Source: an uncultured Spartobacteria bacterium (GTDB lineage: Bacteria > Verrucomicrobiota > Verrucomicrobiia > Chthoniobacterales > Terrimicrobiaceae). From it: a stretch of DNA of 64,000 bases. Positions 1-64,000 of the stretch are shown here, in pieces. The stretch spans positions 1 through 64,000 of the forward strand of contig CALFPA010000132.1 in assembly GCA_937919825.1 (NCBI GenBank), written 5' to 3'. Both the position numbers and the translations under genes were made by a program. Each line of letters opens with the position of its first letter. The first letter of the stretch is position 1. The notes beneath the pieces were generated by a model. The model was given only the letters and a program-made list of their open reading frames with translations. It made no database searches and was not told the origin of the DNA.

Positions 1-425
1 GGTTGTTTCGCCGAAACGACCCAAATGAGGGGCAAAGCCGCCCACGCGCTTTGCCTAGGTTTCTCGCTGGACATCGAATGACTGACAACCGCAGGCGAGC
101 CGCCCGCGCCTGAAATTTGGGCCGACACGGAGGTCAGCCCTCCAAGCATTCGCGTTCCAAGTTTCAGGTTTCAAGTTTCCGGTTTCAGGTCTCTCCGCCC
201 TTCCGCTTCCCCTCCGCGCCACGGCGTCCCTGCGGGAGATTTCTCCGTGTGCCCCGTGACTTCGTGAGAGAATGTTTTTTCCGCAACGGCGCATGCGCGC
301 CTGAAACTTGGGGCATCTCGGCGATCTGCCCCTACCTTGGGGGAACGAAGGAGGAGTCGAATGCGCAGCAGCGCTATCAAGGAGCGTGGGCATCCCGCCC
401 ACATTGTTTTTGCCCGCGCCACCTT
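1..425. repeat. Mosaic of dispersed intergenic repeat modules
   Basis: No convincing gene is present here. The stretch is built from GC-rich modules that recur elsewhere in the window. A GTTTCG/CGAAAC hairpin at about 2-22 recurs at about 49457-49478. A block at about 95-190 ending in tandem TTTCAGG/TTTCAAG units recurs at about 49575-49672. A block at 295-375 recurs at about 49364-49440. The short reading frames across it are on both strands and follow the repeats, so they are not called. The function is unknown; the family resembles the abundant REP-like repeats of verrucomicrobial genomes. Confidence 0.7.
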
Positions 426-486
426 TTTTGGATTTTGGAACAAAGAGACTGGGATGCTCCTGTGAATCCCGTTGGACAGGCGCTGA

Positions 487-526
487 TGACAAAAAACGAT
501 CAATTTTTGTCATAATTCGAGAAGAC
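487..526 (+). promoter_or_regulatory. Candidate operator/promoter element, copy 1 (palindrome)
   Basis: The element contains perfect 9-bp inverted arms, TGACAAAAA (487-495) and TTTTTGTCA (504-512), separated by 8 bp. It continues into a conserved tail ending GAGAAGAC. A second 40-bp copy with the same length and 33 of 40 identical bases is at 58871-58910, before another operon. It lies 104 bp upstream of the sulfatase ATG at 616. Binding by a repressor or activator is inferred; the protein is not identified. Confidence 0.5.
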
Positions 527-615
527 AGCAAGGTGGCTGTTTGTTTAGATTTAAATCGATTGCGCTTGTCCCGCTTCCAACCGCCACCTCTCTTCCAGCA
601 GCCGTTTTTAATTTT

Positions 616-2163
616 ATGAATAGAACCTCCACGCTTATCACTGCGGTCTGTGCCGCGTTTTCATTGATCCATCCGGCCAATGCCGCCGAGCCCACCGCGC
701 CGGCCAAGCCGAACATCCTCTTCATCATCACCGACGACCAGGGCTACGGCGACTGGAGCGTTAATGGTCATCCGCTGCTGAAGACGCCGAATGCCGACAA
801 ACTCGCTGCCGAGAGCGTGCGCCTTGAGAATTTCTATGTGAGCGCCTCGTGCTCTCCGACACGCGCGGCGCTGCTCACCGGCATGCATGAATTCCGCAGC
901 GGGGTCACGCACACGCAGCATCCCCGCGTGAGCCTCCCCCATGACACCACCACCCTGCCGGAACTGCTCATCACGGCGGGATACCGCACGGGCTTCGTCG
1001 GCAAGTGGCATCTTGGCCAACCCCCGTCGGGGCATGGCTTCGAGTGGTGCTCTTCCAACTTGGGCGGCCCCTTCGAGCACTTCGACCCGAACATGGTCCG
1101 CAATGGAAAGAAAACCAAAGAGATCGGATACCGCGAGGATATCTATTTCAACGACGCGATGAATTTCATCACGGAAACCAAGGACAAGCCATGGTTCATG
1201 TATCTCTCCACCTACTCGCCGCACGATCCGCTCAAAGCGCCCGAGGAGTTCGTGGCTCCTTTCCGTGGGAAGGTCACCGAGGAACAAGCCCAGTATCTCG
1301 GCATGGTCGCCAACCTTGATTACAATATCGGCCGCATCATGGCGTTTCTGAAAGAGAAGAACCTCGATGAAAATACTATCGTCGTGCTCATCTCCGACAA
1401 CGGCCAGACCTATGGCCTGGATGTCTACAATGCCAACATGCGCGGCTGCAAAGCGACGGTCTGGGAAGGCGGCCTGCGCAGCTTCTCCTACTGGCGCTGG
1501 ACCGGTCACTGGCCGCCCCATCAGGTGGATAATCTCAGCGCGCACATCGATGTCCTCCCGACCCTCTGCGCGGCGGCAGGCGCCAAGATCCCCGAGGCTC
1601 TCCAACCGGAGATCGAAGGATTCAACCTCCTGCCCGTTCTCGAATCCAAAGACCCCATCGCCTGGCATGACGACCGCTTCCTTTACCACCATGTGGCCCG
1701 CTGGCCGGGAGGCATGGCCGCCGATCATAAATACGCCATGGCCGGAGCGCGGCAGGGGAACTACCTCCTCTTGCGCAGTCGGCCCTGCGACAATCCGGGC
1801 TGCGAGGAGGCGAATGGCCAGCAATGCGACACCCTGCGGAGCGTCGAGGCAGGAAGCAAACGGGCTGGTTACACGGCGGAAAATGCCCAATTTCACTGGG
1901 GCGTGACTCCTCCCGGACGCTGGGCTCTCTTCGAGGTGAAAAAAGACCCCGGCTGCATGAACGATCTCGCGGCCGCCGAACCCGAACGCGTGAAGGCGAT
2001 GGGCGCGGCCTATGACAAATGGTGGGATGCCACCTACCCTGTGATGGTCAAGCGCGGCGGAGATGCCGAGATCGTCTGGAGCAAGGTCCAAACCGATTTG
2101 ATAAACAAGAAAAAGGCCGCCAAAGCCGCCAAAGCAGAACAAGAGAAAAAAGCCGACCAGTAA
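616..2163 (+). CDS. Secreted type I sulfatase (arylsulfatase A-like, S1)
   Basis: Predicted exported sulfate-ester hydrolase of the alkaline-phosphatase-like fold. ATG at 616 is preferred over an upstream in-frame TTG at 541 because it opens a clean signal peptide (MNRTSTLITAVCAAFSLIHP, cleavage near NAA). The metal-binding start PNILFIITDDQGYGDW follows. The formylglycine site is C79-S-P-T-R, then AALLTG; GKWHLG and a SDNGQT metal motif are also present. The C-terminus is Lys/Ala rich. It is a close paralogue of the partial sulfatase at 62753. It is followed 24 bp later by another sulfatase, so probably co-transcribed. The substrate position on the glycan is not deducible. Confidence 0.9.
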   Translation: MNRTSTLITAVCAAFSLIHPANAAEPTAPAKPNILFIITDDQGYGDWSVNGHPLLKTPNADKLAAESVRLENFYVSASCSPTRAALLTGMHEFRSGVTHTQHPRVSLPHDTTTLPELLITAGYRTGFVGKWHLGQPPSGHGFEWCSSNLGGPFEHFDPNMVRNGKKTKEIGYREDIYFNDAMNFITETKDKPWFMYLSTYSPHDPLKAPEEFVAPFRGKVTEEQAQYLGMVANLDYNIGRIMAFLKEKNLDENTIVVLISDNGQTYGLDVYNANMRGCKATVWEGGLRSFSYWRWTGHWPPHQVDNLSAHIDVLPTLCAAAGAKIPEALQPEIEGFNLLPVLESKDPIAWHDDRFLYHHVARWPGGMAADHKYAMAGARQGNYLLLRSRPCDNPGCEEANGQQCDTLRSVEAGSKRAGYTAENAQFHWGVTPPGRWALFEVKKDPGCMNDLAAAEPERVKAMGAAYDKWWDATYPVMVKRGGDAEIVWSKVQTDLINKKKAAKAAKAEQEKKADQ

Positions 2164-2187
2164 TCCGAACTACCCCACAATCAAACC

Positions 2188-4056
2188 ATGATCAAACGCA
2201 CCCTCCTCGGCTTAAGCATCGCTCTGGCCATGCCCGCTCAGGCCGCCCCCGCTCCAAACATCGTGCTCATGCTTGCCGATGACCTCGGTTGGCAGGATGT
2301 GAAGTCCTACGACATCGACGCGCCGAGCCCGATGGATACCCCAAATATTGATGCATTGGCCAAGCGGGGGATTTTGTTCCGGCAAGGCTACTCTCCCGCG
2401 CCTACTTGCGCCCCCACGCGTTGCGCGATTATGAGTGGGAACCATCCAGCTCGCGCTCGCAAGACCCATGTGCTCGGCGGCGCGCCGCCCCATCCGTATT
2501 CCAAATCCAAATGGCGGATGATGGAGCCTTGGTATAGCGGTCGCATGCCAGAGGATGAAGTGACGTTGGCCAAAATTCTAAGGGAGAACGGGTATGCTAC
2601 CGGTCATTGCGGCAAGTGGCACATGGCGATCGATCATACCGCCTTTCCTCAGCCAGAGGACCAAGGGTTCGAGTGGACGCGCTCGAATCTCGGTGTGAGC
2701 AAGAAAATGACGCCCCACAGGCTCACCGGCTTTGCAACGAAAGGAGCCAAGGATCCATTTCACCTCGATGAAAAGGGGTTTGCTCGCGATCAGAACACAG
2801 AGGATGCGATCGAATTCATCGCTCTCCACAAGGACAGGCCTTTCTTCCTCTATCTGGCCACTTGGCTCGTGCATACACCGATTCACACCCGCAGTCGTGA
2901 ACTCCTCGACAAGTATGTAAAAAAATTGGGCGTCGACCTTCCCAAAAACCCGGGCGAATGGGCGGGGGAAGGGCAAACAAACCCCTTCTATTGCGCGATG
3001 GTGGAGGAATTTGATCACTACTTGGGGCAGTTGATCGAATATCTCGAAGCGACCGATGATCCCCGCAATCCAGGGCACAAGCTCATCGATAACACCTATA
3101 TCATTCTCACCTCGGATAATGGCGGGATGGAGCAGGTGCCCGGAGAAATTATCACCGATAATTACCCCTTGGATCGTGGCAAAATCTCGCTCATGGAGGG
3201 TGGCACGCGAGTTCCATTCATCGTCACTGGTCCAGGCGTGAAGGCGGGCGTTGATTCCGATGTCATGGTCAATGGATTGGACTTCTACCCCACAATTCTC
3301 TCACTGACAGGAGTAGAAAAACCCAAAGACAAGCACCTGGATGGAGCTGATCTGGAACCCTTGCTCCACGGTGATGCGACCGATCCCACGCTGGTCAAGG
3401 AATCGGACGGTCGCGCCCGTGACACGATGGTCTGGCATTTTCCAAATAGTGTGGCCCTCGAAAGCACGATCCGAATCGGAGACTACAAGCTCGTGCGCAA
3501 CTACGATCACGTGAACAATTCCCGCACGCCGGAGTTTGAGCTCTACCGCCTCTACCGTTCAGAAGGAGGCAAGCAGGTCCGTGAGGACATCGAGGAATCC
3601 AAAAATCTTGCCGCTGAAATGCCGGACAAGGTGCGTGAGATGAACAATCGCCTCACTGAAATCTTCACGGAGATGAAGGCCAACTACCCCTCATACAACC
3701 CCAAATTCCAAGGCAAACTCCCCCATAAGGAAACGGTTCCAGTGGTCATTGGGCATCAAATCAAGGGGGGCGACGTGGTGTTCACATTCAAGGAGCGGGG
3801 AGCCAAAGTTGTTCACGCCGACCTCATATACACACGCAACGGAAACCAGAAGGCCGAGGAATGGTTTTGTGTGCCAGCGGAGATTTTGGATGGTGGAAAA
3901 GTGTCGGCCACTCTGCCGGAGGGAGCCACCCACTGCTTCATCAACCTCATCGACGAACACAATTTTCTCGTTAGCCATCCAGACCCTCTAGGGAATGCCG
4001 ATGCAGCCCCCCCCAAAGCGAACTTTGCGGAAAATGCTATCACCGTGGTAAAATAA
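2188..4056 (+). CDS. Secreted type I sulfatase, tandem copy 1
   Basis: A 622-aa sulfatase with signal peptide MIKRTLLGLSIALAMPAQAA and N-terminal metal motif NIVLMLADDLGW. The formylglycine motif is C74-A-P-T-R, differing from CTPSR in the two following paralogues. GKWHMA and TSDNGG motifs are present. The C-terminal 100 residues form an extra domain (ITGH/VIGH..GGDVVFTFKERGAKVVHADLIYT) shared by all three tandem copies and probably a beta-sandwich. An 80-bp stretch (2269-2348) is identical to 4188-4267 of the next gene, indicating recent duplication or gene conversion. It lies 24 bp after the preceding sulfatase. Confidence 0.9.
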   Translation: MIKRTLLGLSIALAMPAQAAPAPNIVLMLADDLGWQDVKSYDIDAPSPMDTPNIDALAKRGILFRQGYSPAPTCAPTRCAIMSGNHPARARKTHVLGGAPPHPYSKSKWRMMEPWYSGRMPEDEVTLAKILRENGYATGHCGKWHMAIDHTAFPQPEDQGFEWTRSNLGVSKKMTPHRLTGFATKGAKDPFHLDEKGFARDQNTEDAIEFIALHKDRPFFLYLATWLVHTPIHTRSRELLDKYVKKLGVDLPKNPGEWAGEGQTNPFYCAMVEEFDHYLGQLIEYLEATDDPRNPGHKLIDNTYIILTSDNGGMEQVPGEIITDNYPLDRGKISLMEGGTRVPFIVTGPGVKAGVDSDVMVNGLDFYPTILSLTGVEKPKDKHLDGADLEPLLHGDATDPTLVKESDGRARDTMVWHFPNSVALESTIRIGDYKLVRNYDHVNNSRTPEFELYRLYRSEGGKQVREDIEESKNLAAEMPDKVREMNNRLTEIFTEMKANYPSYNPKFQGKLPHKETVPVVIGHQIKGGDVVFTFKERGAKVVHADLIYTRNGNQKAEEWFCVPAEILDGGKVSATLPEGATHCFINLIDEHNFLVSHPDPLGNADAAPPKANFAENAITVVK

Positions 4057-4103
4057 TTCTCGCGAACAGGGTGGGGGTGCTTTTCCCTCCAATGTCGACA
4101 GCC

Positions 4104-5933
4104 ATGATTAAAAGACTTCTTTTTGCCGTATCAATCCTTGGCATCGCCGCCTCCGCTTTCGCCAAACCCGCCCCGAATATCGTTTTGATGCTTGCCGATG
4201 ACCTCGGTTGGCAGGATGTGAAGTCCTACGACATCGACGCGCCGAGCCCGATGGATACCCCAAATATCGATGCCCTCGCCAAGCGCGGAATTCTCTTCCG
4301 GCACGCGTATTCGCCCGCTCCCAGTTGCACCCCGAGCCGTTGCGCGATCATGAGCGGCAACCATCCCGCCCGCGCCCAGACTACGCATGTCTCCGGAGGC
4401 AATCCCCCAGGGGCCAATGACAACCAGAGGTTGATCACGCCGTGGTTCAGCGGCCGCATGCCCGCCAACGAGCAGACGATCGCCAGAACGCTCCGCGAAA
4501 ACGGTTACGCCACCGGTCATGCCGGGAAGTGGCATATGTCACACGGCCATTTTGCTTTTCCGGGGCCGTTGGACCAAGGGTTTGATTTCACCACCCATCA
4601 AGGAAGCAATGCCCGGGGAGTGCAGAAGGGCATGAAAAACCGCCTCGAAGGATTCGCCACCGACAAACCCGGCGATCCCTACCGCCTCGATGCCGAGGGC
4701 TTCCCCACCGACTCCGTCACCGAGGGCGCGTTGAAGTTCATGGAGACCAACAAGGAGAAACCGTTCTTCCTTTACTACGCGACTTGGCTCGTCCACGCCC
4801 CCATCCAGTCGCGGAGCAAGGCGCTCCTCGACAAATACTGCCAAAAGCTCGGTGTTGACCCTGCCAACAGCAAAGAGTGGACCACCGATGAAGGGCAGAA
4901 AAACCCCTACTACTGCGCGATGGTGGAAACATATGACCACTATGTCGGCCAGCTCATCAAATTCCTGGAAACCACCGACGACCCGCGCAATCCCGGCCAC
5001 AAGCTCATCGACAACACCTACATCTTCCTCTCCTCGGATAACGGCGGGGCGGAAGGGGGGCATCATGGTGAAAATTTCACCGACAACGCCCCGCTCGACG
5101 AAGGCAAAACCTCGCCGCGCGAGGGCGGTGTGCGTGTGCCGTTCCTCGTCGCCGGCCCGGGTATTCCCGCCGGCAAGGAGAGCGATGTCATGGTCAACGG
5201 CCTCGATTTTTACCCCACCATTCTCTCGATGGCCGGAGTTAAGAAGCCCGAAGGCAAAAACCTCGACGGCGCCAATCTCCAACCGCTGCTCACCGGGGCG
5301 TTGGAGGACTCCTCGCTCGTGCTCGACCAACACGGCAAGCCGCGCACGGAGATGATCTGGCACTACCCTCACGGCAATCACCAAAGCACGATCCGCACCG
5401 GGGATTTCAAACTCATCCGCAACTACGACACCGAGAGCAAAAAGGCGCCGGCGCTCGAACTCTACCGCCTCGTTGACACCAAAGACGGCAAGTCGGGCCG
5501 CGTGGATATCGAGGAAGCAAAAAACCTCGCCGCAGAACAGCCCGAAAAAGCCGCCGAGCTCAATGCCCGACTCACCGAAATCCTCGCCGAGATGAAGGCG
5601 AGCCTGCCCTACTGGAATCCCAACTGCAAATTCCGGCTACCCAACCAAAAGAAAGTGCCCGCCATCACGGGCCATACGGTGGATGGCCAAACGGTCACGG
5701 CGACCATCAAGGAAAACGGAGCCCGTGTCGTCCGCGCGGATGGGATTTACACCACAAAAGACACCCCGGGTGAATGGTTCCGCGTGATCGGGGAGGTGGA
5801 CGCCGGCACGGCCAAGATCACCCTCCCTGCAGAGGCCACCCAAACCTTCATCAACCTCATCGATGAAAACAATTTCATGGTGAGCTATCCCCAAGCCGGA
5901 GGCGCGATTCCGCTCGGAGCGGCGGCCAAGTAA
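4104..5933 (+). CDS. Secreted type I sulfatase, tandem copy 2
   Basis: A 609-aa sulfatase. ATG at 4104 is chosen because it aligns with the MIKR start of both neighbouring copies; in-frame starts at 4071 and 4092 are possible. The signal peptide ends near ASAFA. Motifs are NIVLMLADDLGW, formylglycine C75-T-P-S-R, GKWHMS and SSDNGG. The same C-terminal beta-rich extension as its neighbours is present (ITGHTVDGQTVTATIKENGA). It ends with GGAIPLGAAAK, a short low-complexity tail that is expanded in copy 3. It shares 122 identical bases (5082-5203) with copy 3. It is part of the same sulfatase run. Confidence 0.9.
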   Translation: MIKRLLFAVSILGIAASAFAKPAPNIVLMLADDLGWQDVKSYDIDAPSPMDTPNIDALAKRGILFRHAYSPAPSCTPSRCAIMSGNHPARAQTTHVSGGNPPGANDNQRLITPWFSGRMPANEQTIARTLRENGYATGHAGKWHMSHGHFAFPGPLDQGFDFTTHQGSNARGVQKGMKNRLEGFATDKPGDPYRLDAEGFPTDSVTEGALKFMETNKEKPFFLYYATWLVHAPIQSRSKALLDKYCQKLGVDPANSKEWTTDEGQKNPYYCAMVETYDHYVGQLIKFLETTDDPRNPGHKLIDNTYIFLSSDNGGAEGGHHGENFTDNAPLDEGKTSPREGGVRVPFLVAGPGIPAGKESDVMVNGLDFYPTILSMAGVKKPEGKNLDGANLQPLLTGALEDSSLVLDQHGKPRTEMIWHYPHGNHQSTIRTGDFKLIRNYDTESKKAPALELYRLVDTKDGKSGRVDIEEAKNLAAEQPEKAAELNARLTEILAEMKASLPYWNPNCKFRLPNQKKVPAITGHTVDGQTVTATIKENGARVVRADGIYTTKDTPGEWFRVIGEVDAGTAKITLPAEATQTFINLIDENNFMVSYPQAGGAIPLGAAAK

Positions 5934-5988
5934 GCCTCGTAGCGCAGGCCCCCGAACCCATCTCAATGACATTTAAAACCCAATCTCT

Positions 5989-7893
5989 ATGATCAAACGC
6001 ACACTCACCCTGCTCGGCCTGAGCCTTGCCCTAGCCATTCCCGCCCACGCCGCACCTCCTCCGAACATCGTTCTGATGCTCATCGACGACCTCGGTTGGC
6101 AGGATGTGAAATGCTACGACATCGACGCGCCGAGTCCGGCGGATACTCCGAATATGGACGCTCTCGCCAAGCGCGGCATTCTCTTCCGCCATGCGTATTC
6201 GCCTGCGCCGAGCTGCACGCCGAGCCGATGTGCGATCATGAGCGGCAACCATCCTGTCCGCGCCCAGACCACTTGTGTCGCGGGTGGCAAGCCGCCGGAG
6301 GCCCAGCCCAACAAAAAAATGATCACGCCGTGGTTCAGAGGCGGCATGCCTGCCAACGAACAGACAATGGCCAGAACGCTCCGCGAAAATGGCTACAAAA
6401 CCGGACACGCCGGAAAGTGGCATATGGGTGCTGGTCCGTTGGACCAAGGGTTTGACTTCACCACCTACGAAGATGCCCCCAACCGTCGCGGAGTCACGAA
6501 GGGCCGTAAGAATCGCCTCCAAGACTTCGCCACCGACCAGCCCGGCGATCCCTACCAACTGGATGCCGAGGGCTTCCCCACCGACTCCGTCACCGTAGGC
6601 GCGTTGAAGTTCATGGAGACGAACAAGGACAACCCTTTCTTCCTCTACTACGCGACTTGGCTCGTTCACACACCCATCCATTGCCGCAGCAAGGCGCTCG
6701 TCGACAAATACGCCCAAAGGCTCGGCGTCAATCCGGCCAATCCCAAACAGTGGCCTGTCGGTAAAGGTCAGAAAAATCCCTTCTACTGCGCCATGGTGGA
6801 GATGCTCGACCACTATGTTGGTCAGCTTGTTACATTCCTGGAAACCACCGACGACCCGCGCAATCCAGGCCACAAGCTCATCGACAACACCTACATCTTC
6901 TTTACTTCCGACAACGGCGGCGTGGAAAGAAGCAAGGGCGAAGGCATCAGTGACAACGCCCCGCTCGACGAAGGCAAAACCTCGCCGCGCGAGGGCGGTG
7001 TGCGTGTGCCGTTCCTCGTCGCCGGCCCGGGTATTCCCGCCGGCAAGGAGAGCGATGTCATGGTCAACGGCCTGGATTTTTATCCCACCATTCTTTCGAT
7101 GGCCGGGGTCAAGAAACCCGAAGGGAAAAACCTCGACGGTGCGGATCTCCTGCCGTTGCTGACTGGGGCGGTGGAGGATTCCTCGCTTGTTCTCGATCAA
7201 CACGGCAAGCCACGCACGGAAATGGTTTGGCACTATCCTCATTTTGGCAGGAACCAAAGCACGATCCGCGCGGGGGATTTCAAACTCATCCGCAACTACG
7301 AAACCGATAGCGGAAAACCGCCGGAACTCGAACTCTACCGCCTCGTGGACACCAAAGACGGCAAGTCGGCACGCGTGGATATTGAAGAGGCGAAAAACCT
7401 CGCTGCGGAACAGCCCGAGAAGGCGGCCGAACTGAATGCCCGCCTCACCGAAATCCTCACCGAGATGAAGGCCAGCCTGCCTTACTGGAATCCCAACTGC
7501 ATACTCCCGCTCACCAACAAGGAGAAAGCGCCCACCGTCACAGGGCATTCGGTGGATGGCCAAACGGTCACCGCGACCTTCCAGGAAAACGGCGCCCGCG
7601 TCGTCCGCGCGGATGCGATTTACACCACAAAAAACAGCGGAGGAGAGTGGTTCCGCATGATCGGCGAGGTGGATAACGGCACGGCCAAGCTCGCCCTGCC
7701 GCCAGAGGCCACCCAAGCCTTCATCAATCTCATCGATGAAAACAATTTCATGGTGAGCTATCCCCAATCAGCCGCTGCCGAGTCGAAAGGTAGCGGAGGT
7801 AAAGCCAAGGGTGGTGGCGACGGTGAAGACGAGGGCGGCGCAGCGCTCGGCGGCGCGATTCCTCTCGGCGGGGCGGCCAAAAAATCCTCTTAG
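5989..7893 (+). CDS. Secreted type I sulfatase, tandem copy 3 with low-complexity tail
   Basis: A 634-aa sulfatase with signal peptide MIKRTLTLLGLSLALAIPAHA. Motifs are NIVLMLIDDLGW (Ala replaced by Ile relative to its paralogues), formylglycine C76-T-P-S-R, GKWHMG and TSDNGG. It is nearest to the copy at 4104. After the shared C-terminal domain the protein carries about 25 extra Gly/Lys/Glu/Asp-rich residues (SKGSGGKAKGGGDGEDEGG) inserted before the common GGAIPLG tail, probably a flexible linker or a slippage expansion. The gene is 55 bp downstream of copy 2. Confidence 0.9.
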   Translation: MIKRTLTLLGLSLALAIPAHAAPPPNIVLMLIDDLGWQDVKCYDIDAPSPADTPNMDALAKRGILFRHAYSPAPSCTPSRCAIMSGNHPVRAQTTCVAGGKPPEAQPNKKMITPWFRGGMPANEQTMARTLRENGYKTGHAGKWHMGAGPLDQGFDFTTYEDAPNRRGVTKGRKNRLQDFATDQPGDPYQLDAEGFPTDSVTVGALKFMETNKDNPFFLYYATWLVHTPIHCRSKALVDKYAQRLGVNPANPKQWPVGKGQKNPFYCAMVEMLDHYVGQLVTFLETTDDPRNPGHKLIDNTYIFFTSDNGGVERSKGEGISDNAPLDEGKTSPREGGVRVPFLVAGPGIPAGKESDVMVNGLDFYPTILSMAGVKKPEGKNLDGADLLPLLTGAVEDSSLVLDQHGKPRTEMVWHYPHFGRNQSTIRAGDFKLIRNYETDSGKPPELELYRLVDTKDGKSARVDIEEAKNLAAEQPEKAAELNARLTEILTEMKASLPYWNPNCILPLTNKEKAPTVTGHSVDGQTVTATFQENGARVVRADAIYTTKNSGGEWFRMIGEVDNGTAKLALPPEATQAFINLIDENNFMVSYPQSAAAESKGSGGKAKGGGDGEDEGGAALGGAIPLGGAAKKSS

Positions 7894-7959
7894 CGCTGGC
7901 GCCTCAGCCCGTCTCTTTCCACCAATGTCCATATGATTTTTTGACAGCATTCAAGTAGG

Positions 7960-8013
7960 TCAGGCGTCTCGCCTGACATCGAAAGACCATCGCCCGCAGG
8001 CGGGACGCCTGCG
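7960..8013. repeat. Paired GC-rich hairpins between genes
   Basis: Two perfect small palindromes are present: TCAGGCG-TCT-CGCCTGA (7960-7976) and CGCAGGCG-GGA-CGCCTGCG (7995-8013). The intervening GACATCGAAAGAC resembles GACATCGAATGAC at about 70-83. This is a member of the dispersed hairpin repeats; it may act as an mRNA 3' boundary or terminator-like structure, although no T-run follows. Confidence 0.55.
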
Positions 8014-8039
8014 CTACATTCCAAATTCTTAATCGTTCC

Positions 8040-9569
8040 ATGAAAAAACTCCTCACCCTCGTCGCGGCCCTCGCGCTTTCCTTGCCGGCAGTCCGCGCGG
8101 ATGTGGTTCTGTCTTCGATTATTTCCAACGGCATGGTGCTCCAGCGCGGGGTCAAGGCTCCGGTCTGGGGCTGGGCCGATGCCGGGGAGGAGGTCACGGT
8201 CGAATTCGGGGGCCAGGTCAAAAAAGCGATGCCTGGCCCCGGCCGCAAGTGGATGGTGGAACTCGATCCGCTGGAGGCCTCCGCCACGCCGAGGAGCATG
8301 ACGATTTCCGGGAAAAACAAGATTCTCATCGAGAATATCCTGGTCGGTGAGGTCTGGATCGCCTCGGGCCAGTCGAATATGGAGTGGACATTCGACCGAC
8401 TAGATCCGGCCGAGCGGGAGTTTGCGGAGAGCCAGAAAGAAAATCCTCTCATCCGCGCCTTCCATGTCGATAAGCACCTCAAGGCCGGAATCCCGCTGGA
8501 TGACACCTCGGGAGTCTGGAAAGATGCCGCGCAAATGGTCGCGGGGCGGAACGGCGTCTCGGCGGTCGGCTTTTTCTTTGCGTTGGATCTGGCCAAGTCG
8601 CTCGGGATCCCTGTGGCGATTCTCGATGTGAACTGGGGTGGTCAAAAGATTGAACCCTTCCTCGCTCCCGAGGGATATCAGGCCGTCGGCTTGCCTTTCA
8701 AAGAACCCGACCGCCGCATTTCCAGAAACACCCAAGCGGCCGCCCACATCATCGCGGCGGGCATGGCCTCGCTCGAGGAGTCCTACCAAGCCGCTAAAAA
8801 AGGCCTCAAGATGGGCTTCGATGTGGTCAACCCCTACGGTGATGCGGAAAATTTCATCTACAATGCCATGGTTGCCCCGCTGGCTCCCTATGCGGTTCAA
8901 GGCACGATCTGGTATCAGGGCGAATCCAACCGTGGTTCGGAAGACTACCTCAAAAAACTCCAAGCCCTCTCGGCGGGATGGTCGCAGGTCTTCCGCGTGA
9001 AGGATATGCCACTCCTGATGGTGCAAATCGCTCCATTCGACTACTCCAAAGGCAAGGATCTCAACTTGAGTCTTCTCCCGGATACGATTTGGGCGACTCA
9101 ATACCAGGCGGCCGAAACGATCCCCGGAGTCGCCGTGGTTCCTATCCATGACACGAACATCGATATCACGGATATCCATCCCATCCACAAGCGCACCGTG
9201 GGAGAGCGTCTCGCTGCAACGGCTCTCAAAAACCAGTATCGAAAAGAGGGCGTCGTCGCATCCGCCCCGCGCTTCCAATCCGCCTCCCGCGAGGGATCGA
9301 AGGCGGTCGTTTCCTTCAGCGGTATTTTGAACGGCTTGACCACCAGCGATGGACAGGCGCCATCCTGGTTCGAGCTTTCGGGTGATGGCGTGTCCTTTGT
9401 TCCCGCCCAGGCCGAACTCCGGGGGAACACCGTGCTTGTCTCCGTCGAGTCGATCCCCGAGCCGAAATTTGTCCGCATGGGCTGGCGCGATGTCGCCATT
9501 CCGAACCTCAAGGACAAAGACGCCTGGCCGGCATTCTCCTTCCCTTCCCAGCCAGTGACGCAGCAATAG
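8040..9569 (+). CDS. Secreted SASA-type carbohydrate esterase (sialate O-acetylesterase-like)
   Basis: A 509-aa exported SGNH-type esterase expected to remove O-acetyl groups from sugars; sialate specificity is not implied. The signal peptide is MKKLLTLVAALALSLPAVRA. The N-terminal beta-sandwich region starts ISNGMVLQRG. The catalytic block is GEVWIASGQSNMEW with the nucleophilic Ser near residue 110. The PYAVQGTIWYQGESN block and the late DIHPIHK segment (Asp-x-x-His) complete the family pattern. It sits among sulfatases and GHs, consistent with deacetylation of the same glycan. Confidence 0.88.
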   Translation: MKKLLTLVAALALSLPAVRADVVLSSIISNGMVLQRGVKAPVWGWADAGEEVTVEFGGQVKKAMPGPGRKWMVELDPLEASATPRSMTISGKNKILIENILVGEVWIASGQSNMEWTFDRLDPAEREFAESQKENPLIRAFHVDKHLKAGIPLDDTSGVWKDAAQMVAGRNGVSAVGFFFALDLAKSLGIPVAILDVNWGGQKIEPFLAPEGYQAVGLPFKEPDRRISRNTQAAAHIIAAGMASLEESYQAAKKGLKMGFDVVNPYGDAENFIYNAMVAPLAPYAVQGTIWYQGESNRGSEDYLKKLQALSAGWSQVFRVKDMPLLMVQIAPFDYSKGKDLNLSLLPDTIWATQYQAAETIPGVAVVPIHDTNIDITDIHPIHKRTVGERLAATALKNQYRKEGVVASAPRFQSASREGSKAVVSFSGILNGLTTSDGQAPSWFELSGDGVSFVPAQAELRGNTVLVSVESIPEPKFVRMGWRDVAIPNLKDKDAWPAFSFPSQPVTQQ

Positions 9570-9588
9570 CAACGAGAGAATTTAAACC

Positions 9589-10458
9589 GTGAAAATCGCA
9601 CTACTTACCCTCTGTATCGGCGTCTCCAGCTTGTCTCTCGCTCAGAACGCCCAAACGGCAACCGCCTCGAAACTTATGATCGTCGCCCACCGGGGGTCTT
9701 CCGCACAGGCTCCAGAAAATACCCTGCCCGCCTTCCAACTGGCTTGGAAGCAAGGTGCCGATGCCATCGAGGGCGACTTCCAGTTGACCAAGGACGGGCA
9801 CATCGTGTGTTTCCATGACAAGGACACGAAGCGCGTCGATGGCCAGCAACTCGCCATCGCCGACGCCACCTTGGAGGAGTTGCGTCAACTCGATGTGGGC
9901 AGCATTCAGCCCCAAAACTCTGAGCGCGCCCTCCGCGCCTGGAGCAGCGACCAATACAAAGGCGTCCAGATGCCGACGATTGCCGAAGTTTTCGCCACCG
10001 TGCCTGCGGGAAAGAAAATCTTCATCGAAATCAAGTGCGGGCCCGAAATCATCGATCCTCTCCTGCGTGAACTCGCCTCCAGCGGATTGACCCCCGATCA
10101 GGTCGTGGTCATTGGCTTCGATAGCGCGTTGCTCAAATCCCTGAAAGATCGCGATCCGAAATGGCAGGTTGCCTGGCTTTGCTCCTTCGACAAAAAACCC
10201 AACGGCAAGCCCCGCATGGCCCCGGCCAGAGTCCTGAAAACCTTAAAGGCCATGCGCGCCCTCGCCCTCATGTCCGGCAGAGGGGATGTGGATAAGGGTC
10301 TGCTCGATCAAATGCGAGCCGCCGGCATCGAGCACTATGTCTGGACGATCAACGATCCCAAACTCGGCCCCACCTACAAGGCCCAAGGCGTGGACGCGAT
10401 CATTACCGATCTGCCCGCAGAAATGCGCGCCGCTTTAGTCGCATCGACCAACCCATGA
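9589..10458 (+). CDS. Secreted glycerophosphodiester phosphodiesterase-like protein (GDPD)
   Basis: A 289-aa TIM-barrel phosphodiesterase family member starting at GTG 9589 with a purine-rich upstream stretch (GAGAG). The signal peptide ends near SLAQ. Family motifs are visible: H34-R-G, ENTLPAF, DAIEGDFQLTKDG, HD (FHDKDTKR), EIKCG, and a C-terminal VWTINDP..DAIITDLP. The known reaction is hydrolysis of glycerophosphodiesters. Its place in a sulfatase/GH run suggests it could act on a phosphodiester or related substituent of the target glycan; that is inference. It overlaps the next gene by 4 bp (ATGA), so translational coupling is likely. Confidence 0.88.
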   Translation: MKIALLTLCIGVSSLSLAQNAQTATASKLMIVAHRGSSAQAPENTLPAFQLAWKQGADAIEGDFQLTKDGHIVCFHDKDTKRVDGQQLAIADATLEELRQLDVGSIQPQNSERALRAWSSDQYKGVQMPTIAEVFATVPAGKKIFIEIKCGPEIIDPLLRELASSGLTPDQVVVIGFDSALLKSLKDRDPKWQVAWLCSFDKKPNGKPRMAPARVLKTLKAMRALALMSGRGDVDKGLLDQMRAAGIEHYVWTINDPKLGPTYKAQGVDAIITDLPAEMRAALVASTNP

Positions 10459-12677
10459 TTAAAAAAACCATCTCCATAGCGCTGGCGATCGCTTCGGCCG
10501 CAACTCTGGCCACAGCGAAAGACTACCCTGTCGGAGCTGACCACCCGCTGAAAACCATCTCGGCGGCGGCGGAACTCGCGCAGCCGGGTGATACCGTCAT
10601 TGTCCACGAGGGCATCTACCGCGAGGAGGTCAACCCACCGCGTGGGGGCACCTCCGACGCCGAGCGCATCGTTTACACGGCCGCGCCGGGCGCGAAGGTC
10701 GCCATCAAAGGCTCGGAACCCGTCAAGGGCTGGACTCGTGTGCAAAACGACACTTGGAAAGTCACGCTACCGAATAGCTTTTTCGGCAATTTCAATCCCT
10801 ACGCCGACCTGATCCGTGGGAATTGGTTCCAACCCAATGGCCGCACCCACCACACGGGGGCAGTTTACATTGATGGGCACTGGCTCATGGAGGCCCCCAA
10901 TAAAGACATAGTGCTCAAGCCGGCGGGAACGACATTGATAAGCAAGGCCCAGCCCGGTGCCAAGCTCTTGAACCTCGCCTGGCTGCAGCCGGTGGGAAAT
11001 CCCAACGGCAAGGTCCTGGCGATCTCCGCCAAGGGGCGCAAAGGAACACAGGATGTGCCTGCAGGCGAACTCGGGCAGGTTGTTGGCCGCATCAGAAACG
11101 GAAACTGGTTGGAATTCGCGGGGGTTGATTGCGGAAGCGAAAGCTACGAACTCGCCTTCCATGTCGCCTCGGGGGACTCCTTCCGAATGGAAATTCGGAA
11201 AGACAACATCGACGGCGCGGTTTTGGGCACTGCCATCATCCCGGCCACGGGTGGTTGGAATCAGTGGAAAACCGTGAAAGTGGGCACCGATGTCCTGAGC
11301 GGGGTGAACAACTTTGCGGTGGTCTTCAAAAACGACGATACGAAGAACGCGGAAGAGGTGTTCAATTACAAGGGCCTGTATGAATCCTGCCTCTGGTTCG
11401 GCGAGGTGGACGACAAGAACACGACGATTTACGCCCAGTTCAAGGATCTCGATCCGAACACACGCGACACCGAGATCAATGTGCGGCAGGCGGTTTTTTA
11501 TCCTCGCAAACCCGGACGCAATTACATCACCGTGAGTGGCTTCACCATGATGCACGCTGCGACCAACTGGGCGCCCCCGACGGCCGAGCAGGTCGGGTTG
11601 ATCGGCACGCACTGGAGCAAGGGGTGGATCATCGAAAACAACACGATCAGCCACTCAAAATGCGTGGGGATCACTCTCGGCAAATACGGCGATGAATGGG
11701 ACAACAAGGCTGCGACGGCTAACGCCTACAATGAAACCATCGAGCGCGCGATGAAGAAGGGTTGGAACAAGGAGACCGTCGGTAGCCATGTGGTGCGGAA
11801 AAACAAAGTCTCTCACTGCGAGCAGGCCGGCATCGTGGGCAGCCTCGGGTGCATTTTCAGCACGCTGGAGGGCAACGAATTTCGCCATATCCACACGCAC
11901 AAGCTCTTCAGCGGAGCGGAAACGGCCGCGATCAAATTCCACGCGCCGATCGATATGGTGATCAAGGACAACCTGGTCCGCCAATCGGGAGGCTACGGGA
12001 TACTTTGGTTGGACTGGATGGCGCAGGGAACGAGGGTTTCCGGGAACCTCTTCTTCGACAACCTCAACCAGAATGTGTTTATGGAGGTCAATCACGGCCC
12101 TTATCTGCTGGATAATAACATTTTCTTGGGAACAGCCTTGAGGAATTGGTCCCAAGGCGGAGCGTATTGCTACAACATCCTGCCCGGCGCGATCACCGTG
12201 GATCCGCAGACACGGGAGACCCCCTACCACCGTCCGCAATCTACCGAAGTGCTGGGACTCTCCAGCATCGCCGGCGGGGACGACCGGTATCTCAACAACC
12301 TGATGACGCAGCCGAACGCCTTCGCCTCGATCAAAAAAACAATCAAGAACATGGTCTTGGAAGGCAACCAGCCGGTGCAATCCGCCAAGATCCTCGAGAA
12401 GGACGACGGGATTTACCTTTCGTTCGAATTGCCGGAAATGGAGCCGACACAACCTGTCACTGCCGAACGCCTCGGCAAAACGCTCGTTTCAAAAACCACC
12501 TTTGCGAACCCGGACGGCACGCCGATGAAGATCGACACCGATTACTTCGGCAAGCCCCGCGACCCGGCAAATCCCGGAGCCGGCCCCTTCGCCGGGCTCA
12601 AACCAGGAAAACACGAGATCAAGGTCTGGCCGAAAGAACTCAGGTCGCCCGCGAATGGCGCGAATCGCCGCGAATGA
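10455..12677 (+). CDS. Secreted parallel beta-helix protein with inserted CBM6-like domain
   Basis: A 740-aa exported protein with signal peptide MIKKTISIALAIASAATLAT. Residues about 25-140 form the start of a right-handed beta-helix (KTISAAAELAQPGDTVIVHEG, REEVNPPRGG, PNSFFGNFNPY). Residues about 200-300 look like an inserted CBM6-type module (VGRIRNGNWLEFAGVDCG..WNQWKTVKVG). The rest returns to beta-helix repeats (WIIENNTISHSKCVGITLGKYGDEWDN, GNLFFDNLNQNVFMEVNHGP). The family is often annotated DUF1565/right-handed beta-helix and is probably a polysaccharide-cleaving enzyme; catalytic residues are not assigned. A paralogue is at 58943. Confidence 0.8.
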   Translation: MIKKTISIALAIASAATLATAKDYPVGADHPLKTISAAAELAQPGDTVIVHEGIYREEVNPPRGGTSDAERIVYTAAPGAKVAIKGSEPVKGWTRVQNDTWKVTLPNSFFGNFNPYADLIRGNWFQPNGRTHHTGAVYIDGHWLMEAPNKDIVLKPAGTTLISKAQPGAKLLNLAWLQPVGNPNGKVLAISAKGRKGTQDVPAGELGQVVGRIRNGNWLEFAGVDCGSESYELAFHVASGDSFRMEIRKDNIDGAVLGTAIIPATGGWNQWKTVKVGTDVLSGVNNFAVVFKNDDTKNAEEVFNYKGLYESCLWFGEVDDKNTTIYAQFKDLDPNTRDTEINVRQAVFYPRKPGRNYITVSGFTMMHAATNWAPPTAEQVGLIGTHWSKGWIIENNTISHSKCVGITLGKYGDEWDNKAATANAYNETIERAMKKGWNKETVGSHVVRKNKVSHCEQAGIVGSLGCIFSTLEGNEFRHIHTHKLFSGAETAAIKFHAPIDMVIKDNLVRQSGGYGILWLDWMAQGTRVSGNLFFDNLNQNVFMEVNHGPYLLDNNIFLGTALRNWSQGGAYCYNILPGAITVDPQTRETPYHRPQSTEVLGLSSIAGGDDRYLNNLMTQPNAFASIKKTIKNMVLEGNQPVQSAKILEKDDGIYLSFELPEMEPTQPVTAERLGKTLVSKTTFANPDGTPMKIDTDYFGKPRDPANPGAGPFAGLKPGKHEIKVWPKELRSPANGANRRE

Positions 12678-12926
12678 AAAACCAACCTCAAGGAGCGTGG
12701 GCGTCCCGCGCACCAATGACCCAAGGTAGGGATGGCTCGCCGCAGCCGTCCCAAGCCTCAGGTGCAAAGCGCCTTCCCCGTGCGAGACTCCGCCTCAAAA
12801 ATCGGGCGTCTCGGCGATCCGCCCCTACCATTGGCCACTTTCCCAATTCCGTGCTCCGATTCGCGTCCATTCGCGTCATTCGCGGGTTGTCCTCCCCTTT
12901 TCGAGCGCTCAAGCAGACACCCCCCA
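12678..12926. repeat. Intergenic repeat cluster
   Basis: No gene is supported. Modules seen elsewhere recur here: AGGAGCGTGGGCGTCCCGC (compare 376-402), a CGGCGATCCGCCCCTACC block, and GATTCGCGTCCATTCGCG followed by TCATTCGCGG, which is the reverse complement of the CGCGAAT arrays at about 21093 and 27975. Confidence 0.65.
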
Positions 12927-13883
12927 ATGAAAGCTAAGAACATTCGAATAGCCCTGCTCACTTTGTGGCTTGGAGCAAGCGCCATTGCGTCAGACCAATC
13001 AGTCAACCCGATCCTCAAAGTGGGCGATCCCGGATTTCTTTACACCGCCGATCCCGCCGCCGAGGTCTTTGACGGCAAGGTCTATGTCTATTGCTCGCAC
13101 GATCAGCCGGATGCGAAGAACTTCAAGGGCATGCAGGACTACGTCTTGCTGGAATCTTCTGATCTCAAGACATGGATCAACCACGGGGTGGTTCTGAAGC
13201 CCCGGGAGTATTCGTGGGCGTCGGGCCAGATGAACGCGCCGGATGTCGCTTACAAGGACGGGTGGTATTATTTCTATTTTCCCTACGACAAAACCCATGT
13301 CGGCGTCGCCAAAAGCCAAACCCCCGTTGGACCCTGGAGCGAGGCGGTAACGGATAAAATCGGCACAATTTTCGATCCGTGCGTGTTCGTCGACGACGAC
13401 GGGCAGGCGTATATCTACGGCAACGACCACAAGGTCGATATCGGAGACAAGGGTTGGCATGTCATGGGGGCGCGGCTGAAGCCGAATATGATCGAGTTGG
13501 ACGGCCCGTGGCAGCGGCTTTCCGAGGAGGAAGTGAATGAGGCGGTCACGGTCTTCAAACGGAACGGCAAGTATTACTTCATGGCGCGCAAAGACAAAAA
13601 GACGGTCTATTTCATGGCCGATTCGCCCCTTCCGACCAAACCCTACGCGACCTTCCAAGGGGCCGTCACAGGCGATGTGATCGGCGCTCCCGCGCACACC
13701 TCGGCGATCGAGTTTTCCGGGCAGTGGTATCTGTTTTATCACCTCGGGAGTGAGGTGAATGAGGGAAGCTTCTTCCGTCGCTCCGTCTGTTTTGACAAGA
13801 TGGAATTCAACGAGGATGGCACCATCAAACCGGTTTCATTCACGCTGGGGAAGAGCCTCGGCGGGGAAAATGAAAGTCAATGA
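12927..13883 (+). CDS. Secreted GH43-like beta-propeller glycosidase
   Basis: A 318-aa protein with a five-bladed beta-propeller pattern. ATG at 12927 opens signal peptide MKAKNIRIALLTLWLGASAIAS; upstream in-frame codons lie in the repeat region. Acidic motifs fit the GH43 triad: TADPAAEVFDGKVYVY, FDPCVFVDDDGQAYIY and NEAVTVFKRNGKYYF. GH43 members act on beta-xylosides, alpha-arabinofuranosides or galactosides; specificity cannot be read here. A paralogue is at 15500, with a sulfatase between them, suggesting a duplicated GH43-sulfatase unit. Confidence 0.82.
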   Translation: MKAKNIRIALLTLWLGASAIASDQSVNPILKVGDPGFLYTADPAAEVFDGKVYVYCSHDQPDAKNFKGMQDYVLLESSDLKTWINHGVVLKPREYSWASGQMNAPDVAYKDGWYYFYFPYDKTHVGVAKSQTPVGPWSEAVTDKIGTIFDPCVFVDDDGQAYIYGNDHKVDIGDKGWHVMGARLKPNMIELDGPWQRLSEEEVNEAVTVFKRNGKYYFMARKDKKTVYFMADSPLPTKPYATFQGAVTGDVIGAPAHTSAIEFSGQWYLFYHLGSEVNEGSFFRRSVCFDKMEFNEDGTIKPVSFTLGKSLGGENESQ

Positions 13884-13908
13884 CCCAGGCAATAGAGCAA
13901 TCCACGAT

Positions 13909-15432
13909 ATGATCAGATTCCCACAGGCCACCCTTACCTTTCTTGTGACCCTTGGTATCCTTGCCATGGATCATGTTCATGCCACGGAGGGGGAACGCCG
14001 CTCTGTCGGTCACCCGAATATCGTGGTGATCCTCACGGACGATCTAGGCTATGGCGATGTGGCGCACCTGAATCCGGAATCCAAAATCCAAACGCCCCAG
14101 CTTGATGCACTGGCTGCTGAGGGTGTGACGGCGTTGGATGCCCATTCGCCCTCTGCGGTCTGCAGTCCCTCCCGCTACGCGATGCTCACCGGGCGTTATG
14201 CTTGGCGCGGGGTTTTGAAAGCAGGCCGTCTCGACCCGTGGGATGAGCCAGTCATCGAAACCAACCGCCCGACGCTGGCGACCCTGCTCGACGCCGCCGG
14301 TTACGACACGGCGTTTTTCGGCAAGTGGCATCTCGGGTTTCTCTGGCCCTGGAAGGATGGCCAGAGACCGTCGAAGAAGGACCTCGGCAACGGCGACACC
14401 AGCAAGGCGACCAATGCGATGTTCGACTGGAGCAAGCCGATCCAAGGCGGGCCGATCGGCGCGGGGTTCGATTACTACTTCGGCGTCGATGTTCCGAACA
14501 TGCCGCCCTATGCGTTTATCGAAAACGACAAGCTGACTTGTGAGCCGGTTGATGTCGATGGCAGAAAGCTCAAGGTCATGCTCAAAGCGGGCCATATCCA
14601 CGGGAGCGGGCCCGGGCAGGCGGGATGGCAACTCGAAAACATCATGCCCGAACTCACCACACGCGTGGGGGATTACATCGGGAGCCATGCCAAGAAACCG
14701 AAACCATTTTTCCTCGTTTTCAGCATGATCTCGCCCCACACGCCGATCGTGCCCACCAAGGAATTTCAAGGCAAAAGCGGCGCGGGGCTCTATGGCGACT
14801 ATGTGGTGCAGACCGACGATGCCATCGGCAAGGTGGTCGCGGCCCTCAAAAAAGCGGGAGTTTTTGAAAACACCCTCGTTGTCGTTTCGAGCGACAATGG
14901 CCCCGAGGAGTTCACCCGGGAATTGGCCCGGACCCACCAGCACAGCCCCGCCGGACCGCTGCGCGGAATGAAGCGTGATCTCTTGGAGGGAGGTCACCGA
15001 TTGCCCTTCATCGCCTCATGGCCGGATGGAGGCATCAGCGGCGGGCGGCGGATTGATGTGACGATCAGCCTCACCGACCTCTTCGCCACATTGGCGGCCG
15101 CCACCGGATCAAAAATCCCCAACGGCGCCGCCGAGGACAGCATCGATCTCCTGCCGGCCTTGCGCGAAAACAAACCCGTTCGCTCAAACCTCGTTTACCA
15201 TGCCGCCAACGGAAAACTCGCCCTGCGCGAGGACGATTGGGTTTACCTCCGGCGCGGCGGAAACCTCAAGGAGCCGGAGTGGTATTTGCGCGAGCGCGGA
15301 GCAGACCCCCTGCCGGACACGCCGCTTCTGTTTAACCTGGCCGAGGATCCCCGCCAGTTCAAAAATCTGGCCGGCAGCCACTCCGAGCGACTCACCGCCA
15401 TGGAGGCGAAGCTCCAATCCATCGAGCGCTGA
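13909..15432 (+). CDS. Secreted type I sulfatase
   Basis: A 507-aa sulfatase. ATG at 13909 is preferred because it begins a signal peptide (MIRFPQATLTFLVTLGILAM, ending near VHA); an ATG at 13870 is in frame. Motifs are PNIVVILTDDLGYGDV, formylglycine C85-S-P-S-R, FFGKWHLG and SSDNGPEEF. It belongs to the same broad group as the sulfatases at 23424 and 28840 (LTGRYAWRG..KAGRL). The pseudogene fragment at 35633 matches its N-terminal region almost word for word (PNIVVILTDDLGYGDV then HLNPESKIQT). Confidence 0.9.
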   Translation: MIRFPQATLTFLVTLGILAMDHVHATEGERRSVGHPNIVVILTDDLGYGDVAHLNPESKIQTPQLDALAAEGVTALDAHSPSAVCSPSRYAMLTGRYAWRGVLKAGRLDPWDEPVIETNRPTLATLLDAAGYDTAFFGKWHLGFLWPWKDGQRPSKKDLGNGDTSKATNAMFDWSKPIQGGPIGAGFDYYFGVDVPNMPPYAFIENDKLTCEPVDVDGRKLKVMLKAGHIHGSGPGQAGWQLENIMPELTTRVGDYIGSHAKKPKPFFLVFSMISPHTPIVPTKEFQGKSGAGLYGDYVVQTDDAIGKVVAALKKAGVFENTLVVVSSDNGPEEFTRELARTHQHSPAGPLRGMKRDLLEGGHRLPFIASWPDGGISGGRRIDVTISLTDLFATLAAATGSKIPNGAAEDSIDLLPALRENKPVRSNLVYHAANGKLALREDDWVYLRRGGNLKEPEWYLRERGADPLPDTPLLFNLAEDPRQFKNLAGSHSERLTAMEAKLQSIER

Positions 15433-15499
15433 AGGAATCCATGGACACTCTTTCAATCAAATTTACATCAACGACACAACAGTGAAGAAGATCAATGAC

Positions 15500-16456
15500 A
15501 TGAAGAAAATACTAACAGGATTCGCGGTTGCCGCAGCGTCCGCGTCCAGCCTCATGGCGGACAACCCGATCATCAAACACATCTTCACGGCAGATCCGTC
15601 GGCACACCTCTACGAGGGAAAAGTTTTCATCTATCCTTCCCACGACCAGGACAAGCCCGACTGGTTTAACATGGTGGATTACCATGTCTTCTCGTCAACG
15701 AATCTCGTGGACTGGACGGACCACGGAGTCGCCTTGGATGTGAAGGATGTGCCCTGGGCTAAAGAGTATATGTGGGCCCCGGATTGCGCCTACAAGGACG
15801 GCATCTATTACTTCTATTTCCCGGCCAGGGACAAAGCCGGTGATTTCCGGATCGGGGTGGCGACCAGTAAATCACCATCCGGCCCGTTCAAGCCCGAGCC
15901 GAACCCGATTGAAGGGAGCTTTTCGATCGACCCCTCCGTCTTCATCGATGACGACGGTGCGGCGTATATGTATTTCGGTGGTATGGGTGAGCACGGAATG
16001 GCCAAGTCGCCGATGGTGGCGCGACTGAAGGACAACATGAAAGAATTCGCCGAAGAGCCCAAGCGCATCGAGGGGCTGGATTTCTTCTTTGAAGGCGCCT
16101 GGATGAACAAGATCAATGGCACTTACTACCTTTCCTATTCCACAGGTAATAAGAACAAGCAATACAAGCCGAGTGCCCTTGCCTACGCGACATCGGACTC
16201 ACCCTGCGGGCCATTCAAATACCGGGGAGTATTCCTGAAGTCGGTGGGCATCTGGACGAATCACCACTCCATTATCAATATCAACGGCGACTGGTATCTC
16301 TTTTACCACAACGGCGCCCTGAAGGGTGGAGGAAATAACAACCGAAGCGTGTGCATAGACCGCCTCTATTTCAACCCGGATGGCACCATCAAAATGGTGG
16401 AACCCACCAAGGAAGGCGTGCCCGCCGTGGATTTGGGTAAACCAAATGCTCAATAA
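15500..16456 (+). CDS. Secreted GH43-like beta-propeller glycosidase
   Basis: A 318-aa paralogue of the protein at 12927. ATG at 15500 gives MKKILTGFAVAAASASSLMA as a signal peptide; a GTG at 15482 is in frame but adds only six residues. Acidic motifs are FTADPSAHLYEGKVFIY, SIDPSVFIDDDGAAYMYF and FFEGAWMNKINGTYYLSY, where the Glu in EGAW is the likely general acid of GH43. The GGNNNRSVCIDRLYFNPDGTI ending is typical of GH43 proteins. It lies 67 bp after the sulfatase at 13909. Confidence 0.84.
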   Translation: MKKILTGFAVAAASASSLMADNPIIKHIFTADPSAHLYEGKVFIYPSHDQDKPDWFNMVDYHVFSSTNLVDWTDHGVALDVKDVPWAKEYMWAPDCAYKDGIYYFYFPARDKAGDFRIGVATSKSPSGPFKPEPNPIEGSFSIDPSVFIDDDGAAYMYFGGMGEHGMAKSPMVARLKDNMKEFAEEPKRIEGLDFFFEGAWMNKINGTYYLSYSTGNKNKQYKPSALAYATSDSPCGPFKYRGVFLKSVGIWTNHHSIININGDWYLFYHNGALKGGGNNNRSVCIDRLYFNPDGTIKMVEPTKEGVPAVDLGKPNAQ

Positions 16457-16477
16457 TCTTGCCCGAAAGCATTTTAT

Positions 16478-16509
16478 TTAACCACGGAGGACACGGAGAG
16501 CACGGAGGG
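16478..16509. repeat. CACGGAG dispersed repeat
   Basis: The sequence TTAACCACGGAGGACAC (16478-16494) is followed by a degenerate CGGAGAGCACGGAGG. The same 17-mer occurs in inverted orientation inside the coding leaders at 16813-16829 and 18637-18653, and a diverged direct copy lies at about 18247-18280. The rest of 16457-16620 shows no gene. Confidence 0.75.
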
Positions 16510-16620
16510 AAATCAGTTGCTCGAATTTTTCGAATAACTGCTGCTGCCGGCAAAATCTCCAACGCTCCCTAAAACCTTCCTGTGAACCCTTTAAATCTTG
16601 TCATCCTGTCTAAAAACACC

Positions 16621-16860
16621 ATGCAAAACCTCTTCTTCCGCTCCGTGTCCTTTGACTCGCTCGCTCCCGCTCGTTTGATTCCCAGATTTCCCAATCTGCT
16701 CCTCCTGCGGAGCTGCCTTTGGCAGTCTATCTCGACCTTCCCAAGGTCTCGGTTCGCCCCTTCGCGGCCAACCTTCGGTTGCTCTACCTCGCGCCTGCCC
16801 CGGCGCTCGGTTGTGTCCTCCGTGGTTAATTTTCTTCTTCTGCTCCCCGCGTTCGCGATG
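16621..16860 (+). repeat. Repeat-derived 5' coding leader, copy A
   Basis: From its ATG (MQNLFFRSVSFDSLAPARL) to AFAMAS this segment matches the 5' end of the GH95 gene at 18523-18687, apart from an extra insertion of about 80 bp (roughly 16675-16755). It contains the CACGGAG repeat 17-mer in inverted orientation. The shared part encodes SVVNFLLLLPAFAMAS, a signal-peptide-like hydrophobic stretch. Confidence 0.8.
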
Positions 16861-18213
16861 GCCTCGGCGGTGGCCGCCGATCCGCGCCCGAACATCGTGC
16901 TTGTCGTCGCTGAAGACATTGGGCCAGACACTGGCGCCTACGGCTGCAAGGACGCGATCACGCCCAATATGGACCGCCTCTCCAAAGAAGGTGCGCTGTT
17001 CACCCGCGCTTTCACCCACTGCGGCGTCTGCGCTCCCTCCCGCAGCGGAATGATCACCGGGCAGTATCCGCTGAAATACGGTGGCCAAAACATGCGATCG
17101 ATTGTCGTTAACCCGCCCCGCCCATTCACTGAGAAACTCCGGGAGGCGGGTTACCATGTGATGTGGTCCGGCAAGACGGACTTCCAAGGCGTGTCGGAAA
17201 AGGAACTGGCCCAGGATCGAAAGCCATGGATACAGGCTTCGAGGAAGCCCAAGGAGCCCTTTTTTGCCTACTTGAATGTGATGGTCAGCCACGAGAGCCA
17301 GGTCCGCGCCACCGATGAGGAGCACGCCAAGAACACCGCCGCACTCAAACCCTCCGACCGCCGCGATCCGGCCAAGGTCGAACTCCCGCCGTTCTACCCG
17401 GACACCCCGGCCGTCCGCCGCGAGGTCGCCCATTACCATGAGCTTGTCACGGCCGTCGACTACACCCTCGGCCGCGTGCTGGATTGGCTGAAGGCGCACG
17501 ACCTGGAGAAAAACACCATCGTGATCTTCACTGGCGACCACGGGCGTGGCATGCCACGCTTTAAGCGTTCGCCGAAGGATACCGGCACGCGCGTCCCGCT
17601 CATTATCCGCTGGCCCGACCAATTGCCCCCAGGCACCGTCCGCGAGGACTTCGCCAGTTGGATCGACTTCGCGCCGACTTTCCTGACGCTCGCCGGCGTG
17701 CCGGTCCCGCCGGAATTCGATGGTCATTGCTTCCTGCCCAAGGCCGAGCAGCCTCCGAAATATGTCTACAGCTTCCGCGATTTCATGGACGAGAGCTTCG
17801 ATAAGGTCCGCTCGGTCCGCGACGCGCGCTACCGCTACGTCCGCAACCTCGCTCCCGGCGTCGATGAGGCCGGCGAGGTGGCCTACCAGGAAGCCGGTCA
17901 GACGATGCATGAGCTCCGCCGCATCCAGGCCGAAGGCAAGCTGACGCCCCTGCAGGCGCTCTACTTCGACCCTAACCGACCAAAGGAACAACTCTACGAC
18001 ACGCAGAACGACCCTTGGGAAGTGAAAGACCTTGCCGGCGATCCGGCCCACGCCGCCAAACTCGCTGAGCTCCGAGCCGAATGCGACGCCTGGCTCGCCC
18101 GGTGCGGCCCCCTCGCCGATATGCACGCCGATGAGCTCGTGCAGCGTGGCATCATTCTGCCGCGCAAGCCCATTTCCCAGAAACCATTAAAAAAAGAAGA
18201 AGTTCCTAAGTAA
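16621..18213 (+). CDS. Secreted type I sulfatase, heparan N-sulfatase (SGSH)-like branch
   Basis: A 530-aa sulfatase. ATG 16621 is chosen because it corresponds exactly to the ATG of the GH95 gene at 18523; GTG 16582 and ATG 16858 are alternatives. The first roughly 80 residues are repeat-derived and not part of the enzyme; the mature enzyme starts about DPRPNIVLVVAEDIGPDTGAY. The formylglycine motif is C137-A-P-S-R followed by SGMITGQYPLKYGGQNMR, and FTGDHGRGMPRFK is the second metal site, as in SGSH-like sulfatases. The substrate is probably a sulfated sugar; N-sulfate specificity should not be assumed. Confidence 0.87.
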   Translation: MQNLFFRSVSFDSLAPARLIPRFPNLLLLRSCLWQSISTFPRSRFAPSRPTFGCSTSRLPRRSVVSSVVNFLLLLPAFAMASAVAADPRPNIVLVVAEDIGPDTGAYGCKDAITPNMDRLSKEGALFTRAFTHCGVCAPSRSGMITGQYPLKYGGQNMRSIVVNPPRPFTEKLREAGYHVMWSGKTDFQGVSEKELAQDRKPWIQASRKPKEPFFAYLNVMVSHESQVRATDEEHAKNTAALKPSDRRDPAKVELPPFYPDTPAVRREVAHYHELVTAVDYTLGRVLDWLKAHDLEKNTIVIFTGDHGRGMPRFKRSPKDTGTRVPLIIRWPDQLPPGTVREDFASWIDFAPTFLTLAGVPVPPEFDGHCFLPKAEQPPKYVYSFRDFMDESFDKVRSVRDARYRYVRNLAPGVDEAGEVAYQEAGQTMHELRRIQAEGKLTPLQALYFDPNRPKEQLYDTQNDPWEVKDLAGDPAHAAKLAELRAECDAWLARCGPLADMHADELVQRGIILPRKPISQKPLKKEEVPK

Positions 18214-18522
18214 CAAAATTTATCATGCTAACCCAAAGAAGTTTATTTAACCACAGAGGACACAGAGAACACGGAGAAGATTGTGTGTGCACGGCTGCAT
18301 TCGCTGCGCGTATGGGGCAGAACCAAAGCAAAAACTCCGCAAGTGGGCTTGCCAGATTTTTGCTTTTTTCTGCCAATCCCAGTTTGCTGGGATCATCCGT
18401 GCCCATCCGAGCAATCCGTGGTTGGTTTTTCCCAGAAATGCGCCCCGCAAGTTCTTTTTTCAGAAACTATAAAAATAAGAACCAGTTCCTAATTAAAAAG
18501 TTCCACAGTCCTCACAATAAAT
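18214..18522. repeat. Intergenic region with CACAGAG repeat and a possible sulfatase 3'-end fossil
   Basis: No gene is supported. At about 18247-18280 there is a diverged CACGGAG-type array. The stretch at about 18462-18500 (CAGAAACTATAAAAATAAG then AACCAGTTCCTAATTAA) resembles the 3' end of the preceding sulfatase at 18178-18213 (CAGAAACCATTAAAAAAAG then AAGAAGTTCCTAAGTAA), which suggests a fossil copy. A-rich composition makes chance similarity possible. Confidence 0.5.
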
Positions 18523-18687
18523 ATGCAAAACATCTTCTTCCGCTCCGTGCTCTTTGACTCGCTCGCCCCCGCTCGTCTCGCCCCTTCGGGGCCAACCTTC
18601 GGTCGCTCTACCTCCCGCCTGCCCCGGCGCTCGGTTGTGTCCTCCGTGGTTAAATTTCTTCTTCTGTTCCCCGCATTCGCGATGGCT
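18523..18687 (+). repeat. Repeat-derived 5' coding leader, copy B
   Basis: This is the second copy of the leader at 16621-16860, without the extra insertion. It encodes MQNIFFRSVLFDSLAPARL and then SVVKFLLLFPAFAMAS. The 17-mer at 18637-18653 is the reverse complement of 16478-16494. Confidence 0.8.
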
Positions 18688-21024
18688 TCACCGCGAGTCT
18701 ATGAAATCTGGGAGCCGCAGCCTGCGCCGAACAACGGGAGCAATTGGGAAAGCACGAAAGCCGACGAAAAGCGGAAATCCTATGACAAGGATTGGGAGCA
18801 GTGGTCCTACCCCATCGGCAATGGTTATGTCGGCGCGTCCGTCTTTGGGCGCACGGACTCCGAGCGCATTCAGATCACCGACAAGACGCTTCACAATAAA
18901 GGGGTTTACGGGGGTGGCGGGCTGACGAACTTTGCGGAGGTCACTCTCGATTTTAACCACAAAGCCGCCCAGAACTACCGCCGTTCGCTCAACCTCAACG
19001 AAGCCATAGCGCTCGTTTCCTACAAGCAGGATGGGGTCACTTACAAACGCGAGTATTTTGCCTCCTACCCGGACAATGTCGTTGCCGTGCGGCTCACCGC
19101 CGATCAAAAGGGCGCGCTTTCTTTCACCGTGCGCGCCGAGATTCCCTACCTCGATGCGAAAGATCGCACCGGCACGGTCACGGCGGAGGGGAATCTGCTG
19201 ACCCTCAAGGGAACGATTCCGCATTTCAACTGCAACTACGAAGGGCAGATCAAGGTGCTCAACGAAGGTGGGTCTGTCTCGGCCGACCCTGCCAATGCGA
19301 CCATCAAGGTGGAAAAGGCCGATGCCGTCACTCTGCTGATCGCCACGGGAACCAACTACCGGCTCAGTCCCGAGATGTTCCAAAATCCCGCCGAAAAAAA
19401 ACTCGATCCCAACAAATTCCCACACGACGAGGTGACTGCTCGGATCGCTGCGGCGCAGGCGCTGGGCTTCGCCGCGCTGAAGGAAAGGCACCTCAAGGAT
19501 TATCAGAACCTGTTCGGCCGCGTGTCGGTGAACCTCAACTCCACCCCCTCGACCGATCCGACCCACCTTCTTCTCGAGAAATACAAAAAGGGCGAGTCGA
19601 ACACTTGGCTGGAGGAGTTGATGTTCCAGTATGGACGCTACCTGCTCATTGCCAGCTCGCGCGAAAAGAGCCTGCCCGCCAATTTGCAAGGGGCCTGGAG
19701 CGCCTACCAAAACACGCCATGGTCGGGCGGCTTTTGGCACAATATCAATGTGCAGATGAATTACTGGGGAGCGATGAGCGCCAACTTGGGCGAGTGCTTC
19801 GAAGCTTACATTGCCTTTTTCAAAGCCTACCTCCCTGTGGCGCAAAACCACGCCGCTGATTATGTGCGCAAACACCATAAGGAGAAGTTGTCCAAAGGCG
19901 GCGACAACGGCTGGATCATCGGAACCGGAGCGAATGCCTACTACATTCCCGGTGCCTCGGGAGGGCATTCCGGGCCAGGCACGGGCGGCTTCACCGCCAA
20001 GTTGCTGGTGGATTATTATCTGTTCACGCAGGACCGGAAATTCCTCGAGGAAGTCGCCTATCCGGCGATGCTGTCCTTGAGCAAATTTTACTCCAAGGCG
20101 CTGGTGCCCCGCGGGGAATTTCTTTTGGTCGAACCCTCCGCTTCTCCCGAACAAAAAGCCACTGCCGAGCAGATCGAACGGATCACGGGCCGCCCGGCCA
20201 AAGGAAAGTATTTCATCACCGCAGGCTGCACATTCGACCAAGGCTTCGTCTGGGAAACCTTCTCCGACACGCTCGCGCTGGCCAAAAAGCTGGGCAAAAC
20301 CGATCCCTTCCTCGAGACGATCCGTGAGCAAATGGGCCGCCTGGATCCGATCCAGATCGGCGCGGATGGGCAGATCAAAGAATACCGCGAGGAGACGCAC
20401 TACAGCGATATCGGCGATCCCAAGCACCGCCACATCTCCCACATCTGCCCGCTCTTTCCCGGCACACTCATCAATCCTACCCGACCCGAGTGGATGCAGG
20501 CCGCGAGCAAGACGCTCGATCTCCGCGGCATCAAGACAACGGGCTGGGCGTTGGCTCATCGCATGAACAGCCGCGCTCGCCTGGGCGAAGGGGATAAAGC
20601 CCATGAGGTCTATCAGGAACTCCTTCGCGAACGCACCTTGCCGAACCTCTGGACGGTGCATCCTCCGTTCCAAATTGACGCAAACCTCGGCTCGATGGCC
20701 GGTGTCGCGGAGATGCTCCTGCAAAGCCATGAGGGGACGATCAAAATCCTCCCGGCCTTGCCCAAAGCATGGAAGACCGGTTCCTTCCAGGGCCTCGTGG
20801 CGCGCGGGAACTTTGTCGTCTCCGCCGATTGGAGCGAAGGAAAGATCCGTTCGATTTCCATCCAGTCCAAGAGTGGGGGCAAATGCCGCCTTGCCAGCTC
20901 CGGCATCGGGGCGGCAACCGTCAAGGATGGCAAAGGCAAGCCCGTGAAGACCTCTAGCGAAGGAAGCGACCTGATCCAATTCGAGACCACCGCCGGGGAG
21001 ACTTATTCCATTCAAAAACCATGA
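18523..21024 (+). CDS. Secreted GH95 alpha-L-fucosidase/galactosidase-family enzyme
   Basis: An 833-aa protein of the GH95 (alpha/alpha)6-barrel family, which inverts alpha-1,2-L-fucosides or related alpha-L-galactosides. The N-terminal domain has SYPIGNGYVGASVFGRTDSE. Catalytic motifs are visible: N407-I-N409-VQMNYW (the Asn pair of bifidobacterial AfcA) and PPFQID719ANLG (general base Asp region), with SASPEQ as the possible Glu region. The C-terminus is QFETTAGETYSIQKP. The signal peptide is supplied by the repeat-derived leader shared with the sulfatase upstream. Confidence 0.9.
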   Translation: MQNIFFRSVLFDSLAPARLAPSGPTFGRSTSRLPRRSVVSSVVKFLLLFPAFAMASPRVYEIWEPQPAPNNGSNWESTKADEKRKSYDKDWEQWSYPIGNGYVGASVFGRTDSERIQITDKTLHNKGVYGGGGLTNFAEVTLDFNHKAAQNYRRSLNLNEAIALVSYKQDGVTYKREYFASYPDNVVAVRLTADQKGALSFTVRAEIPYLDAKDRTGTVTAEGNLLTLKGTIPHFNCNYEGQIKVLNEGGSVSADPANATIKVEKADAVTLLIATGTNYRLSPEMFQNPAEKKLDPNKFPHDEVTARIAAAQALGFAALKERHLKDYQNLFGRVSVNLNSTPSTDPTHLLLEKYKKGESNTWLEELMFQYGRYLLIASSREKSLPANLQGAWSAYQNTPWSGGFWHNINVQMNYWGAMSANLGECFEAYIAFFKAYLPVAQNHAADYVRKHHKEKLSKGGDNGWIIGTGANAYYIPGASGGHSGPGTGGFTAKLLVDYYLFTQDRKFLEEVAYPAMLSLSKFYSKALVPRGEFLLVEPSASPEQKATAEQIERITGRPAKGKYFITAGCTFDQGFVWETFSDTLALAKKLGKTDPFLETIREQMGRLDPIQIGADGQIKEYREETHYSDIGDPKHRHISHICPLFPGTLINPTRPEWMQAASKTLDLRGIKTTGWALAHRMNSRARLGEGDKAHEVYQELLRERTLPNLWTVHPPFQIDANLGSMAGVAEMLLQSHEGTIKILPALPKAWKTGSFQGLVARGNFVVSADWSEGKIRSISIQSKSGGKCRLASSGIGAATVKDGKGKPVKTSSEGSDLIQFETTAGETYSIQKP

Positions 21025-21080
21025 AAACATCCACCCGCGCGATTCAGGCGGCAGCCGCTTCAGCGCCACCGTCCAAAAGC

Positions 21081-21552
21081 AAAAAAGACGCCCGCGAATG
21101 ACGCGAATGGACGCGAATGGGGAAGGAAAACAAACTGGAGGGCTGACCGCCGTGTCGGCCCAAGCTTCAGCCGCGAACGCGGCGACAGAGTTCAACCGTG
21201 AATCCGAAGAAAATCCCCGCGAATGAAAGACAAAGTTTTCAGTTTTCCATCGCCCCCAATGGTAGGGTCTGCTCGCCGAGCGGACCCAAGATTCAGGCGC
21301 GAAGCGCCGTCCCGACCGTCAAAGACACAACCCCGCGAATGTCGCAAATAAACGCGAATAAAAGCCGCCCCCGGGAGCGCCGACGTCCCCGTCGGCCCTG
21401 CCCCTCAAGGAGGGTTGGGCGTCCCGCCCACCAAGTTGGATCAATGTGGGCGAGACGCGCCACGCTCCATGAGACGGCGCGGTCGCGCCTGAAGTTTGGG
21501 ACCCCTCGGCGAGGCGTCCCTGCCATTTATTTTCGATGGGCGCTGCCGCGCA
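21081..21552. repeat. Composite intergenic direct repeat, copy 1
   Basis: About 475 bp nearly identical to 27964-28441. Inside it are CGCGAATGACGCGAATGG arrays, a GGGTCTGCTCGCCGAGCGGACCC hairpin and GGGCGTCCCGCCCACCAAG. The two copies are in the same orientation and bracket the GH29, chimeric sulfatase and DUF5703 genes. No coding sequence is supported. Confidence 0.85.
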
Positions 21553-21563
21553 GGCAAATCAAA

Positions 21564-21606
21564 TTCCGAATCCCGCCACAAGGATGTGATTGTCGGGGAT
21601 GAATAA
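21564..21606 (+). pseudogene. Fossil 3' end of a DUF5703 gene
   Basis: Reads in frame ESRHKDVIVGDE followed by TAA at 21604. The DUF5703 gene at 25611 ends ESRRKDVIVGAE-stop, and the nucleotide match around GATGTGATTGTCGG is nearly complete. Only the last dozen codons survive, directly before the GH29 gene, showing that a DUF5703 gene once ended here. Confidence 0.75.
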
Positions 21607-21633
21607 ATGCGGTCCTCCCATCACATCCCTTTT

Positions 21634-23406
21634 ATGAGAATCAAAAAACTGCTCCTCACCGCCTTTGCGGGAAGCTTCCTGCTCACCACCACCCACGCGC
21701 AATGGTCGCACAGGGAAGGCGAACCGGAGCCGCACCCGCCGGGCAAACTCGTTCAGCCGTTCACCCAAGCCGAGTGGGACGCCAGCAACTTCGCGCCGCC
21801 GGAGGCCCTCGAGTGGTTCCGCGATGCAAGGTATGGAATGTTCATTCATTTCGGCCTCTCAACGCATGACAACGCCGACCTCTCCTGGGGAACCTGCCAG
21901 ACGCGCAAGGCCCCGGATCGCGGCTCCGGGCCGGTTCTGGACGAGGTTTGGAAGGCCTACCCGAAGGATTTCAAATTGGAGAAATTCAACGCCAAGGAGT
22001 GGGTCGAAATCGCGAAGGCCGGGGGCTTCAAATACATCGTCGTCATCGCCAAGCACCACGATGGCTTTCACCTTTGGAACACGGCGCAGTCGGATTTCAA
22101 GGTCACCAACACCCCGTTCGGGCGGGACTATCTGAAAGAAATCGCCGACGCCTGCCAGGAGGCCGGAATGCCTTTTGGAATCTACTACTCCCAGCGCGAT
22201 TGGTATCACCCCGACTACATGCCGACCGAACCAACGGGCGAGCGGCACAAAAAATACAACGACTACCAGTTCAAAGCCGTCCGCGAGTTGCTGACGAAAT
22301 ACGGCAAGGTCGATATTCTCTGGTGGGACGCCGCGTGGTGGGGCGGGATGTTCACCCCCGACATGTGGGATGCGGAAAAACTCACCCGCATGGCGCGCGC
22401 ACTCCAGCCCGGCATTTTGCTGAACAACCGCGCCTCCGTGCCTGGTGACTTCGACACGCCCGAGCAGCGTCTCGGCTTCTTCCAAGACTGGCGCCCGTGG
22501 GAGTCCTGCATCTGCCTGACAAGCAGCTGGAGCTACGGCGGAGGCGAGCCGAAATCCCGCGCCCAACTCATCCAAATGCTCGTCGCCAACGCCGCCTGCG
22601 ACGGCAACTTCCTCCTCTCTTGGGGTCCCCAGTGGAACGGTGAGTTTGCGCCGAAGGAAAAAGCCCGCCTGCTCGAAGTCGGCGAGTGGCTCAAGGAAAA
22701 CGGCCGCGCCATCTACGGCACACGCGGCGGCCCGTGGAAGTGGTCGTCCTGGGGCGGCTCCACACGCCGCGACAAAACCGCCTGGCTCCATGTCGTCAAA
22801 GCCGGGAAAATCGAACTCCCCGCCCTGCCCGGACGCACGGTGCTCTCCGCGCAGTTGCTCAACGGCGAGAAGGTCGACTTCCAGCAAGACGGAAAAACGC
22901 TGACCGTTACCGTCCCCCAAGCCTCGCCGGTTTCGATCGTCGAACTCGCCTTCGACCAATCGGTGGATGGCATTCCCTCCATTTCGGATGGTGCCGCACA
23001 CTCGATCTTCAATGATACCTCGACCTACGGGAAAATCGTTTCCAGGAATGCAAAGGTCGCAACCAGTTCGACCTCGCCAAATGTCGAAATTGACCTGGGC
23101 CGCGAGGTTTCCGTCACCGGTGTCCGCGTGCTCAACGGCACGAAAGACGATCAACCCGCGAAGGACGCAACTGCGACCCTCCGCCTCTCGATTTCCTCCG
23201 ACGGCACGACCTGGACCGAAGTCTGGAAAACCGAAAAAATCCTGCCGCAGTGGGAAATCCCTGTGAACGATTTCGTCGCCGGAGCGGAAGTCCCCGGCCG
23301 CAAAGCCCGCTATCTCCGCCTTGAAATAAAATCGGAGAAACCCGCTCCCCTCCACCTCAAGGAAGTCGAAGTCTACGGATTCCAAGACCAAAAAATCGCT
23401 CATTAG
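21634..23406 (+). CDS. Secreted GH29 alpha-L-fucosidase with C-terminal F5/8-type domain
   Basis: A 590-aa retaining alpha-L-fucosidase. ATG 21634 starts the signal peptide MRIKKLLLTAFAGSFLLTTTHA; ATG 21607 is in frame but overlaps the fossil DUF5703 end. GH29 motifs are MFIHFGLSTHD, KYIVVIAKHHDGFHLW, DYLKEIADACQ and ILWWD232AAWWGG with the likely nucleophile Asp. Residues about 460-590 form a discoidin/CBM32-like module (GVRVLNGTKDDQP..ARYLRLEIKSEKPAPLHLKEVEVYG). It is expected to release terminal fucose; its presence with GH95 and a GH141-like enzyme points to a fucose-containing glycan. Confidence 0.93.
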   Translation: MRIKKLLLTAFAGSFLLTTTHAQWSHREGEPEPHPPGKLVQPFTQAEWDASNFAPPEALEWFRDARYGMFIHFGLSTHDNADLSWGTCQTRKAPDRGSGPVLDEVWKAYPKDFKLEKFNAKEWVEIAKAGGFKYIVVIAKHHDGFHLWNTAQSDFKVTNTPFGRDYLKEIADACQEAGMPFGIYYSQRDWYHPDYMPTEPTGERHKKYNDYQFKAVRELLTKYGKVDILWWDAAWWGGMFTPDMWDAEKLTRMARALQPGILLNNRASVPGDFDTPEQRLGFFQDWRPWESCICLTSSWSYGGGEPKSRAQLIQMLVANAACDGNFLLSWGPQWNGEFAPKEKARLLEVGEWLKENGRAIYGTRGGPWKWSSWGGSTRRDKTAWLHVVKAGKIELPALPGRTVLSAQLLNGEKVDFQQDGKTLTVTVPQASPVSIVELAFDQSVDGIPSISDGAAHSIFNDTSTYGKIVSRNAKVATSSTSPNVEIDLGREVSVTGVRVLNGTKDDQPAKDATATLRLSISSDGTTWTEVWKTEKILPQWEIPVNDFVAGAEVPGRKARYLRLEIKSEKPAPLHLKEVEVYGFQDQKIAH

Positions 23407-23423
23407 CCAAAACGCCCCCCTCG

Positions 23424-25094
23424 ATGATGGCATCCACCATGAAATCACTCATCACACCATCAATTCTCGCCCTCCTCGCGGCTGCCACTCCGGCGCGAGC
23501 GCAGGATACCCCCGTGCTCGAGCAACTCGCCGCTCACAATGTCGTGGGGGACTCGCCCAGCCAGGACACGCGTGCAAAACCCAACATCCTCATTATCTTG
23601 GCCGACGATCTCGGCTACGGGGATGTGAAACGTTACAATCCGGAGCGGGGAAAGATCCCCACCCCGAACATCGACAAGCTGGCCTCGCAGGGCATGCTTT
23701 TCACCGACGCGCATACCTCGAGCGGTGTCTGCTCCCCCACCCGCTACACGCTGCTTACCGGGCGCTATCATTGGCGGACGCGCCTGCAGAGCTATGTTCT
23801 GAATTATCTGGATGGTCCGCTTATTGCGCCGGGCCGTCTCACCCTCGCGAGTCTACTTAAACAGAACGGCTACCGCACGGGTGCCATTGGGAAGTGGCAC
23901 CTCGGCTGGGATTTCCAGTTCACGGCCGACGAGCGCCAACGACTCCAGAGCTATGGCGGAAAGGCGGGCGGTGGAGGCAAGGTCAACACGGCAGTCACCA
24001 ACGAGGATCTGGCCGCCTGGCGCACGATCTATGCCCGCCAGTTTCGTGGTGGTCCGTTGGCCTGCGGCTTCGATTCCTATTTTGGCACCGATGTCCCCAA
24101 CTTTCCGCCGTATTGTTTTATTGAAAACGACCGCACGGTTGGCATTCCCAGCGAACTGCTCGCCGCCGATGCCTTCAGGAAAAATCAGGCCGACATTCAG
24201 GGCCCTGCACTGCCAGGATGGAAGCTGGAGGGCGTGCTCCCAGCCCTCGAGGAACGGGCGTGTGCGTTCATCCAAAATGCGGCAAAGGCCCCTGAACCAT
24301 TCTTTCTCTACCTGCCGCTCACCGCGCCCCACACCCCCATCGCGACCACCAAGGAGTGGCGTGGCAAGAGTGGACTCAACGACTACGCGGACTTTGTGAT
24401 GCAGACCGATGCCACCGTTGGCCGGGTGCTCCAGGCTTTAGAAGAAAGCGGGGCCGCGCAAAACACCCTGGTCGTGTTCACCAGCGACAATGGCTGTGCC
24501 CCCTATGTGGGGGCCGAGGAACTCGAGGATAAAGGGCATTTCCCGAGCGGCCCATTGCGGGGCTACAAGGGGGACGCATGGGAAGGCGGCCACCGCGTGC
24601 CATTCATCGTGCGCTGGCCGGGAAAAGTGAAACCCGACACGCGGTGCGATGCGCTGGTGTCGCAGGCCGATCTCATGGCCACCCTGGCTGAAACACTGAA
24701 TTTCAAACTCCCCGACAACGCGGGCGAAGACAGCTTCAGCCTCATGCCGCTCCTCCAAGGCGGCAACAAGCCCGTGCGCGAATATGCCATCAGCCAGGCA
24801 ATGAATGGTCTGCCCGCGCTGCGAAAAGGATCGTGGAAGATCATCTTCGGCAAGATGGGAGGCGGCTTCAAAAAAACACCGGACAGCGCCGCCACCGGCC
24901 AACTCTACGACCTCGCCACCGATCTCGGGGAAACCAAAAACCTCTGGAATGAGCAGCCCGAACTCGTCACCGAACTGACCGCCACCATGTCCCGCCTCGT
25001 TGCCGATGGCCGCAGCACGCCAGGCGAGCCGCAGCAAAACGATGTTCCCGTGCGCTGGCAGCGGTTTCTCGAGCGCTCCTCTCCCGCAAAATAG
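23424..25094 (+). CDS. Chimeric secreted sulfatase with DUF5703-derived N-terminus
   Basis: A 556-aa type I sulfatase. Residues 1 to about 50 (signal peptide LITPSILALLAA, then QDTPVLEQLAAHNVV and DSPSQD) are the 5' end of a DUF5703 gene; the DUF5703 protein at 25611 has the same segment with VVWDSPSQDMHGSMPIGNG. At about RAKPNILIILADDLGYGDV the protein becomes a normal sulfatase: formylglycine C103-S-P-T-R, AIGKWHLG, FTSDNGCAP. The catalytic domain looks complete, so the fusion probably only replaced the export signal. It starts 18 bp after the GH29 stop. Confidence 0.9.
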   Translation: MMASTMKSLITPSILALLAAATPARAQDTPVLEQLAAHNVVGDSPSQDTRAKPNILIILADDLGYGDVKRYNPERGKIPTPNIDKLASQGMLFTDAHTSSGVCSPTRYTLLTGRYHWRTRLQSYVLNYLDGPLIAPGRLTLASLLKQNGYRTGAIGKWHLGWDFQFTADERQRLQSYGGKAGGGGKVNTAVTNEDLAAWRTIYARQFRGGPLACGFDSYFGTDVPNFPPYCFIENDRTVGIPSELLAADAFRKNQADIQGPALPGWKLEGVLPALEERACAFIQNAAKAPEPFFLYLPLTAPHTPIATTKEWRGKSGLNDYADFVMQTDATVGRVLQALEESGAAQNTLVVFTSDNGCAPYVGAEELEDKGHFPSGPLRGYKGDAWEGGHRVPFIVRWPGKVKPDTRCDALVSQADLMATLAETLNFKLPDNAGEDSFSLMPLLQGGNKPVREYAISQAMNGLPALRKGSWKIIFGKMGGGFKKTPDSAATGQLYDLATDLGETKNLWNEQPELVTELTATMSRLVADGRSTPGEPQQNDVPVRWQRFLERSSPAK

Positions 25095-25177
25095 CACCCG
25101 CCACTTGAAACACCTACCCGCAACCATTAGATCATATCAACAGCAGTGTGCTTTTGGACAATGGCGCGGTAGCGCCC

Positions 25178-25326
25178 GGTCCCGGGGAGCGCGCCCGCCC
25201 TCGGGTGCCGCCGGGTGCGCCCCGCGCCCGACTTGGAGAACTTCGAGCGGCCTCTGGCCGGATTTTTCCATTCGCCCCGCGAGGGCGCGTGGCGGTGCGC
25301 CCGAGGCGGGCGCGCTCCCCGGGACC
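25178..25326. repeat. Large GC-rich inverted repeat (hairpin)
   Basis: A perfect 22-bp inverted repeat, left arm 25178-25199 (GGTCCCGGGGAGCGCGCCCG and CC) and right arm 25305-25326, closes a loop of 105 bp that is itself very GC rich and contains a smaller CGGCC/GGCCG pairing. It is far more GC rich than its surroundings. It could be a non-autonomous mobile palindrome or a strong transcript-end structure. Confidence 0.75.
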
Positions 25327-25409
25327 CATCAAAGTGAAGTCATCCGAAAATCCAAAACCTTGGAGACTTTGGTATCCAACCTCACCCTTCTTAAGGGACA
25401 AGGGGACAG

Positions 25410-25478
25410 GTGAAGGAAACGATCGTCATCCAATTCGAGACGATCGCAGGGCAGAATTGCCTCATCGAACAATCATAA
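25410..25478 (+). pseudogene. Fossil 3' end of a GH95 gene
   Basis: Reads VKETIVIQFETIAGQNC then LIEQS and TAA at 25476-25478. The GH95 enzyme at 18523 ends SDLIQFETTAGETYSIQKP-stop. IQFET.AG is a characteristic GH95 C-terminal strand. Only about 23 codons remain, between the sulfatase and the DUF5703 gene. Confidence 0.65.
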
Positions 25479-25536
25479 AAATATCCACCGTCATATAGTT
25501 CGAATGCGCGATAGACGGTAGATGCAAATGATCAGA

Positions 25537-25602
25537 ATGTCTCATGATTCCGCTGCTTCGTGCCCTGAACGAAGCGGGCTACTCCTCAACTTAACGAGAC
25601 AT
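25537..25602 (+). promoter_or_regulatory. Nested stem-loop in the leader of the DUF5703 gene
   Basis: An outer pair ATGTCTC (25537-25543) with GAGACAT (25596-25602) encloses an inner hairpin GCTTCG (25555-25560) / CGAAGC (25570-25575). It ends 8 bp before the ATG at 25611, so it could mask the ribosome-binding region; no clear Shine-Dalgarno is visible. No known riboswitch was recognised. Confidence 0.4.
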
Positions 25603-25610
25603 CATTAGTC

Positions 25611-27905
25611 ATGAAAGCATCCACCATCAAAGCGCTCATTACGCCATCAATACTCGCCCTCCTCGCGGCGGCCAATCCGGCGAGAGCACAGGACACCCCC
25701 GTCCTCGAGCAACTCGCTGCCCACAATGTCGTCTGGGATTCGCCCAGCCAGGACATGCACGGCTCGATGCCGATTGGCAACGGCGACCTCGCCGCGAATT
25801 TCTGGGTTGAGCCGAGTGGCGATCTGGTTTTCTACCTCTCCAAAAGCGATTCGTGGGATGCCGAGCAGGAACTCCTCAAGCTCGGCCGCGTGCGCATCCG
25901 GCTCGACAAGCCCTTCGTTCGCGACGGCCGGCCGTTCCGACAGGAACTCGACTTGGCCCGTGGCTGCATCGTGGTGGAATCCGGCACAGGGGAGGACAAA
26001 ACCACGGTGGACTTCTGGATCGATGCCAACCGCCCGGTGGTGAATGTCGAGATCAAGAGCGCCGAGGTGTTCACTGCGCAGGTCGCCCTGGAGCATTGGC
26101 CGAAGGAATCCTACAGCAATCGTCCGACGCAGAGCACGGACATCGCGAAAACCAACGCGGCGGCCTCTCCCGAGGCCCTGCGCGGCGACACGATTCTGCC
26201 GGCAGAGGACAACACCATCCGGTGGCATTACCGCAACACCGAGAGCATTTTTGCCGACACCCTGAAAAACCAGCATCTGGGCCATGCGGTGGATAAATTT
26301 CATGACCCGCTGTTGAACCTCACCTTCGGCGGTTTGATCGCCGGGGAGGGATTGGTCACAAAGGATGACAGGACCCTTGCCACCGCCGCGCCGGTGAAGT
26401 CCCTCGACATCCGCATCCATGCGCTCACCGCGCAAACGCCCGAGGCCGCCGCGTGGGTCTCACAACTCGAGAAACTTCACGCCGCCAACGATCAGGTCGC
26501 CGCCCGCGAAGCGCGCCCGGCGCATGAACAATGGTGGAAGGATTTTTGGAACCGCAGTTGGATTTCCCCGGAGGGCACAGAGGAGGCCAAGGCCGTGGGC
26601 CGCGCCTATGTCCTGCAGCGCTGGATTCAAGCCGGTGCCGGGCGTGGAGCCTACCCGATCAAGTTCAACGGCTCGCTGTTCACGGTGGATGGCTTTATGG
26701 ACAAAAAAGGCGTTCTGCAAGAGTTCGGGCCGGACTGGCGGAAGTGGGGCGGCTGCTACTGGTTCCAGAACACGCGCGAGCCGTATTGGGCGATGCTCTA
26801 CTCCGGCGATTACGACCAGATGGAGCCGCTCTGGAAGATGTATCGCGACGCTTTGCCGTTGCTGAAGGAGCGCACCAAAACCTACTTCAACCACGACGGG
26901 ATTTTTTGTTCTGAAACCATGCACCCGTGGGGCCTGAACAAGCAGGGCGACTTCGGAAATAACAATCCCGACTTTTATCCGGCAAATGGATTTATCCGCT
27001 TGTATTGGGACAGCGGGAACGAGCTTTCGCAAATGATGCTCGACTTCTACGAGCACACGGGAAACGAGGAGTTCGCCAAGACCACGCTCGTCCCGATCGC
27101 GGATGGGGTGGTGACCTTTTACGAGCAACACTACCCAAAAACCGAGCCCGGCAAGCCCCGCTTCGCGCCGGCCATGAGCTTGGAAACTTGGCACACCGCT
27201 GAGGATCCGCTCCCGGTGATTGTCGGCTTGCGGACGGTTCTCACCCGCTTGCTCGAATTGCCCGAGTCGCTCAGCACGCCAGAGCAGCGGGCGAAATGGA
27301 CCCGCTTCCTCGCGGAGTTGCCCGAGACTCCCATGGCGGAGGAGAACGAAAAGAAATGGATGCTGCCCGCCGCCCGCACCATGTCGGACCGAAAAAACTC
27401 CGAGAACCCCGAACTCTACGCCGTCTTTCCCTACCGCGTTTACGGCCTCGGTAAGCCTGACCGGGAAGTCGCCCTCGAAACTTGGAACCGGCGTCAGATC
27501 AAAGCCACCGGCGGGTGGCGGCAGGACTCCATCCAAGCCGCGCTGCTCGGCCTAACCGATGAGGCCAAGGGCTATGTCGTGCGGAACGCAACCGAACCGA
27601 CATTGATCGGCCAGATGCCGCACAAGCCCTCAAGGTTTCCCGCCTTCTGGGGGCCGAACTTCGACGGCACGCCCGACCAATGCCAGGGCTCAGTGACCCT
27701 GATCGCGCTCCAGCGAATGCTCATGCAGTGCGACGGCGACACGATCCGACTCATTCCTGCGTGGCCGAAGGACTGGAACGCCAGCTTCAAACTCCACGCT
27801 CCGAAAAATACCACCGTCGAGGGCCGCGTGAAGAACGGCAAACTCACCGACCTGAAAGTGACTCCCGAATCCCGCCGCAAGGATGTGATTGTCGGAGCTG
27901 AATAA
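25611..27905 (+). CDS. Secreted DUF5703-domain protein, GH95-like (alpha/alpha)6 candidate glycosidase
   Basis: A 764-aa exported protein. The signal peptide is KALITPSILALLAAANPARA. The DUF5703 signature occupies residues about 40-130 (WDSPSQDMHGSMPIGNGDLA, GDLVFYLSKSDSWDAE, LLKLGRVRIRL). The C-terminal two-thirds contains GAYPIKFNGSLFTVDG, NTREPYWAMLYSGDYDQMEPLWKMY and FWGPNFDGTPDQCQGSV, resembling distant (alpha/alpha)6-barrel glycosidases near GH95. No biochemical activity is assigned from sequence. A paralogue lies at 41318-43609. Its 5' end was copied into the sulfatase at 23424. Confidence 0.82.
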   Translation: MKASTIKALITPSILALLAAANPARAQDTPVLEQLAAHNVVWDSPSQDMHGSMPIGNGDLAANFWVEPSGDLVFYLSKSDSWDAEQELLKLGRVRIRLDKPFVRDGRPFRQELDLARGCIVVESGTGEDKTTVDFWIDANRPVVNVEIKSAEVFTAQVALEHWPKESYSNRPTQSTDIAKTNAAASPEALRGDTILPAEDNTIRWHYRNTESIFADTLKNQHLGHAVDKFHDPLLNLTFGGLIAGEGLVTKDDRTLATAAPVKSLDIRIHALTAQTPEAAAWVSQLEKLHAANDQVAAREARPAHEQWWKDFWNRSWISPEGTEEAKAVGRAYVLQRWIQAGAGRGAYPIKFNGSLFTVDGFMDKKGVLQEFGPDWRKWGGCYWFQNTREPYWAMLYSGDYDQMEPLWKMYRDALPLLKERTKTYFNHDGIFCSETMHPWGLNKQGDFGNNNPDFYPANGFIRLYWDSGNELSQMMLDFYEHTGNEEFAKTTLVPIADGVVTFYEQHYPKTEPGKPRFAPAMSLETWHTAEDPLPVIVGLRTVLTRLLELPESLSTPEQRAKWTRFLAELPETPMAEENEKKWMLPAARTMSDRKNSENPELYAVFPYRVYGLGKPDREVALETWNRRQIKATGGWRQDSIQAALLGLTDEAKGYVVRNATEPTLIGQMPHKPSRFPAFWGPNFDGTPDQCQGSVTLIALQRMLMQCDGDTIRLIPAWPKDWNASFKLHAPKNTTVEGRVKNGKLTDLKVTPESRRKDVIVGAE

Positions 27906-27963
27906 TGATGTAGGGAAGGCGTCCGCTTGCCTTTGAGCCAGCTCCCTATTCGATGAAAAAAAC

Positions 27964-28441
27964 CAAAAGACACCCGCGAATGGCGCGAATAACCGCGAAT
28001 GGGGAAGGAAAACAAACTGGAGGACTGACGGCCGTGTCGGCCCAAGCTCCAGCCGCGAACGCGGCTTCAGAGTTCAACTGCAAATCCGAAGAAAATCCCC
28101 GCGAATGAAAGACAAAGTTTTCAGGTTTCAGCTTTCCATCGCCCCCAATGGTAGGGTCGGCTCGCCGAGCGGATCCAAGATTCAGGCGCGCAGCGCCGTC
28201 CCGACCGTCAAAGACACAAGCCCGCGAATGACGCAAATAAACGCGAATAAAAGCCGCCCCCGGGAGCGCCGACATCCCCGTCAGCCCTGCCCCTCAAGGA
28301 GGGTTGGGCGTCCCGCCCACCAAGTTGGATCAATGTGGGCGAGACGCACCACGCTCCATGAGACGGCGCCGTCGCGCCTGAATCTTGGGACCCCTCGGCG
28401 AGGCGTCCCTACCATTTATTTTCGATGGGCGCTGCCGCGCC
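27964..28441. repeat. Composite intergenic direct repeat, copy 2
   Basis: Near-identical to 21081-21552, with a small insertion (GGTTTCAGC) and scattered substitutions. The remainder of 27906-28543 is also non-coding: 27906-27945 is a small hairpin-like repeat, and 28451-28527 contains an imperfect inverted CGCGAAT-type array (GCGAATAAGCGTGAATGAAG against TTCTTATTCGCGTGGATTCG). Confidence 0.85.
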
Positions 28442-28543
28442 GGCTATTGGCCCGCGAATAAGCGTGAATGAAGAAATCAATACAGCTTCTTCTTATTCGC
28501 GTGGATTCGCGTCATTCGCGGTTTAAATAATCTCCAATCCAAC

Positions 28544-28843
28544 ATGACAAAACCAACCGCTTCCAACCTTAGAAGAAAATCGATCCTCTGTTTCGCATTC
28601 TCCGTGATGTTCGCCCTATCCGCCCACGCCCTCGATCTCCATGTCGGCCCCGACGGCAATGGCGTCGTGCAACCCGAAGCGATCGCGATCCTTCTCGAGA
28701 CCGGGAAGTTGCTGGAAGCGAATCCCATCAAGAAAAGCCACCCGACGATCACCGCCGTTCCGCGCCTCAAGCAAGACAAGCCCGCCCCGGCCAAGGAGCA
28801 AGCCAATCCTGCTGCCAGTGCCGGGCTTCTCGAACACCCATGA
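28544..28843 (+). CDS. Small secreted protein with beta-helix-like N-terminus (probable gene remnant)
   Basis: A 99-aa reading frame. It has a signal-peptide-like start (SILCFAFSVMFALSAHA) followed by LDLHVGPDGNG, nearly the same as the mature start of the GH141-like protein at 30424 (ALDLHVASNGNDAN). After that it has no beta-helix sequence but VVQPEAIAILLETGKLLEAN and a Lys/Pro/Ala-rich tail. It overlaps the following sulfatase by 4 bp (ATGA), so it may be translated and coupled. It is most likely a deletion remnant of a GH141-like gene; a small functional protein cannot be excluded. Confidence 0.5.
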   Translation: MTKPTASNLRRKSILCFAFSVMFALSAHALDLHVGPDGNGVVQPEAIAILLETGKLLEANPIKKSHPTITAVPRLKQDKPAPAKEQANPAASAGLLEHP

Positions 28844-30393
28844 AAAAAATCAGACACCACTTATTTCTCGCCGCCGTATTGCTTGCACTCCCGCTCCTAG
28901 CCTCGGCCGGAGAGGGAACGGCCAAGCCGAACATCATCATCCTCTATGCCGATGATCTCGGCTACGGAGACCTCGCCTGTTACAACCCGAAATCTCCCAT
29001 CCCGACCCCGAATCTGGATGCACTTGCCTCGCAGGGAATGCGGTTCACGGATGCGCACAGTTCCTCGGGCATCTGCACCCCCAGCCGCTACGCGCTCCTA
29101 ACCGGCCGGCACCACTGGCGTGACTTCCACAACATCGTCAATTCCTTCGAGCCATCCGTCTTTCCCAAGGGGCGTTTGACCATTGCGGACATGCTTCGCT
29201 CGGAGGGCTACCACACCGCGGCGATCGGAAAATGGCATCTCGGCTGGGATTGGGACGCGATTAAAAAGAAGGATCCGCAGGCGATAGGCGGGAAGCAAAA
29301 AAAGAATCAAACCGTGTCGGACTACGACTGGTCCAAGCCGATCCCCGGCGGCCCGCTTTCCGTGGGGTTTGACCACTACTTCGGCGAGGATGTCATCAAT
29401 TTTCCGCCCTACGCTTGGATCTTCGATGACAAGATCGTCCAAGCGCCCGACCGGATGCTGACGAAGTGGATCTGGGAACCCATCAAGGAGGGGCATGCCG
29501 AGATTCGGCCCGGTCTCATGGCAGCGGACTGGAACCCCTACGAGGTCGTGCCAAAAACCACCCGGCACGCCGTGGATTTCATCAAGTCCCGCAAGAACGA
29601 GGAGCAGCCGTTTTTCCTCTACTTCGCGTATCCGTCGCCGCACGCCCCGATCATTCCGAACAAGGAATTCGTTGGCAAATCCGGAGCCGGTCCCTACGGA
29701 GATTATGTCGTGGAAACCGATGACTCGGTTGGCCGGATCCTTGGAGCGTTGAAGGAAGCCGGTTTGGACGACAACACGCTGGTGGTCTTCACCGCCGACA
29801 ACGGCCCCGAGCATTATGCCTATGAGCGTGATGAAAAATTCGCCCACTGGTCCTCGCAACCCCTCCGCGGGTTGAAGCGCGACATTTACGAGGGCGGGCA
29901 TCGGGTTCCCTTCCTTGTGAAATGGCCTGGGGTTGTTCCGCCCGACACCGCTTGTCCAGCTCTGGTCTCGCAGATCGACCTCATGGCCACCATCGCGGCT
30001 GTGGTTGGCGCCAAGCTTCCCACCAACGCCGCCGAGGATTCGCATGATTTGCTCCCTCTTTTCAAAGGCGACAAAGCTCCTGTCCGCGAGACCCATGTTC
30101 ACAACACCTTCGCGAACACCTACGCGATCCGCCACGGCGATTGGGTCTTGGTGGATACCGAGTCTGGCTATGGCAGCAAGGTCAATCCCGTGTGGGAAAA
30201 GCGCCACGCGTATCCCGCTGATGACTCCCAACCTGCCGAGCTCTACAACATCCGGGACGACATCGCCCAAAAGAAAAACCTCGCCGCCGCCCACCCGGAG
30301 AAGGTCGAGGAACTCCGGAGCCTACTAAAGAAAATCCAACAACAAGGCCACTCCGCGCCGCGCTTGGAAGGTGGGCAGTCCCTTTCGAACTAA
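28840..30393 (+). CDS. Secreted type I sulfatase
   Basis: A 517-aa sulfatase with signal peptide MKKIRHHLFLAAVLLALPLL (cleavage near ASA). Motifs are PNIIILYADDLGYGDL, formylglycine C79-T-P-S-R, AIGKWHLGWDWD and FTADNGPEH. It resembles the sulfatases at 13909 and 23424. It is followed 31 bp later by the GH141-like gene and then the FGE gene, so the activating enzyme is encoded in the same likely transcript. Confidence 0.9.
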   Translation: MKKIRHHLFLAAVLLALPLLASAGEGTAKPNIIILYADDLGYGDLACYNPKSPIPTPNLDALASQGMRFTDAHSSSGICTPSRYALLTGRHHWRDFHNIVNSFEPSVFPKGRLTIADMLRSEGYHTAAIGKWHLGWDWDAIKKKDPQAIGGKQKKNQTVSDYDWSKPIPGGPLSVGFDHYFGEDVINFPPYAWIFDDKIVQAPDRMLTKWIWEPIKEGHAEIRPGLMAADWNPYEVVPKTTRHAVDFIKSRKNEEQPFFLYFAYPSPHAPIIPNKEFVGKSGAGPYGDYVVETDDSVGRILGALKEAGLDDNTLVVFTADNGPEHYAYERDEKFAHWSSQPLRGLKRDIYEGGHRVPFLVKWPGVVPPDTACPALVSQIDLMATIAAVVGAKLPTNAAEDSHDLLPLFKGDKAPVRETHVHNTFANTYAIRHGDWVLVDTESGYGSKVNPVWEKRHAYPADDSQPAELYNIRDDIAQKKNLAAAHPEKVEELRSLLKKIQQQGHSAPRLEGGQSLSN

Positions 30394-30423
30394 TCCATTT
30401 CTCTAAAAATCAAACAATCCTCT

Positions 30424-32805
30424 ATGCGAATCAGAAAAACTATTGCTTACAATACCCTTGCAGGCGTCATGTCTCTCGCTCTCACAGGGCATGCCCTCGC
30501 GCTCGATCTTCATGTCGCCTCGAATGGCAACGATGCCAATCCAGGAACCGAAGCCAAGCCGCTCGCCACGCTGTCGGCGGCTCGTGATGCCGCGAGGAAG
30601 GCGGTGGGCAAGGAAGCGGTCACCATCCATGTCGGCGACGGGGTTTACCACCTGCCGGAAACCCTCGTCTTCACTCCAGCGGACTCCGGCAGCGCGGAGT
30701 TTCCTGTTGTTTACCGAGCTGTGAATGAAGGCCGCGCCGTCTTGAGCGGCGGCTCGGAACTCCAGCTGGATTGGAAGCCCACCCGCGACGGCATCTTTCA
30801 AGCCGCGACGCCGCAGGGGCTGGAGATCGACCAGCTTTTCATAAACGGCAAGGCCCAGCGCATGGCCCGCTACCCGAATTTCGATGCCTCGAAAAAAACC
30901 GACGCCTACCAGGGCTACGCGGCGGATGCGTTTTCCAAGGAACGCGCCGCGAAGTGGGCGAATCCGGTCGGCGGGTTCATTCATGCCATGCACTACTCGC
31001 GCTGGGGCGGCTACCACTACCGCATCACCGGCAAGGATGCGGATGGCAATGTGACCTATGAGGGCGGATGGCAGAACAACCGCCAGATGGGCATGCACAA
31101 GGATTTTCGGATGGTGGAAAACATTTTCGAAGAACTCGACGCCCCCGGCGAGTGGTTCCATGACCGCAAGACCTCCACGCTGTATTTCCTGCCCGATAGG
31201 AAGACCGATCTGGCCAAGGCGAAAGTGGAAGTCGTCCGCTTGCGGCATCTCGTGGAGTTCGCCGGCACGCAGGAGAAGCCGGTGAAGCACATCACGCTGC
31301 AGGGCTTCACCGTGCGGCATGCGGCGCGCACTTTCATGGATTGCAAGGAACCGCTCCTGCGCTCGGATTGGACGATCTACCGCGGCGGGGCGTTTCTTCT
31401 CACCGGCACCGAGGATATCGAGATCCTCGATTGCGAGTTCGACCAGGTCGGCGGCAATGCCATTTTCGTGAACAACTACAACCGTCGTGTCCTGATCAAG
31501 GGCTGTCACATCCACGACGCCGGAGCCAGCGGCGTGTGCTTTGTGGGCGATCCCGCCGCCGTGCGCGATCCCTTGTTTGAATACAACGAGTCGCAAGACC
31601 TCACCAAAGTCGATCCCAAGCTCGGCCCGAAGAGTGACAACTATCCTGCCGATTCCATCGTGGAGGATTGCCTCATCCACGGCATCGGCCGCGTCGAGCG
31701 TCAACCGGCCGCCGTGCAGATTTCCATGGCCAAGGGAATCACCGTGCGCGACTGCTCGATTTACGACTGTGCCCGCGCGGGCATCAATATCAGCGAGGGA
31801 ACCTGGGGCGGACATCTCATCGAAGGCTGCGATGTGTTCGACACCGTTCTCGAGACCCACGACCACGGGTCGTTCAACTCTTGGGGGCGCGACCGCTTTT
31901 GGGACAAGAGCTACCCGAAGGTGGACAAAGCCGTGGCTCTCAACCCCGATCTTCCCTTCCTCGATTCCGTCACGCCGAACATCATCCGCAACAGCCGCTG
32001 GCGCTGCGACCATGGTTGGGATGTGGACCTCGACGACGGATCCACCAACTACGAAATCTACAACAATGTGTTTCTCAATGGCGGGCTCAAGCTGCGCGAG
32101 GGCTACCGCCGCATTGTGTCTAACAACATCGGCTACAACAGCACTGCCTATCCCAGTGTGTGGTTTAAGAACAGCCAGGACTCTCTGAAGAACAACATTT
32201 GGATGGCCGCCTATAGGCCGGCCCGCATGCCCAAAGACAAGTGGGGTGGAACGAGCGACAAAAACCTTTTCGTCGCCGATTTCGCGTTGAAGGAGGCGCA
32301 GGACAAAGGGTGGGACGCAAACTCCCTCGTCGGCGATCCGTTGTTCATCGACCCCGCGAATGCCGACTTCCGCGTGCGTGAGGATTCCCCCGCATTGAAA
32401 CTGGGCTTCAAAAATTTTCCGATGGATCGCTTCGGCGTCAAAAAACCCACGCTCAAAGCCATCGCCCGCACTCCGGAGATTCCACCCATGCAAGCGGAGA
32501 AAAAGAAACCCGGCCCCGCCACCGGCACATGGCTTGGAGCGCGCTTGCAGGAACTCGGCAGCGAGGCGTTTTCCGCCTACGGCATCGCCAAAGACGCTGG
32601 CGGTGTGGGGGTGATCGAGGTGCCGAACGGCTCTGCCGCCGCCCGCGCCGGATTAAAGTCTGGTGACCTCCTGATGCAAATCAACGGCAATCGCGTGGAG
32701 AAGATCGGACAAATTCGCAGGCTCACCGATCAATTCGACACTCGCCCGCTCACGCTGAACATCGTGCGCGATCAGTCGCCCATCACTCTGACGCTCCAAC
32801 CATGA
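30424..32805 (+). CDS. Secreted GH141-like beta-helix enzyme with C-terminal PDZ domain
   Basis: A 793-aa exported protein. After the signal peptide (ending GHALA) the right-handed beta-helix starts LDLHVASNGNDANPG, with VTIHVGDGVYHLPETLVFTP, DSGSAEFPVVYRAV and later strands such as HITLQGFTVRHAARTF and CHIHDAGASGVCFVGD. This matches the GH141 group, whose characterised members include alpha-L-fucosidase and xylanase activities. Residues about 698-790 are a PDZ fold (WLGARLQELGS, VIEVPNGSAAARAGLKSGDL, QINGNRVEKIGQIRRL). The PDZ could tether the enzyme to partner proteins or C-termini. It overlaps the FGE gene by 4 bp. Confidence 0.85.
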   Translation: MRIRKTIAYNTLAGVMSLALTGHALALDLHVASNGNDANPGTEAKPLATLSAARDAARKAVGKEAVTIHVGDGVYHLPETLVFTPADSGSAEFPVVYRAVNEGRAVLSGGSELQLDWKPTRDGIFQAATPQGLEIDQLFINGKAQRMARYPNFDASKKTDAYQGYAADAFSKERAAKWANPVGGFIHAMHYSRWGGYHYRITGKDADGNVTYEGGWQNNRQMGMHKDFRMVENIFEELDAPGEWFHDRKTSTLYFLPDRKTDLAKAKVEVVRLRHLVEFAGTQEKPVKHITLQGFTVRHAARTFMDCKEPLLRSDWTIYRGGAFLLTGTEDIEILDCEFDQVGGNAIFVNNYNRRVLIKGCHIHDAGASGVCFVGDPAAVRDPLFEYNESQDLTKVDPKLGPKSDNYPADSIVEDCLIHGIGRVERQPAAVQISMAKGITVRDCSIYDCARAGINISEGTWGGHLIEGCDVFDTVLETHDHGSFNSWGRDRFWDKSYPKVDKAVALNPDLPFLDSVTPNIIRNSRWRCDHGWDVDLDDGSTNYEIYNNVFLNGGLKLREGYRRIVSNNIGYNSTAYPSVWFKNSQDSLKNNIWMAAYRPARMPKDKWGGTSDKNLFVADFALKEAQDKGWDANSLVGDPLFIDPANADFRVREDSPALKLGFKNFPMDRFGVKKPTLKAIARTPEIPPMQAEKKKPGPATGTWLGARLQELGSEAFSAYGIAKDAGGVGVIEVPNGSAAARAGLKSGDLLMQINGNRVEKIGQIRRLTDQFDTRPLTLNIVRDQSPITLTLQP

Positions 32806-33890
32806 ACCGATGGGATTGCCGAGGGATTGGTTTTTTCCGAGCGACGGCGGTCGCCGCTTTGTTCGCCCTTCTCGTTGGCTGCGGGCCCAATGCCCAAGCA
32901 CCTCAGGGGATGGTTTTGATTCCCGGCGGTGAGTTCAACATGGGGAGCGAAGCAAATTTTGCATTCCCCAACGAAAAGCCCGTCCACCGCGTGCAGGTGG
33001 CTCCGTTTTTCCTGGATGCGCATCCCGTGACGAATGCGGAGTTCGCGAAATTCGTGGAGGCGACAGGCTACAAAACCGTGGCCGAGCGGGCCGTCGTGTG
33101 GGAGGAGATGCAAAAACAACTTCCGCCCGGAACCCCCAAACCCCCCGACGAAGTGCTCCAGCCTGGCTCGTTGGTTTTCCGTCCGACCTCCGGCCCAGTG
33201 GACTTGCGGAACATGTCGCAGTGGTGGATTTGGACAACGGGTGCCTCTTGGAAACATCCGGAAGGGCAGGGGAGTTCGATCCAAGATCGCGAGAACCATC
33301 CCGTCGTTCAAATCGCTTGGGAAGATGCACAGGCCTATGCGAAGTGGGCCGGGAAACGCCTGCCGACCGAGGCGGAATGGGAGTTTGCGGCCCGTGGAGG
33401 ACATGAGGGGCGGCGCTACGCCTGGGGCGACTTGGAAAGACCAGATGGCAAGATCATGCTCAACCGCTGGACGGGTGATTTTCCCTATCGCAACGACGCC
33501 CAGGATGGATTCGTCGGGACCTCTCCAGTGGGCTCGTTTCCGCCGAATGATTACAGACTCTTCGACATGGGAGGAAATGTCTGGAACTGGTGCTCCGACC
33601 TCTACCGCGCCGACACTTTCGCGGCCCGGGCCGAGGGAAATGCGGTTTGTTGCGACCCCGAGGGACCCGCGACCGCAGTGGGTGAGAAGCCGATGCCAGG
33701 CGATCCCTCCCCACCCACCGTTCCCGGAGCCGAGCGCCGCGTGACGAAAGGTGGTTCGTTTTTGTGCCATCCCTCGTATTGCGAAAGCTACCGCCCCGCC
33801 GCCCGCCGGGGAACCTCGCCTGATACGGGCAGCAGTCATGTCGGCTTCCGCTGCGCCATGGACGCGCCTTCTGCTCCGGAACAAAAGTAA
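32802..33890 (+). CDS. Formylglycine-generating enzyme (FGE/SUMF1-type sulfatase-activating), lipoprotein
   Basis: A 362-aa enzyme that oxidises the sulfatase active-site Cys to formylglycine. The N-terminus has a lipobox-like LLVGCG, so it is predicted to be a lipoprotein. The FGE fold is clear: GMVLIPGGEFNMGS, PVTNAEFAKFV, RLPTEAEWEFAARGG, YAWGD, DMGGNVWNWCSD. The catalytic segment GGSFLC322HPSYC327ESYRPAARRG carries both cysteines equivalent to those of human SUMF1 (CHRSYC), distinguishing it from generic SUMF1-domain proteins. It is translationally coupled to the GH141-PDZ gene (ATGA). It is the only maturase seen for the sulfatases here. Confidence 0.92.
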   Translation: MNRWDCRGIGFFRATAVAALFALLVGCGPNAQAPQGMVLIPGGEFNMGSEANFAFPNEKPVHRVQVAPFFLDAHPVTNAEFAKFVEATGYKTVAERAVVWEEMQKQLPPGTPKPPDEVLQPGSLVFRPTSGPVDLRNMSQWWIWTTGASWKHPEGQGSSIQDRENHPVVQIAWEDAQAYAKWAGKRLPTEAEWEFAARGGHEGRRYAWGDLERPDGKIMLNRWTGDFPYRNDAQDGFVGTSPVGSFPPNDYRLFDMGGNVWNWCSDLYRADTFAARAEGNAVCCDPEGPATAVGEKPMPGDPSPPTVPGAERRVTKGGSFLCHPSYCESYRPAARRGTSPDTGSSHVGFRCAMDAPSAPEQK

Positions 33891-33900
33891 GCTGCATCCG

Positions 33901-34794
33901 ATGGGTCGCGCCCTTCTCTTTTTGCTCTTGTTTCCGATTCTTTCGGTTCCGGTGTTTGGCAAAAGTGATACCGATGAGCGTGGCGGCTTGATCGGCTCGG
34001 ATGCTCCTGCTGGAAAGCGGTATGTCTACAAACATAGCGGCGGCGATCCGCGCGAGATGGAGGTTTTCTTTCCCCCGGATCACGACCCCGCCAAATCCCG
34101 CGCGCCAGGGCTGATCCTTTTCCACGGGGGGAATTGGAGTGGGGGATCGCTGGCGCAGTTCCGCATCGCCTGTGCCTACTTCGCCAGTCGCGGCATGGTC
34201 TGTGCGACCGCCAACTACCGCATGCTTACCAAGGCCGAGGCCAAAAAACTCCCGCCGGGCGAATCGCGAAAGCGCGTGTGCGTAACCGACGCCAAGAGTG
34301 CTATCCGGTGGTTCAAGGAGCATGCGAAGGAACTCGGCTTCGATCCCGAGCGCCTCGTCGTTGGAGGCGCGTCCGCAGGAGGTCACATCAGCGCCATCGC
34401 AACTCTCAACCCCGCGCTCAACGATCCCGCCGATCCCAAGGATGTCGCCATCCGCCCGGTGGCCTTCCTGTGGTTCAATCCCGCCTTCTCGCCGGACGAC
34501 ACCCACGATCCCGAGATCGATGTGCAGCGACATCTCGCGGCGGATTTGCCTCCGACATTGGTATTTTTCGGCGACAAAGATTCTTGGAAAAAAGGCTGGG
34601 ACGCCGTGCATGCGAAGATGCGCTTAATGGACATCAACACCGTGGAATTGCAGCTCACGCCCGGCCAAGACCATGGCTTTTTCAACAAAGACCCCTTCCA
34701 GACCATGACCCTCACCGCCGCCGACCGCTTCCTCGCGCGGCTCGGCTTGCTGAGCGGAGAACCCACCCTCAAGTCCAAACCCCTTATCCGATGA
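33901..34794 (+). CDS. Secreted alpha/beta-hydrolase (esterase/lipase, BD-FAE-like)
   Basis: A 297-aa exported alpha/beta-hydrolase. ATG 33901 starts a signal peptide (MGRALLFLLLFPILSVPVFG). The oxyanion motif is LILFHGGNWSGG, the nucleophile elbow VVGGASAGGH, the probable acid lies in FFGDKDSW and the catalytic His in PGQDHGFFN. It probably removes acyl groups (acetyl or feruloyl-like) from the glycan. It lies 10 bp after the FGE stop and overlaps the next esterase by 4 bp. Confidence 0.85.
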   Translation: MGRALLFLLLFPILSVPVFGKSDTDERGGLIGSDAPAGKRYVYKHSGGDPREMEVFFPPDHDPAKSRAPGLILFHGGNWSGGSLAQFRIACAYFASRGMVCATANYRMLTKAEAKKLPPGESRKRVCVTDAKSAIRWFKEHAKELGFDPERLVVGGASAGGHISAIATLNPALNDPADPKDVAIRPVAFLWFNPAFSPDDTHDPEIDVQRHLAADLPPTLVFFGDKDSWKKGWDAVHAKMRLMDINTVELQLTPGQDHGFFNKDPFQTMTLTAADRFLARLGLLSGEPTLKSKPLIR

Positions 34795-35594
34795 AACACA
34801 CAAAAACCCCGCTGCGTTTCATCGCCGCCAGTCTGCTCGCTTTCGTTTTTTGCTACAGCGCCTCGGCCGCCACCGTCGAGAAAATCTCCATCGCGGGAAA
34901 GCCCGTCACGATCAAAGTTCCGGACCAACCAGCCCCTGGCAAACCGTGGCTGTGGGTTGGCGAGTTCCCGGGACAGCTGAAGGCATTTCAGGAGGGATTG
35001 GTCGAAAAAGGGTGGCATGTGGTCTATGTCGGCGTGAGCAACCAATTCGGTTCGCACCAGGCGATGGAAGTCTGGGAGAAGGTCTACAAGGAAATGCACG
35101 GCCAGCGCGGGCTTTCCGCCAAGCCGGCCCTGCTGGGCATCTCCCGTGGCGGGCTTTATGGGACGGCGTGGACGCGTCTCCACCCGGACCGCGTGAGCGT
35201 GCTTTATTTGGACAACGGCGTGTGCGACATCCGGTCCTGGCCGGCGGGATTTCCGCTCACCAAGCAAGGCAAGGGAAGTCCGAAAGATTGGGAATTGTGC
35301 AAGGCGGAGATTGGTTACGCGAGCGATGCCGAGGCCGGGGAAAAAGCCGCCAAACCCTGCGATGGAATGTTGCCCGCCATTCGAGCCGGTGTGCTTCTGA
35401 TCTCCTGCCACGGCACGGGTGACTCGGTCGTTCCCTACGAGGACAACGCCGCGCCCCTTGTGAAAATGTGGCAAGACAATGGGGGGCGTCTAAAGCTCTT
35501 TCCCAAGGAGGGAGCCGACCATCATCCCCACGGCCTGCCTGATCCCGCGCCGCTTATCGAGGCCCTCGTGCTGGGTGTAAGCCCCACATATTGA
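34791..35594 (+). CDS. Secreted alpha/beta-hydrolase family esterase
   Basis: A 267-aa protein starting at ATG 34791, overlapping the preceding stop (ATGA). The signal peptide ends CYSASA. The core has LWVGEFPGQLKAFQEGLV, nucleophile motif LLGISRGGLYG, CHGTGDSVVPYEDN (acid) and DHHPHGLPDP (His). It belongs to the alpha/beta-hydrolase superfamily and is distinct from its neighbour; it is likely a carbohydrate esterase. It is the last intact gene of the first plus-strand run. Confidence 0.8.
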   Translation: MKHTKTPLRFIAASLLAFVFCYSASAATVEKISIAGKPVTIKVPDQPAPGKPWLWVGEFPGQLKAFQEGLVEKGWHVVYVGVSNQFGSHQAMEVWEKVYKEMHGQRGLSAKPALLGISRGGLYGTAWTRLHPDRVSVLYLDNGVCDIRSWPAGFPLTKQGKGSPKDWELCKAEIGYASDAEAGEKAAKPCDGMLPAIRAGVLLISCHGTGDSVVPYEDNAAPLVKMWQDNGGRLKLFPKEGADHHPHGLPDPAPLIEALVLGVSPTY

Positions 35595-35632
35595 CACAAA
35601 AAATGGTCGGACTGACTTTCCAATAACCCAAT

Positions 35633-35825
35633 ATGGAACCCATGAACCCATTCCGCGCACTCCTCTTCTTTGCGCTGATTTCCACAGTGAGCAGCGCGCA
35701 AGTCCCGCAAATTATCGAGACGCCCGCTTGGCCGGAGAACCCGCCCGAACATCGTGGTGATCCTGACCGATGATCTGGGTTACGGCGACGTATCGCACTT
35801 GAACCCGGAATCAAAAATCCAAACA
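35633..35825 (+). pseudogene. Sulfatase 5' fragment, frameshifted and truncated
   Basis: ATG 35633 encodes a signal peptide (MEPMNPFRALLFFALISTVS) that soon runs to a stop. Shifted by one base, from 35745, the sequence reads PNIVVILTDDLGYGDV then SHLNPESKIQT, matching the start of the sulfatase at 13909. Homology stops at about 35825, before the formylglycine motif, at a junction with antisense symporter sequence. The remaining 35595-35957 region holds no intact gene. Confidence 0.8.
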
Positions 35826-35886
35826 CACCGACCATGGCGGTGCCAAGGAGATAGAAAGCCAAAATGAACCAGTCGACAGCGGGCAT
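35826..35886 (-). pseudogene. Truncated N-terminus of an SSS-family sodium/solute symporter
   Basis: Minus-strand ATG at 35886 encodes MPAVDWFILAFYLLGTAMVG, which has the pattern of the first transmembrane helix of sodium:solute symporters. It breaks off where antisense sulfatase sequence begins. It would have been the fourth gene of the minus-strand DUF5703-GH31-GH106 operon, 71 bp after GH106, so a sugar transporter was probably lost here. Confidence 0.55.
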
Positions 35887-35957
35887 GGGAGGTTACTCGA
35901 TGAGGAGCGCGAGTGGGATTTTGTGCATGGGGATTCGGCTCATTTGTATTTCTGGGC

Positions 35958-38939
35958 TCACTGGAATCGGGCTCTCAGGAAAGGGATGAGCCGGACTTCG
36001 GGACCAAAGGAGGGCGTGGTTGGGGAGGTCGAAACAACCTGGAGTCGGAGGCGGTTCTGGCCGGGCTGGAGGGCTTGGGTCACATCGAGTTCAAATGGCG
36101 GCATCCAAAGGGTGTCGAATTCCTTTCCGTTCAGGGTGACGGTGGCCATGACATTCACTTTGCCGAGGTCGAGCTTCACTGCTTCGGCGTTGGCGAGGGG
36201 TTCGGGGAGGTCGAAAACCACCTCCTGCGTCAGCGTGTTCGGCGCTTCCTTCCCAGGGACGGCTGCCCAGCCGTCTTTGATGAGTAGCGGTTCGGCGGAC
36301 GCGGTGATGGTCGCTTTCTTCTGCGCGCCGGTGGACATCGTGACCATGTAGTTGCCGGGTCTCGTCGCTTCGCCGACGAGAGCGCCTTCTTTGTCGAAAG
36401 AAAGATCCAACTCGGCGGGCGAGGCGGGTTGGCCGTCGCGCTCGGCGTTCACGACGGAGCCGCCTTCGGGCACCTTCTCGCGAAAGACGAGAAAGAACGA
36501 GTCGGCGGGATCGTTCACATTAAACGCCACGCACGTGCCGTCACCATCCGGCCAAAACCTCGCGATCTTGCGAACCTCGCCGGTGACGGGATTGAACAGC
36601 TCGGGGGCCTTGCCCGAAACCCGCAGGGTGACCTCGAAGGGGCCGGGCTTGGCGAAGTTCGAGAGGAAAAAGAGCATGCCGTCCTCGAGGCGGCGCGCCT
36701 TCCAGAGAAGCGGTTGGGATTCTTTGGAAGCCAGCGGGGCGATGCTCAATGACAGCATCGTCTGGACGCTGACGGGCACGCCATCCACAAAGACACCGCC
36801 TTGCTTTTTCAGTTCCTCGATGCGGGCGCGGACCTGTGGGCGCATGGCTTGCGCGGCGGGTTGGGTGGGCATGGCCACCATTTTGTAGCGGGTCGAGATG
36901 CGGGAGGGGTCGTTCTCATCGGAAACAACAAACTCGCCATTCTCGACGCGCAGGCGCTCCAGCAGGGCTTCGGAGTTGATGTAGTCGTAGTCGTAGCCGG
37001 GAGGCACCGGATTGCGGGGGCCGATCATTTGCGGCGCAAAGTCGCCGATGTAAACAGCGGTGTCGGCGGCGGGTTCGCCTTGTTGAAGCATGAGGTGGCA
37101 ACGCTGGAGGGAGCGAACCCAATTCCGGCTATGAGCGAACCACGGGGTATTCCGGTGAAAGGCGGTGCCAAACCATGAGTTCACACCCGGTGTGGCATCG
37201 CGCGGTTGGTGCATGACGACATGCAGGACAAAGTGGTTGATGCCATCGCAGAGGGCACGGTCGCCGCGTTTTTTGATGAGGTAGGGGTGGTGCTTGAAGT
37301 CCAACCCGCTGGTGAAGGCCTCAGCAAAGACGCGTTGCTTTCCATGAATGTGCGCGGCCGAGCTCGCGGCGCGGCATTCTGTGGAGATTTTCGTCTGAAC
37401 CCAGAACTCGCCTCCGACCTGATCGGCTTGCCCGCCATAGGAAAGGAAATCGGAAACAAATCCCCAGTGGCCATAGTTTTCGCACCAGATGCGGAGACCG
37501 TGTTCGTGGGCGATTTCACGGAGTCCGCCGACATAGTTTTCCGCAATGAGGGTGGCCACTGTCCGGCGCAGGTCGGAGAGAAATGCATCCGAGTCCTTCG
37601 CGCTTTCGATGACACGACCGGTCAACACCGGCAGCATGGGAATCGGATCGTAGCCATTGTGCTCGGCAAAGGTTTTGTCGAATCCATCGGTCCAGTTTTG
37701 TGGGCCGACTTCGTAGCTGTCGATCGTGACACCCTTGAGCACCTTGCGTTCCTCCGGAGTCATCTCGGCCAGGAGATCGTCAAACATGCCGTGGAAGTGG
37801 GAGCGGATGTGCTCCTTGCTCATTTTGTCACACTCGAGGCCTTTGCCCTCCGGGGGTGCGGGGTGGTTTTTTTTCCCGGTTGTCACCATGCCGAAGTAGA
37901 GGATCGTCCAATCCCCCGGCGGCAACTCGCAGGTGAGCGTGCCATTTCCATCCAGCTTGTCGGTGAGATTTAGGACTTCCGAGCGGCGCAAGAGCACAGA
38001 GGAATCAACGGGTTCGCGGGTGTCGGGGAAAATATAGGACTCCCAATTGGGTTTGTAATCGGGGTGGACGCGGGCGAGTTGTTTTTCCACGGCCGCCGCC
38101 ACCAGCGGTTCGGATTCCAGTGTCAGGTCGGCCAGTCCTTGCAGGGGAGTTCCCTCGAACTCGAAGACTTTTGCCGTGATGTCGCCAAAGCTGTAGGTCG
38201 AGTCGGCCAGGGGCAGCAAATCGACAAACGGATTCGAGGCGATAGCTCGGATCTTTGCAATTGGCGTGCGGGTGCCGGCGTCATCCAACGCGTAAAGTTG
38301 GCCCTCAACCCTCACCACCACATTTTGGCATTTGTCGATCGCCCAATCCTTGGCTGTCGGAGTGAGTCGGATCGCACGGGCTGTGAATGGAGCGGAGCTT
38401 TCAAAGCGCATGATCTTAGGCTGTGCGGGATCAATCTTGCCGGGGATCGCCTCGAACTTGCGTCGCGGCACGGCGAGCACGGCGATGTCTTGCGGCGCGT
38501 TGCGAACCTTGGCGGAAAAGGGTCCGCCAGAGGCGGGGATTTCATTCCAGATCACCCGCCGCATCGATTGCTCGGGCTTGATCCACGGCCCGCCCGATTG
38601 GCTCCACCCGGGCGAGTTGAACATGTAGAGATCGATGCCCAACCGACCCGCTTCGGCCATGGCATGGCGCGTTGCCGCCTTCCACTCGGGCGAGAACATT
38701 TTCACAGGCCCGCCCCCCTCGATATTCCCGATCATCGCGAGGCTGATTCCCGCCTTTTTCATGGCCTCGAGGTCTTTGGTGATCCCCTCTTGGGTGATAT
38801 CGGATTTGAACCAATACCAATAGCACCAAGGCTTCGTTTCATCCGGCGGATTTTGGAATTGCTGCTCGAGTGTCTCCGCCGCTCGGAGCATGCAAGGAAG
38901 TAGAATCGCAAGGGCGAGAAGGAGGGCGGTTTTTTTCAT
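35958..38939 (-). CDS. Secreted GH106 alpha-L-rhamnosidase
   Basis: A 993-aa exported protein with signal peptide MKKTALLLALAILLPCMLRA. The N-terminal region is typical of GH106: QFQNPPDETKPWCYWYWFKS, EGITKDLEAMKKAGISLAMI, FNSPGWSQSGGPWI. Further conserved stretches are DSYEVGPQNWTDGF, WCENYGHWGFVSDFLSYGGQ and HGKQRVFAEAFTSG. The C-terminal part ends in a beta-sandwich (KLDLGKVNVMATVTLNGKEF, LWMPPFELDVTQALQPG). GH106 enzymes hydrolyse alpha-L-rhamnosides in sulfated or pectic glycans. It lies 20 bp after the GH31 gene, the same operon. Confidence 0.9.
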   Translation of the reverse strand: MKKTALLLALAILLPCMLRAAETLEQQFQNPPDETKPWCYWYWFKSDITQEGITKDLEAMKKAGISLAMIGNIEGGGPVKMFSPEWKAATRHAMAEAGRLGIDLYMFNSPGWSQSGGPWIKPEQSMRRVIWNEIPASGGPFSAKVRNAPQDIAVLAVPRRKFEAIPGKIDPAQPKIMRFESSAPFTARAIRLTPTAKDWAIDKCQNVVVRVEGQLYALDDAGTRTPIAKIRAIASNPFVDLLPLADSTYSFGDITAKVFEFEGTPLQGLADLTLESEPLVAAAVEKQLARVHPDYKPNWESYIFPDTREPVDSSVLLRRSEVLNLTDKLDGNGTLTCELPPGDWTILYFGMVTTGKKNHPAPPEGKGLECDKMSKEHIRSHFHGMFDDLLAEMTPEERKVLKGVTIDSYEVGPQNWTDGFDKTFAEHNGYDPIPMLPVLTGRVIESAKDSDAFLSDLRRTVATLIAENYVGGLREIAHEHGLRIWCENYGHWGFVSDFLSYGGQADQVGGEFWVQTKISTECRAASSAAHIHGKQRVFAEAFTSGLDFKHHPYLIKKRGDRALCDGINHFVLHVVMHQPRDATPGVNSWFGTAFHRNTPWFAHSRNWVRSLQRCHLMLQQGEPAADTAVYIGDFAPQMIGPRNPVPPGYDYDYINSEALLERLRVENGEFVVSDENDPSRISTRYKMVAMPTQPAAQAMRPQVRARIEELKKQGGVFVDGVPVSVQTMLSLSIAPLASKESQPLLWKARRLEDGMLFFLSNFAKPGPFEVTLRVSGKAPELFNPVTGEVRKIARFWPDGDGTCVAFNVNDPADSFFLVFREKVPEGGSVVNAERDGQPASPAELDLSFDKEGALVGEATRPGNYMVTMSTGAQKKATITASAEPLLIKDGWAAVPGKEAPNTLTQEVVFDLPEPLANAEAVKLDLGKVNVMATVTLNGKEFDTLWMPPFELDVTQALQPGQNRLRLQVVSTSPTTPSFGPEVRLIPFLRARFQ

Positions 38940-38959
38940 GGGGTTTCCGGGATGGGAGG

Positions 38960-41146
38960 TTAATCGATGAGGTATTGGTGGCCGGGTAGGATCTCGAAGG
39001 ACAGGGCGCCGGTCTTCGCGTCTTGGGATACCGCCAACGCCTTGCCGCTCGTGAGATCACGGGCTGTGGAATGAGCTCCGTTCTCCGCCCAAGCGATCTC
39101 GGAGGTGGAGGCGCCATCCGGATGGTGAATCACATGATTCGTGCGGGATTTTCCGATCGGATAACTATGGACCGTGAGTGGTGATTCGTCCGATGCCCGC
39201 GTTACGAAGATTCCCTTCCCGCCAATGAAACACGGCGTCTTCCCGACCGGCATAGGGAACTCTTTCAACAGAGTGGGCCCAGTGAATTTCTCGCCCGTGT
39301 CGTGGTCGAACCAGATGCCTTCCGGGAGGTAGATGTCGAGGTGTTTGCCGGCAGGGTCTTTCAAGAGCGGCGCGCAAAGAAGCGATTCGCCGATCATCCA
39401 CTGGAAATGGGGCGTCTCCGCCGCCTTGGGGTCATCGGCATAGGCGATCCCCAGCGGAGTCATCGTGGAGGGATAACCGGTGAGGTAGGACTTCATCGCC
39501 GCATCGTAGAGCGTGGGAGCGATGCGGTTGTGGAAGTCGAAGGGTTTCTTGAAAACCGCTTGTTCCTCGTTGCTCCAACCGGACGCCGACTCGCCAATAG
39601 ACATCCCGGCGGTGAGTGCCATCAACCAGGCCTGCCGCACGACAATGTCCGAGTAGGTCTTCATCCTTCGGAACCCGACCGTGTCGGAGTAGGCATTTGG
39701 CGCGCCGCTCGCGGCATCCTGCAAATAGTTGATCGGAATGCGCTGGGTGGTCTCTTGGACACTTGTGTCATTGATGCGCAGCAGCGTGCCCGGCGAGGTG
39801 TCGCTGCCACAACGCGCCATCACCAAAGCTCCGTCCTCCGCAATGCGCGCAATCGGCCAGTTGAAAATTTCCAGATGATGACGCCCGAGATGCATCATCG
39901 TATCCTCCTTGATGCCATCGACTCCCCACTGTTGATAAAGGTTCGCAAACCACTCGGCGGCGTCCTTGTTCGTGCCATCGATCAAATAGCAGGGAACGAG
40001 CGGAAAACAGCCGGACGCATTTTCCCACAAGCTCCCATCGGCCTTTTTCAGGAAGTAGCCCTTGTCGAGTCCTTCCTGGGAGTGCGGGTTCCCGAGGAAG
40101 GTCTTCACTTCAAGATTGTGGTCCCGCTTCTCGGTGACCGGCTTGAATGGACCGCCGGGGGGCACGAAGTTGGTGCGCAGCCCGATCATCCATTTTACAT
40201 CCATTCGATTCAGCGCTTCCTTGAATTTTTTCGGCTCCGGGAATTTTTCGCCGAACTTGCCAAAGCTGGTCGTGGTGCCTCCCTCCTCCCAGAACCCGGA
40301 CCCGGTTACCGCCCAGCGAATCGGAAATCCCTCGGCCTGAAATCGGGCGATCGATTCCAGAACCGTCTCGGCATTTGTCTTCCATCCAAGGGCGGCCCAA
40401 GACTCCCAACCCAACTCAAACAGCCGAAACTTGGGCTTGATGATCGGCCTGCCCGCTTCACGCAACACCTTCTGGTAGTCCGCATAAATCTGCTCCATGT
40501 TGCCGGTAAGGCAGTAAAAGGTGGCGGCGTCTTGGGTCTCGACGCTGAGTTGGACCCGCTCCGGACCGATCACGGCCGAGCGAGCGAGACCATCAAGCGC
40601 CACAAACGCGAATTGATTGCGCGGAAAAATGACGAACGAACTCAACCAACGGAGCTTCCCGGCATTGTGGTCAAGCCTGTAGGTCGTCTCGCTGTCGTTG
40701 ACCAAATTCAGGGTTTTATTCCACCCCCCCACATCGCCCAACCCGTAGGCAACCGGCATCCCGCCAAATTGCAGGGAAATCCTGTGTGGCTTGTCCTTGG
40801 ACGCCTGCCCGTCGGTCGTGATGGTTATCGCCGCCAAGCCATCCCGGCGCACGATCTTGAGTGTCGCCTCCATACCAGTGGCCGAGGCCAGGCGCAGCGT
40901 GTCGCCATCCCCCTCACCGCGCACAGTCATCGGAACACCATCGATGAGAACCCCCGCCTCCGCATGCCCGGGCACTTGCGTCTTCGCAGTTCCGTCCAAC
41001 ACGGAAATCCTCGTCCCCTGGGCACTGATCTCCAGCTGGGCTTGTCCGAGCTCATAGGAAACCATGACTTTCCCCCAGCAAATGGAGGGGGCGGCCATGA
41101 ATACCAAGGTGGCCCAACCGGCAAAGCGATGCATAAAGCGGATCAT
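38960..41146 (-). CDS. Secreted GH31-family glycosidase
   Basis: A 728-aa protein. ATG at 41146 is chosen because it gives a signal peptide (MIRFMHRFAGWATLVFMAAP); upstream in-frame codons run into an IS-end repeat. The barrel has FELGWESWAALGW, RWAVTGSGFWEEGG, QQWGVDGIKEDTMMHLG with the likely nucleophile Asp in KED, and ARCGSDTSPG. C-terminal beta domains include ESLLCAPLLKDPAGKHLDIYLPEGIWFD, highly typical of GH31. Specificity (alpha-glucoside, alpha-xyloside, alpha-galactoside or sulfoquinovoside) cannot be deduced. Confidence 0.88.
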   Translation of the reverse strand: MIRFMHRFAGWATLVFMAAPSICWGKVMVSYELGQAQLEISAQGTRISVLDGTAKTQVPGHAEAGVLIDGVPMTVRGEGDGDTLRLASATGMEATLKIVRRDGLAAITITTDGQASKDKPHRISLQFGGMPVAYGLGDVGGWNKTLNLVNDSETTYRLDHNAGKLRWLSSFVIFPRNQFAFVALDGLARSAVIGPERVQLSVETQDAATFYCLTGNMEQIYADYQKVLREAGRPIIKPKFRLFELGWESWAALGWKTNAETVLESIARFQAEGFPIRWAVTGSGFWEEGGTTTSFGKFGEKFPEPKKFKEALNRMDVKWMIGLRTNFVPPGGPFKPVTEKRDHNLEVKTFLGNPHSQEGLDKGYFLKKADGSLWENASGCFPLVPCYLIDGTNKDAAEWFANLYQQWGVDGIKEDTMMHLGRHHLEIFNWPIARIAEDGALVMARCGSDTSPGTLLRINDTSVQETTQRIPINYLQDAASGAPNAYSDTVGFRRMKTYSDIVVRQAWLMALTAGMSIGESASGWSNEEQAVFKKPFDFHNRIAPTLYDAAMKSYLTGYPSTMTPLGIAYADDPKAAETPHFQWMIGESLLCAPLLKDPAGKHLDIYLPEGIWFDHDTGEKFTGPTLLKEFPMPVGKTPCFIGGKGIFVTRASDESPLTVHSYPIGKSRTNHVIHHPDGASTSEIAWAENGAHSTARDLTSGKALAVSQDAKTGALSFEILPGHQYLID

Positions 41147-41221
41147 TTGAACCCAATCCTCGGAAACTCTTGCCGCCAAAGCGCAGTGAAGATTTGCGCC
41201 AGTAAATTGATATTTTGCGTT

Positions 41222-41252
41222 GGTCTTGCCTAGTTTAGAGAGGAAAATGGCG
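41222..41252. repeat. IS-end-like 31-bp repeat, copy 1
   Basis: It differs at only two of 31 positions from 43627-43657, where the same sequence forms the end of the IS1595-type remnant; the last 21 bp are identical. It is in the same orientation and lies about 76 bp upstream of the GH31 start. It is probably a solo IS end left after deletion. Confidence 0.7.
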
Positions 41253-41317
41253 TCGCGATTCATAGCAATTTGGTTAGGCTTGAAGTTTATCAATTACGAT
41301 AAGTTTGTCGTCGATTC

Positions 41318-43609
41318 TCAATCATGGCCTGAACTTATTAAACAAATCACATCCGCCCGTCTTGATTCCGGGGTGACCTTAAGGTCGACGAGTTTGCCAG
41401 CCTCCACGCGGCCTTCGACCACCGTTTGATAGGGGGCGTGCAGCTTGAAGTTGGCATTCCAATCTTTTGGCCAGGCTGGAGCGATGAAGATCTTGCGTCC
41501 CTCAGTCTGCAGGATCATGGACTGGAAGGCTTTCATCAAAACCCCGCCGTGATCCTGGTCGGGAATCCAGTCGAAATTCGGCCCCCAAAAGGCCGGGAAC
41601 CGCGAGTCCTTGTGATGGGTTCGTGCGCGGCCGACCAGATTGGTGCGTGCTTCGTCTGCCAGTCCGAGGTAGGCCATGAAAATTTCATCCTGTCGCCACC
41701 CATGATTGCCGCTTGAATGGCGATGCTTCAATGTCCTGCGTCCGATATCTGCGTTGGGTTTCTCAAATGAACAAAGCCTGAAAGGAAAAACGCAGTAGAC
41801 TTCGGGGTTTTCTCCATTCTTGCGCATGTCGAAAGACTCCGCGGGAGCAAAAATCTTCTCGCCATCGATTTCGCGCGTGGGAAGCGGAGGGAGTTTCGCT
41901 TTCACTTGGGCCCAATACTCCCGGAGTTGCGGGGTTCTGACATGCTCGGGTAAGGCGAGAAGCCGGTCTGTCACGGCATTCATGCCAGCGACTGGATCCA
42001 TGGGATTCGTGCATTCCCACCAGGTCTCCAAGGCCTGGGAGGGATGCATCACCAGGATGCCATTTTCATCGACCTCGTAGAATTCGACAAAAAATTTCAG
42101 GACTTCGGTGGCGAAGGGAATCGTTGTTTCCTTGAGGAATACCTCGTCTTGGGTGTGCTCGAAGCGATCGAGCATCATGAAGCTCAATTCGAGACCGGAG
42201 ACCCACTCCCATTTGTGGTAGCGGTTGTCTTGAAGCTTGTCCTCGCGGTCCTCGAACGGAGTTTTTCCGTAGGTCTCCGCAAACATATCCCCCCAGAAAT
42301 ATATGCATTCGGGAACATAGAGGCCTCCGTGACCGGTATGCCTGAGGGCCCGGTGTTTGTGGTAATCGAAGAGGTCCTGACAATACATCTTGTAGAGAGG
42401 ATTGGTCATCTCCACATCGCCGGAGGTTAGCATGCTGATGTAGGGTAAGCGGGTATTCTGCCACCAGTATCCCGAGCCCCAACGGCGGTAATCTGGACCA
42501 CGGCTTTCTCCATTTTCAAATCCCTCGACCGTAAATATCGAACCATTGAATTTGATGGGATAGGCTCCTCTCCCGCCGCAAGCATTGATGAATCGCTGGA
42601 GCGCATACCCGCGACTTACTACAAAAGCATCGTTCTTATTTTTGTCTGTGTCTTCGGCATGAATCCAACTCCGCTCCCAGAAGGCTTTCCACCATGCCTC
42701 ATGATCTGCTCGCCTTTGCTCGAGTGGAGTTGCTTCCGTGGCCGCGATATGTTTTTCCAACGCCGCCAGCCACTCCGACTCCGTGGCGGGGTGTTCGGTA
42801 TGCACATAGATATCAAAACGGTGCGTCTTGGATTTGGGGGAAATCAAATGAGTATCATCGACCGGGGTGGCATTCTCGCCCTGGATGACCGCACCGAATG
42901 TGCGATGGAGTAGGGGATCTGTTCTCTTAAATCCATCCATGCCTTGGATCTTTGCATGCATGGCCGGCCCCACCGACTTGATGTTCCGGTGATGCCAACC
43001 GATCCGGCCCTCCAGATTCCGGAGAAGCGTGTCGGGCTCCATCACCGTGGGTCCGGACTTCGGCCACGGTTCTCCCGGCCTGGGGCGGAACAGATGCACA
43101 TCACTGCATTCCCATGAAGGTGGGATTGCGACTTGCTCCGTGCGCCACAGTTCGATGGCTGCGGTGGCTACGGTTTCCTCCGGGCCATGGAATTCGGCAT
43201 GAATCACCGGGTGGTTGGCATCCACCCACAAGCGGATATCCGTCTTTCCGCAACGGGCCTTCAGCGTGCCATCGGCAAGACTCAGGGTTTGAAGAAAGTC
43301 GTCCGTGGAGGGCGCGGGATTCAGCGAGATCCTGACCCGGCCGATTTTCAAGAGGCGACCATTGTCTCCCCATGAGTCCGTGCGCGAGATGTAAAAAACC
43401 AAATCCCCGTTTGGTTCTATCCAGGCATTGACGCCGGTGGAGCCATTCCCAAGAGGCATCGATCCATTTTGATCCTTGCTCGGGCTGTTCCAGACCACAT
43501 CATACCTGGCTGGCGATGCGGCTTCCGGGGAAAACGAAACGGCATGAATCGGGCGCGCAAAGGCTAAAACAGTCAAGGTGATGAGTAGATGTCGAATTCC
43601 GTATTTCAT
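41318..43609 (-). CDS. Secreted DUF5703-domain protein, GH95-like candidate glycosidase
   Basis: A 763-aa paralogue of the protein at 25611. The signal peptide is MKYGIRHLLITLTVLAFARP. DUF5703 signature: VVWNSPSKDQNGSMPLGNGS, GDLVFYISRTDSWGDNGRLL. Barrel landmarks match its paralogue (GAYPIKFNGSIFTVEGFE, NTRLPYISMLTSGDVEMTNP, FWGPNFDWIPDQDHGGVL). The C-terminus follows the shared VTPESRRADVI but ends CLISSGHD instead of VGAE, suggesting the native stop was lost by rearrangement. The gene lies between two IS-end repeats in direct orientation. Confidence 0.82.
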   Translation of the reverse strand: MKYGIRHLLITLTVLAFARPIHAVSFSPEAASPARYDVVWNSPSKDQNGSMPLGNGSTGVNAWIEPNGDLVFYISRTDSWGDNGRLLKIGRVRISLNPAPSTDDFLQTLSLADGTLKARCGKTDIRLWVDANHPVIHAEFHGPEETVATAAIELWRTEQVAIPPSWECSDVHLFRPRPGEPWPKSGPTVMEPDTLLRNLEGRIGWHHRNIKSVGPAMHAKIQGMDGFKRTDPLLHRTFGAVIQGENATPVDDTHLISPKSKTHRFDIYVHTEHPATESEWLAALEKHIAATEATPLEQRRADHEAWWKAFWERSWIHAEDTDKNKNDAFVVSRGYALQRFINACGGRGAYPIKFNGSIFTVEGFENGESRGPDYRRWGSGYWWQNTRLPYISMLTSGDVEMTNPLYKMYCQDLFDYHKHRALRHTGHGGLYVPECIYFWGDMFAETYGKTPFEDREDKLQDNRYHKWEWVSGLELSFMMLDRFEHTQDEVFLKETTIPFATEVLKFFVEFYEVDENGILVMHPSQALETWWECTNPMDPVAGMNAVTDRLLALPEHVRTPQLREYWAQVKAKLPPLPTREIDGEKIFAPAESFDMRKNGENPEVYCVFPFRLCSFEKPNADIGRRTLKHRHSSGNHGWRQDEIFMAYLGLADEARTNLVGRARTHHKDSRFPAFWGPNFDWIPDQDHGGVLMKAFQSMILQTEGRKIFIAPAWPKDWNANFKLHAPYQTVVEGRVEAGKLVDLKVTPESRRADVICLISSGHD

Positions 43610-43625
43610 GGGTGGGTTTTGTTAA

Positions 43626-43924
43626 GGGTCTTGTCCAGTTTAGAGAGGAAAATGGCGAGTTTACGTCAACAGAATTGAATAGATGTTATTACTTCGATGA
43701 TTGAAACGCCACTCCGATTCTTTGAGGTGAATGAGGAATTTTCCCTTCCGGACTCCGCGAAGTTTTGCCATGCGAAACTTTGCATAACTCCAAAAAGATT
43801 CGATGCCGTTAACATGATTTTTTCCTCTCGCGAATTCATTTTCATGGTGGTGAACGCGGTGGTGTTGATAGCCATTTGTTACCAATCCATCGTAAGCCTC
43901 CCAACCGTGCAAAATTTTGCACAC
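43626..43924 (-). mobile_element. Remnant of an IS1595-family (ISXO2-like) insertion sequence
   Basis: The minus-strand frame 43924-43661 encodes the last 87 residues of a transposase: ILHGWEAYDGLV, VHHHENEFARGKNHVNGIES, FWSYAKFRMAKLRGVRKGKF, HLKESEWRFNHRS. This is the C-terminal DDE region of IS1595 transposases, whose full length is about 300 aa; the N-terminal part and first acidic residues are missing. The likely element end GGGTCTTGTCCAGTTTAGAG begins at 43626. Inactive. Confidence 0.82.
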
Positions 43925-43960
43925 CCGACAATTTACCTGTCACCGGGCTTTAACAGTAAA

Positions 43961-45430
43961 TCACTTTTCGTTCTTTCTGCCCCGTTTCCCCTTTGGCCTA
44001 TCTTTATCGGGTGTCCCCACCTGTGGTTTCGCTTCCGGATATTGATCGAGGATTTTGCGCAGCGAGGCAACCGTGGTCACATCCTCACCTGCGATGTTTT
44101 TCTTCTCCAGGGGATCTTTTTGATAGTCGTAGAGTTCAAGAACCGCCGTGTCGGGAGCCGCTCCGGGAGCCTTCCATTCCACCAAGCGGTGGCGTTCGGT
44201 CCGGATCGATCGGCCGAGCAGAGGATGTCGCGGATACACATGGAAGGCGTGATCCTTGGAGGTGGACTGTGGATCGCGCAGGGCTTGGACGAGGCTCATG
44301 CCATCGGGCTTGATGGGCAAAGGCACGCCGGCAAGTTCGCAGAGGGTGGGATAAAGATCGACATTCTCCGCAAAGGCTTCGGTGCGCTGGCCGGGCTTCA
44401 TGCCGGGTGCCGATATCAGAAACGGGATGCGCGTGGCCTGTTCGAAGTTCGTGTGCTTGCACCAGATACCGTGGTCGCCCAAATGATATCCGTGGTCGCT
44501 CCAGAGAACGATGATTGTATTTTTAGCGAGACTGAGATCATCCAGCGCGTGGATCACCTTTCCAATCTGCGCATCGGTGTAGCTGGTGGCCGCATAGTAG
44601 CCGTGGATGAGTTCGCGTTGGAGATCATCGGGCAAAGCACCATTGCCCGGGATGCCGAAGTAATTGCGTAGTTCCCAACCAGGTTGCGTGGCGAATGGGG
44701 GCGCGCTTTCGGGCGCCTTGCGGAATTCTGCGGGTTGGATTTCGGAGCGCTGGTAGAGATCCCAGAATTTTTTCGGTGCGACAAAGGGAAGATGGGGCCT
44801 GATAAAGCCTACAGCCAAAAAGAAGGGCTGGTCTGGGGTGGACTGGAATTGCTTCAGGCGGTTGATGGCTTCAACGGCGATCTGGCCATCAGCGTATGTG
44901 TCATCGGGAACATCGGCATTTTCGGTCGCTGGGCCATTTTTCCCGTTCTTGCGCTCAGGAAGTTTATTCTCCGACAGAGCGTAATCGCCGGTCTTGGGCC
45001 CCCAATGGGGGGTCGACCAAGACGCGGGATCGTCGCCGTTGCCATGACCTTCGTGATAGATCTTTCCGAGGGCAGAGGCCGTGTATCCCGCTCGCTTGAA
45101 AGCTTGAGACAAGGTCACGGCGTTTGGAACAGCCACCCGGAAGTTGGTTTCCAAATTGTAAACCCCAATCGTGTCCGGGCGCAGACCCGTCATCAAGGCA
45201 TTGCGGGAGGGCGCGCATATCGCCTGATTGCAATAGGCGCGTTCAAAAAGCGTCGAGCGGGCGGCGAGTTTATCAATGTGAGGCGACTGCACCTTGCTGT
45301 CTCCGTAGCATCCGAGAAGGGGCTTGAGGTCATCCACGCAAATCAGAAGGACATTCGGCTTCCCGGCCCCGAATGCACAGGCCGCAAGTGAAAGCAACAT
45401 CAGGAGAGAAAACCGCAGGGCTTTGTTCAT
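43961..45430 (-). CDS. Secreted type I sulfatase, iduronate-2-sulfatase-like
   Basis: A 489-aa sulfatase. ATG at 45430 opens the signal peptide MNKALRFSLLMLLSLAACAF; longer in-frame extension toward 46084 is antisense to the SGNH gene and is rejected. Motifs are PNVLLICVDDLKPLLGCYG, formylglycine C72-A-P-S-R, NALMTGLRPDTIGVYNLETN, GKIYHEGHG and LWSDHGYHLGDHG, the pattern of iduronate-2-sulfatase-like enzymes. The C-terminus is Lys/Arg rich. It is transcribed divergently from the SGNH fusion at 45722. Confidence 0.9.
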   Translation of the reverse strand: MNKALRFSLLMLLSLAACAFGAGKPNVLLICVDDLKPLLGCYGDSKVQSPHIDKLAARSTLFERAYCNQAICAPSRNALMTGLRPDTIGVYNLETNFRVAVPNAVTLSQAFKRAGYTASALGKIYHEGHGNGDDPASWSTPHWGPKTGDYALSENKLPERKNGKNGPATENADVPDDTYADGQIAVEAINRLKQFQSTPDQPFFLAVGFIRPHLPFVAPKKFWDLYQRSEIQPAEFRKAPESAPPFATQPGWELRNYFGIPGNGALPDDLQRELIHGYYAATSYTDAQIGKVIHALDDLSLAKNTIIVLWSDHGYHLGDHGIWCKHTNFEQATRIPFLISAPGMKPGQRTEAFAENVDLYPTLCELAGVPLPIKPDGMSLVQALRDPQSTSKDHAFHVYPRHPLLGRSIRTERHRLVEWKAPGAAPDTAVLELYDYQKDPLEKKNIAGEDVTTVASLRKILDQYPEAKPQVGTPDKDRPKGKRGRKNEK

Positions 45431-45566
45431 TCGCGTGTGATGATAAAAAAGGTCCCGCCTATCAACAAGACCCTGTGTGTTTGTGGAGGAAGAGATGCCG
45501 CTTTGCTTGTCTCGGTTTGAGGGAGTCAATTCTGCGGGCTCAAATGATGGACAAGGCACGCTAGAA

Positions 45567-45586
45567 TATCGCACGTATTCGCGATA
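45567..45586. promoter_or_regulatory. Palindrome in the divergent sulfatase/SGNH promoter region
   Basis: TATCGC (45567-45572) and GCGATA (45581-45586) are 6-bp inverted arms 8 bp apart. The right arm with its flank, CGCGATAGACG, also occurs at about 25508-25518 upstream of the DUF5703 gene. The region 45431-45721 is otherwise non-coding and must contain both promoters. Regulatory function is inferred only. Confidence 0.4.
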
Positions 45587-45721
45587 GACGAGGGAGGGAA
45601 AAGAAAGGAATATCCAAGCTTCCAGCACATGGTCTAAACGGCGGAAAGTAAAAAATGTGAATATGTGGGACTGCTCCTTTGAAGCCGTAGTAAACCAATG
45701 CAAATGAAAAGATATTAAAAA

Positions 45722-47863
45722 ATGAACATCAAGCATGTTTATATGGGATGGTGTCGTGCGGCGACTCTGGTGGCGGTCGTCATGATGGGGGCCATGAATG
45801 GGTTGGCTCAACCCTACATTCCGGAAGAGGGTTCCGCAGAGTTGTCGGGAAATTCTCGTAAACAGAGGCCGGCGAAAGTGGATCCGAATCTCCCGAATGT
45901 GCTGATCATCGGGGACTCGATTTCCATCGGCTATACCAGGGTGGTGAGCGCCAAGTTGGAGGGCAAGGCGAATGTGATCCACAATCCCGGCAATGCGGAG
46001 GGAACCAAGCTGGGACTCGAAAAACTGAAGGAATGGCTCGGCGATACGAAATGGGATGTCATCCATTTCAACTGGGGGCTGCACGACCTGAAACGCGTGA
46101 AAGCAGAAACCGGGGAGAATTCCAATGATCCCAACGACCCGCGGCAGGCCGATCTGGAAACCTATACCGCCAATCTGGAGATTCTCGTTAAGCAGTTGAA
46201 GGCCACCGGTGCCAAGCTGATCTTTGCCACCACGACGCCGTTCCCCGCCGGAGTGAAACCCTTCCGCCTACCGGAGGATGCCGTGAAATATAATGCGGCC
46301 GCTCTGGGTGTCATTCGGGCTAATAACATTCAGGTCAATGATCTGTATCAACTGGTGTTGCCGAAATTGAATGCGCTGCAGAAGCGAACGAATGTGCACT
46401 TCACCGAGGAAGGTTCGAAGGTTTTGGGCGAGCAGGTCGCGGATGTGATTCAGACCGCTCTCGGTGAGCCGCAGGCGCAGGCTTCCGATTCTCCCGCACC
46501 CTCCCTGTTCTACAAAGCACGGCACCCAGAAACCGGCAACATGTGGGATGTGTGGCTCTATCATCATGAGGGGACCTACTACCTGTATTACCTGGCAAAT
46601 GCCGGGCCCAGACCTGCCAAGGGGCAGCCGTGGAACAACATTTCGTTGGCCACCTCGCCTGACGGTGTGCATTGGACGGAGAAAGGTCCGATCCTGAAAA
46701 AGGCTGCGGAGGCCACCTGGATGGGAACCGGTTCAACCTGGAAATCACCCACCTTCGACCAGGACGGCAAATTTTATATGAATTTCTCCGAGGAGATCGA
46801 TGGGCGTCAAACCATCTACTTTGCCGAATCCAAAGACCTTCTTCATTGGACTCGTTTGGAAGGGGAGGAATACCGGTTTGTGCCGGACGAACGATGGTAT
46901 GAGAAGAACGGCCGTTGGGACTGCATCTGGACCCTGCCCAAGCCGGGCGGGGGATTTTATGGCTACTGGACAGCCAGTCCGCATTCCAAAGGCAGCAAAT
47001 TCGGCTTTGGCGAATCGGACGACGGCCTGCACTGGAGAGCCCTCCCGCCACCTGAAGTGTCAGGGGTGGATCGCAAACATGCAGAAGTCGGAGCCGTAGA
47101 GAAGATCGGGTGCAAGTATTACATGTTGTTGGGGAACTACCCTCCCTACATGGTGACGCTGGTTGCCGATCGCCCCGAAGGCCCCTTTCGCGCGGCGGAG
47201 AAGAATTTCAACATCTTGACGGGGCACACCTATTTTTGTCGTTTTTTCCCTCACCCGACAGATGGGATGCTGATTTGCCATTTCTTACATGACCGAAACG
47301 GGGAGGTCTCTTTTGCTCCGCTGAAGGATGCGCGGATTGACGGCGAAGGAACCCTGCGTCTCGGATGGTGGAAGGGTAACGAGAAGATGAAGCGCGCGGC
47401 CATCCCGGTCCAGCCATCTGGGGACACCTCCCAGACCATTGCCATGCTCGGCCAAGTGCTTGATACAGGCAAAGGAATCATCCTTGAGGGCACCTTGCGG
47501 CTGCCAAAGGGCAAGGGGGAGCCGCGCAGCGGACTGTATATCGAGTGCGGGAATCGCGAGGGAACCGGTGTGCTAATCGATCATTCCGGAGTGACCGAAC
47601 GGGGTTCCATTCAATCGGACGGCAAAGATTTAAAAATCGTGGAACGCAATAAGCGGGGCCAAGAGCAAAATCCGAAGCGCGTCGACCGGGAGATGCCCTT
47701 TGCGAATCCAGCGAAGTTCCGCCTCTTGCTCCAAGGGCCGCTGATGGAGTTCTACCTTGATGATATCCTGGTCGAAAGCTTCGCCCTGCCCGCCAACGCC
47801 ACCGGCCGGATCGGACTGATCAACTCCGCAGAAACTTTGGGGACACTGAAAGCTTGGGAGTAG
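45722..47863 (+). CDS. Secreted SGNH-hydrolase / beta-propeller glycosidase fusion
   Basis: A 713-aa two-enzyme protein. After a signal peptide (ending near NGLAQ) residues about 55-245 form an SGNH/GDSL esterase: VLIIGDS66ISIGY, the FNWGLHDLKR block and VHFTEEGSKVLG with the catalytic His. Residues about 260-540 form a GH43/GH32-clan-like propeller (ISLATSPDGVHWTEKGPILK, TGSTWKSPTFDQDGKFYMNF, WDCIWTLPKPGGGFYGYW). Residues about 550-713 form a C-terminal beta-sandwich (RSGLYIECGNREGTGVLIDH). Linking deacylation with glycoside cleavage suggests an acylated sugar substrate. Confidence 0.82.
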   Translation: MNIKHVYMGWCRAATLVAVVMMGAMNGLAQPYIPEEGSAELSGNSRKQRPAKVDPNLPNVLIIGDSISIGYTRVVSAKLEGKANVIHNPGNAEGTKLGLEKLKEWLGDTKWDVIHFNWGLHDLKRVKAETGENSNDPNDPRQADLETYTANLEILVKQLKATGAKLIFATTTPFPAGVKPFRLPEDAVKYNAAALGVIRANNIQVNDLYQLVLPKLNALQKRTNVHFTEEGSKVLGEQVADVIQTALGEPQAQASDSPAPSLFYKARHPETGNMWDVWLYHHEGTYYLYYLANAGPRPAKGQPWNNISLATSPDGVHWTEKGPILKKAAEATWMGTGSTWKSPTFDQDGKFYMNFSEEIDGRQTIYFAESKDLLHWTRLEGEEYRFVPDERWYEKNGRWDCIWTLPKPGGGFYGYWTASPHSKGSKFGFGESDDGLHWRALPPPEVSGVDRKHAEVGAVEKIGCKYYMLLGNYPPYMVTLVADRPEGPFRAAEKNFNILTGHTYFCRFFPHPTDGMLICHFLHDRNGEVSFAPLKDARIDGEGTLRLGWWKGNEKMKRAAIPVQPSGDTSQTIAMLGQVLDTGKGIILEGTLRLPKGKGEPRSGLYIECGNREGTGVLIDHSGVTERGSIQSDGKDLKIVERNKRGQEQNPKRVDREMPFANPAKFRLLLQGPLMEFYLDDILVESFALPANATGRIGLINSAETLGTLKAWE

Positions 47864-47889
47864 CGCCCCGCTTTCGACAGTCGGCGGAA

Positions 47890-48045
47890 TATCAGTGGCA
47901 AAACCGCCCTTGCCCGCGAATCCTTGGAGGGCGATGCGCCGTCAGCGCCCAAACTTCAGGCGCGCAGCGCCGTCCCGCACCCGCCAAAACCTCCCGCCGA
48001 GCCGCCCTTGCCCGAGAATGACGCGAATCCCCGCGAATAAAACCC
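47890..48045. repeat. Intergenic repeat cluster
   Basis: Contains CTTCAGGCGCGCAGCGCCGT (compare ATTCAGGCGCGCAGCGCCGT at about 28181) and an AATGACGCGAATCCCCGCGA array. No gene is supported between the SGNH fusion and the convergent ATPase gene. Confidence 0.6.
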
Positions 48046-48106
48046 ATGGCAGACACTCTTTTGTATTTCTTCCCCATTCGCCGCCTCGGCGCGAGTTTGG
48101 TCGGCT

Positions 48107-49297
48107 TCATCCGGCGCTCTGGAAAAATCGCATGGGCGATTCTTGAAAAAAATCTTCCAACGGCATTCCGCCGCTGCCTATCAAAAAAGCGGCTTTCGGC
48201 TCGAACTCATTCCGGAAAGCCTGCAAGCCGCTTCGGGCATTTCGCAGGGCACCGCTTTTTACCTCGAGGGCCACAATTTCCGAGCCCCGTTGAATCACGA
48301 AATCCACTTCGACGCCACGCTCCCGCCAATAGGTCACTTCGACATGGCTGCCCACAAAAGAATTCCAGAGATGGGCGCCGACCGCCGACTCCACCATGCG
48401 CCCCCACCGCTCCGCATTGGCCCGCGTTTCATCGAATCCCATCCTGCTATTCGCGCTCATCAAGGCAGTGTTGAGCACTTGCAGTTTGGGGCTGGAGCCC
48501 CGCTGGCGAATTTTCCCGTGGGTGAACTTCTGAAGCCCTGCAAGCATGCCGGCCCCTTTCAGCAGTTCGAGATAATGCGCCAGCGTTACCGTATTTCCCG
48601 CATCCAGAAGCTGGCCGAGCATTTTTTGATAAGAGAGAATTTGGCCGGAGTAATCACACCCGAGTTGAAAAAGCCTTCTGAGCAAGGCGGGTTTGTCCAC
48701 CCGAGTCATCAGGAGGATGTCACGGGAGATGCTTGTTTCGATCAGGGAATCATTCACATAGCGGTGCCAGCGCTCCGGATCTGCAATCAACTCCGCCGCT
48801 CCGGGATAGCCTCCATAAAAAATATAGGTATCCAAATCCCAAGCGAAGGCCTCATGCATCTCCGCGAAAGACCAGTGCGGTGCGGCAATCACCTCAAAGC
48901 GGCCTGCCAAACTTTCGGAAAGGCCCGATTGAAGCAAAAGCGGCGATGAGCCCAGCAAAAGCACCCGAAGCTCGCTGCCGGTTCCGCTATCGGCATCCCA
49001 AAGGCTTTTGACCGCCTCCGACCAGTCTGGGATTTTTTGAACCTCATCCAGCACGAGAAGCCCTGGTCCGCCTTTGGCTTTGAGGCGCGCCAAGTCCCAT
49101 TGTTGGAAAACCCAATCCCGATCTTTCATCGCGGGATCATCGGCGGATCCGTAGTGGGTCGGGTGCGCATGGGCTGCCATGACTTGTTTGGCCAGAGTCG
49201 TTTTCCCAACCTGCCGAGGTCCAATAAGGATCTGCATAAATCGCCGTTTTTCAGCGAGTCGTTGAGATAGCTTCGAAAATATCCGTTCTCTTTTCAC
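48107..49297 (-). CDS. AAA ATPase with DUF4143 domain
   Basis: A 396-aa cytoplasmic protein with no signal peptide; GTG start at 49297. Walker A is GPRQVGKTT, Walker B LLVLDEVQKIPDW, followed by a sensor-like LLLGSSPLLL. The C-terminal DUF4143 part ends in a nuclease-like EVDFVIQRGSEIVALEVKSG. These ATPases are widespread single genes, often horizontally transferred; their function is unknown. It is not part of the glycan system and is flanked by repeats on both sides. Confidence 0.88.
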   Translation of the reverse strand: MKRERIFSKLSQRLAEKRRFMQILIGPRQVGKTTLAKQVMAAHAHPTHYGSADDPAMKDRDWVFQQWDLARLKAKGGPGLLVLDEVQKIPDWSEAVKSLWDADSGTGSELRVLLLGSSPLLLQSGLSESLAGRFEVIAAPHWSFAEMHEAFAWDLDTYIFYGGYPGAAELIADPERWHRYVNDSLIETSISRDILLMTRVDKPALLRRLFQLGCDYSGQILSYQKMLGQLLDAGNTVTLAHYLELLKGAGMLAGLQKFTHGKIRQRGSSPKLQVLNTALMSANSRMGFDETRANAERWGRMVESAVGAHLWNSFVGSHVEVTYWRERGVEVDFVIQRGSEIVALEVKSGALRNARSGLQAFRNEFEPKAAFLIGSGGMPLEDFFQESPMRFFQSAG

Positions 49298-49300
49298 AAT

Positions 49301-49329
49301 TTACTCAATACTATGAGTAAAATTACTCA
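49301..49329. promoter_or_regulatory. Triple TTACTCA/TGAGTAA site before the DUF4143 ATPase gene
   Basis: TTACTCA (49301-49307), its inverted partner TGAGTAA (49314-49320) and a third direct TTACTCA (49323-49329) lie immediately before the GTG start (minus strand). The AT-rich site sits where a promoter/operator is expected, suggesting autoregulation by the ATPase or a host repressor. Confidence 0.5.
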
Positions 49330-49363
49330 ATGATGCAAGTTATAAAATGCAGGGGTCGGCGCT

Positions 49364-49720
49364 GCGCGTCGGAATCTTGGGGCATCTCGGCGATCTGCCC
49401 CTTGGGGGAACGAAGGAGGAGTCGAATGCGCAGCAGCGCCCATCGAAAAAATGGTAGGGTTGTTTCGCCGAAACGACCCAAATCAGCGGCAAAGCCGCCC
49501 CTCACTTTGCCTAGGATTCTCGCCCATCAGACTGGTTCGATGTGGGCGAGACACGCCACCCTCCTTGGGACGGCGCATTCGCGCCTGAAATTTGGGCCGA
49601 CACGGAGGTCAGCCCTCCAAGCATTCGCGTTGCAAGTTTCAAGTTTCAAGTTTCAAGTTTCCGGCTTCAGGTCTGACGCCTTCCGCTTCCTCTCCGCGTC
49701 CCGGCGCCTCTGCGGGAGGT
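49364..49720. repeat. Mosaic intergenic repeat, second copy of modules at the window start
   Basis: Contains the same modules as 1-375 in a different order: GGGCATCTCGGCGATCTGCC (49379 on; compare 311), GGGTTGTTTCGCCGAAACGA (about 49454; compare 1) and GGGCCGACACGGAGGTCAGC (about 49596; compare 118). A tandem array of TTTCAAG units lies at about 49635-49663. The rest of 49721-50014 shows no gene; it should contain the promoter of the AraC gene. Confidence 0.8.
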
Positions 49721-50014
49721 CTTGGAAAGGCGCTGCGAGCAAGCCTCCAATTCCTCATCGGAGAGGTTATCTTTTGTTTTTCGAGTGTCGAAAAAATACA
49801 AAAAATAAACGATAAAATACAAGACGGTTTTCGGTGATGGGTTATTTCTATAAGTGTTTTCCAAGCCTTCAAGTCCGCACTGTCCTAGTCCGAACCCATC
49901 CAATGATTGATCCCCAAATACCAAACAAGAAGCGCCAATCGCCGTCATTGAGCCTGTGCCTGTCTGCGTTTGATTTCTCCACGGAGTATACCCAAGCGGG
50001 AACGAATCTTTAAT

Positions 50015-50944
50015 ATGACAAAGATCGAGGACCTGAAGCTTCGTGGAAAATATGGCGGGTTTCTTTTCCTTGCGGATCCTGCGCGGGGCATTCCTTGGTT
50101 AAAGACCCACCAGCATGCGGAACTTGAGATCAATGTGGTTGCTCGAGGGTCCGTGACCTATGTCGTCGGCAAGAGCAGTTACACATTTTACCAGGGGGAA
50201 TGCTTCTGGCTTTTTCCTAGCCAGTCTCACCGCTGCATCGATCGCACGCCGGATGCGCTCTACTATGTCGTTTCATTCAAGCCTGCATTGATCGCTCGCA
50301 GTTGCCGGCAAGAAGATAATGCCATTCTTAAAAAAAGCCGTCCGCCCAAAAATGCTGTCCTGCATACGCTCTTACCTCCGGCCAAGTTCAGCTTGATCCG
50401 GGGCATCATGGACTCGCTGATCCAGGAGGGGCTAGATTCCGACACATTGAACCGCGAAGTCGGCTACGGTCTATCCCCTGGGTTTCGCTACGAGCACTCC
50501 AAACCCGATATGCTGAATTCAGGCCTCGCGCTCATTCTTCAGATGGCTTGGGATTGTCAAAAGGCCTCCGCGATGGAGCCGCGAGCCAACCTTTTGCACC
50601 CTGCCGTCTTGAAGGCTCTGGATATTTTAAAAAAGGAATCCGAATTCGATTGCCTCAAAAAAATGGCACGGGAGTGTGGCGTCAGTGCCGCCTATCTGAG
50701 CCGCACATTCAACAAGCAGATCGGTGTGCCGATTAATCGCTACCGGAATACGATGCGCCTCGAGCGTTTTTTGGAAATCAGGAATCGGGCGGCTCATCAC
50801 ATGACGCTCTCCGAGATGGTTTATGAGGCCGGGTTTGGCAGCTACGCACAATTCTCAAAATTGCATCACGCCAATTTCGGCTGTTGTCCCAAGGAAATCG
50901 ACAGGATACTCGCGTCCCCCAATCCTGCTCGTCGTCATTCCTGA
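50015..50944 (+). CDS. AraC-family transcriptional regulator
   Basis: A 309-aa cytoplasmic regulator. ATG 50015 is preferred to an upstream TTG at 49970. The N-terminal cupin-like sensor has HQHAELEINVVARGSVTYVV and FYQGECFWLFPSQSHRCID, as in sugar-responsive AraC proteins. The C-terminal double HTH spans residues about 195-300 (LKKMARECGVSAAYLSRTFN, LSEMVYEAGFGSYAQFSKLH). It is the only transcription factor in the window and directly precedes the GH2-SGNH gene (41 bp), so it probably controls this operon and perhaps the whole locus. Confidence 0.9.
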   Translation: MTKIEDLKLRGKYGGFLFLADPARGIPWLKTHQHAELEINVVARGSVTYVVGKSSYTFYQGECFWLFPSQSHRCIDRTPDALYYVVSFKPALIARSCRQEDNAILKKSRPPKNAVLHTLLPPAKFSLIRGIMDSLIQEGLDSDTLNREVGYGLSPGFRYEHSKPDMLNSGLALILQMAWDCQKASAMEPRANLLHPAVLKALDILKKESEFDCLKKMARECGVSAAYLSRTFNKQIGVPINRYRNTMRLERFLEIRNRAAHHMTLSEMVYEAGFGSYAQFSKLHHANFGCCPKEIDRILASPNPARRHS

Positions 50945-50984
50945 AAACACCATTTTTCAAAATGCTCTCCACAACCTGCGAAAC

Positions 50985-53900
50985 ATGAAAATTATCAGCC
51001 TCGCAGTCCTTCAGTTCGCTATTTTTCTTACCCTGCCCCTCCTTCAAGCGGGCACCGACCAAGCCGCCCTGCGCGATGAAGTTTGCCTGAACGGAACCTG
51101 GAACCTCGAATTGGAGGGGATCGAAAAACCAGCGCAGGTGCGCGTGCCGGGCTCCTTTTCAGGGCAGAACCAACTCTGGGGAAAAGAGCATTGGGATGTC
51201 TGGGACTACCCCGACGACTGGGCCAAACGACCGGCCACCTATGTGCGCTCGATCGAAGTGCCAAAAAACCTCGGCAACCGCCGCGTCTTGATCCATATCG
51301 GAGGTGTCCGCCACATCGTGAAGGTGTTCGTGAACGGCAAGGAGGTCGGTAGTTGGTGGGACTCCTATGTGCCGTTTGAATTCGACATCACCGATGCGGT
51401 GAAGCCGGGCGCCAATGAACTGCGGATCGAAGTGTCCGATGCCAAGACATGTGGGCTTTTCGAGGACTATAACGAGCGCCGCCGAGGCATCTACCGGGAT
51501 GTATTTCTGAAGCTCGTCCCGGAGGTGCGTGTCACGCCGGATCTCTTTGTCAAAACCTCAGTGCAACGCGGCGAGATCGCCTGCGATATCCCGGTTCGCA
51601 ATGACACCAAAAAGGAGCAAACGGTCGGCCTGCGCTTCCGCGTGGTGGAAAAGGATGGCAGGATTGTGAAATCCTGGTCTGCACCGGAGAAGCTGACGAT
51701 TGAGCCCGGCGCGGAGAAAACGCTGGCCACTACCGAGCCTTGGAGCGGCGCGCATCTGTGGTCGATCGACGACCCGCATTTGTATTTCTTGGAAACCGAA
51801 GTGGTGGGGGCCAACGGTGAAGTTCTCGACCGGCACCGCCAGCGGTTTGGCTTTCGCGAAATCACTTGGAAGGGGCCGCATCTCTACCTGAATGGAAATG
51901 AGATTTTCCTGCGCGCGAACGGCGATCACCCGCAGGGCGACTTGCAAGAAGGCAAGGAATACAGCGAGGCCTGGATTCGCCAACTCAAGAGCCAAGGTGT
52001 CGAGCTCATGCGCTTGCACGATCTCCCCCGCCATAAGGAAATCTATGACGCCGCAGACGAGATGGGATTTCTGCTGATCTCCGAGGCCTGCCACCATTTC
52101 CGCTTGCCGCTGGATGACATGGCCAAGGCCCACATGGAGAACTTGGTGAAATGGCTGCGCAACCATCCGTCGGTGATGATGTGGTCGGTTGCCAACGAGC
52201 TTCATTGGCGCAATTTTCCCGAGCCGGTTTTCTTGATTGAGCTCTGCCACCGGCTCGATCCGACACGCCCTGCCTTCAACAGCGACTTCTGCGAGTGGAG
52301 CCGCCACGGGGATGTCCTCGCCAAGCACTACGACGCTTCGGCTGTGTGGACGGACTGGGAGAAATACGGCCCCGACAAGCCGATGGTCTGGGACGAAATC
52401 GGGAATGTCTGGCAACAAGACCGCCCGCTAAAAACCGGCCCCGCCGGCTATGAAATCTCCTCTCAGGATGTGGCCACGGGCATCTGGCGCGATGGCTGGG
52501 AGCAACTCCGCAACGACATCCTCCTTTTCGCGGATGGCAAGGAAATCAACGGGCAGTTCTACCGGGTGAATCTCTATGCGCCTTGGGAATTTTGCTATGT
52601 CTTCTACCGCCACCAACCGTTCAACAACATGCAGCGGCTCCAGCTCAACCATGGCGACACCACCGGCCAGCTGGGCATCAAGCCGGCCTTCATCGAACCC
52701 TGTGCCACGACCATCAATGTGTGGGATCCCACGCTGCCAGAAAACCAGCCGAATCCGGGCCTGTATTGCTTCGATGAGTTCCTGAAGCGCGTCCGCTTCC
52801 CGGATGATCACAAGGAGCGCACTTGGTTTTCGGGTGAAAAGATCGAGCGCACGGGCCGCCTTTTTTATGAAGACCACCGCCCCGCCGACGAGGTGGATTT
52901 CCGCGTGGAATCTCCCGACGGAAAAGTGCTGGCTTCCACCAAGCGCGCGGTCTCGCTCAAGCCCGGCGAGTATGTGCCGGTGTTCGAATCCGCTTGGACT
53001 CTACCCAGCGTCGAAACCGCCACGCCGGTGCGCTTGGTGCGTCAGTTTTCCAACAAGGGTGCCACGGGATACCACCAGATCAGTGAGGCGAAAATCTTCC
53101 CGCGATTCCAAAAGCCCGATCTCGCCGCGTTGAAGATCGCCGTGGTCGGAGAGCCTCTCCAGAAGCTGCTCGGCGGGGCGGGCGTCCCGCTGAAGGAGGC
53201 CTCCATCATCGTGGCAGAAGCCTTCGATCCGGCTTGGGAAGCTCTCGTGGAAAAGGGCGTGCGGGTTTTGGTGCAACCGGTCGGCCCTGGAAAAAGCTCC
53301 AGGGTTTTGAGCCACCTCTCCATCCTGCCTGCCGGAGACCAATCGCAATTTCAGGGCCCCGTCTCGGGGCATCGCCTGCCCGACGGCTTGACCCTTCGCC
53401 ACGGCACTCCGGGGAACGAAAAGACAACCCTTGGCGGAAAGAAATATCTCCTCCAGAGCCCGCAACCTCGCTCTTGGACGGCTTTCGAATTCGATGGCGT
53501 GTTGGATTTTTCCAATGCCGGCCGTGTTTTGATCAGCTACGGGCTGTGGAAAGATCCCGGAACGGACGGTTACGCCAAGCAATGGGAGAATGCCGGCGGT
53601 GCTCCATTTTATAAAAAATCCGTGCGGCTTGTGTTGGAGGATGCTTCCGGAAATTGGTTCGTTTCCGACAAGAAGGATGCGCTGGCGATAGAACGCCCGA
53701 AGCCGACGACATTCAAGGGCACAATTGCCTTCGATTGCCTGAAAATGTCCTGGCGGCCCGCGCGTCTCGAGCCGACCGGACTGGTCGAAACAGGGGGGAA
53801 TGCGAAGCCCGATATGTCGCAAATCTCCGGCGTGGGATTCGTGTTCGACGAAAGCATTCCCGGCGCGCAGATGCAATTTGAAGGCCTTGATCTCACTGGT

Positions 53901-55682
53901 GGGGCTGGACCTTCCGTGTTTGTTCAACCAGGCGGAGTGGCCCACCGCTTGCTGGATGGGCTTGGGCAAGAGGATTTCTCGTTCTGGCGCGGGGGTAGCT
54001 CGTCATCGCGACGGGATTTGCCTGCCGGTCGGAATGCGCGACGGATTCTCTTTGGAAATAAGGACGGGCTCGGTTCCGCCTTGCAGGAAGTCTTCTTCGG
54101 CCGCGGAGTGGTGCTCGAGAGCGCCTTGAAACTGGACGACCTGCGGGAGCCCGCCGCGGGATTCCTCCTCGATCGCATGATTGATTATCTAGCGAATTAC
54201 CAACCCGCCAAAAGCACGCGCCCCCTCGTTGTTGTTGGAGACGACAGCCTGTTGAAATGGCTCCAGAATCTCGGCGCGGACGCCCGTGCCGCGAAACCCG
54301 GTGAAGCCTTTACTCCCGGGTCGATTGTCGTTGTCGATGCCCGCTCGACGAAATCCTTTGAAGGAACCGAATCCGCTCTCGCCGCCCATCTCAAAGCAAG
54401 TGGCACCGTGATCTTCTCGCAGGTGACTCCCGAAACAATCGCGACCGTGGCCAAGCTCGTCGGCAAGCCCCTGCGACTTACCGATCCCTTCTTCGGTCAG
54501 CGTGGCTATTGCATCAAGGCCCCGGTCTCTTGGACTAGGATTGATACGCCCCACCAGTGGGTGGACTACTACGACGGCGTTCTCGTTCCGTATCCCTTCG
54601 AGCCAAATTACAGCCCGCTTCTCGCCGGCATGGCAAACATCGACCTCGAGTGGAATGGAAAGCCGATGTTCGCAAACGGCATCGAGATCGAGGGCATGAA
54701 TCCCGTCTCGCCGGGCAAGGACCACCAAGTCCTCATCAGCAATTGGCACATCGGCTCCGAGTCCACCAACAATCTTTACGGAGAAATGCTCAATGGGGTC
54801 CGCGACCTGCGGCAGAACACCTGGTTCGTCAATCGCGATCCCGTGCTGCTCGAGGTCACTGCGAATGGCGGGCGAGCCTTGATTTCGCAGCTCGACCTGC
54901 CCGCCGGGGGAGAAAAAGCCGAGCGCCTGATGCAGACGCTCCTGACCAATCTCGGCGTCCCATTTGGCGGAGCATCGCCGATGCCTGCGGAGAAAGCCTA
55001 CGCCACCGGCGGGCGCGAGGATCAACTTAAGAGGCTCGCCGCGCATGACGCGCGAATCGCCCCGGCCAAGCGCCAGTTCTATGGCACCCCGAATCCCATG
55101 CCCGACTTTCTCATCGGCACGAATATCAGCAGGAGCAAAACCGCTGCGGCACTCCCTCTCATGGGTTTCTTCGGAGATTCCGTCACACTCGGACTCGCCG
55201 GGCCCTTGACACAAAAGCTCCAAGAGGTCGTGCGGATGGACAAGCCCGCGGTGTTGAGCCGTTCGAGTCTTGCGGCAGGCGAGGCGAAGGCCGCCATCGG
55301 TGACAGGAAATTCTCCCGCGTGGTGTTCACTCTCGGAGAGTCCGATCTCGATTCGGAAATTTCCGACGCGGACTTCCTGAAGAATCTCGAAGCGCTATGG
55401 AAGACGCTCGCTGCGTCGTCCGAGAAGCTCTACTGGGTCCCGATCCCCTCGGCATCCCATCCCGGCGATGCCAAGCGTGCGAACAGGGCCAAGCATCTCA
55501 ATCAAATCTCGGAGCAATTCTTCGAGGGTAAGGATGTCTATAAGGTTCCTTTCATCTACTCGAAGGTTGCCGAGCTGCCTCCAGGCTATGTCTCGGGCCA
55601 AGGCAAAGCCTTCCAACCCGCCGAGGCGCAAGTGATCGCGGATCGGTTGGGCGAGGCAGTGATCTCCTTTGGTGCTCAGTGA
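50985..55682 (+). CDS. Giant secreted GH2 glycosidase with C-terminal SGNH-like domain
   Basis: A 1565-aa exported protein; ATG 50985 starts signal peptide MKIISLAVLQFAIFLTLPLL. Residues about 25-310 are the GH2 sugar-binding and Ig-like domains (NGTWNLELEGIEKPAQVRVP, FVNGKEVGSWWDSYVPFEFD). The barrel has acid/base MMWSVANE405LHW and likely nucleophile MVWDE471IGNVW. A long beta-rich middle (about 620-1380) has no clear family. Residues about 1385-1565 resemble an SGNH hydrolase (GFFGDS1399VTLGLAG, VVFTLGESDLDSEI) but a catalytic DxxH is not evident. GH2 members include galactosidases, glucuronidases and mannosidases; specificity is unknown. Confidence 0.85.
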   Translation: MKIISLAVLQFAIFLTLPLLQAGTDQAALRDEVCLNGTWNLELEGIEKPAQVRVPGSFSGQNQLWGKEHWDVWDYPDDWAKRPATYVRSIEVPKNLGNRRVLIHIGGVRHIVKVFVNGKEVGSWWDSYVPFEFDITDAVKPGANELRIEVSDAKTCGLFEDYNERRRGIYRDVFLKLVPEVRVTPDLFVKTSVQRGEIACDIPVRNDTKKEQTVGLRFRVVEKDGRIVKSWSAPEKLTIEPGAEKTLATTEPWSGAHLWSIDDPHLYFLETEVVGANGEVLDRHRQRFGFREITWKGPHLYLNGNEIFLRANGDHPQGDLQEGKEYSEAWIRQLKSQGVELMRLHDLPRHKEIYDAADEMGFLLISEACHHFRLPLDDMAKAHMENLVKWLRNHPSVMMWSVANELHWRNFPEPVFLIELCHRLDPTRPAFNSDFCEWSRHGDVLAKHYDASAVWTDWEKYGPDKPMVWDEIGNVWQQDRPLKTGPAGYEISSQDVATGIWRDGWEQLRNDILLFADGKEINGQFYRVNLYAPWEFCYVFYRHQPFNNMQRLQLNHGDTTGQLGIKPAFIEPCATTINVWDPTLPENQPNPGLYCFDEFLKRVRFPDDHKERTWFSGEKIERTGRLFYEDHRPADEVDFRVESPDGKVLASTKRAVSLKPGEYVPVFESAWTLPSVETATPVRLVRQFSNKGATGYHQISEAKIFPRFQKPDLAALKIAVVGEPLQKLLGGAGVPLKEASIIVAEAFDPAWEALVEKGVRVLVQPVGPGKSSRVLSHLSILPAGDQSQFQGPVSGHRLPDGLTLRHGTPGNEKTTLGGKKYLLQSPQPRSWTAFEFDGVLDFSNAGRVLISYGLWKDPGTDGYAKQWENAGGAPFYKKSVRLVLEDASGNWFVSDKKDALAIERPKPTTFKGTIAFDCLKMSWRPARLEPTGLVETGGNAKPDMSQISGVGFVFDESIPGAQMQFEGLDLTGGAGPSVFVQPGGVAHRLLDGLGQEDFSFWRGGSSSSRRDLPAGRNARRILFGNKDGLGSALQEVFFGRGVVLESALKLDDLREPAAGFLLDRMIDYLANYQPAKSTRPLVVVGDDSLLKWLQNLGADARAAKPGEAFTPGSIVVVDARSTKSFEGTESALAAHLKASGTVIFSQVTPETIATVAKLVGKPLRLTDPFFGQRGYCIKAPVSWTRIDTPHQWVDYYDGVLVPYPFEPNYSPLLAGMANIDLEWNGKPMFANGIEIEGMNPVSPGKDHQVLISNWHIGSESTNNLYGEMLNGVRDLRQNTWFVNRDPVLLEVTANGGRALISQLDLPAGGEKAERLMQTLLTNLGVPFGGASPMPAEKAYATGGREDQLKRLAAHDARIAPAKRQFYGTPNPMPDFLIGTNISRSKTAAALPLMGFFGDSVTLGLAGPLTQKLQEVVRMDKPAVLSRSSLAAGEAKAAIGDRKFSRVVFTLGESDLDSEISDADFLKNLEALWKTLAASSEKLYWVPIPSASHPGDAKRANRAKHLNQISEQFFEGKDVYKVPFIYSKVAELPPGYVSGQGKAFQPAEAQVIADRLGEAVISFGAQ

Positions 55683-55723
55683 AACCCAACCGCCAAAATT
55701 TGTTTTTTTAGAGTAATTATTCC

Positions 55724-58700
55724 ATGCGTTTTACTGCCTTTTTCGCCTCGCTTCTGCTGCCTCTCGTTACCGCGATCGCAGAACCATCAGCGTCTCCAAT
55801 TAACAAAGAACTCCCCGCCCTCCTCTCCCCGAGGGATTTCAGCTTCGGGTTTTTCCCGCAGGGTTGGCGGCGGGACAAGGTGGACGACTCGAGGAAAGAC
55901 CTCCTCCGCTTTGAGACCGGCTATTATGGATTCGAGATCGATGCCGATGATATCCAGCACCCGCGCTTTAGTTTGATCGACGATGGGGCGGGAGCCTTGA
56001 AAGCCCTCGCCTCCGGAGCCGCGCGTTCCAATTCGCTCGCGCCTGCGAAGCTCTCTATCGAGATTGAGAAAGACGGGAAAACCTACCGCGCCGTGAGTTG
56101 CCTCACCGGCACCCGCACCGACGCTAAACGGATGGAGGATATTCGCCTTTGGGAATCCGGCAGCCTTGCCCAGCACTACGAACTCCACAAAGTCGAATTC
56201 GCCGACGAACAAGGCAACCTCCTCGGAGGCAGTGCGAATCTCCGCATGATCGGCTGGCCGGACAGCCTCGCCTTCACCGCCGAGATCACACCCGTTCCCT
56301 TCTACACCGAAGGCCCCGTGATCGGAGTTAGTAAAGCCGGGCGGTTTCTCGGCAAAGAGGGCCTTGTCATCCCGCACAGCGAGCAGATCGATCCCGCGCA
56401 TTTCACGCTCGAGGGTTGGATGAAGCTGCCCGAGTCGTGGGAGTTTCCTTCACACATCGCCTGGCTCGCCTGCAAGAATCCGAATCAGTTTAAGGAGGGT
56501 TTCTTCGGTCTATATCTGGACAAGAGCATCCCGATCGCCGCCATGAACATCGGCGGGGGTGGCAAAAACAGTTTCAAACTCAAGAGCCATCATTACCTCG
56601 CGAAGGGCGAGTGGAGCCATCTCGCTCTGACCTACGATGGCAAAAAGGCGACTTTTTATGTGAATGGCAAAAACTCCGGCAGCACGCCAATCGACCGCGA
56701 GCGCATTCCGGGCAAAGGCAATCTTTTCATCGGGCGTGCCCAAGGGCCAGCCGAGAACAACCGGCTCCTGCTTGATGATGTGCGGCTCTGGAACCGCGCC
56801 CTGAAACCCAAGGAGATCATCGTTCGATACGCCAAGCCCAATCTGAATCGCAACACGGAGGGGCTTGTTTACGAGGAAACCTTCGGCACCAAGGTGCCGC
56901 CTGTGGCCGTCTGGAAAGATGCCAAAGTCTCCCTCTCATTCGAAGGCGCAGGTCGCGATTGGCAGGCCAACCAAACGATCTCCGGAAACTGGCCCGAGGG
57001 GCAGATGAAGTCCTTCACGCTCGTCTGTGATGTCGCCGGCAAGCGCCTGCCTCCTGCCGAAGTGGCCGTTCGTGTGTTAAACCCAGAGATCCCCGTTTCC
57101 TACAACGCGGTCTACAATGCCCCGGTCGCGACCTTCCAAAACTTGAAATACTTGAATCCGGCTAAGGACCCCAGTCGCCGCGAATACGATGATTTTTTGA
57201 TCGAGGTGGATAACCAAGGTGCGCAAGCGGGCACCGTCCCGTTCGTTTTGGATTTGCAGGACGCGCCAGGCATCACCGGCATCCACCCCACGCTCTGTTT
57301 CGAGGACGGACGCCCCACGGGCGTTCCTGTGCAAATCGGAAAAAACTGGCACTGCAGACCCGCTTATTTTCGCGGCTTCACCATGCTGCCCGCTCCGGTC
57401 GGCACCACACGGTATCTGATGCGACTCAGCTATGGCTTCTACGGCGGCGTGCCCAAGGCCTCCCACTCTCAACTCTCGCTGCTCGGATGGGGCGGCAACG
57501 GGCGATGGGATCAGATTGCGATCGGCGCCTCGGGCGAGACGCTGTGCTTCGATGTGGAACATTGCCTGACGAGGGGTTTTGTGACCGACAATCGTGGCAT
57601 GCTCGTTCGCAATGGCGCTGACGGGCCGCTCTGGAAATGGGTTGAGGCCGGTTGGGGAGGGGACTGGTTGTGCGTCAATAAACCTGATGGCGAAAAACTC
57701 GATCCCGTCGGCATGAAGACCCTCTATGTCGCCCACGGTCCCTGCCTGAGCGAAGTCGAATACTCCTGCCAACTCGGCCACGGCGGCGAAGTCGGCCTCC
57801 GGAGCACCGTGCGCGTTCCACGAACCGACGACTATGTTCGCACCTTCTTTAAGAACACCTACGACTTCCATACGGCCCTGCCCACCGCTGGTTCGTGGCT
57901 TTTCAAGGTCGGGGATTCCCGCCATTTCCACACGCCCCGCGCCTGCTACGGAAACCGCGAAGGCCTCCTCGGCGAGCAATTGCCGCAGCCCGGTGCCAAA
58001 AAGGGCGACACGCCGGTCGACCGCCTGGAACTTTCCGGCGCGGGGCCGTGGTGGATCGCCTTCCCCGAATCCAAAACTGTTCCCGGAAAGGGCAAGGAGG
58101 GTTTTGCCTCAGCCGCTAAAGCTCTCGTCATCCGCTCCTACAAAGCCACCTACGGCGGCAAAACGGTTTCCTGTCCCTCGATCAGCCTGGTGGTGAACGG
58201 CGTCCAATCCGATGGGCGCCTGGATTACTCGCTCCTCGTCACGCCCCCGGCGGGACTCACTGACTACAAGCCCGGCGACAAGGTGGAACTGGAGGCCGAG
58301 TGGATCACCGTGCCGCACAACGCTGATGATTACTACGGCCCCAACGAAGCCCTCCGCACTCACCTCGCCGAGTCGCCCGGTTCTTGGAAAACCGTCCACC
58401 GCGAAGCCCTCGGCAACGATCTGAAAGTCACTGCCAGCGGAGGGGGCGTTGCCAGCACCTACCCGGTCATCGTTGAGGTCAAGGCCCCGGAGGTCACTCT
58501 CGCAATCCAAGGCGGCGTCGGCTATGTGCCCGTGCGCTTCGACGGCTTGAAATCGGTCGATGGCTACAAGCTATACGAAGTCGTCAACGGCCAACTCATC
58601 GAGTTGAACCAAGCCGTCAAAGGGAACGACTTTTGGCAGACCGATTACGACAGCGTCACCAACACCTACCGCCTCACCTGCAACATTCCCCTCGATGGCA

Positions 58701-58738
58701 AGCCCGCCTCCCGCTGGGTTTTCAAACAAGGCCAATAA
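55724..58738 (+). CDS. Large secreted protein with LamG/concanavalin-like domain, function unknown
   Basis: A 1004-aa exported protein with signal peptide MRFTAFFASLLLPLVTAIA. Residues about 35-210 form an unassigned beta-rich domain. Residues about 215-355 are a LamG-like jellyroll (FTLEGWMKLPESWEFPSHIA, WSHLALTYDGKKATFYVNGK, LLLDDVRLWNRALKPKEI). The C-terminal 600 residues contain no family I recognise; VLDLQDAPGITGIHPTLCFE and WGGNGRWDQIAIGASGETLC may be conserved. It lies 41 bp after the GH2-SGNH gene and is probably co-transcribed. It is either a carbohydrate-binding accessory protein or a new glycan-active enzyme. Confidence 0.7.
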   Translation: MRFTAFFASLLLPLVTAIAEPSASPINKELPALLSPRDFSFGFFPQGWRRDKVDDSRKDLLRFETGYYGFEIDADDIQHPRFSLIDDGAGALKALASGAARSNSLAPAKLSIEIEKDGKTYRAVSCLTGTRTDAKRMEDIRLWESGSLAQHYELHKVEFADEQGNLLGGSANLRMIGWPDSLAFTAEITPVPFYTEGPVIGVSKAGRFLGKEGLVIPHSEQIDPAHFTLEGWMKLPESWEFPSHIAWLACKNPNQFKEGFFGLYLDKSIPIAAMNIGGGGKNSFKLKSHHYLAKGEWSHLALTYDGKKATFYVNGKNSGSTPIDRERIPGKGNLFIGRAQGPAENNRLLLDDVRLWNRALKPKEIIVRYAKPNLNRNTEGLVYEETFGTKVPPVAVWKDAKVSLSFEGAGRDWQANQTISGNWPEGQMKSFTLVCDVAGKRLPPAEVAVRVLNPEIPVSYNAVYNAPVATFQNLKYLNPAKDPSRREYDDFLIEVDNQGAQAGTVPFVLDLQDAPGITGIHPTLCFEDGRPTGVPVQIGKNWHCRPAYFRGFTMLPAPVGTTRYLMRLSYGFYGGVPKASHSQLSLLGWGGNGRWDQIAIGASGETLCFDVEHCLTRGFVTDNRGMLVRNGADGPLWKWVEAGWGGDWLCVNKPDGEKLDPVGMKTLYVAHGPCLSEVEYSCQLGHGGEVGLRSTVRVPRTDDYVRTFFKNTYDFHTALPTAGSWLFKVGDSRHFHTPRACYGNREGLLGEQLPQPGAKKGDTPVDRLELSGAGPWWIAFPESKTVPGKGKEGFASAAKALVIRSYKATYGGKTVSCPSISLVVNGVQSDGRLDYSLLVTPPAGLTDYKPGDKVELEAEWITVPHNADDYYGPNEALRTHLAESPGSWKTVHREALGNDLKVTASGGGVASTYPVIVEVKAPEVTLAIQGGVGYVPVRFDGLKSVDGYKLYEVVNGQLIELNQAVKGNDFWQTDYDSVTNTYRLTCNIPLDGKPASRWVFKQGQ

Positions 58739-58779
58739 ATCCCCAAGGCGATGACCGCATCCTCAGCCCACGACGAAAA

Positions 58780-58803
58780 GTGATTTCCTTTGGCGCTCAA
58801 TAA
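58780..58803 (+). pseudogene. Fossil 3' end of a GH2-SGNH gene
   Basis: Reads VISFGAQ followed by TAA. The GH2-SGNH gene ends with the same seven residues and a stop at 55659-55682. The four differences in 24 bp are all synonymous (including the stop codon), suggesting a remnant of a second copy that once ended here. It is short, so moderate confidence. Confidence 0.55.
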
Positions 58804-58870
58804 ATGAACGCCTCATCCCGTGGGGCTTTCAGTCGAGTGACCCCGTTCATGGAATCCAAGTCGGTGCCAA

Positions 58871-58910
58871 TGACAAAAAACGATAACAATTTGTCATCAA
58901 TTGAGAAGAC
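58871..58910 (+). promoter_or_regulatory. Candidate operator/promoter element, copy 2
   Basis: TGACAAAAAACGATAACAAT continues to TTTGTCATCAATTGAGAAGA and C. Arms TGACAAA (58871-58877) and TTTGTCA (58890-58896) form a 26-bp palindrome with the same outer spacing as copy 1 at 487-512. It lies 33-72 bp upstream of the beta-helix gene ATG (58943). Confidence 0.5.
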
Positions 58911-58942
58911 ACCGGAGTGAGTTGTTGCAATCATTTCCTCCT

Positions 58943-61294
58943 ATGTTCCGCCACCTTCTTGCTCTTCTCTGCGCTTCGACATTGCTGGGCCTTTCATCGT
59001 GCGCGCCAGCAACCCAAAATCTTGCTTCTGACGCGAGCGCCTCGAAGCTGCCTGAACCCAAGCGGCCCGAGTCGACGCCACTTAAAAAAAATCCGGTAAC
59101 GGCTCGCGTCACCGCAGACATCCATGTCTCGCCGTCCGGCAATGATGCAAGCGATGGTTCTTCAGGCAGTCCGCTGAAAACAATTCAGGCCGCTGCGAAC
59201 AAGGCCCAACCTGGCGACACGGTCACCGTGCACGCGGGCACCTACCGCGAGGAGATCAACCCGCCGCGCGGAGGGGTGGAGAGCCAGCCAATCGTCTTTC
59301 AAGCGGCTCCGGGGGAGAAAGTCGTGGTCAAGGGTTCGGAGATCGTCACCGGTTGGAAAAAACTCGAGGGGGATGTCTGGGAGTTGACCTTGCCGAATTC
59401 TTTTTTCGGAAAATTCAATCCCTATAGTGACCTCATCAAGGGTGATTGGTATGAGGCGCGGCAGAAATACCACACGGGGGCCGTGTATTTGAACGGACAC
59501 TGGCTGACGCAGGCTGCGAGCAAGTCCATCGTGGTCGGCAAGGACAATGCGGATCAAGGGCCGGAGGAGTTGATGAATATCCTCTCCCTGCAGGTGCCGG
59601 GCCAGAAGCCCGTGATGGCGGTGAAGCGGTCGAAACAGAGTAGCGATGCCGCCGTGGTCGAAGTGCCGGGTGGCAAGCCTTGCCTCGGGCGGTTGAAGGA
59701 TGGCGACTGGCTGGAGTTCGACGCGGTGGATTTCGGCGAGAAGGGCGGGAAGCTGATCTTGAATGCGGGCTCCCCGAACAATGGAGGCATTGTCGAAGTC
59801 CGCGAGGGATCTGTGGACGGGCGATTGTTGGGCAAATTTCTGGTCGCGATCACGGCGGAGTGGACCCATTTCCAAGGCTTCAGGACACCGATCGAGACGC
59901 CCCTCTCGGGAACGCAAAAAATCTTTTTGGTTTTCAAGGCCTACCCGCAAAAGCCCGTGAATAAGGGCGCGCCGGGTTTTTGGTTCGCGGAAGTGGATGA
60001 CAAAAACACAACCATCGTGGCCCAGTTCAAGGGCGTGGATCCGAACAAGGAGCAAGTCGAAATCAATGTGCGGCAGGCGGTGTTCTATCCGCGCCAGACC
60101 GGGCGGAATTACATCACCGTGCGCGGCTTCACGCTCGAGCAGGCTGCCACGCCGTGGGCTCCCCCGACCGCCGAGCAGATCGGCCTCATCGGCACAAACT
60201 GGTCCAAGGGTTGGATCATCGAAAACAACACGGTGCAATACTCCACCTGCACTGGCATCACGCTCGGAAAGCATGGCGACGAGTTCGACAACACCAAGGA
60301 CTACCGTCGCGCCATTCCCATCGCTGTGGAGAAATTCGGTTGGAAGCGCGGGAACATCGGCCACCACCTGGTCCGCAACAACCACATTCAGCATTGCGGG
60401 CAAGCGGGCATCGTCGGAAGCCTGGGGGGCGCGTTCTCGGAGATTCGCGGCAATGAAATCCACGAGATCCGGCAAAACCACGAATACGGTGGGTGTGAAA
60501 CAGCTGGCATCAAGCTGCACGGCGCCGTGGACACCCTCATCGCCGACAACCACATTTACCGGTGCGAGCACTGGGGCGGCATCTGGATCGACTGGATGGG
60601 GCAAGGCGTGCGCGTCACCGGAAACCTTCTTCACGACAACAGCCAGGACCTCATGTTCGAGGTCAACCTCGGGCCGCATGTGGTGGACAACAACCTGATG
60701 CTGTCCAAATCGCGGGTCACCGAGGCCAGTTCCGGCGGGGCTTATGTGAACAACCTCTGGACCGACGCCATCACGATCTGGACGGACATCGCGCACCGCA
60801 CCACGCCGTTCTTCAAGCCGCACAGCCTCGACATCATCGACAACGCGGCCGTGGATCAAAACGACGACCATTTCTACAACAACCTTTTCGTCGGTCCCAA
60901 AGGCCTCTCCGCCTATGACCAATTCCAATTAAAAATCAAGGCGGCCGGAAATGTTTACCTAAACGGCGCGCGGCCCTCTGCGGGTGACACCGACGCCGTG
61001 GTGGCCAAAGAATTCAATCCCGAGATCAAACTCACGAAAGAAGACGGGCAGTGGTGGCTGGAGATGCAGGTCGATCCGGCCTGGATGACCGCGCCCAACC
61101 GCCCGGTGGTGAACTCCGCCCTTCTCGGCAAGGCCTCCATCTCCGGCGCCCCTTTCGCCAACCGCGATGGAACTCCACTGTTGATCGACACCGATTACTT
61201 CGGCTACAAGCGTGCCGCAAATAACCCCGCCCCCGGACCGTTCGCTTGGGATGGAAAATCCACCATCCGCGCCAAGGTTTGGCCGAAAAATTAA
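58943..61294 (+). CDS. Parallel beta-helix lipoprotein with inserted CBM6-like domain
   Basis: A 783-aa paralogue of the protein at 10455. ATG 58943 begins a lipoprotein signal (LLALLCASTLLGLSSCAP), so unlike its paralogue it is probably lipid-anchored; a linker rich in Ser/Pro/Lys follows. Beta-helix start: ADIHVSPSGNDASDGSSGSP, REEINPPRGG, PNSFFGKFNPYSDLIKGDW. The CBM6-like insertion is at about LGRLKDGDWLEFDAVDFGEK. Later helix turns include WIIENNTVQYSTCTGITLGK. It is likely a glycan-cleaving or glycan-binding surface protein; catalytic residues are not assigned. It is followed by the MFS transporter. Confidence 0.8.
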   Translation: MFRHLLALLCASTLLGLSSCAPATQNLASDASASKLPEPKRPESTPLKKNPVTARVTADIHVSPSGNDASDGSSGSPLKTIQAAANKAQPGDTVTVHAGTYREEINPPRGGVESQPIVFQAAPGEKVVVKGSEIVTGWKKLEGDVWELTLPNSFFGKFNPYSDLIKGDWYEARQKYHTGAVYLNGHWLTQAASKSIVVGKDNADQGPEELMNILSLQVPGQKPVMAVKRSKQSSDAAVVEVPGGKPCLGRLKDGDWLEFDAVDFGEKGGKLILNAGSPNNGGIVEVREGSVDGRLLGKFLVAITAEWTHFQGFRTPIETPLSGTQKIFLVFKAYPQKPVNKGAPGFWFAEVDDKNTTIVAQFKGVDPNKEQVEINVRQAVFYPRQTGRNYITVRGFTLEQAATPWAPPTAEQIGLIGTNWSKGWIIENNTVQYSTCTGITLGKHGDEFDNTKDYRRAIPIAVEKFGWKRGNIGHHLVRNNHIQHCGQAGIVGSLGGAFSEIRGNEIHEIRQNHEYGGCETAGIKLHGAVDTLIADNHIYRCEHWGGIWIDWMGQGVRVTGNLLHDNSQDLMFEVNLGPHVVDNNLMLSKSRVTEASSGGAYVNNLWTDAITIWTDIAHRTTPFFKPHSLDIIDNAAVDQNDDHFYNNLFVGPKGLSAYDQFQLKIKAAGNVYLNGARPSAGDTDAVVAKEFNPEIKLTKEDGQWWLEMQVDPAWMTAPNRPVVNSALLGKASISGAPFANRDGTPLLIDTDYFGYKRAANNPAPGPFAWDGKSTIRAKVWPKN

Positions 61295-61344
61295 GTTTCC
61301 TGATTTTAGTTCAGCCCAACCAACAAACGCACCACACCCCATCA

Positions 61345-62742
61345 ATGAAAAAAGACACCACCAACACAGGATTCGTATTCCTAATCAGCCTTGTCGCCAC
61401 GATTGGCGGCTTCTTGTTTGGCTTCGACAGCGGAGTCATCAACGGCACGGTCGATGGCCTCAAACTCGCCTTCAATTCAGACAGTGTCGCCACGGGATTC
61501 AATGTCGCCTCGATGCTCTTGGGGTGCGGCGTCGGTGCGTTCTTCGCCGGAACCTTGGCTGATAAAATCGGGCGCCGTGCGATCCTGATCATCTCGGCCG
61601 TTTTATTCATCATCAGCGCATGGGGTTCAGGGATCGCGACGGGATCGGCGGAATTCATCGTCTACCGGGTCATCGGTGGTTTTGCGGTTGGTGCCGCAAG
61701 CGTGATCGCGCCGGCCTACATCAGCGAAGTCGCTCCCGCGAAATATCGGGGCACGCTGTCCTCGATCCAGCAGATCGCGATTATTTCCGGCCTCTTCTGC
61801 GCCTTTCTTAACAACTATGTGATCGCGGAAGTTTCCGGGGGATCCACGCAAATGTTCGCCTGGGGCTACGAGGCCTGGCGCTGGATGTTCTGGATCGAGT
61901 TGGCTCCGGCATTTCTTTTCCTCTTCGCACTTTTTATCATCCCTGAAAGCCCGCGTTTTCTGGTCGCCAGCGGGAAAAACGATCAAGCCCTTGCCGTGCT
62001 GAAGCACCTGATGGGAGAGAGCGCCGGCGAAAAACTTGGTGAGATTCAAGCCTCGCTGGCCGGCGATAACCACCGCCCGAGGCTCCGCGACATCCTCGAC
62101 CCCAAACTCGGCATTCGCCCGATCGTGTGGGTGGGCGTGTGGCTTGCCGCCTTTCAACAACTCGTGGGCATCAATGTCGTTTTCTACTACGGCGCCGTGC
62201 TGTGGCAGGCCGCAGGATTTACCGAGGCCCACGCCCTCCTCATCAATGTCGTCAGCGGTGGCGTGAGCATTGCCGCCTGCCTTGTGGCCACCTTCCTGGT
62301 GGACCGCGTCGGTCGCAAGCCGCTCCTGTTGATTGGATCGATTGGCATGGCCATCACCCTGGGAATTGTGGCGGTGGTGTTCTCGACGGGCGCCCTCGGT
62401 GAAAATGGCAATCTGAAGCTCAGCGACAACGCTGGCCTCGTCGCTCTCATCGCAGCAAATCTGTATGTGGTTTTCTTCAACGCCTCTTGGGGTCCCGTGA
62501 TGTGGATCATGCTTGGCGAAATGTTCCCGAACCAAATCCGTGGGTCGGGCCTCGCCGTCAGCGGCCTCTCGCAATGGGTCACCAATTTCGGGATCACAAT
62601 GATGTTCCCGATCATGCTCACCAGCATCGGCCTCGGTGGTGCCTATGGCATCTACGGTTTCTTCGCCCTCATTTCCGCGTTCTTCGTTCTCAAATACACC
62701 CGCGAAACCAAGGGGCTCGAGCTCGAGGATATGCAGGGCTGA
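61345..62742 (+). CDS. Sugar-porter MFS transporter (XylE/GLUT-like)
   Basis: A 465-aa inner-membrane transporter with 12 predicted helices; ATG 61345 aligns with family starts. Sugar-porter signatures: GGFLFGFDSGVINGTV in helix 1, ADKIGRRAILI between helices 2 and 3, PESPRFLVASGK after helix 6, FQQLVGINVVFYYG in helix 7, VDRVGRKPLLLIG and the final RETKGLELEDM. It imports a monosaccharide, probably by proton symport; the substrate is unknown but likely a product of the locus. It lies 11 bp before the last sulfatase. Confidence 0.92.
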   Translation: MKKDTTNTGFVFLISLVATIGGFLFGFDSGVINGTVDGLKLAFNSDSVATGFNVASMLLGCGVGAFFAGTLADKIGRRAILIISAVLFIISAWGSGIATGSAEFIVYRVIGGFAVGAASVIAPAYISEVAPAKYRGTLSSIQQIAIISGLFCAFLNNYVIAEVSGGSTQMFAWGYEAWRWMFWIELAPAFLFLFALFIIPESPRFLVASGKNDQALAVLKHLMGESAGEKLGEIQASLAGDNHRPRLRDILDPKLGIRPIVWVGVWLAAFQQLVGINVVFYYGAVLWQAAGFTEAHALLINVVSGGVSIAACLVATFLVDRVGRKPLLLIGSIGMAITLGIVAVVFSTGALGENGNLKLSDNAGLVALIAANLYVVFFNASWGPVMWIMLGEMFPNQIRGSGLAVSGLSQWVTNFGITMMFPIMLTSIGLGGAYGIYGFFALISAFFVLKYTRETKGLELEDMQG

Positions 62743-62752
62743 CTTCATTCTT

Positions 62753-64000
62753 ATGAAAAAAAACATCCTGCTACTAGCTGCGGCCTGCACCGCACTTTCC
62801 TCGATCCATCCCTGCGCGGCCGCCGACTCCGCCAAGCCGAATATCTTGTTCATCCTCACCGATGACCAGGGCTACGGTGATTGGAGCATCAATGGCCACC
62901 CCTTGCTGAAGACGCCAAATGTGGACCGCCTCGCCAAGGAGAGCGTGCGGTTGGAGAATTTCTATGTGAGTCCCTCGTGCTCGCCCACGCGGGCGGCGTT
63001 GCTCACTGGAATGCACGAGTTCCGGAGCGGTGTGACCCACACCCAAGTGCCCCGTGAGGAACTCTGGAAAGGCGCGACCACCGTGCAGGATCTCCTCGCC
63101 ACGGCAGGATATCGCAACGGATGGATCGGCAAATGGCATCTCAGTAACAAAAAGGGATTCAACCCTGGGGAGCGTGGTTTCGAGTGGTGCTCAACCAACG
63201 AGGGAGGTCCCCGTGAGCACTTCGACCCCGTCATGATCCGCAACGGAAAGAAGGAAAAAGTCCCGGGCTACCGCGAGGATGTCTATTTCAATGACGCGAT
63301 GGATTTCATCTCGGAGACAAAAGACAAGCCCTGGTTCCTCGGTCTCTCCACCTACTCGCCGCACGATCCGCTCGATGCGCCTGAGGAGTTCGTCGCGCCC
63401 TTTCGCGGGAAGGTCACCGACGAGGAGGCCAAGTATCTCGGGATGGTCGCGAACCTCGACTACAACATCGGCCGCCTCATGGCGTTTCTGAAAGAAAAGA
63501 AACTCGATAAAAAAACCATCGTGATTCTCATGTCGGACAACGGGCAAACCTGGGGCCTTGATGTCTACAACGCCAACATGCGCGGCTGCAAAGCCACTGT
63601 TTGGCAAGGCGGGTCCCGCACCTTTTCCTACTGGCGCTGGAAAGGGCACTGGCCCGCACACCAAGTCGACAACCTCACCGCGCATCTGGATTTCCTGCCG
63701 ACGCTCTGCGCGGTGGCGGGTGTGAAGATTCCTGAAAAACTCCAACCGCAACTCGAGGGTTTCAGCCTCTTGCCGGTCCTTGAATCCAAGGCCCCGATCG
63801 CCTGGCATGACGACCGCATTCTTTACCACCATGTCGCCCGCTGGCCCGGAGGCATGGCGGCCGACCACAAGTATGCGATGGCCGGAGTCCGGCAGGGCAA
63901 TTACCTCCTCGTGAGCAGTCGTCCCTGTGAAAACCCGAAATGCAATTTGGATTCCCATGGCGACCAATGTGAAACCCTCCGGAGTGTGGAGAAGGGGAGC
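62753..64000 (+). CDS. Secreted type I sulfatase, partial (runs off window end)
   Basis: 416 codons are visible with no stop before the window edge. The signal peptide is MKKNILLLAAACTALSSIHP. It parallels the sulfatase at 616 throughout: NILFILTDDQGYGDWSINGH, formylglycine C76-S-P-T-R, YNANMRGCKATVWQGGSRTF, YHHVARWPGGMAADHKYAMA. It is the fourth clear paralogue relationship linking the two ends of the window. It follows the MFS gene by 11 bp, indicating co-transcription. Confidence 0.9.
   Translation, partial: MKKNILLLAAACTALSSIHPCAAADSAKPNILFILTDDQGYGDWSINGHPLLKTPNVDRLAKESVRLENFYVSPSCSPTRAALLTGMHEFRSGVTHTQVPREELWKGATTVQDLLATAGYRNGWIGKWHLSNKKGFNPGERGFEWCSTNEGGPREHFDPVMIRNGKKEKVPGYREDVYFNDAMDFISETKDKPWFLGLSTYSPHDPLDAPEEFVAPFRGKVTDEEAKYLGMVANLDYNIGRLMAFLKEKKLDKKTIVILMSDNGQTWGLDVYNANMRGCKATVWQGGSRTFSYWRWKGHWPAHQVDNLTAHLDFLPTLCAVAGVKIPEKLQPQLEGFSLLPVLESKAPIAWHDDRILYHHVARWPGGMAADHKYAMAGVRQGNYLLVSSRPCENPKCNLDSHGDQCETLRSVEKGS

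Follow-up and report, generated by a model that had tools for sequence, protein, structure and literature searches.

The window, by which we mean the whole 64,000-nucleotide stretch of DNA analysed here, contains two intergenic 40-bp elements, one ahead of a run of sulfatase genes and the other ahead of an operon encoding a beta-helix protein, an MFS transporter and a sulfatase. The two copies are identical at 33 of 40 bases, and their positions and downstream genes are as described in an earlier note on this DNA. The same note regarded the neighbouring sequences as unrelated, which holds except that each element is followed, 18-19 bp on, by a -10-like hexamer. A gene for an AraC-family regulator lies between the two copies. 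The features are:

487 to 526, forward strand: putative operator, copy 1; 40 bp, sequence TGACAAAAAACGATCAATTTTTGTCATAATTCGAGAAGAC, half-sites at 487-503 and 508-524, rough model E value 1e-15
522 to 527, forward strand: -35-like hexamer AAGACA, overlapping the promoter-proximal half-site of copy 1 and placed by its spacing to the -10
546 to 551, forward strand: -10-like hexamer TAGATT, 19 bp past the end of copy 1
616 to 2163, forward strand: sulfatase (PF00884), first gene after copy 1; the site also precedes its orthologues in genomes G009, G013, G007 and G010
50015 to 50944, forward strand: AraC-family regulator (cupin AraC_binding plus HTH_18), the proposed binder of both elements
58871 to 58910, forward strand: putative operator, copy 2; 40 bp, sequence TGACAAAAAACGATAACAATTTGTCATCAATTGAGAAGAC, half-sites at 58871-58887 and 58892-58908, rough model E value 7e-13
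58906 to 58911, forward strand: -35-like hexamer AAGACA, overlapping the proximal half-site of copy 2 and likewise placed by spacing
58929 to 58934, forward strand: -10-like hexamer AATCAT, 18 bp past the end of copy 2
58943 to 61294, forward strand: beta-helix protein with a GH120-type insertion domain and CBM6, first gene after copy 2; homologues with the site in G009, G013 and G236
61246 to 62742, forward strand: MFS sugar transporter ORF (PF00083), in the operon of copy 2
62636 to 64000, forward strand: ORF reaching the window end and continuing to 64294, paralogous to the 616-2163 sulfatase with 75-81% DNA identity over two blocks

Scored with a matrix of the element family, the two copies reach 57.3 (487-526) and 53.3 (58871-58910), against 3.3 for the runner-up elsewhere in the window and a top score of 8.6 over 20 simulated windows. 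The genome holds four copies in total, the two outside the window being on the reverse strand at C81:1391-1430 and at C61:741-780, where the tail is spelled GAGCAGAC. Blind pattern searches at the level of the genus recovered four additional sites in G009 plus single sites in G004 and G013, and a model search identified further sites in G007, G010, G012 and G013. The string that the earlier note had suggested searching for, TGACAAA-N12-TTTGTCA, proved a poor probe: it ignores the conserved tail and misses most diverged sites, and with three mismatches allowed it matched 135 places, mostly weakly or by chance, compared with 29 for a reversed control that lacks equivalent palindromic character. 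A 40-bp matrix and a 68-bp model were used in its place.

The sulfatase is the first gene after the site in five genomes (that of the window, G009, G013, G007 and G010), and the beta-helix GH120-like protein is first in three genomes of the window's genus and in G236, which belongs to another family. The C81 site precedes a large autotransporter-repeat surface protein, and its near-identical G009 counterpart stands before a protein that weakly matches Verru_Chthon cassette A. The C61 site lies ahead of a secreted protein without a Pfam match that has phosphoesterases and a GH29 fucosidase as neighbours. In other parts of the class, the site is partnered by a desaturase-Rieske protein (with an additional NqrF-like reductase domain in G004), an MtaA/CmuA-like URO-D protein, an aldose epimerase or a PhyH dioxygenase. 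Sister species have orthologous sulfatase and beta-helix targets. Targets differ between lineages, so that what is conserved is the pairing of regulator and operator and not any single pathway. The window also encodes GH95, GH29, GH43, GH106 and FGE, a set consistent with sulfated fucose- or rhamnose-rich glycans, for which gene clusters of a similar kind have been described in freshwater Verrucomicrobia (PMC5615132).

The ORF at 49970-50944, in which the regulator is encoded, has a C-terminal double helix-turn-helix of the AraC type (PF12833 HTH_18, E 1.3e-12; PF00165, E 1.8e-9) and an N-terminal cupin of the sugar-binding, carbohydrate-responsive type (PF02311 AraC_binding, E 7.9e-8). NCBIfam gave it no named identity (AraC, RhaS or others), all matches being far under cut-off. 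Orthologues of this gene, here called araC, are present in seven genomes of the family, including the window's own. G004 has a site about 70 bp behind its araC gene, and clear sites were found near the orthologues in G007, G010, G019, G022 and G012 when the surrounding DNA was scanned with a matrix trained solely on ten sites that had been found without reference to araC. Within the family, the site occurs in 7 of 7 genomes with araC and in 2 of 19 without it (Fisher p 5e-5). No orthologue was found in the site-bearing MAGs G009 and G013, which are fragmented and 86-87% complete.

We extended the comparison to 384 genomes of the class, using thresholds of E <=1e-50 for araC and E <=1e-4 for the site. 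The gene was found in 17 genomes, the site in 12 and both in 11 (Fisher p 3e-16), in a search that was not fully independent because some of the genomes had supplied training sites. In the twelfth site-bearing genome, G316, the site abuts an AraC-type gene at its start, and this gene is more diverged. Inspection of the six remaining araC genomes gave a candidate site in every one; four of these score at least 24, and the weak ones are in G137 (16.7) and G293 (9.7, located 267 bp upstream of araC and before a desaturase). A DNA pattern scan of about 85,000 genomes, which made no use of the araC sequence although the pattern drew partly on five sites found beside araC, returned 49 hits. Nine of them have a good araC orthologue within the fetched DNA, and all nine come from Verrucomicrobiota. 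The non-verrucomicrobial hits, none of which has such an orthologue and which score low without an adjoining araC, were discarded as chance. For an Akkermansiaceae MAG in which the site is alone on a short contig, the orthologue was present elsewhere in the genome (78% identical). A peptide-pattern search for the AraC protein in the genome contigs found no match, the patterns being too strict for orthologues that do exist.

The outer end of the element is separated from the araC start codon by only 1-3 bp in 18 lineages, and the encoded protein begins with the conserved M/V-L-E-D/N-L-K or nearly so. This divergent arrangement has been lost in the window's genome, where nearly 8 kb separates araC from the nearest site, and the assignment of the regulator there consequently rests on orthology. 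The earlier note had proposed a shared operator and left the choice between the AraC protein at 50015 and a regulator outside the window. Orthologous sites before orthologous genes, together with the co-occurrence of the regulator, support a shared operator of one regulon, and co-occurrence and adjacency select the AraC protein. Judged from these comparisons, the 40-bp element is very probably a switch with which the AraC-type protein encoded between the two copies activates genes for degrading sulfated sugars, and many related bacteria have it next to the same regulator gene.

The palindrome described in the earlier note, TGACAAA-N12-TTTGTCA with a 26-bp span, is present without mismatch in both window copies. 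It is not the whole architecture, however, since it is weaker in relatives and a direct repeat of 21-bp period, which takes in the tail, explains more. The best reading is a pair of direct half-sites, approximately (T)GWCA-N6-GAKMA, whose starts are 21 bp, or two helical turns, apart. Conservation over 35 sites is strongest at CAAAA (4-8), A10, GA (12-13), A16, a T-run at about 20-22, C25 and GAGAAGA (33-39); in the direct-repeat reading, CA...GA..A is found again 21 bp on. Direct-repeat identity is maximal at offset 21 both in the training sites (51%, compared with <=38% at other offsets) and in an independent set (45%, compared with <=35%), so that both sets show the two direct half-sites about 21 bp apart of a class II AraC/XylS operator. 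Inverted symmetry also rises above background at one centre, the highest of all those tested (63% training, 50% independent), and the two readings overlap at TGWCA, which is its own complement. The inverted repeat weakens in diverged sites, and the GAGAAGAC tail, which lies outside it, is accounted for by the direct repeat only. In the C81 copy, TGACAAAAAACGAGCAG-TTTT-TGACATCAAACGAGAAG-AC, the palindrome is broken and the direct repeat is kept.

The -10-like hexamer stands at a fixed distance from the element. The mean -10 score in 19 training sites is maximal at offset 18 past the element (2.09, next best -2.54), a value matched in 0 of 1,000 shuffles with one base of slack either way, and the same offset gave 1.80 (next -1.16; 0 of 2,000 shuffles) in 16 sites outside model training. 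Most sites have their -10 at +18 and a proximal half-site overlapping the -35, as in class II AraC/XylS promoters, with the -35 placed by spacing only. A 17-bp spacer puts it at element positions 36-41, AAGACN, which has GAC in common with TTGACA; with this spacer, the GAGAAGAC tail thus both closes the proximal half-site and serves as a weak -35. The region showed no strong promoter of the activator-independent kind.

Taken together, the sites, their spacing, the fixed -10, the orthologous targets, and the co-occurrence and adjacency of araC are evidence at the level of sequence, from which we infer that the protein binds, that it activates and does not repress, and what induces it. We put at roughly 85% the probability that the AraC/XylS-family regulator at 50015-50944 has the 40-bp element as its operator and acts as a class II activator at direct half-sites. 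A regulator dimer would occupy the two head-to-tail half-sites, the downstream one overlapping the poor -35 by way of its tail with the -10 18 bp on, and from there would bring RNA polymerase to the promoter in class II fashion. The trigger is probably a sugar breakdown product that fills the cupin domain. The regulon in this genome would comprise the sulfatase run (487), the beta-helix/MFS/sulfatase operon (58871), the C61 secreted protein and the C81 surface protein.

The perfect inverted repeat in both window copies, and the pre-eminence of its centre among those tested, could instead reflect a palindromic operator for a symmetric dimer of the LacI, GntR or TetR type encoded outside the window, with the link to AraC incidental. 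We regard this as quite improbable. Such an operator leaves unexplained both the tail, which is as conserved as the palindrome, and the presence of the same AraC gene 1-3 bp away in 18 lineages; diverged sites retain little of the palindrome, which TGACA in the second half breaks (C81, G009 C581 and G004), and the self-complementarity of TGWCA together with the A- and T-runs inflates its apparent strength.

If the AraC protein is the binder, the sites could still serve to repress the downstream genes, or be bound sequentially with a loop, rather than act as class II activator sites. The element would cover the -35 region either way, and AraC itself is both a repressor and an activator. However, a poor -35 and a fixed -10 distance are expected of activator-dependent promoters, and few members of the AraC family are repressors only, which makes this reading unlikely. 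It is more improbable still that the two copies share no regulation and are merely left over from a mobile repeat or a promoter duplication. The two operons do hold paralogues (the sulfatases at 616 and ~62636, the beta-helix proteins at 10455 and 58943), but the genes adjoining the copies come from different families, the flanks are unrelated, and orthologous sites with a fixed -10 are retained across the class.

Where its start codon touches the element, we predict that araC is leaderless and self-repressed: its own -10 (TATTTT) would lie inside the distal half-site, so that protein binding would silence the gene. In 9 of 18 lineages the hexamer from 12 to 7 bases ahead of the araC start reads exactly TATTTT, and in the others it is mostly T-rich. 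The T at position 9, which makes TATTTT on the opposite strand, is present in 6 of 6 divergent sites but in 1 of the 13 others used for training (p 3e-4, with phylogeny as a confounder). Transcript starts are predicted some 7 nt past the -10, near 558 for copy 1 and near 58941 for copy 2, where the start falls nearly at the ATG of 58943; there and at the divergent araC loci, predicted starts are at, or a few bases from, start codons, which suggests leaderless transcripts in this lineage.

A broader and more tentative possibility is a class-wide module that has been re-targeted, in which araC is leaderless, one element activates the target operon and shuts off araC, and the inducer may be a methylated deoxy-sugar. 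The usual partners, a desaturase-Rieske(-NqrF-like reductase) oxygenase, an MtaA/CmuA-like methyltransferase-family protein and a PhyH dioxygenase, could all strip methyl or similar groups, hence the suggested inducer. In the window's genus, re-targeting would have been to sulfatases, the beta-helix CAZyme and surface proteins.

The proposed system resembles characterized ones. E. coli AraC has a cupin and an AraC-type helix-turn-helix and, at the class II araBAD promoter, direct half-sites (araI1-I2) two helical turns apart with the proximal one at -35; in this system the regulator gene is often divergently transcribed. The window protein and its sites share this domain make-up, half-site spacing, position at -35 and often divergent regulator gene, but differ in half-site sequence, in that we identified no distant O2 looping site, and in the protein's score against the NCBIfam AraC model (24.4 bits, cut-off 208). 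At the Pm promoter of the Pseudomonas putida TOL plasmid, XylS binds direct repeats TGCA-N6-GGNTA, the second of which overlaps the -35 by two bases (PMC4225500). The layout here is the same, with GWCA-N6-GAKMA and a predicted -35 overlap of about two bases. It is set apart by its motif letters, its A/T-rich core and its targets (sugar degradation here, aromatics for XylS), and by the araC start codon, which touches the element in most relatives. CphR of Rhodococcus combines a XylS-type layout with a divergently transcribed regulator (PMC6205950).

Verrucomicrobiota encode very many sulfatases and CAZymes, and a literature search of limited scope found no paper on how these genes are turned on. 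The type of regulator and operator is already known; the comparative support for this pair in Verrucomicrobiota is, at the sequence level, unusually strong. A defined regulator, DNA site and promoter geometry predict transcript starts and make the control circuit directly testable, and a simple model search allows the regulon to be listed for any genome of the class. One regulator-operator pair appears to have been retained while its target genes were swapped.

Several minor observations concern the regulator's surroundings and repeats in the window. The window's genome encodes, at C133:47732-50008 (L145), a desaturase-Rieske-NqrF fusion orthologous (69%) to the regulator's partner in G004 and G012; no site was found at this gene. 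In front of the window araC, about 190 bp upstream of its start, 49786-49825 is a tandem repeat of 21-bp period (CGAAAAAATACAA / CGATAAAATACAAG) that may be a decayed autoregulatory site or chance; its matrix score is at background and we do not claim it as an operator. Ahead of its own araC, G397 (L146) carries a site that is gapped and looks decayed. A GC-rich intergenic interspersed repeat (CGCGCCTGAAACTTGGGGCATCTCGGCGATCTGCCCCT and variants) occurs in the window at 103, 294, 12787, 21482, 28371, 49363 and 49578, and G007 has a stretch resembling it upstream of its araC (L042:920-970). The beta-helix GH120-like proteins at 10455-12677 and 58943-61294 are paralogous (77% in one block), and two intergenic stretches of about 460 bp, 21083-21533 and 27965-28422, are 92-95% identical, a recent duplication.

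Follow-up and report, generated by a model that had tools for sequence, protein, structure and literature searches.

Known sulfatase clusters and the array considered here

Sulfatase repertoires are large in Verrucomicrobiota and Planctomycetota and bear on which sulfated polysaccharides can be used. Tandem gene families undergo gene conversion and unequal exchange, leaving identical patches in a diverged background and copy numbers that vary between species. For Planctomycetes P1-P3, the available part of one account describes adjacent sulfatases as mostly of different origin, which is put down to rearrangement or horizontal gene transfer, with one 76% pair taken as a recent tandem duplication; the same portion of text gives no base-level junction (PMC4807772). 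Verrucomicrobial clusters for sulfated fucose and rhamnose polysaccharides (PMC8857213) and sulfatase-rich freshwater verrucomicrobial MAGs (PMC5615132) have also been described, to judge from the accessible sections of both papers. Among solved structures the nearest to the sulfatases discussed below is AMOR_S1_16A (PDB 9fo1), followed by 6ust, 7stt, and the S1_16 enzymes BT3057 and BT3796; excerpts of the primary reports cover the roles of Trp79 and His149 in AMOR_S1_16A (PMC11760155) and the retention of the 0-subsite Trp in just 37% of S1_16 (PMC10154612).

The window analysed here, 64,000 nucleotides of contig CALFPA010000132.1 from an uncultured Spartobacteria bacterium (GCA_937919825.1), is like the clusters in the consulted part of PMC8857213, with sulfatases accompanied by GH29, GH43, GH106, GH2, GH31 and PF03629-type esterases. 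Its substrate is probably a sulfated polysaccharide containing fucose, xylose and rhamnose, and the names of related records suggest that the host genome is probably freshwater. Three consecutive sulfatase genes (c1, c2 and c3) are best explained as a small recombining S1 sulfatase array inside this sulfated-polysaccharide gene cluster. In contrast to Planctomycetes P1-P3, as far as the available text describes them, resident and apparently captured genes stand in one array with insertion edges visible; in contrast to textbook conversion in tandem families, one member, c1, did not arise as a paralogue in a shared duplication. A literature search returned no paper on gene conversion in tandem verrucomicrobial sulfatases or in connection with polysaccharide utilization. 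The underlying processes are already well known, and the locus is a legible scar of array building, offering a base-level view of repertoire growth through copy-number change, patch copying and the joining of a distant body to a resident front, and a caution that similar genes in a row need not reflect simple duplication.

Layout and copy number

Features of the array and its surroundings are collected in Table 1. All three genes score far above the PF00884 cut-off of 25 bits (c1 146.5, c2 143.2, c3 140.6). An S0 orthologue, 92-93% identical, lies immediately 5' of the array in G009 (locus L108) and in L030, and the SASA esterase lies 3' of it in L107 and L030; between these anchors there is one copy in L107, two in L030 and three here, the counts in relatives depending partly on contig edges. 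By eye, the junction between c2 and c3 looks like that between copies A and B of L030. The mechanical open reading frame of c2 begins upstream of its ATG, at GTG 4071. The product of the formylglycine-generating-enzyme-like gene is the probable maturase of the array sulfatases.

Table 1. Positions of the array, its anchors and its repeated tracts in the window
Feature	Position	Strand	Evidence
S0, S1-type sulfatase, upstream, syntenic left anchor	541..2163	+	PF00884, E 4e-56
Gap between S0 and c1, 24 bp, resident type	2164..2187	+	gap comparison with L108 and L035
c1, sulfatase, 622 aa, CAPTR, chimeric (resident-type front, other-clade body)	2188..4056	+	
R1, 80-bp direct-repeat copy, putative left edge of insert	2269..2348	+	exact repeat; MaxChi 2366/2367
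Putative insert: c1 body, 47-bp spacer, atypical c2 5' end	2349..4187	+	
c2, sulfatase, 609 aa, CTPSR, resident body, non-resident-looking signal peptide	ATG 4104..5933	+	
R2, other 80-bp direct-repeat copy, putative right edge of insert	4188..4267	+	exact repeat
Identical 122-bp tract in c2, coding for residues around conserved Lys K335	5082..5203	+	
c3, sulfatase, 634 aa, CTPSR, Gly/Asp-rich tail	5989..7893	+	
Identical 122-bp tract in c3	6952..7073	+	
SASA-type esterase, syntenic right anchor	8040..9569	+	PF03629
Formylglycine-generating-enzyme-like gene, same cluster	32802..33890	+	PF03781, E 2e-85

Identical tracts in a diverged background

A preliminary description of this DNA had reported 122 bp identical between c2 and c3 and 80 bp identical between c1 and c2 against diverged flanks, and both identities are exact, with 0 differences; no other exact direct repeat in bases 1-12000 is as long, the next measuring 39 bp. 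Overall identity is 62% (amino acid) and 65% (nucleotide) for c1-c2, 61% and 63% for c1-c3, and 81% and 83% for c2-c3. In the sliding-window synonymous comparison proposed there as a check, divergence proved uneven along the genes rather than uniform: pS between c2 and c3 is 0.39 over the whole and 0.03 at the 122-bp tract, where a stretch of 40 successive codons without synonymous change was matched in 10/20,000 shuffles, and between c1 and c2, at an overall pS of 0.68, a 23-codon unchanged run was matched in 0/20,000. Against an empirical null of 171 pairs from 19 rows (the partial gene G5_L114 having been dropped), 122 bp is the top exact run among 30 pairs of 79-87% nucleotide identity (runner-up 75), and 80 bp the top among 101 pairs below 70% (runner-up 36); after correction over the 171 pairs the c2-c3 run is borderline (P 0.0003 in 4,000 shuffles, or 0.0005, against a threshold of 0.00029). 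Site counts against the alleles of relatives do not single out c2 or c3 as the source of the 122-bp exchange.

Relationships of the gene bodies

The bodies of c2 and c3 are members of one resident clade. The c1 body groups with L109, L119 and L120 at 98/97 in a 19-row body tree, and falls in the other clade also in a 48-row protein tree (SH-aLRT 93). The partial gene G5_L114 was left out of both trees, of a set of 33 chosen loci and of the MaxChi test below, L171 (internal stop) was left out of that set, and L166, L167 and L168 were dropped from the 48-row tree as duplicates of L037, L063 and L067. In the body tree, c1, c2 and c3 as one clade are rejected (p-AU 4e-133), as are c2 and c3 as exclusive sisters (p-AU 9e-10), the latter because c3 is nearer to genes of G008 and G009. 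The tandem triplication named in the preliminary description is thereby contradicted, and its fuller version, one gene triplicated in tandem, with copies diverging for different sulfate positions under ongoing conversion, is highly improbable: the genes have orientation, domains and exact stretches in common, but the c1 body is closer to other clades, and the difference in formylglycine motif occurs as variation throughout the family. Rather, c2 and c3 appear to be old relatives with a recently common short DNA stretch, and c1 a spliced-in distant relative.

A probable switch of front ends

The gap between S0 and c1 agrees at 22/24 bases with the corresponding gap, whose sequence L108 and L035 have in common. 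Over its first 81 bp, c1 lies at a distance of 0.14-0.25 from 11 resident genes (c2 not counted) and 0.57-0.59 from L109/L119/L120, the corresponding values for the remainder being 0.38-0.41 and 0.36-0.37. MaxChi on 205 sites places a breakpoint at 2366/2367, with resident-like states at 17/19 sites to the left and 49/186 to the right, a split equally extreme in 0/10,000 shuffles; for this test and the resident-base counts below, the groups (11 resident, 17 other rows) were picked by the analyst. In trees of the 5' segment, c1 falls within the 13-row resident group at 100/99 (48 rows, bootstrap not fully settled) and 83/94 (19 rows); AU tests on this short segment were not significant for c1 forced into its own clade (p 0.219, 19 rows) or outside the resident group (p 0.134, 48 rows).

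The front of c2 is atypical, at a distance of 0.40-0.47 from the same 11 resident genes, against 0.15-0.23 for its remainder; near-invariant resident bases are present at 37/56 positions 5' of R2 and 1023/1057 positions 3' of it (Fisher 3e-13). This front end could be a fast-diverged resident front. It begins MIKR, as residents do. The 80-bp repeats are located at both switch points, and the identity that had been taken for a conversion patch, exact as it is, is better read as an insertion edge. Within the 80 bp, L112 of a third clade is as near to c1 as the residents are (11/80), so the stretch is widely conserved. The GC content of the 1.84-kb putative insert is 0.542, against 0.59-0.60 in S0, c2, c3 and SASA, which is low, not extreme, 7.7% of same-size windows being lower still.

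A proposed history and its alternatives

The favoured reading, to which a probability of about 60% is given, is that the array was built by capture of an other-clade body with front-end exchange, plus separate copying of a tract between c2 and c3. The c2 and c3 lineages would have parted before the split from G008/G009, or been swapped between related species. Homologous recombination within a conserved 5' stretch (~LGWQDVKxYDID) may have brought in an other-clade sulfatase body. With that step the resident gap and signal peptide, together with the first 54-60 resident codons, would have come to precede the c1 body, either edge would have been marked by an 80-bp direct repeat, and the resident body of c2 would have received the incoming front end. 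Presumably the insertion happened once, either in Campbell-like fashion or out of a tandem array in the donor, and the c2 front end would derive from the donor. Separately and recently, the 122-bp tract encoding residues near the conserved lysine K335 would have been copied between c2 and c3. No donor of the c1 body was found, the best relative reaching 64% across 213 order genomes and, when a phylum sample of 387 genomes was taken together with loci from genome contigs, 68-69%; for the c2 front end, 16 genus genomes gave no close match (best non-self match 23 bp).

Conversion could instead have produced everything, with c1 already beside c2, a resident copy overwriting the c1 sequence from the upstream gap through the signal peptide to the first codons, the 80-bp identity coming from a patch copied later from c2, and the front of c2 having merely diverged. 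The 5' 81 bp of c1, resident-like yet 0.44 from c2, make two steps with different donors possible, and c2-c3 show that copies do exchange at this locus; such a history is nevertheless unlikely, requiring some three separate events and a conversion tract spanning the gap between S0 and c1, and leaving the 80-bp identity at both switch points to chance. Preservation of the identical stretches by selection on DNA or protein, without recombination, is scarcely credible. Both lie in conserved parts, and in 15 other pairs compared the rate of change within the 122-bp tract is 0.44-0.95 times that outside it, but those pairs differ at 9-17 of its 122 sites, the chance of 0 differences is ~8e-5 even at 0.44 x 0.17, and no exact match to either stretch occurs in any fetched locus beyond the window's own contig. 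The c2-c3 patch exceeds local constraint, the mark of gene conversion, if borderline after the 171-pair correction. Of the conversion claimed earlier, recent exchange between copies stands, and in place of 'ongoing' conversion there are at least two events so recent that no difference has built up.

The locus is known from MAG contigs alone, and an assembler might have used the identical stretches to bridge separate genes or strains. The assembly is fragmented (143 contigs), and related contigs start or stop at the array, L107 beginning within the tail of S0 and L108 stopping within the first array copy. Against this, it can be argued that crossing at R alone cannot yield a contiguous c1 body, spacer and c2 front, and that the observed order is the sole linear path through two R copies; L030, moreover, a MAG of another species, carries two array copies at this same position. 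An artefact is very unlikely. As an extension of the capture reading, the conserved 5' stretch might be a plug-in point, at which one incoming catalytic body after another is joined downstream of a resident promoter, gap and signal peptide, with resident and newcomer trading front ends. This is a doubtful generalisation; if true, a new sulfate specificity would be expressed and exported immediately.

Enzyme features

AMOR_S1_16A (9fo1) has the same fold as the array sulfatases (TMt 0.84, 35% identity) and has the formylglycine motif, Ca ligands and sulfate-site Lys/His in common with them, the match spanning residues 25-510 of the 609 in the c2 query, with ~100 extra C-terminal residues uncovered. 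It is top in both sequence and structure searches and is an S1_16 enzyme, a SulfAtlas subfamily membership that is not claimed for the array. By a hand count on the alignment, its 0-subsite Trp79 corresponds to Val96, invariant in the 50 sequences aligned, and its His149, in a gapped stretch, to Met177; His125 is present as H144.

The C/S-x-P-S/A/T-R motif, the Ca ligands D32, D33, D312 and N313, and K142, H144, H231 and K335 are present in c1, c2 and c3, the set including catalytic and sulfate-site residues. Since the set is kept in all three and omega is 0.14-0.28 for c2 and c3 pairs, all would be expected to be active sulfatases. A literature search on pseudosulfatases or inactive sulfatases returned no paper.

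The extra C-terminal domain reported earlier is real and present in all three (strands at 520-595 in the c2 model) but is family-wide rather than specific to the array, many positions of residues 574-596 being at least 90% conserved in 50 aligned relatives, chosen from the window and fetched loci (L046, L049, L055 and others omitted). It matched nothing above a cut-off in Pfam, and an NCBIfam search reached no curated cut-off. The contrast between CAPTR in c1 and CTPSR in c2 and c3 is likewise genuine, without bearing on sulfate position: CAPTR recurs in L112, L059, L060, L065, L067, L077, L175 and L180, and CAPSR, CSPSR and CTPSR are scattered through the family. A better hint of functional change, on sequence grounds, may be c3, where 6 residues next to the active-site GKWH motif are missing after GKWHM (from ~6427).

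Origins of the array

Compared over the gene bodies, that is, the part of each gene after the 80-bp tract, the three consecutive sulfatases c1, c2 and c3 have separate relationships: the c1 body groups with genes at three loci of relatives, L109, L119 and L120 (support 98/97), and the c2 and c3 bodies lie in a separate, resident clade with loci L107, L108, L030, L111, L110 and others. The tandem triplication proposed in the preliminary description is rejected as a clade of all three (p-AU 4e-133). An exclusive c2 and c3 pair was likewise rejected (p-AU 9e-10), because c3 is sister to a gene of relative genome G009, followed by one of G008. A wider protein tree (48 rows) again puts c1 beside L109/L119/L120 (SH-aLRT 93), surrounded by genes from Kiritimatiellota, Opitutia, Planctomycetota, Lentisphaerota and Bacteroidota; judged by these two trees, c2 and c3 are residents and c1 is of other origin, from elsewhere in the family.

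Relatives of the locus share the upstream sulfatase S0 as left anchor and SASA (an esterase gene)-GDPD-GH120 on the right. A single copy separates the S0 tail from SASA in L107, two copies (91% identical in protein) lie between S0 and SASA in L030, and three are present here; the c2|c3 junction resembles, by eye, that between copies A and B of L030. The L107 and L108 contigs are less informative, since the former starts in the S0 tail and the latter stops inside the first copy. L111 has a single copy adjoining S0, and its contig of 5.3 kb gave no match to SASA. An S0 relative adjoins the copy in L035; its ORF has 377 aa, but the 92% match to S0 covers only 205 residues, suggesting that S0 is rearranged in that genome.

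Front ends and proposed insertion

The S0|c1 gap is 24 bp long, 22 positions being equal to the gap of L108 and L035. The signal-peptide region after it is of the resident clade's usual type, although it forms the front of c1. The first 81 bp of c1 differ by 0.14-0.25 from 11 resident genes (c2 excluded), against 0.57-0.59 from L109/L119/L120, and MaxChi (205 informative sites) places a switch with 17/19 resident-like sites to its left and 49/186 to its right (0/10,000 shuffles as extreme). Conversely, c2 is a resident body with an atypical front: of the near-invariant resident bases it carries 37/56 ahead of the repeat and 1023/1057 beyond it (Fisher 3e-13). Both switch points fall at the 80-bp repeats, between which GC is 0.542, compared with 0.59-0.60 in S0, c2, c3 and SASA, a low but not extreme value (7.7% of same-size window segments are lower).

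The simplest single event giving the observed order would be insertion of one unit, comprising the c1 body, spacer and a front end, by recombination within the conserved 5' stretch, either in the manner of a single-crossover integration or with a tandem array as donor. The present front end of c2 would then derive from the donor's c1-type gene. No close relative of the c1 body was found among 213 order genomes (best 64%), the closest in a 387-genome phylum sample plus the named loci reaching only 68-69%, and no close match to the c2 front occurs in the 16 genus genomes (15 others that were searched, plus the window's own: 2.71 Mb, 143 contigs, 99% complete, the window being bases 1-64000 of contig 132). 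Conversion alone may instead have produced the array: for the short 5' segment, the alternatives are not rejected by AU tests (p 0.219 and 0.134).

The claimed 122-bp (c2/c3) and 80-bp (c1/c2) identities are both exact, and both are unusual in synonymous-run shuffles, as longest exact run (171 pairs of 19 rows) and against the local rate in 15 other pairs. Among 30 pairs of like identity, the c2-c3 run of 122 is followed by one of 75; this is strong by the empirical null, but borderline once corrected over all 171 pairs. The genes plainly do not diverge evenly along their length, so the uniformity that the preliminary description named as counter-evidence fails. The 122-bp tract encodes the residues around conserved lysine K335. 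An earlier site count for c2 as its donor was circular and has been withdrawn; counts of sites with relatives agreeing against c2 or c3 favour no direction decisively.

Adjacent sulfatases of differing origin have been reported in Planctomycetes (available portions of PMC4807772). Searches covering few subscription journals found no literature on sulfatases with gene conversion in Verrucomicrobi, or on gene conversion with polysaccharide clusters; the processes are already known, and this array is a new, rather legible example. Names of related Verrucomicrobiota MAGs (for example VFJO01000081, LacPavin and Loclat bins) suggest a lake origin of the organism.

Protein function and gene cluster

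All three proteins carry the sulfatase domain and the FGly motif, together with the calcium ligands and the residues of the sulfate site. c2 and c3 look functional from their low NG86 omega (c2, 0.14-0.20 against four relatives; c3, 0.24 against the G009 gene and 0.28 against the G008 gene); dS is saturated for c1. The nearest solved enzymes are S1_16 sulfatases; however, a tryptophan of AMOR_S1_16A with a pocket role (PMC11760155 and PMC10154612, in part) aligns with Val96 here, so neither S1_16 membership nor Gal-4-sulfate specificity is claimed. c3 lacks six residues directly after GKWHM, adjoining the active site, the sole case among 19 rows; they include H149 (≥90% conserved in a 50-row alignment), and their loss is the best sequence hint of altered specificity. 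The extra C-terminal domain described earlier is present (about residues 510-600) but family-wide rather than special to the array; the model of c2 (mean pLDDT 87.1) shows it as a beta domain, and a Pfam search gave nothing above a cut-off. A Gly/Asp-rich C-terminal tail occurs in c3, L107 and L030A and is absent from c2 and L030B, and is thus independent of array position.

Around the array lie family matches (GH120, GH43, GH95, GH29, GH106, GH31, GH2), more sulfatases, a sugar transporter, an AraC-type regulator and a gene of FGE type. Together they suggest as target a sulfated polysaccharide containing fucose, xylose and rhamnose, in agreement with published verrucomicrobial clusters (PMC8857213, in part). 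Seven sulfatases besides c1-c3 lie in the window or run off its edge; genome-wide, matches fall in 48 places, some being pieces of one gene.

Coordinates of the array, further sulfatase genes and compared loci
Feature	Position	Strand
S0, further sulfatase gene	541-2163	
c1	2188-4056	+
80-bp tract (c1 = c2)	2269-2348 = 4188-4267	
c1 switch	2366/2367	
Between repeats	2349-4187	
c2	4104-5933	+
122-bp tract (c2 = c3)	5082-5203 = 6952-7073	
c3	5989-7893	+
c3 six-residue loss	6412-6430	
c3 tail	7770-7890	
SASA	8040-9569	
Further sulfatase gene	13759-15432	
Further sulfatase gene	16582-18213	
Further sulfatase gene	23424-25094	
Further sulfatase gene	28840-30393	
Further sulfatase gene	43961-46084	-
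Further sulfatase gene	62708-64000	
S0 relative	L035:6704-7837	
c1 sister gene	L109:4651-6651	
c1 sister gene	L119:5970-7949	
c1 sister gene	L120:8771-10768	

The sister genes of c1, found in 3/16 genus genomes, carry changes of calcium ligand D33 to S, the FGly Cys to Ser, N313 to S and K335 to A or S, and look like dead sulfatases, possibly a conserved pseudosulfatase. Their omega is 0.06-0.07 (3 pairs, dS 0.56-0.82), below the 0.14-0.28 of 10 intact pairs (dS <1), and one or two S0-type sulfatases lie downstream of each.
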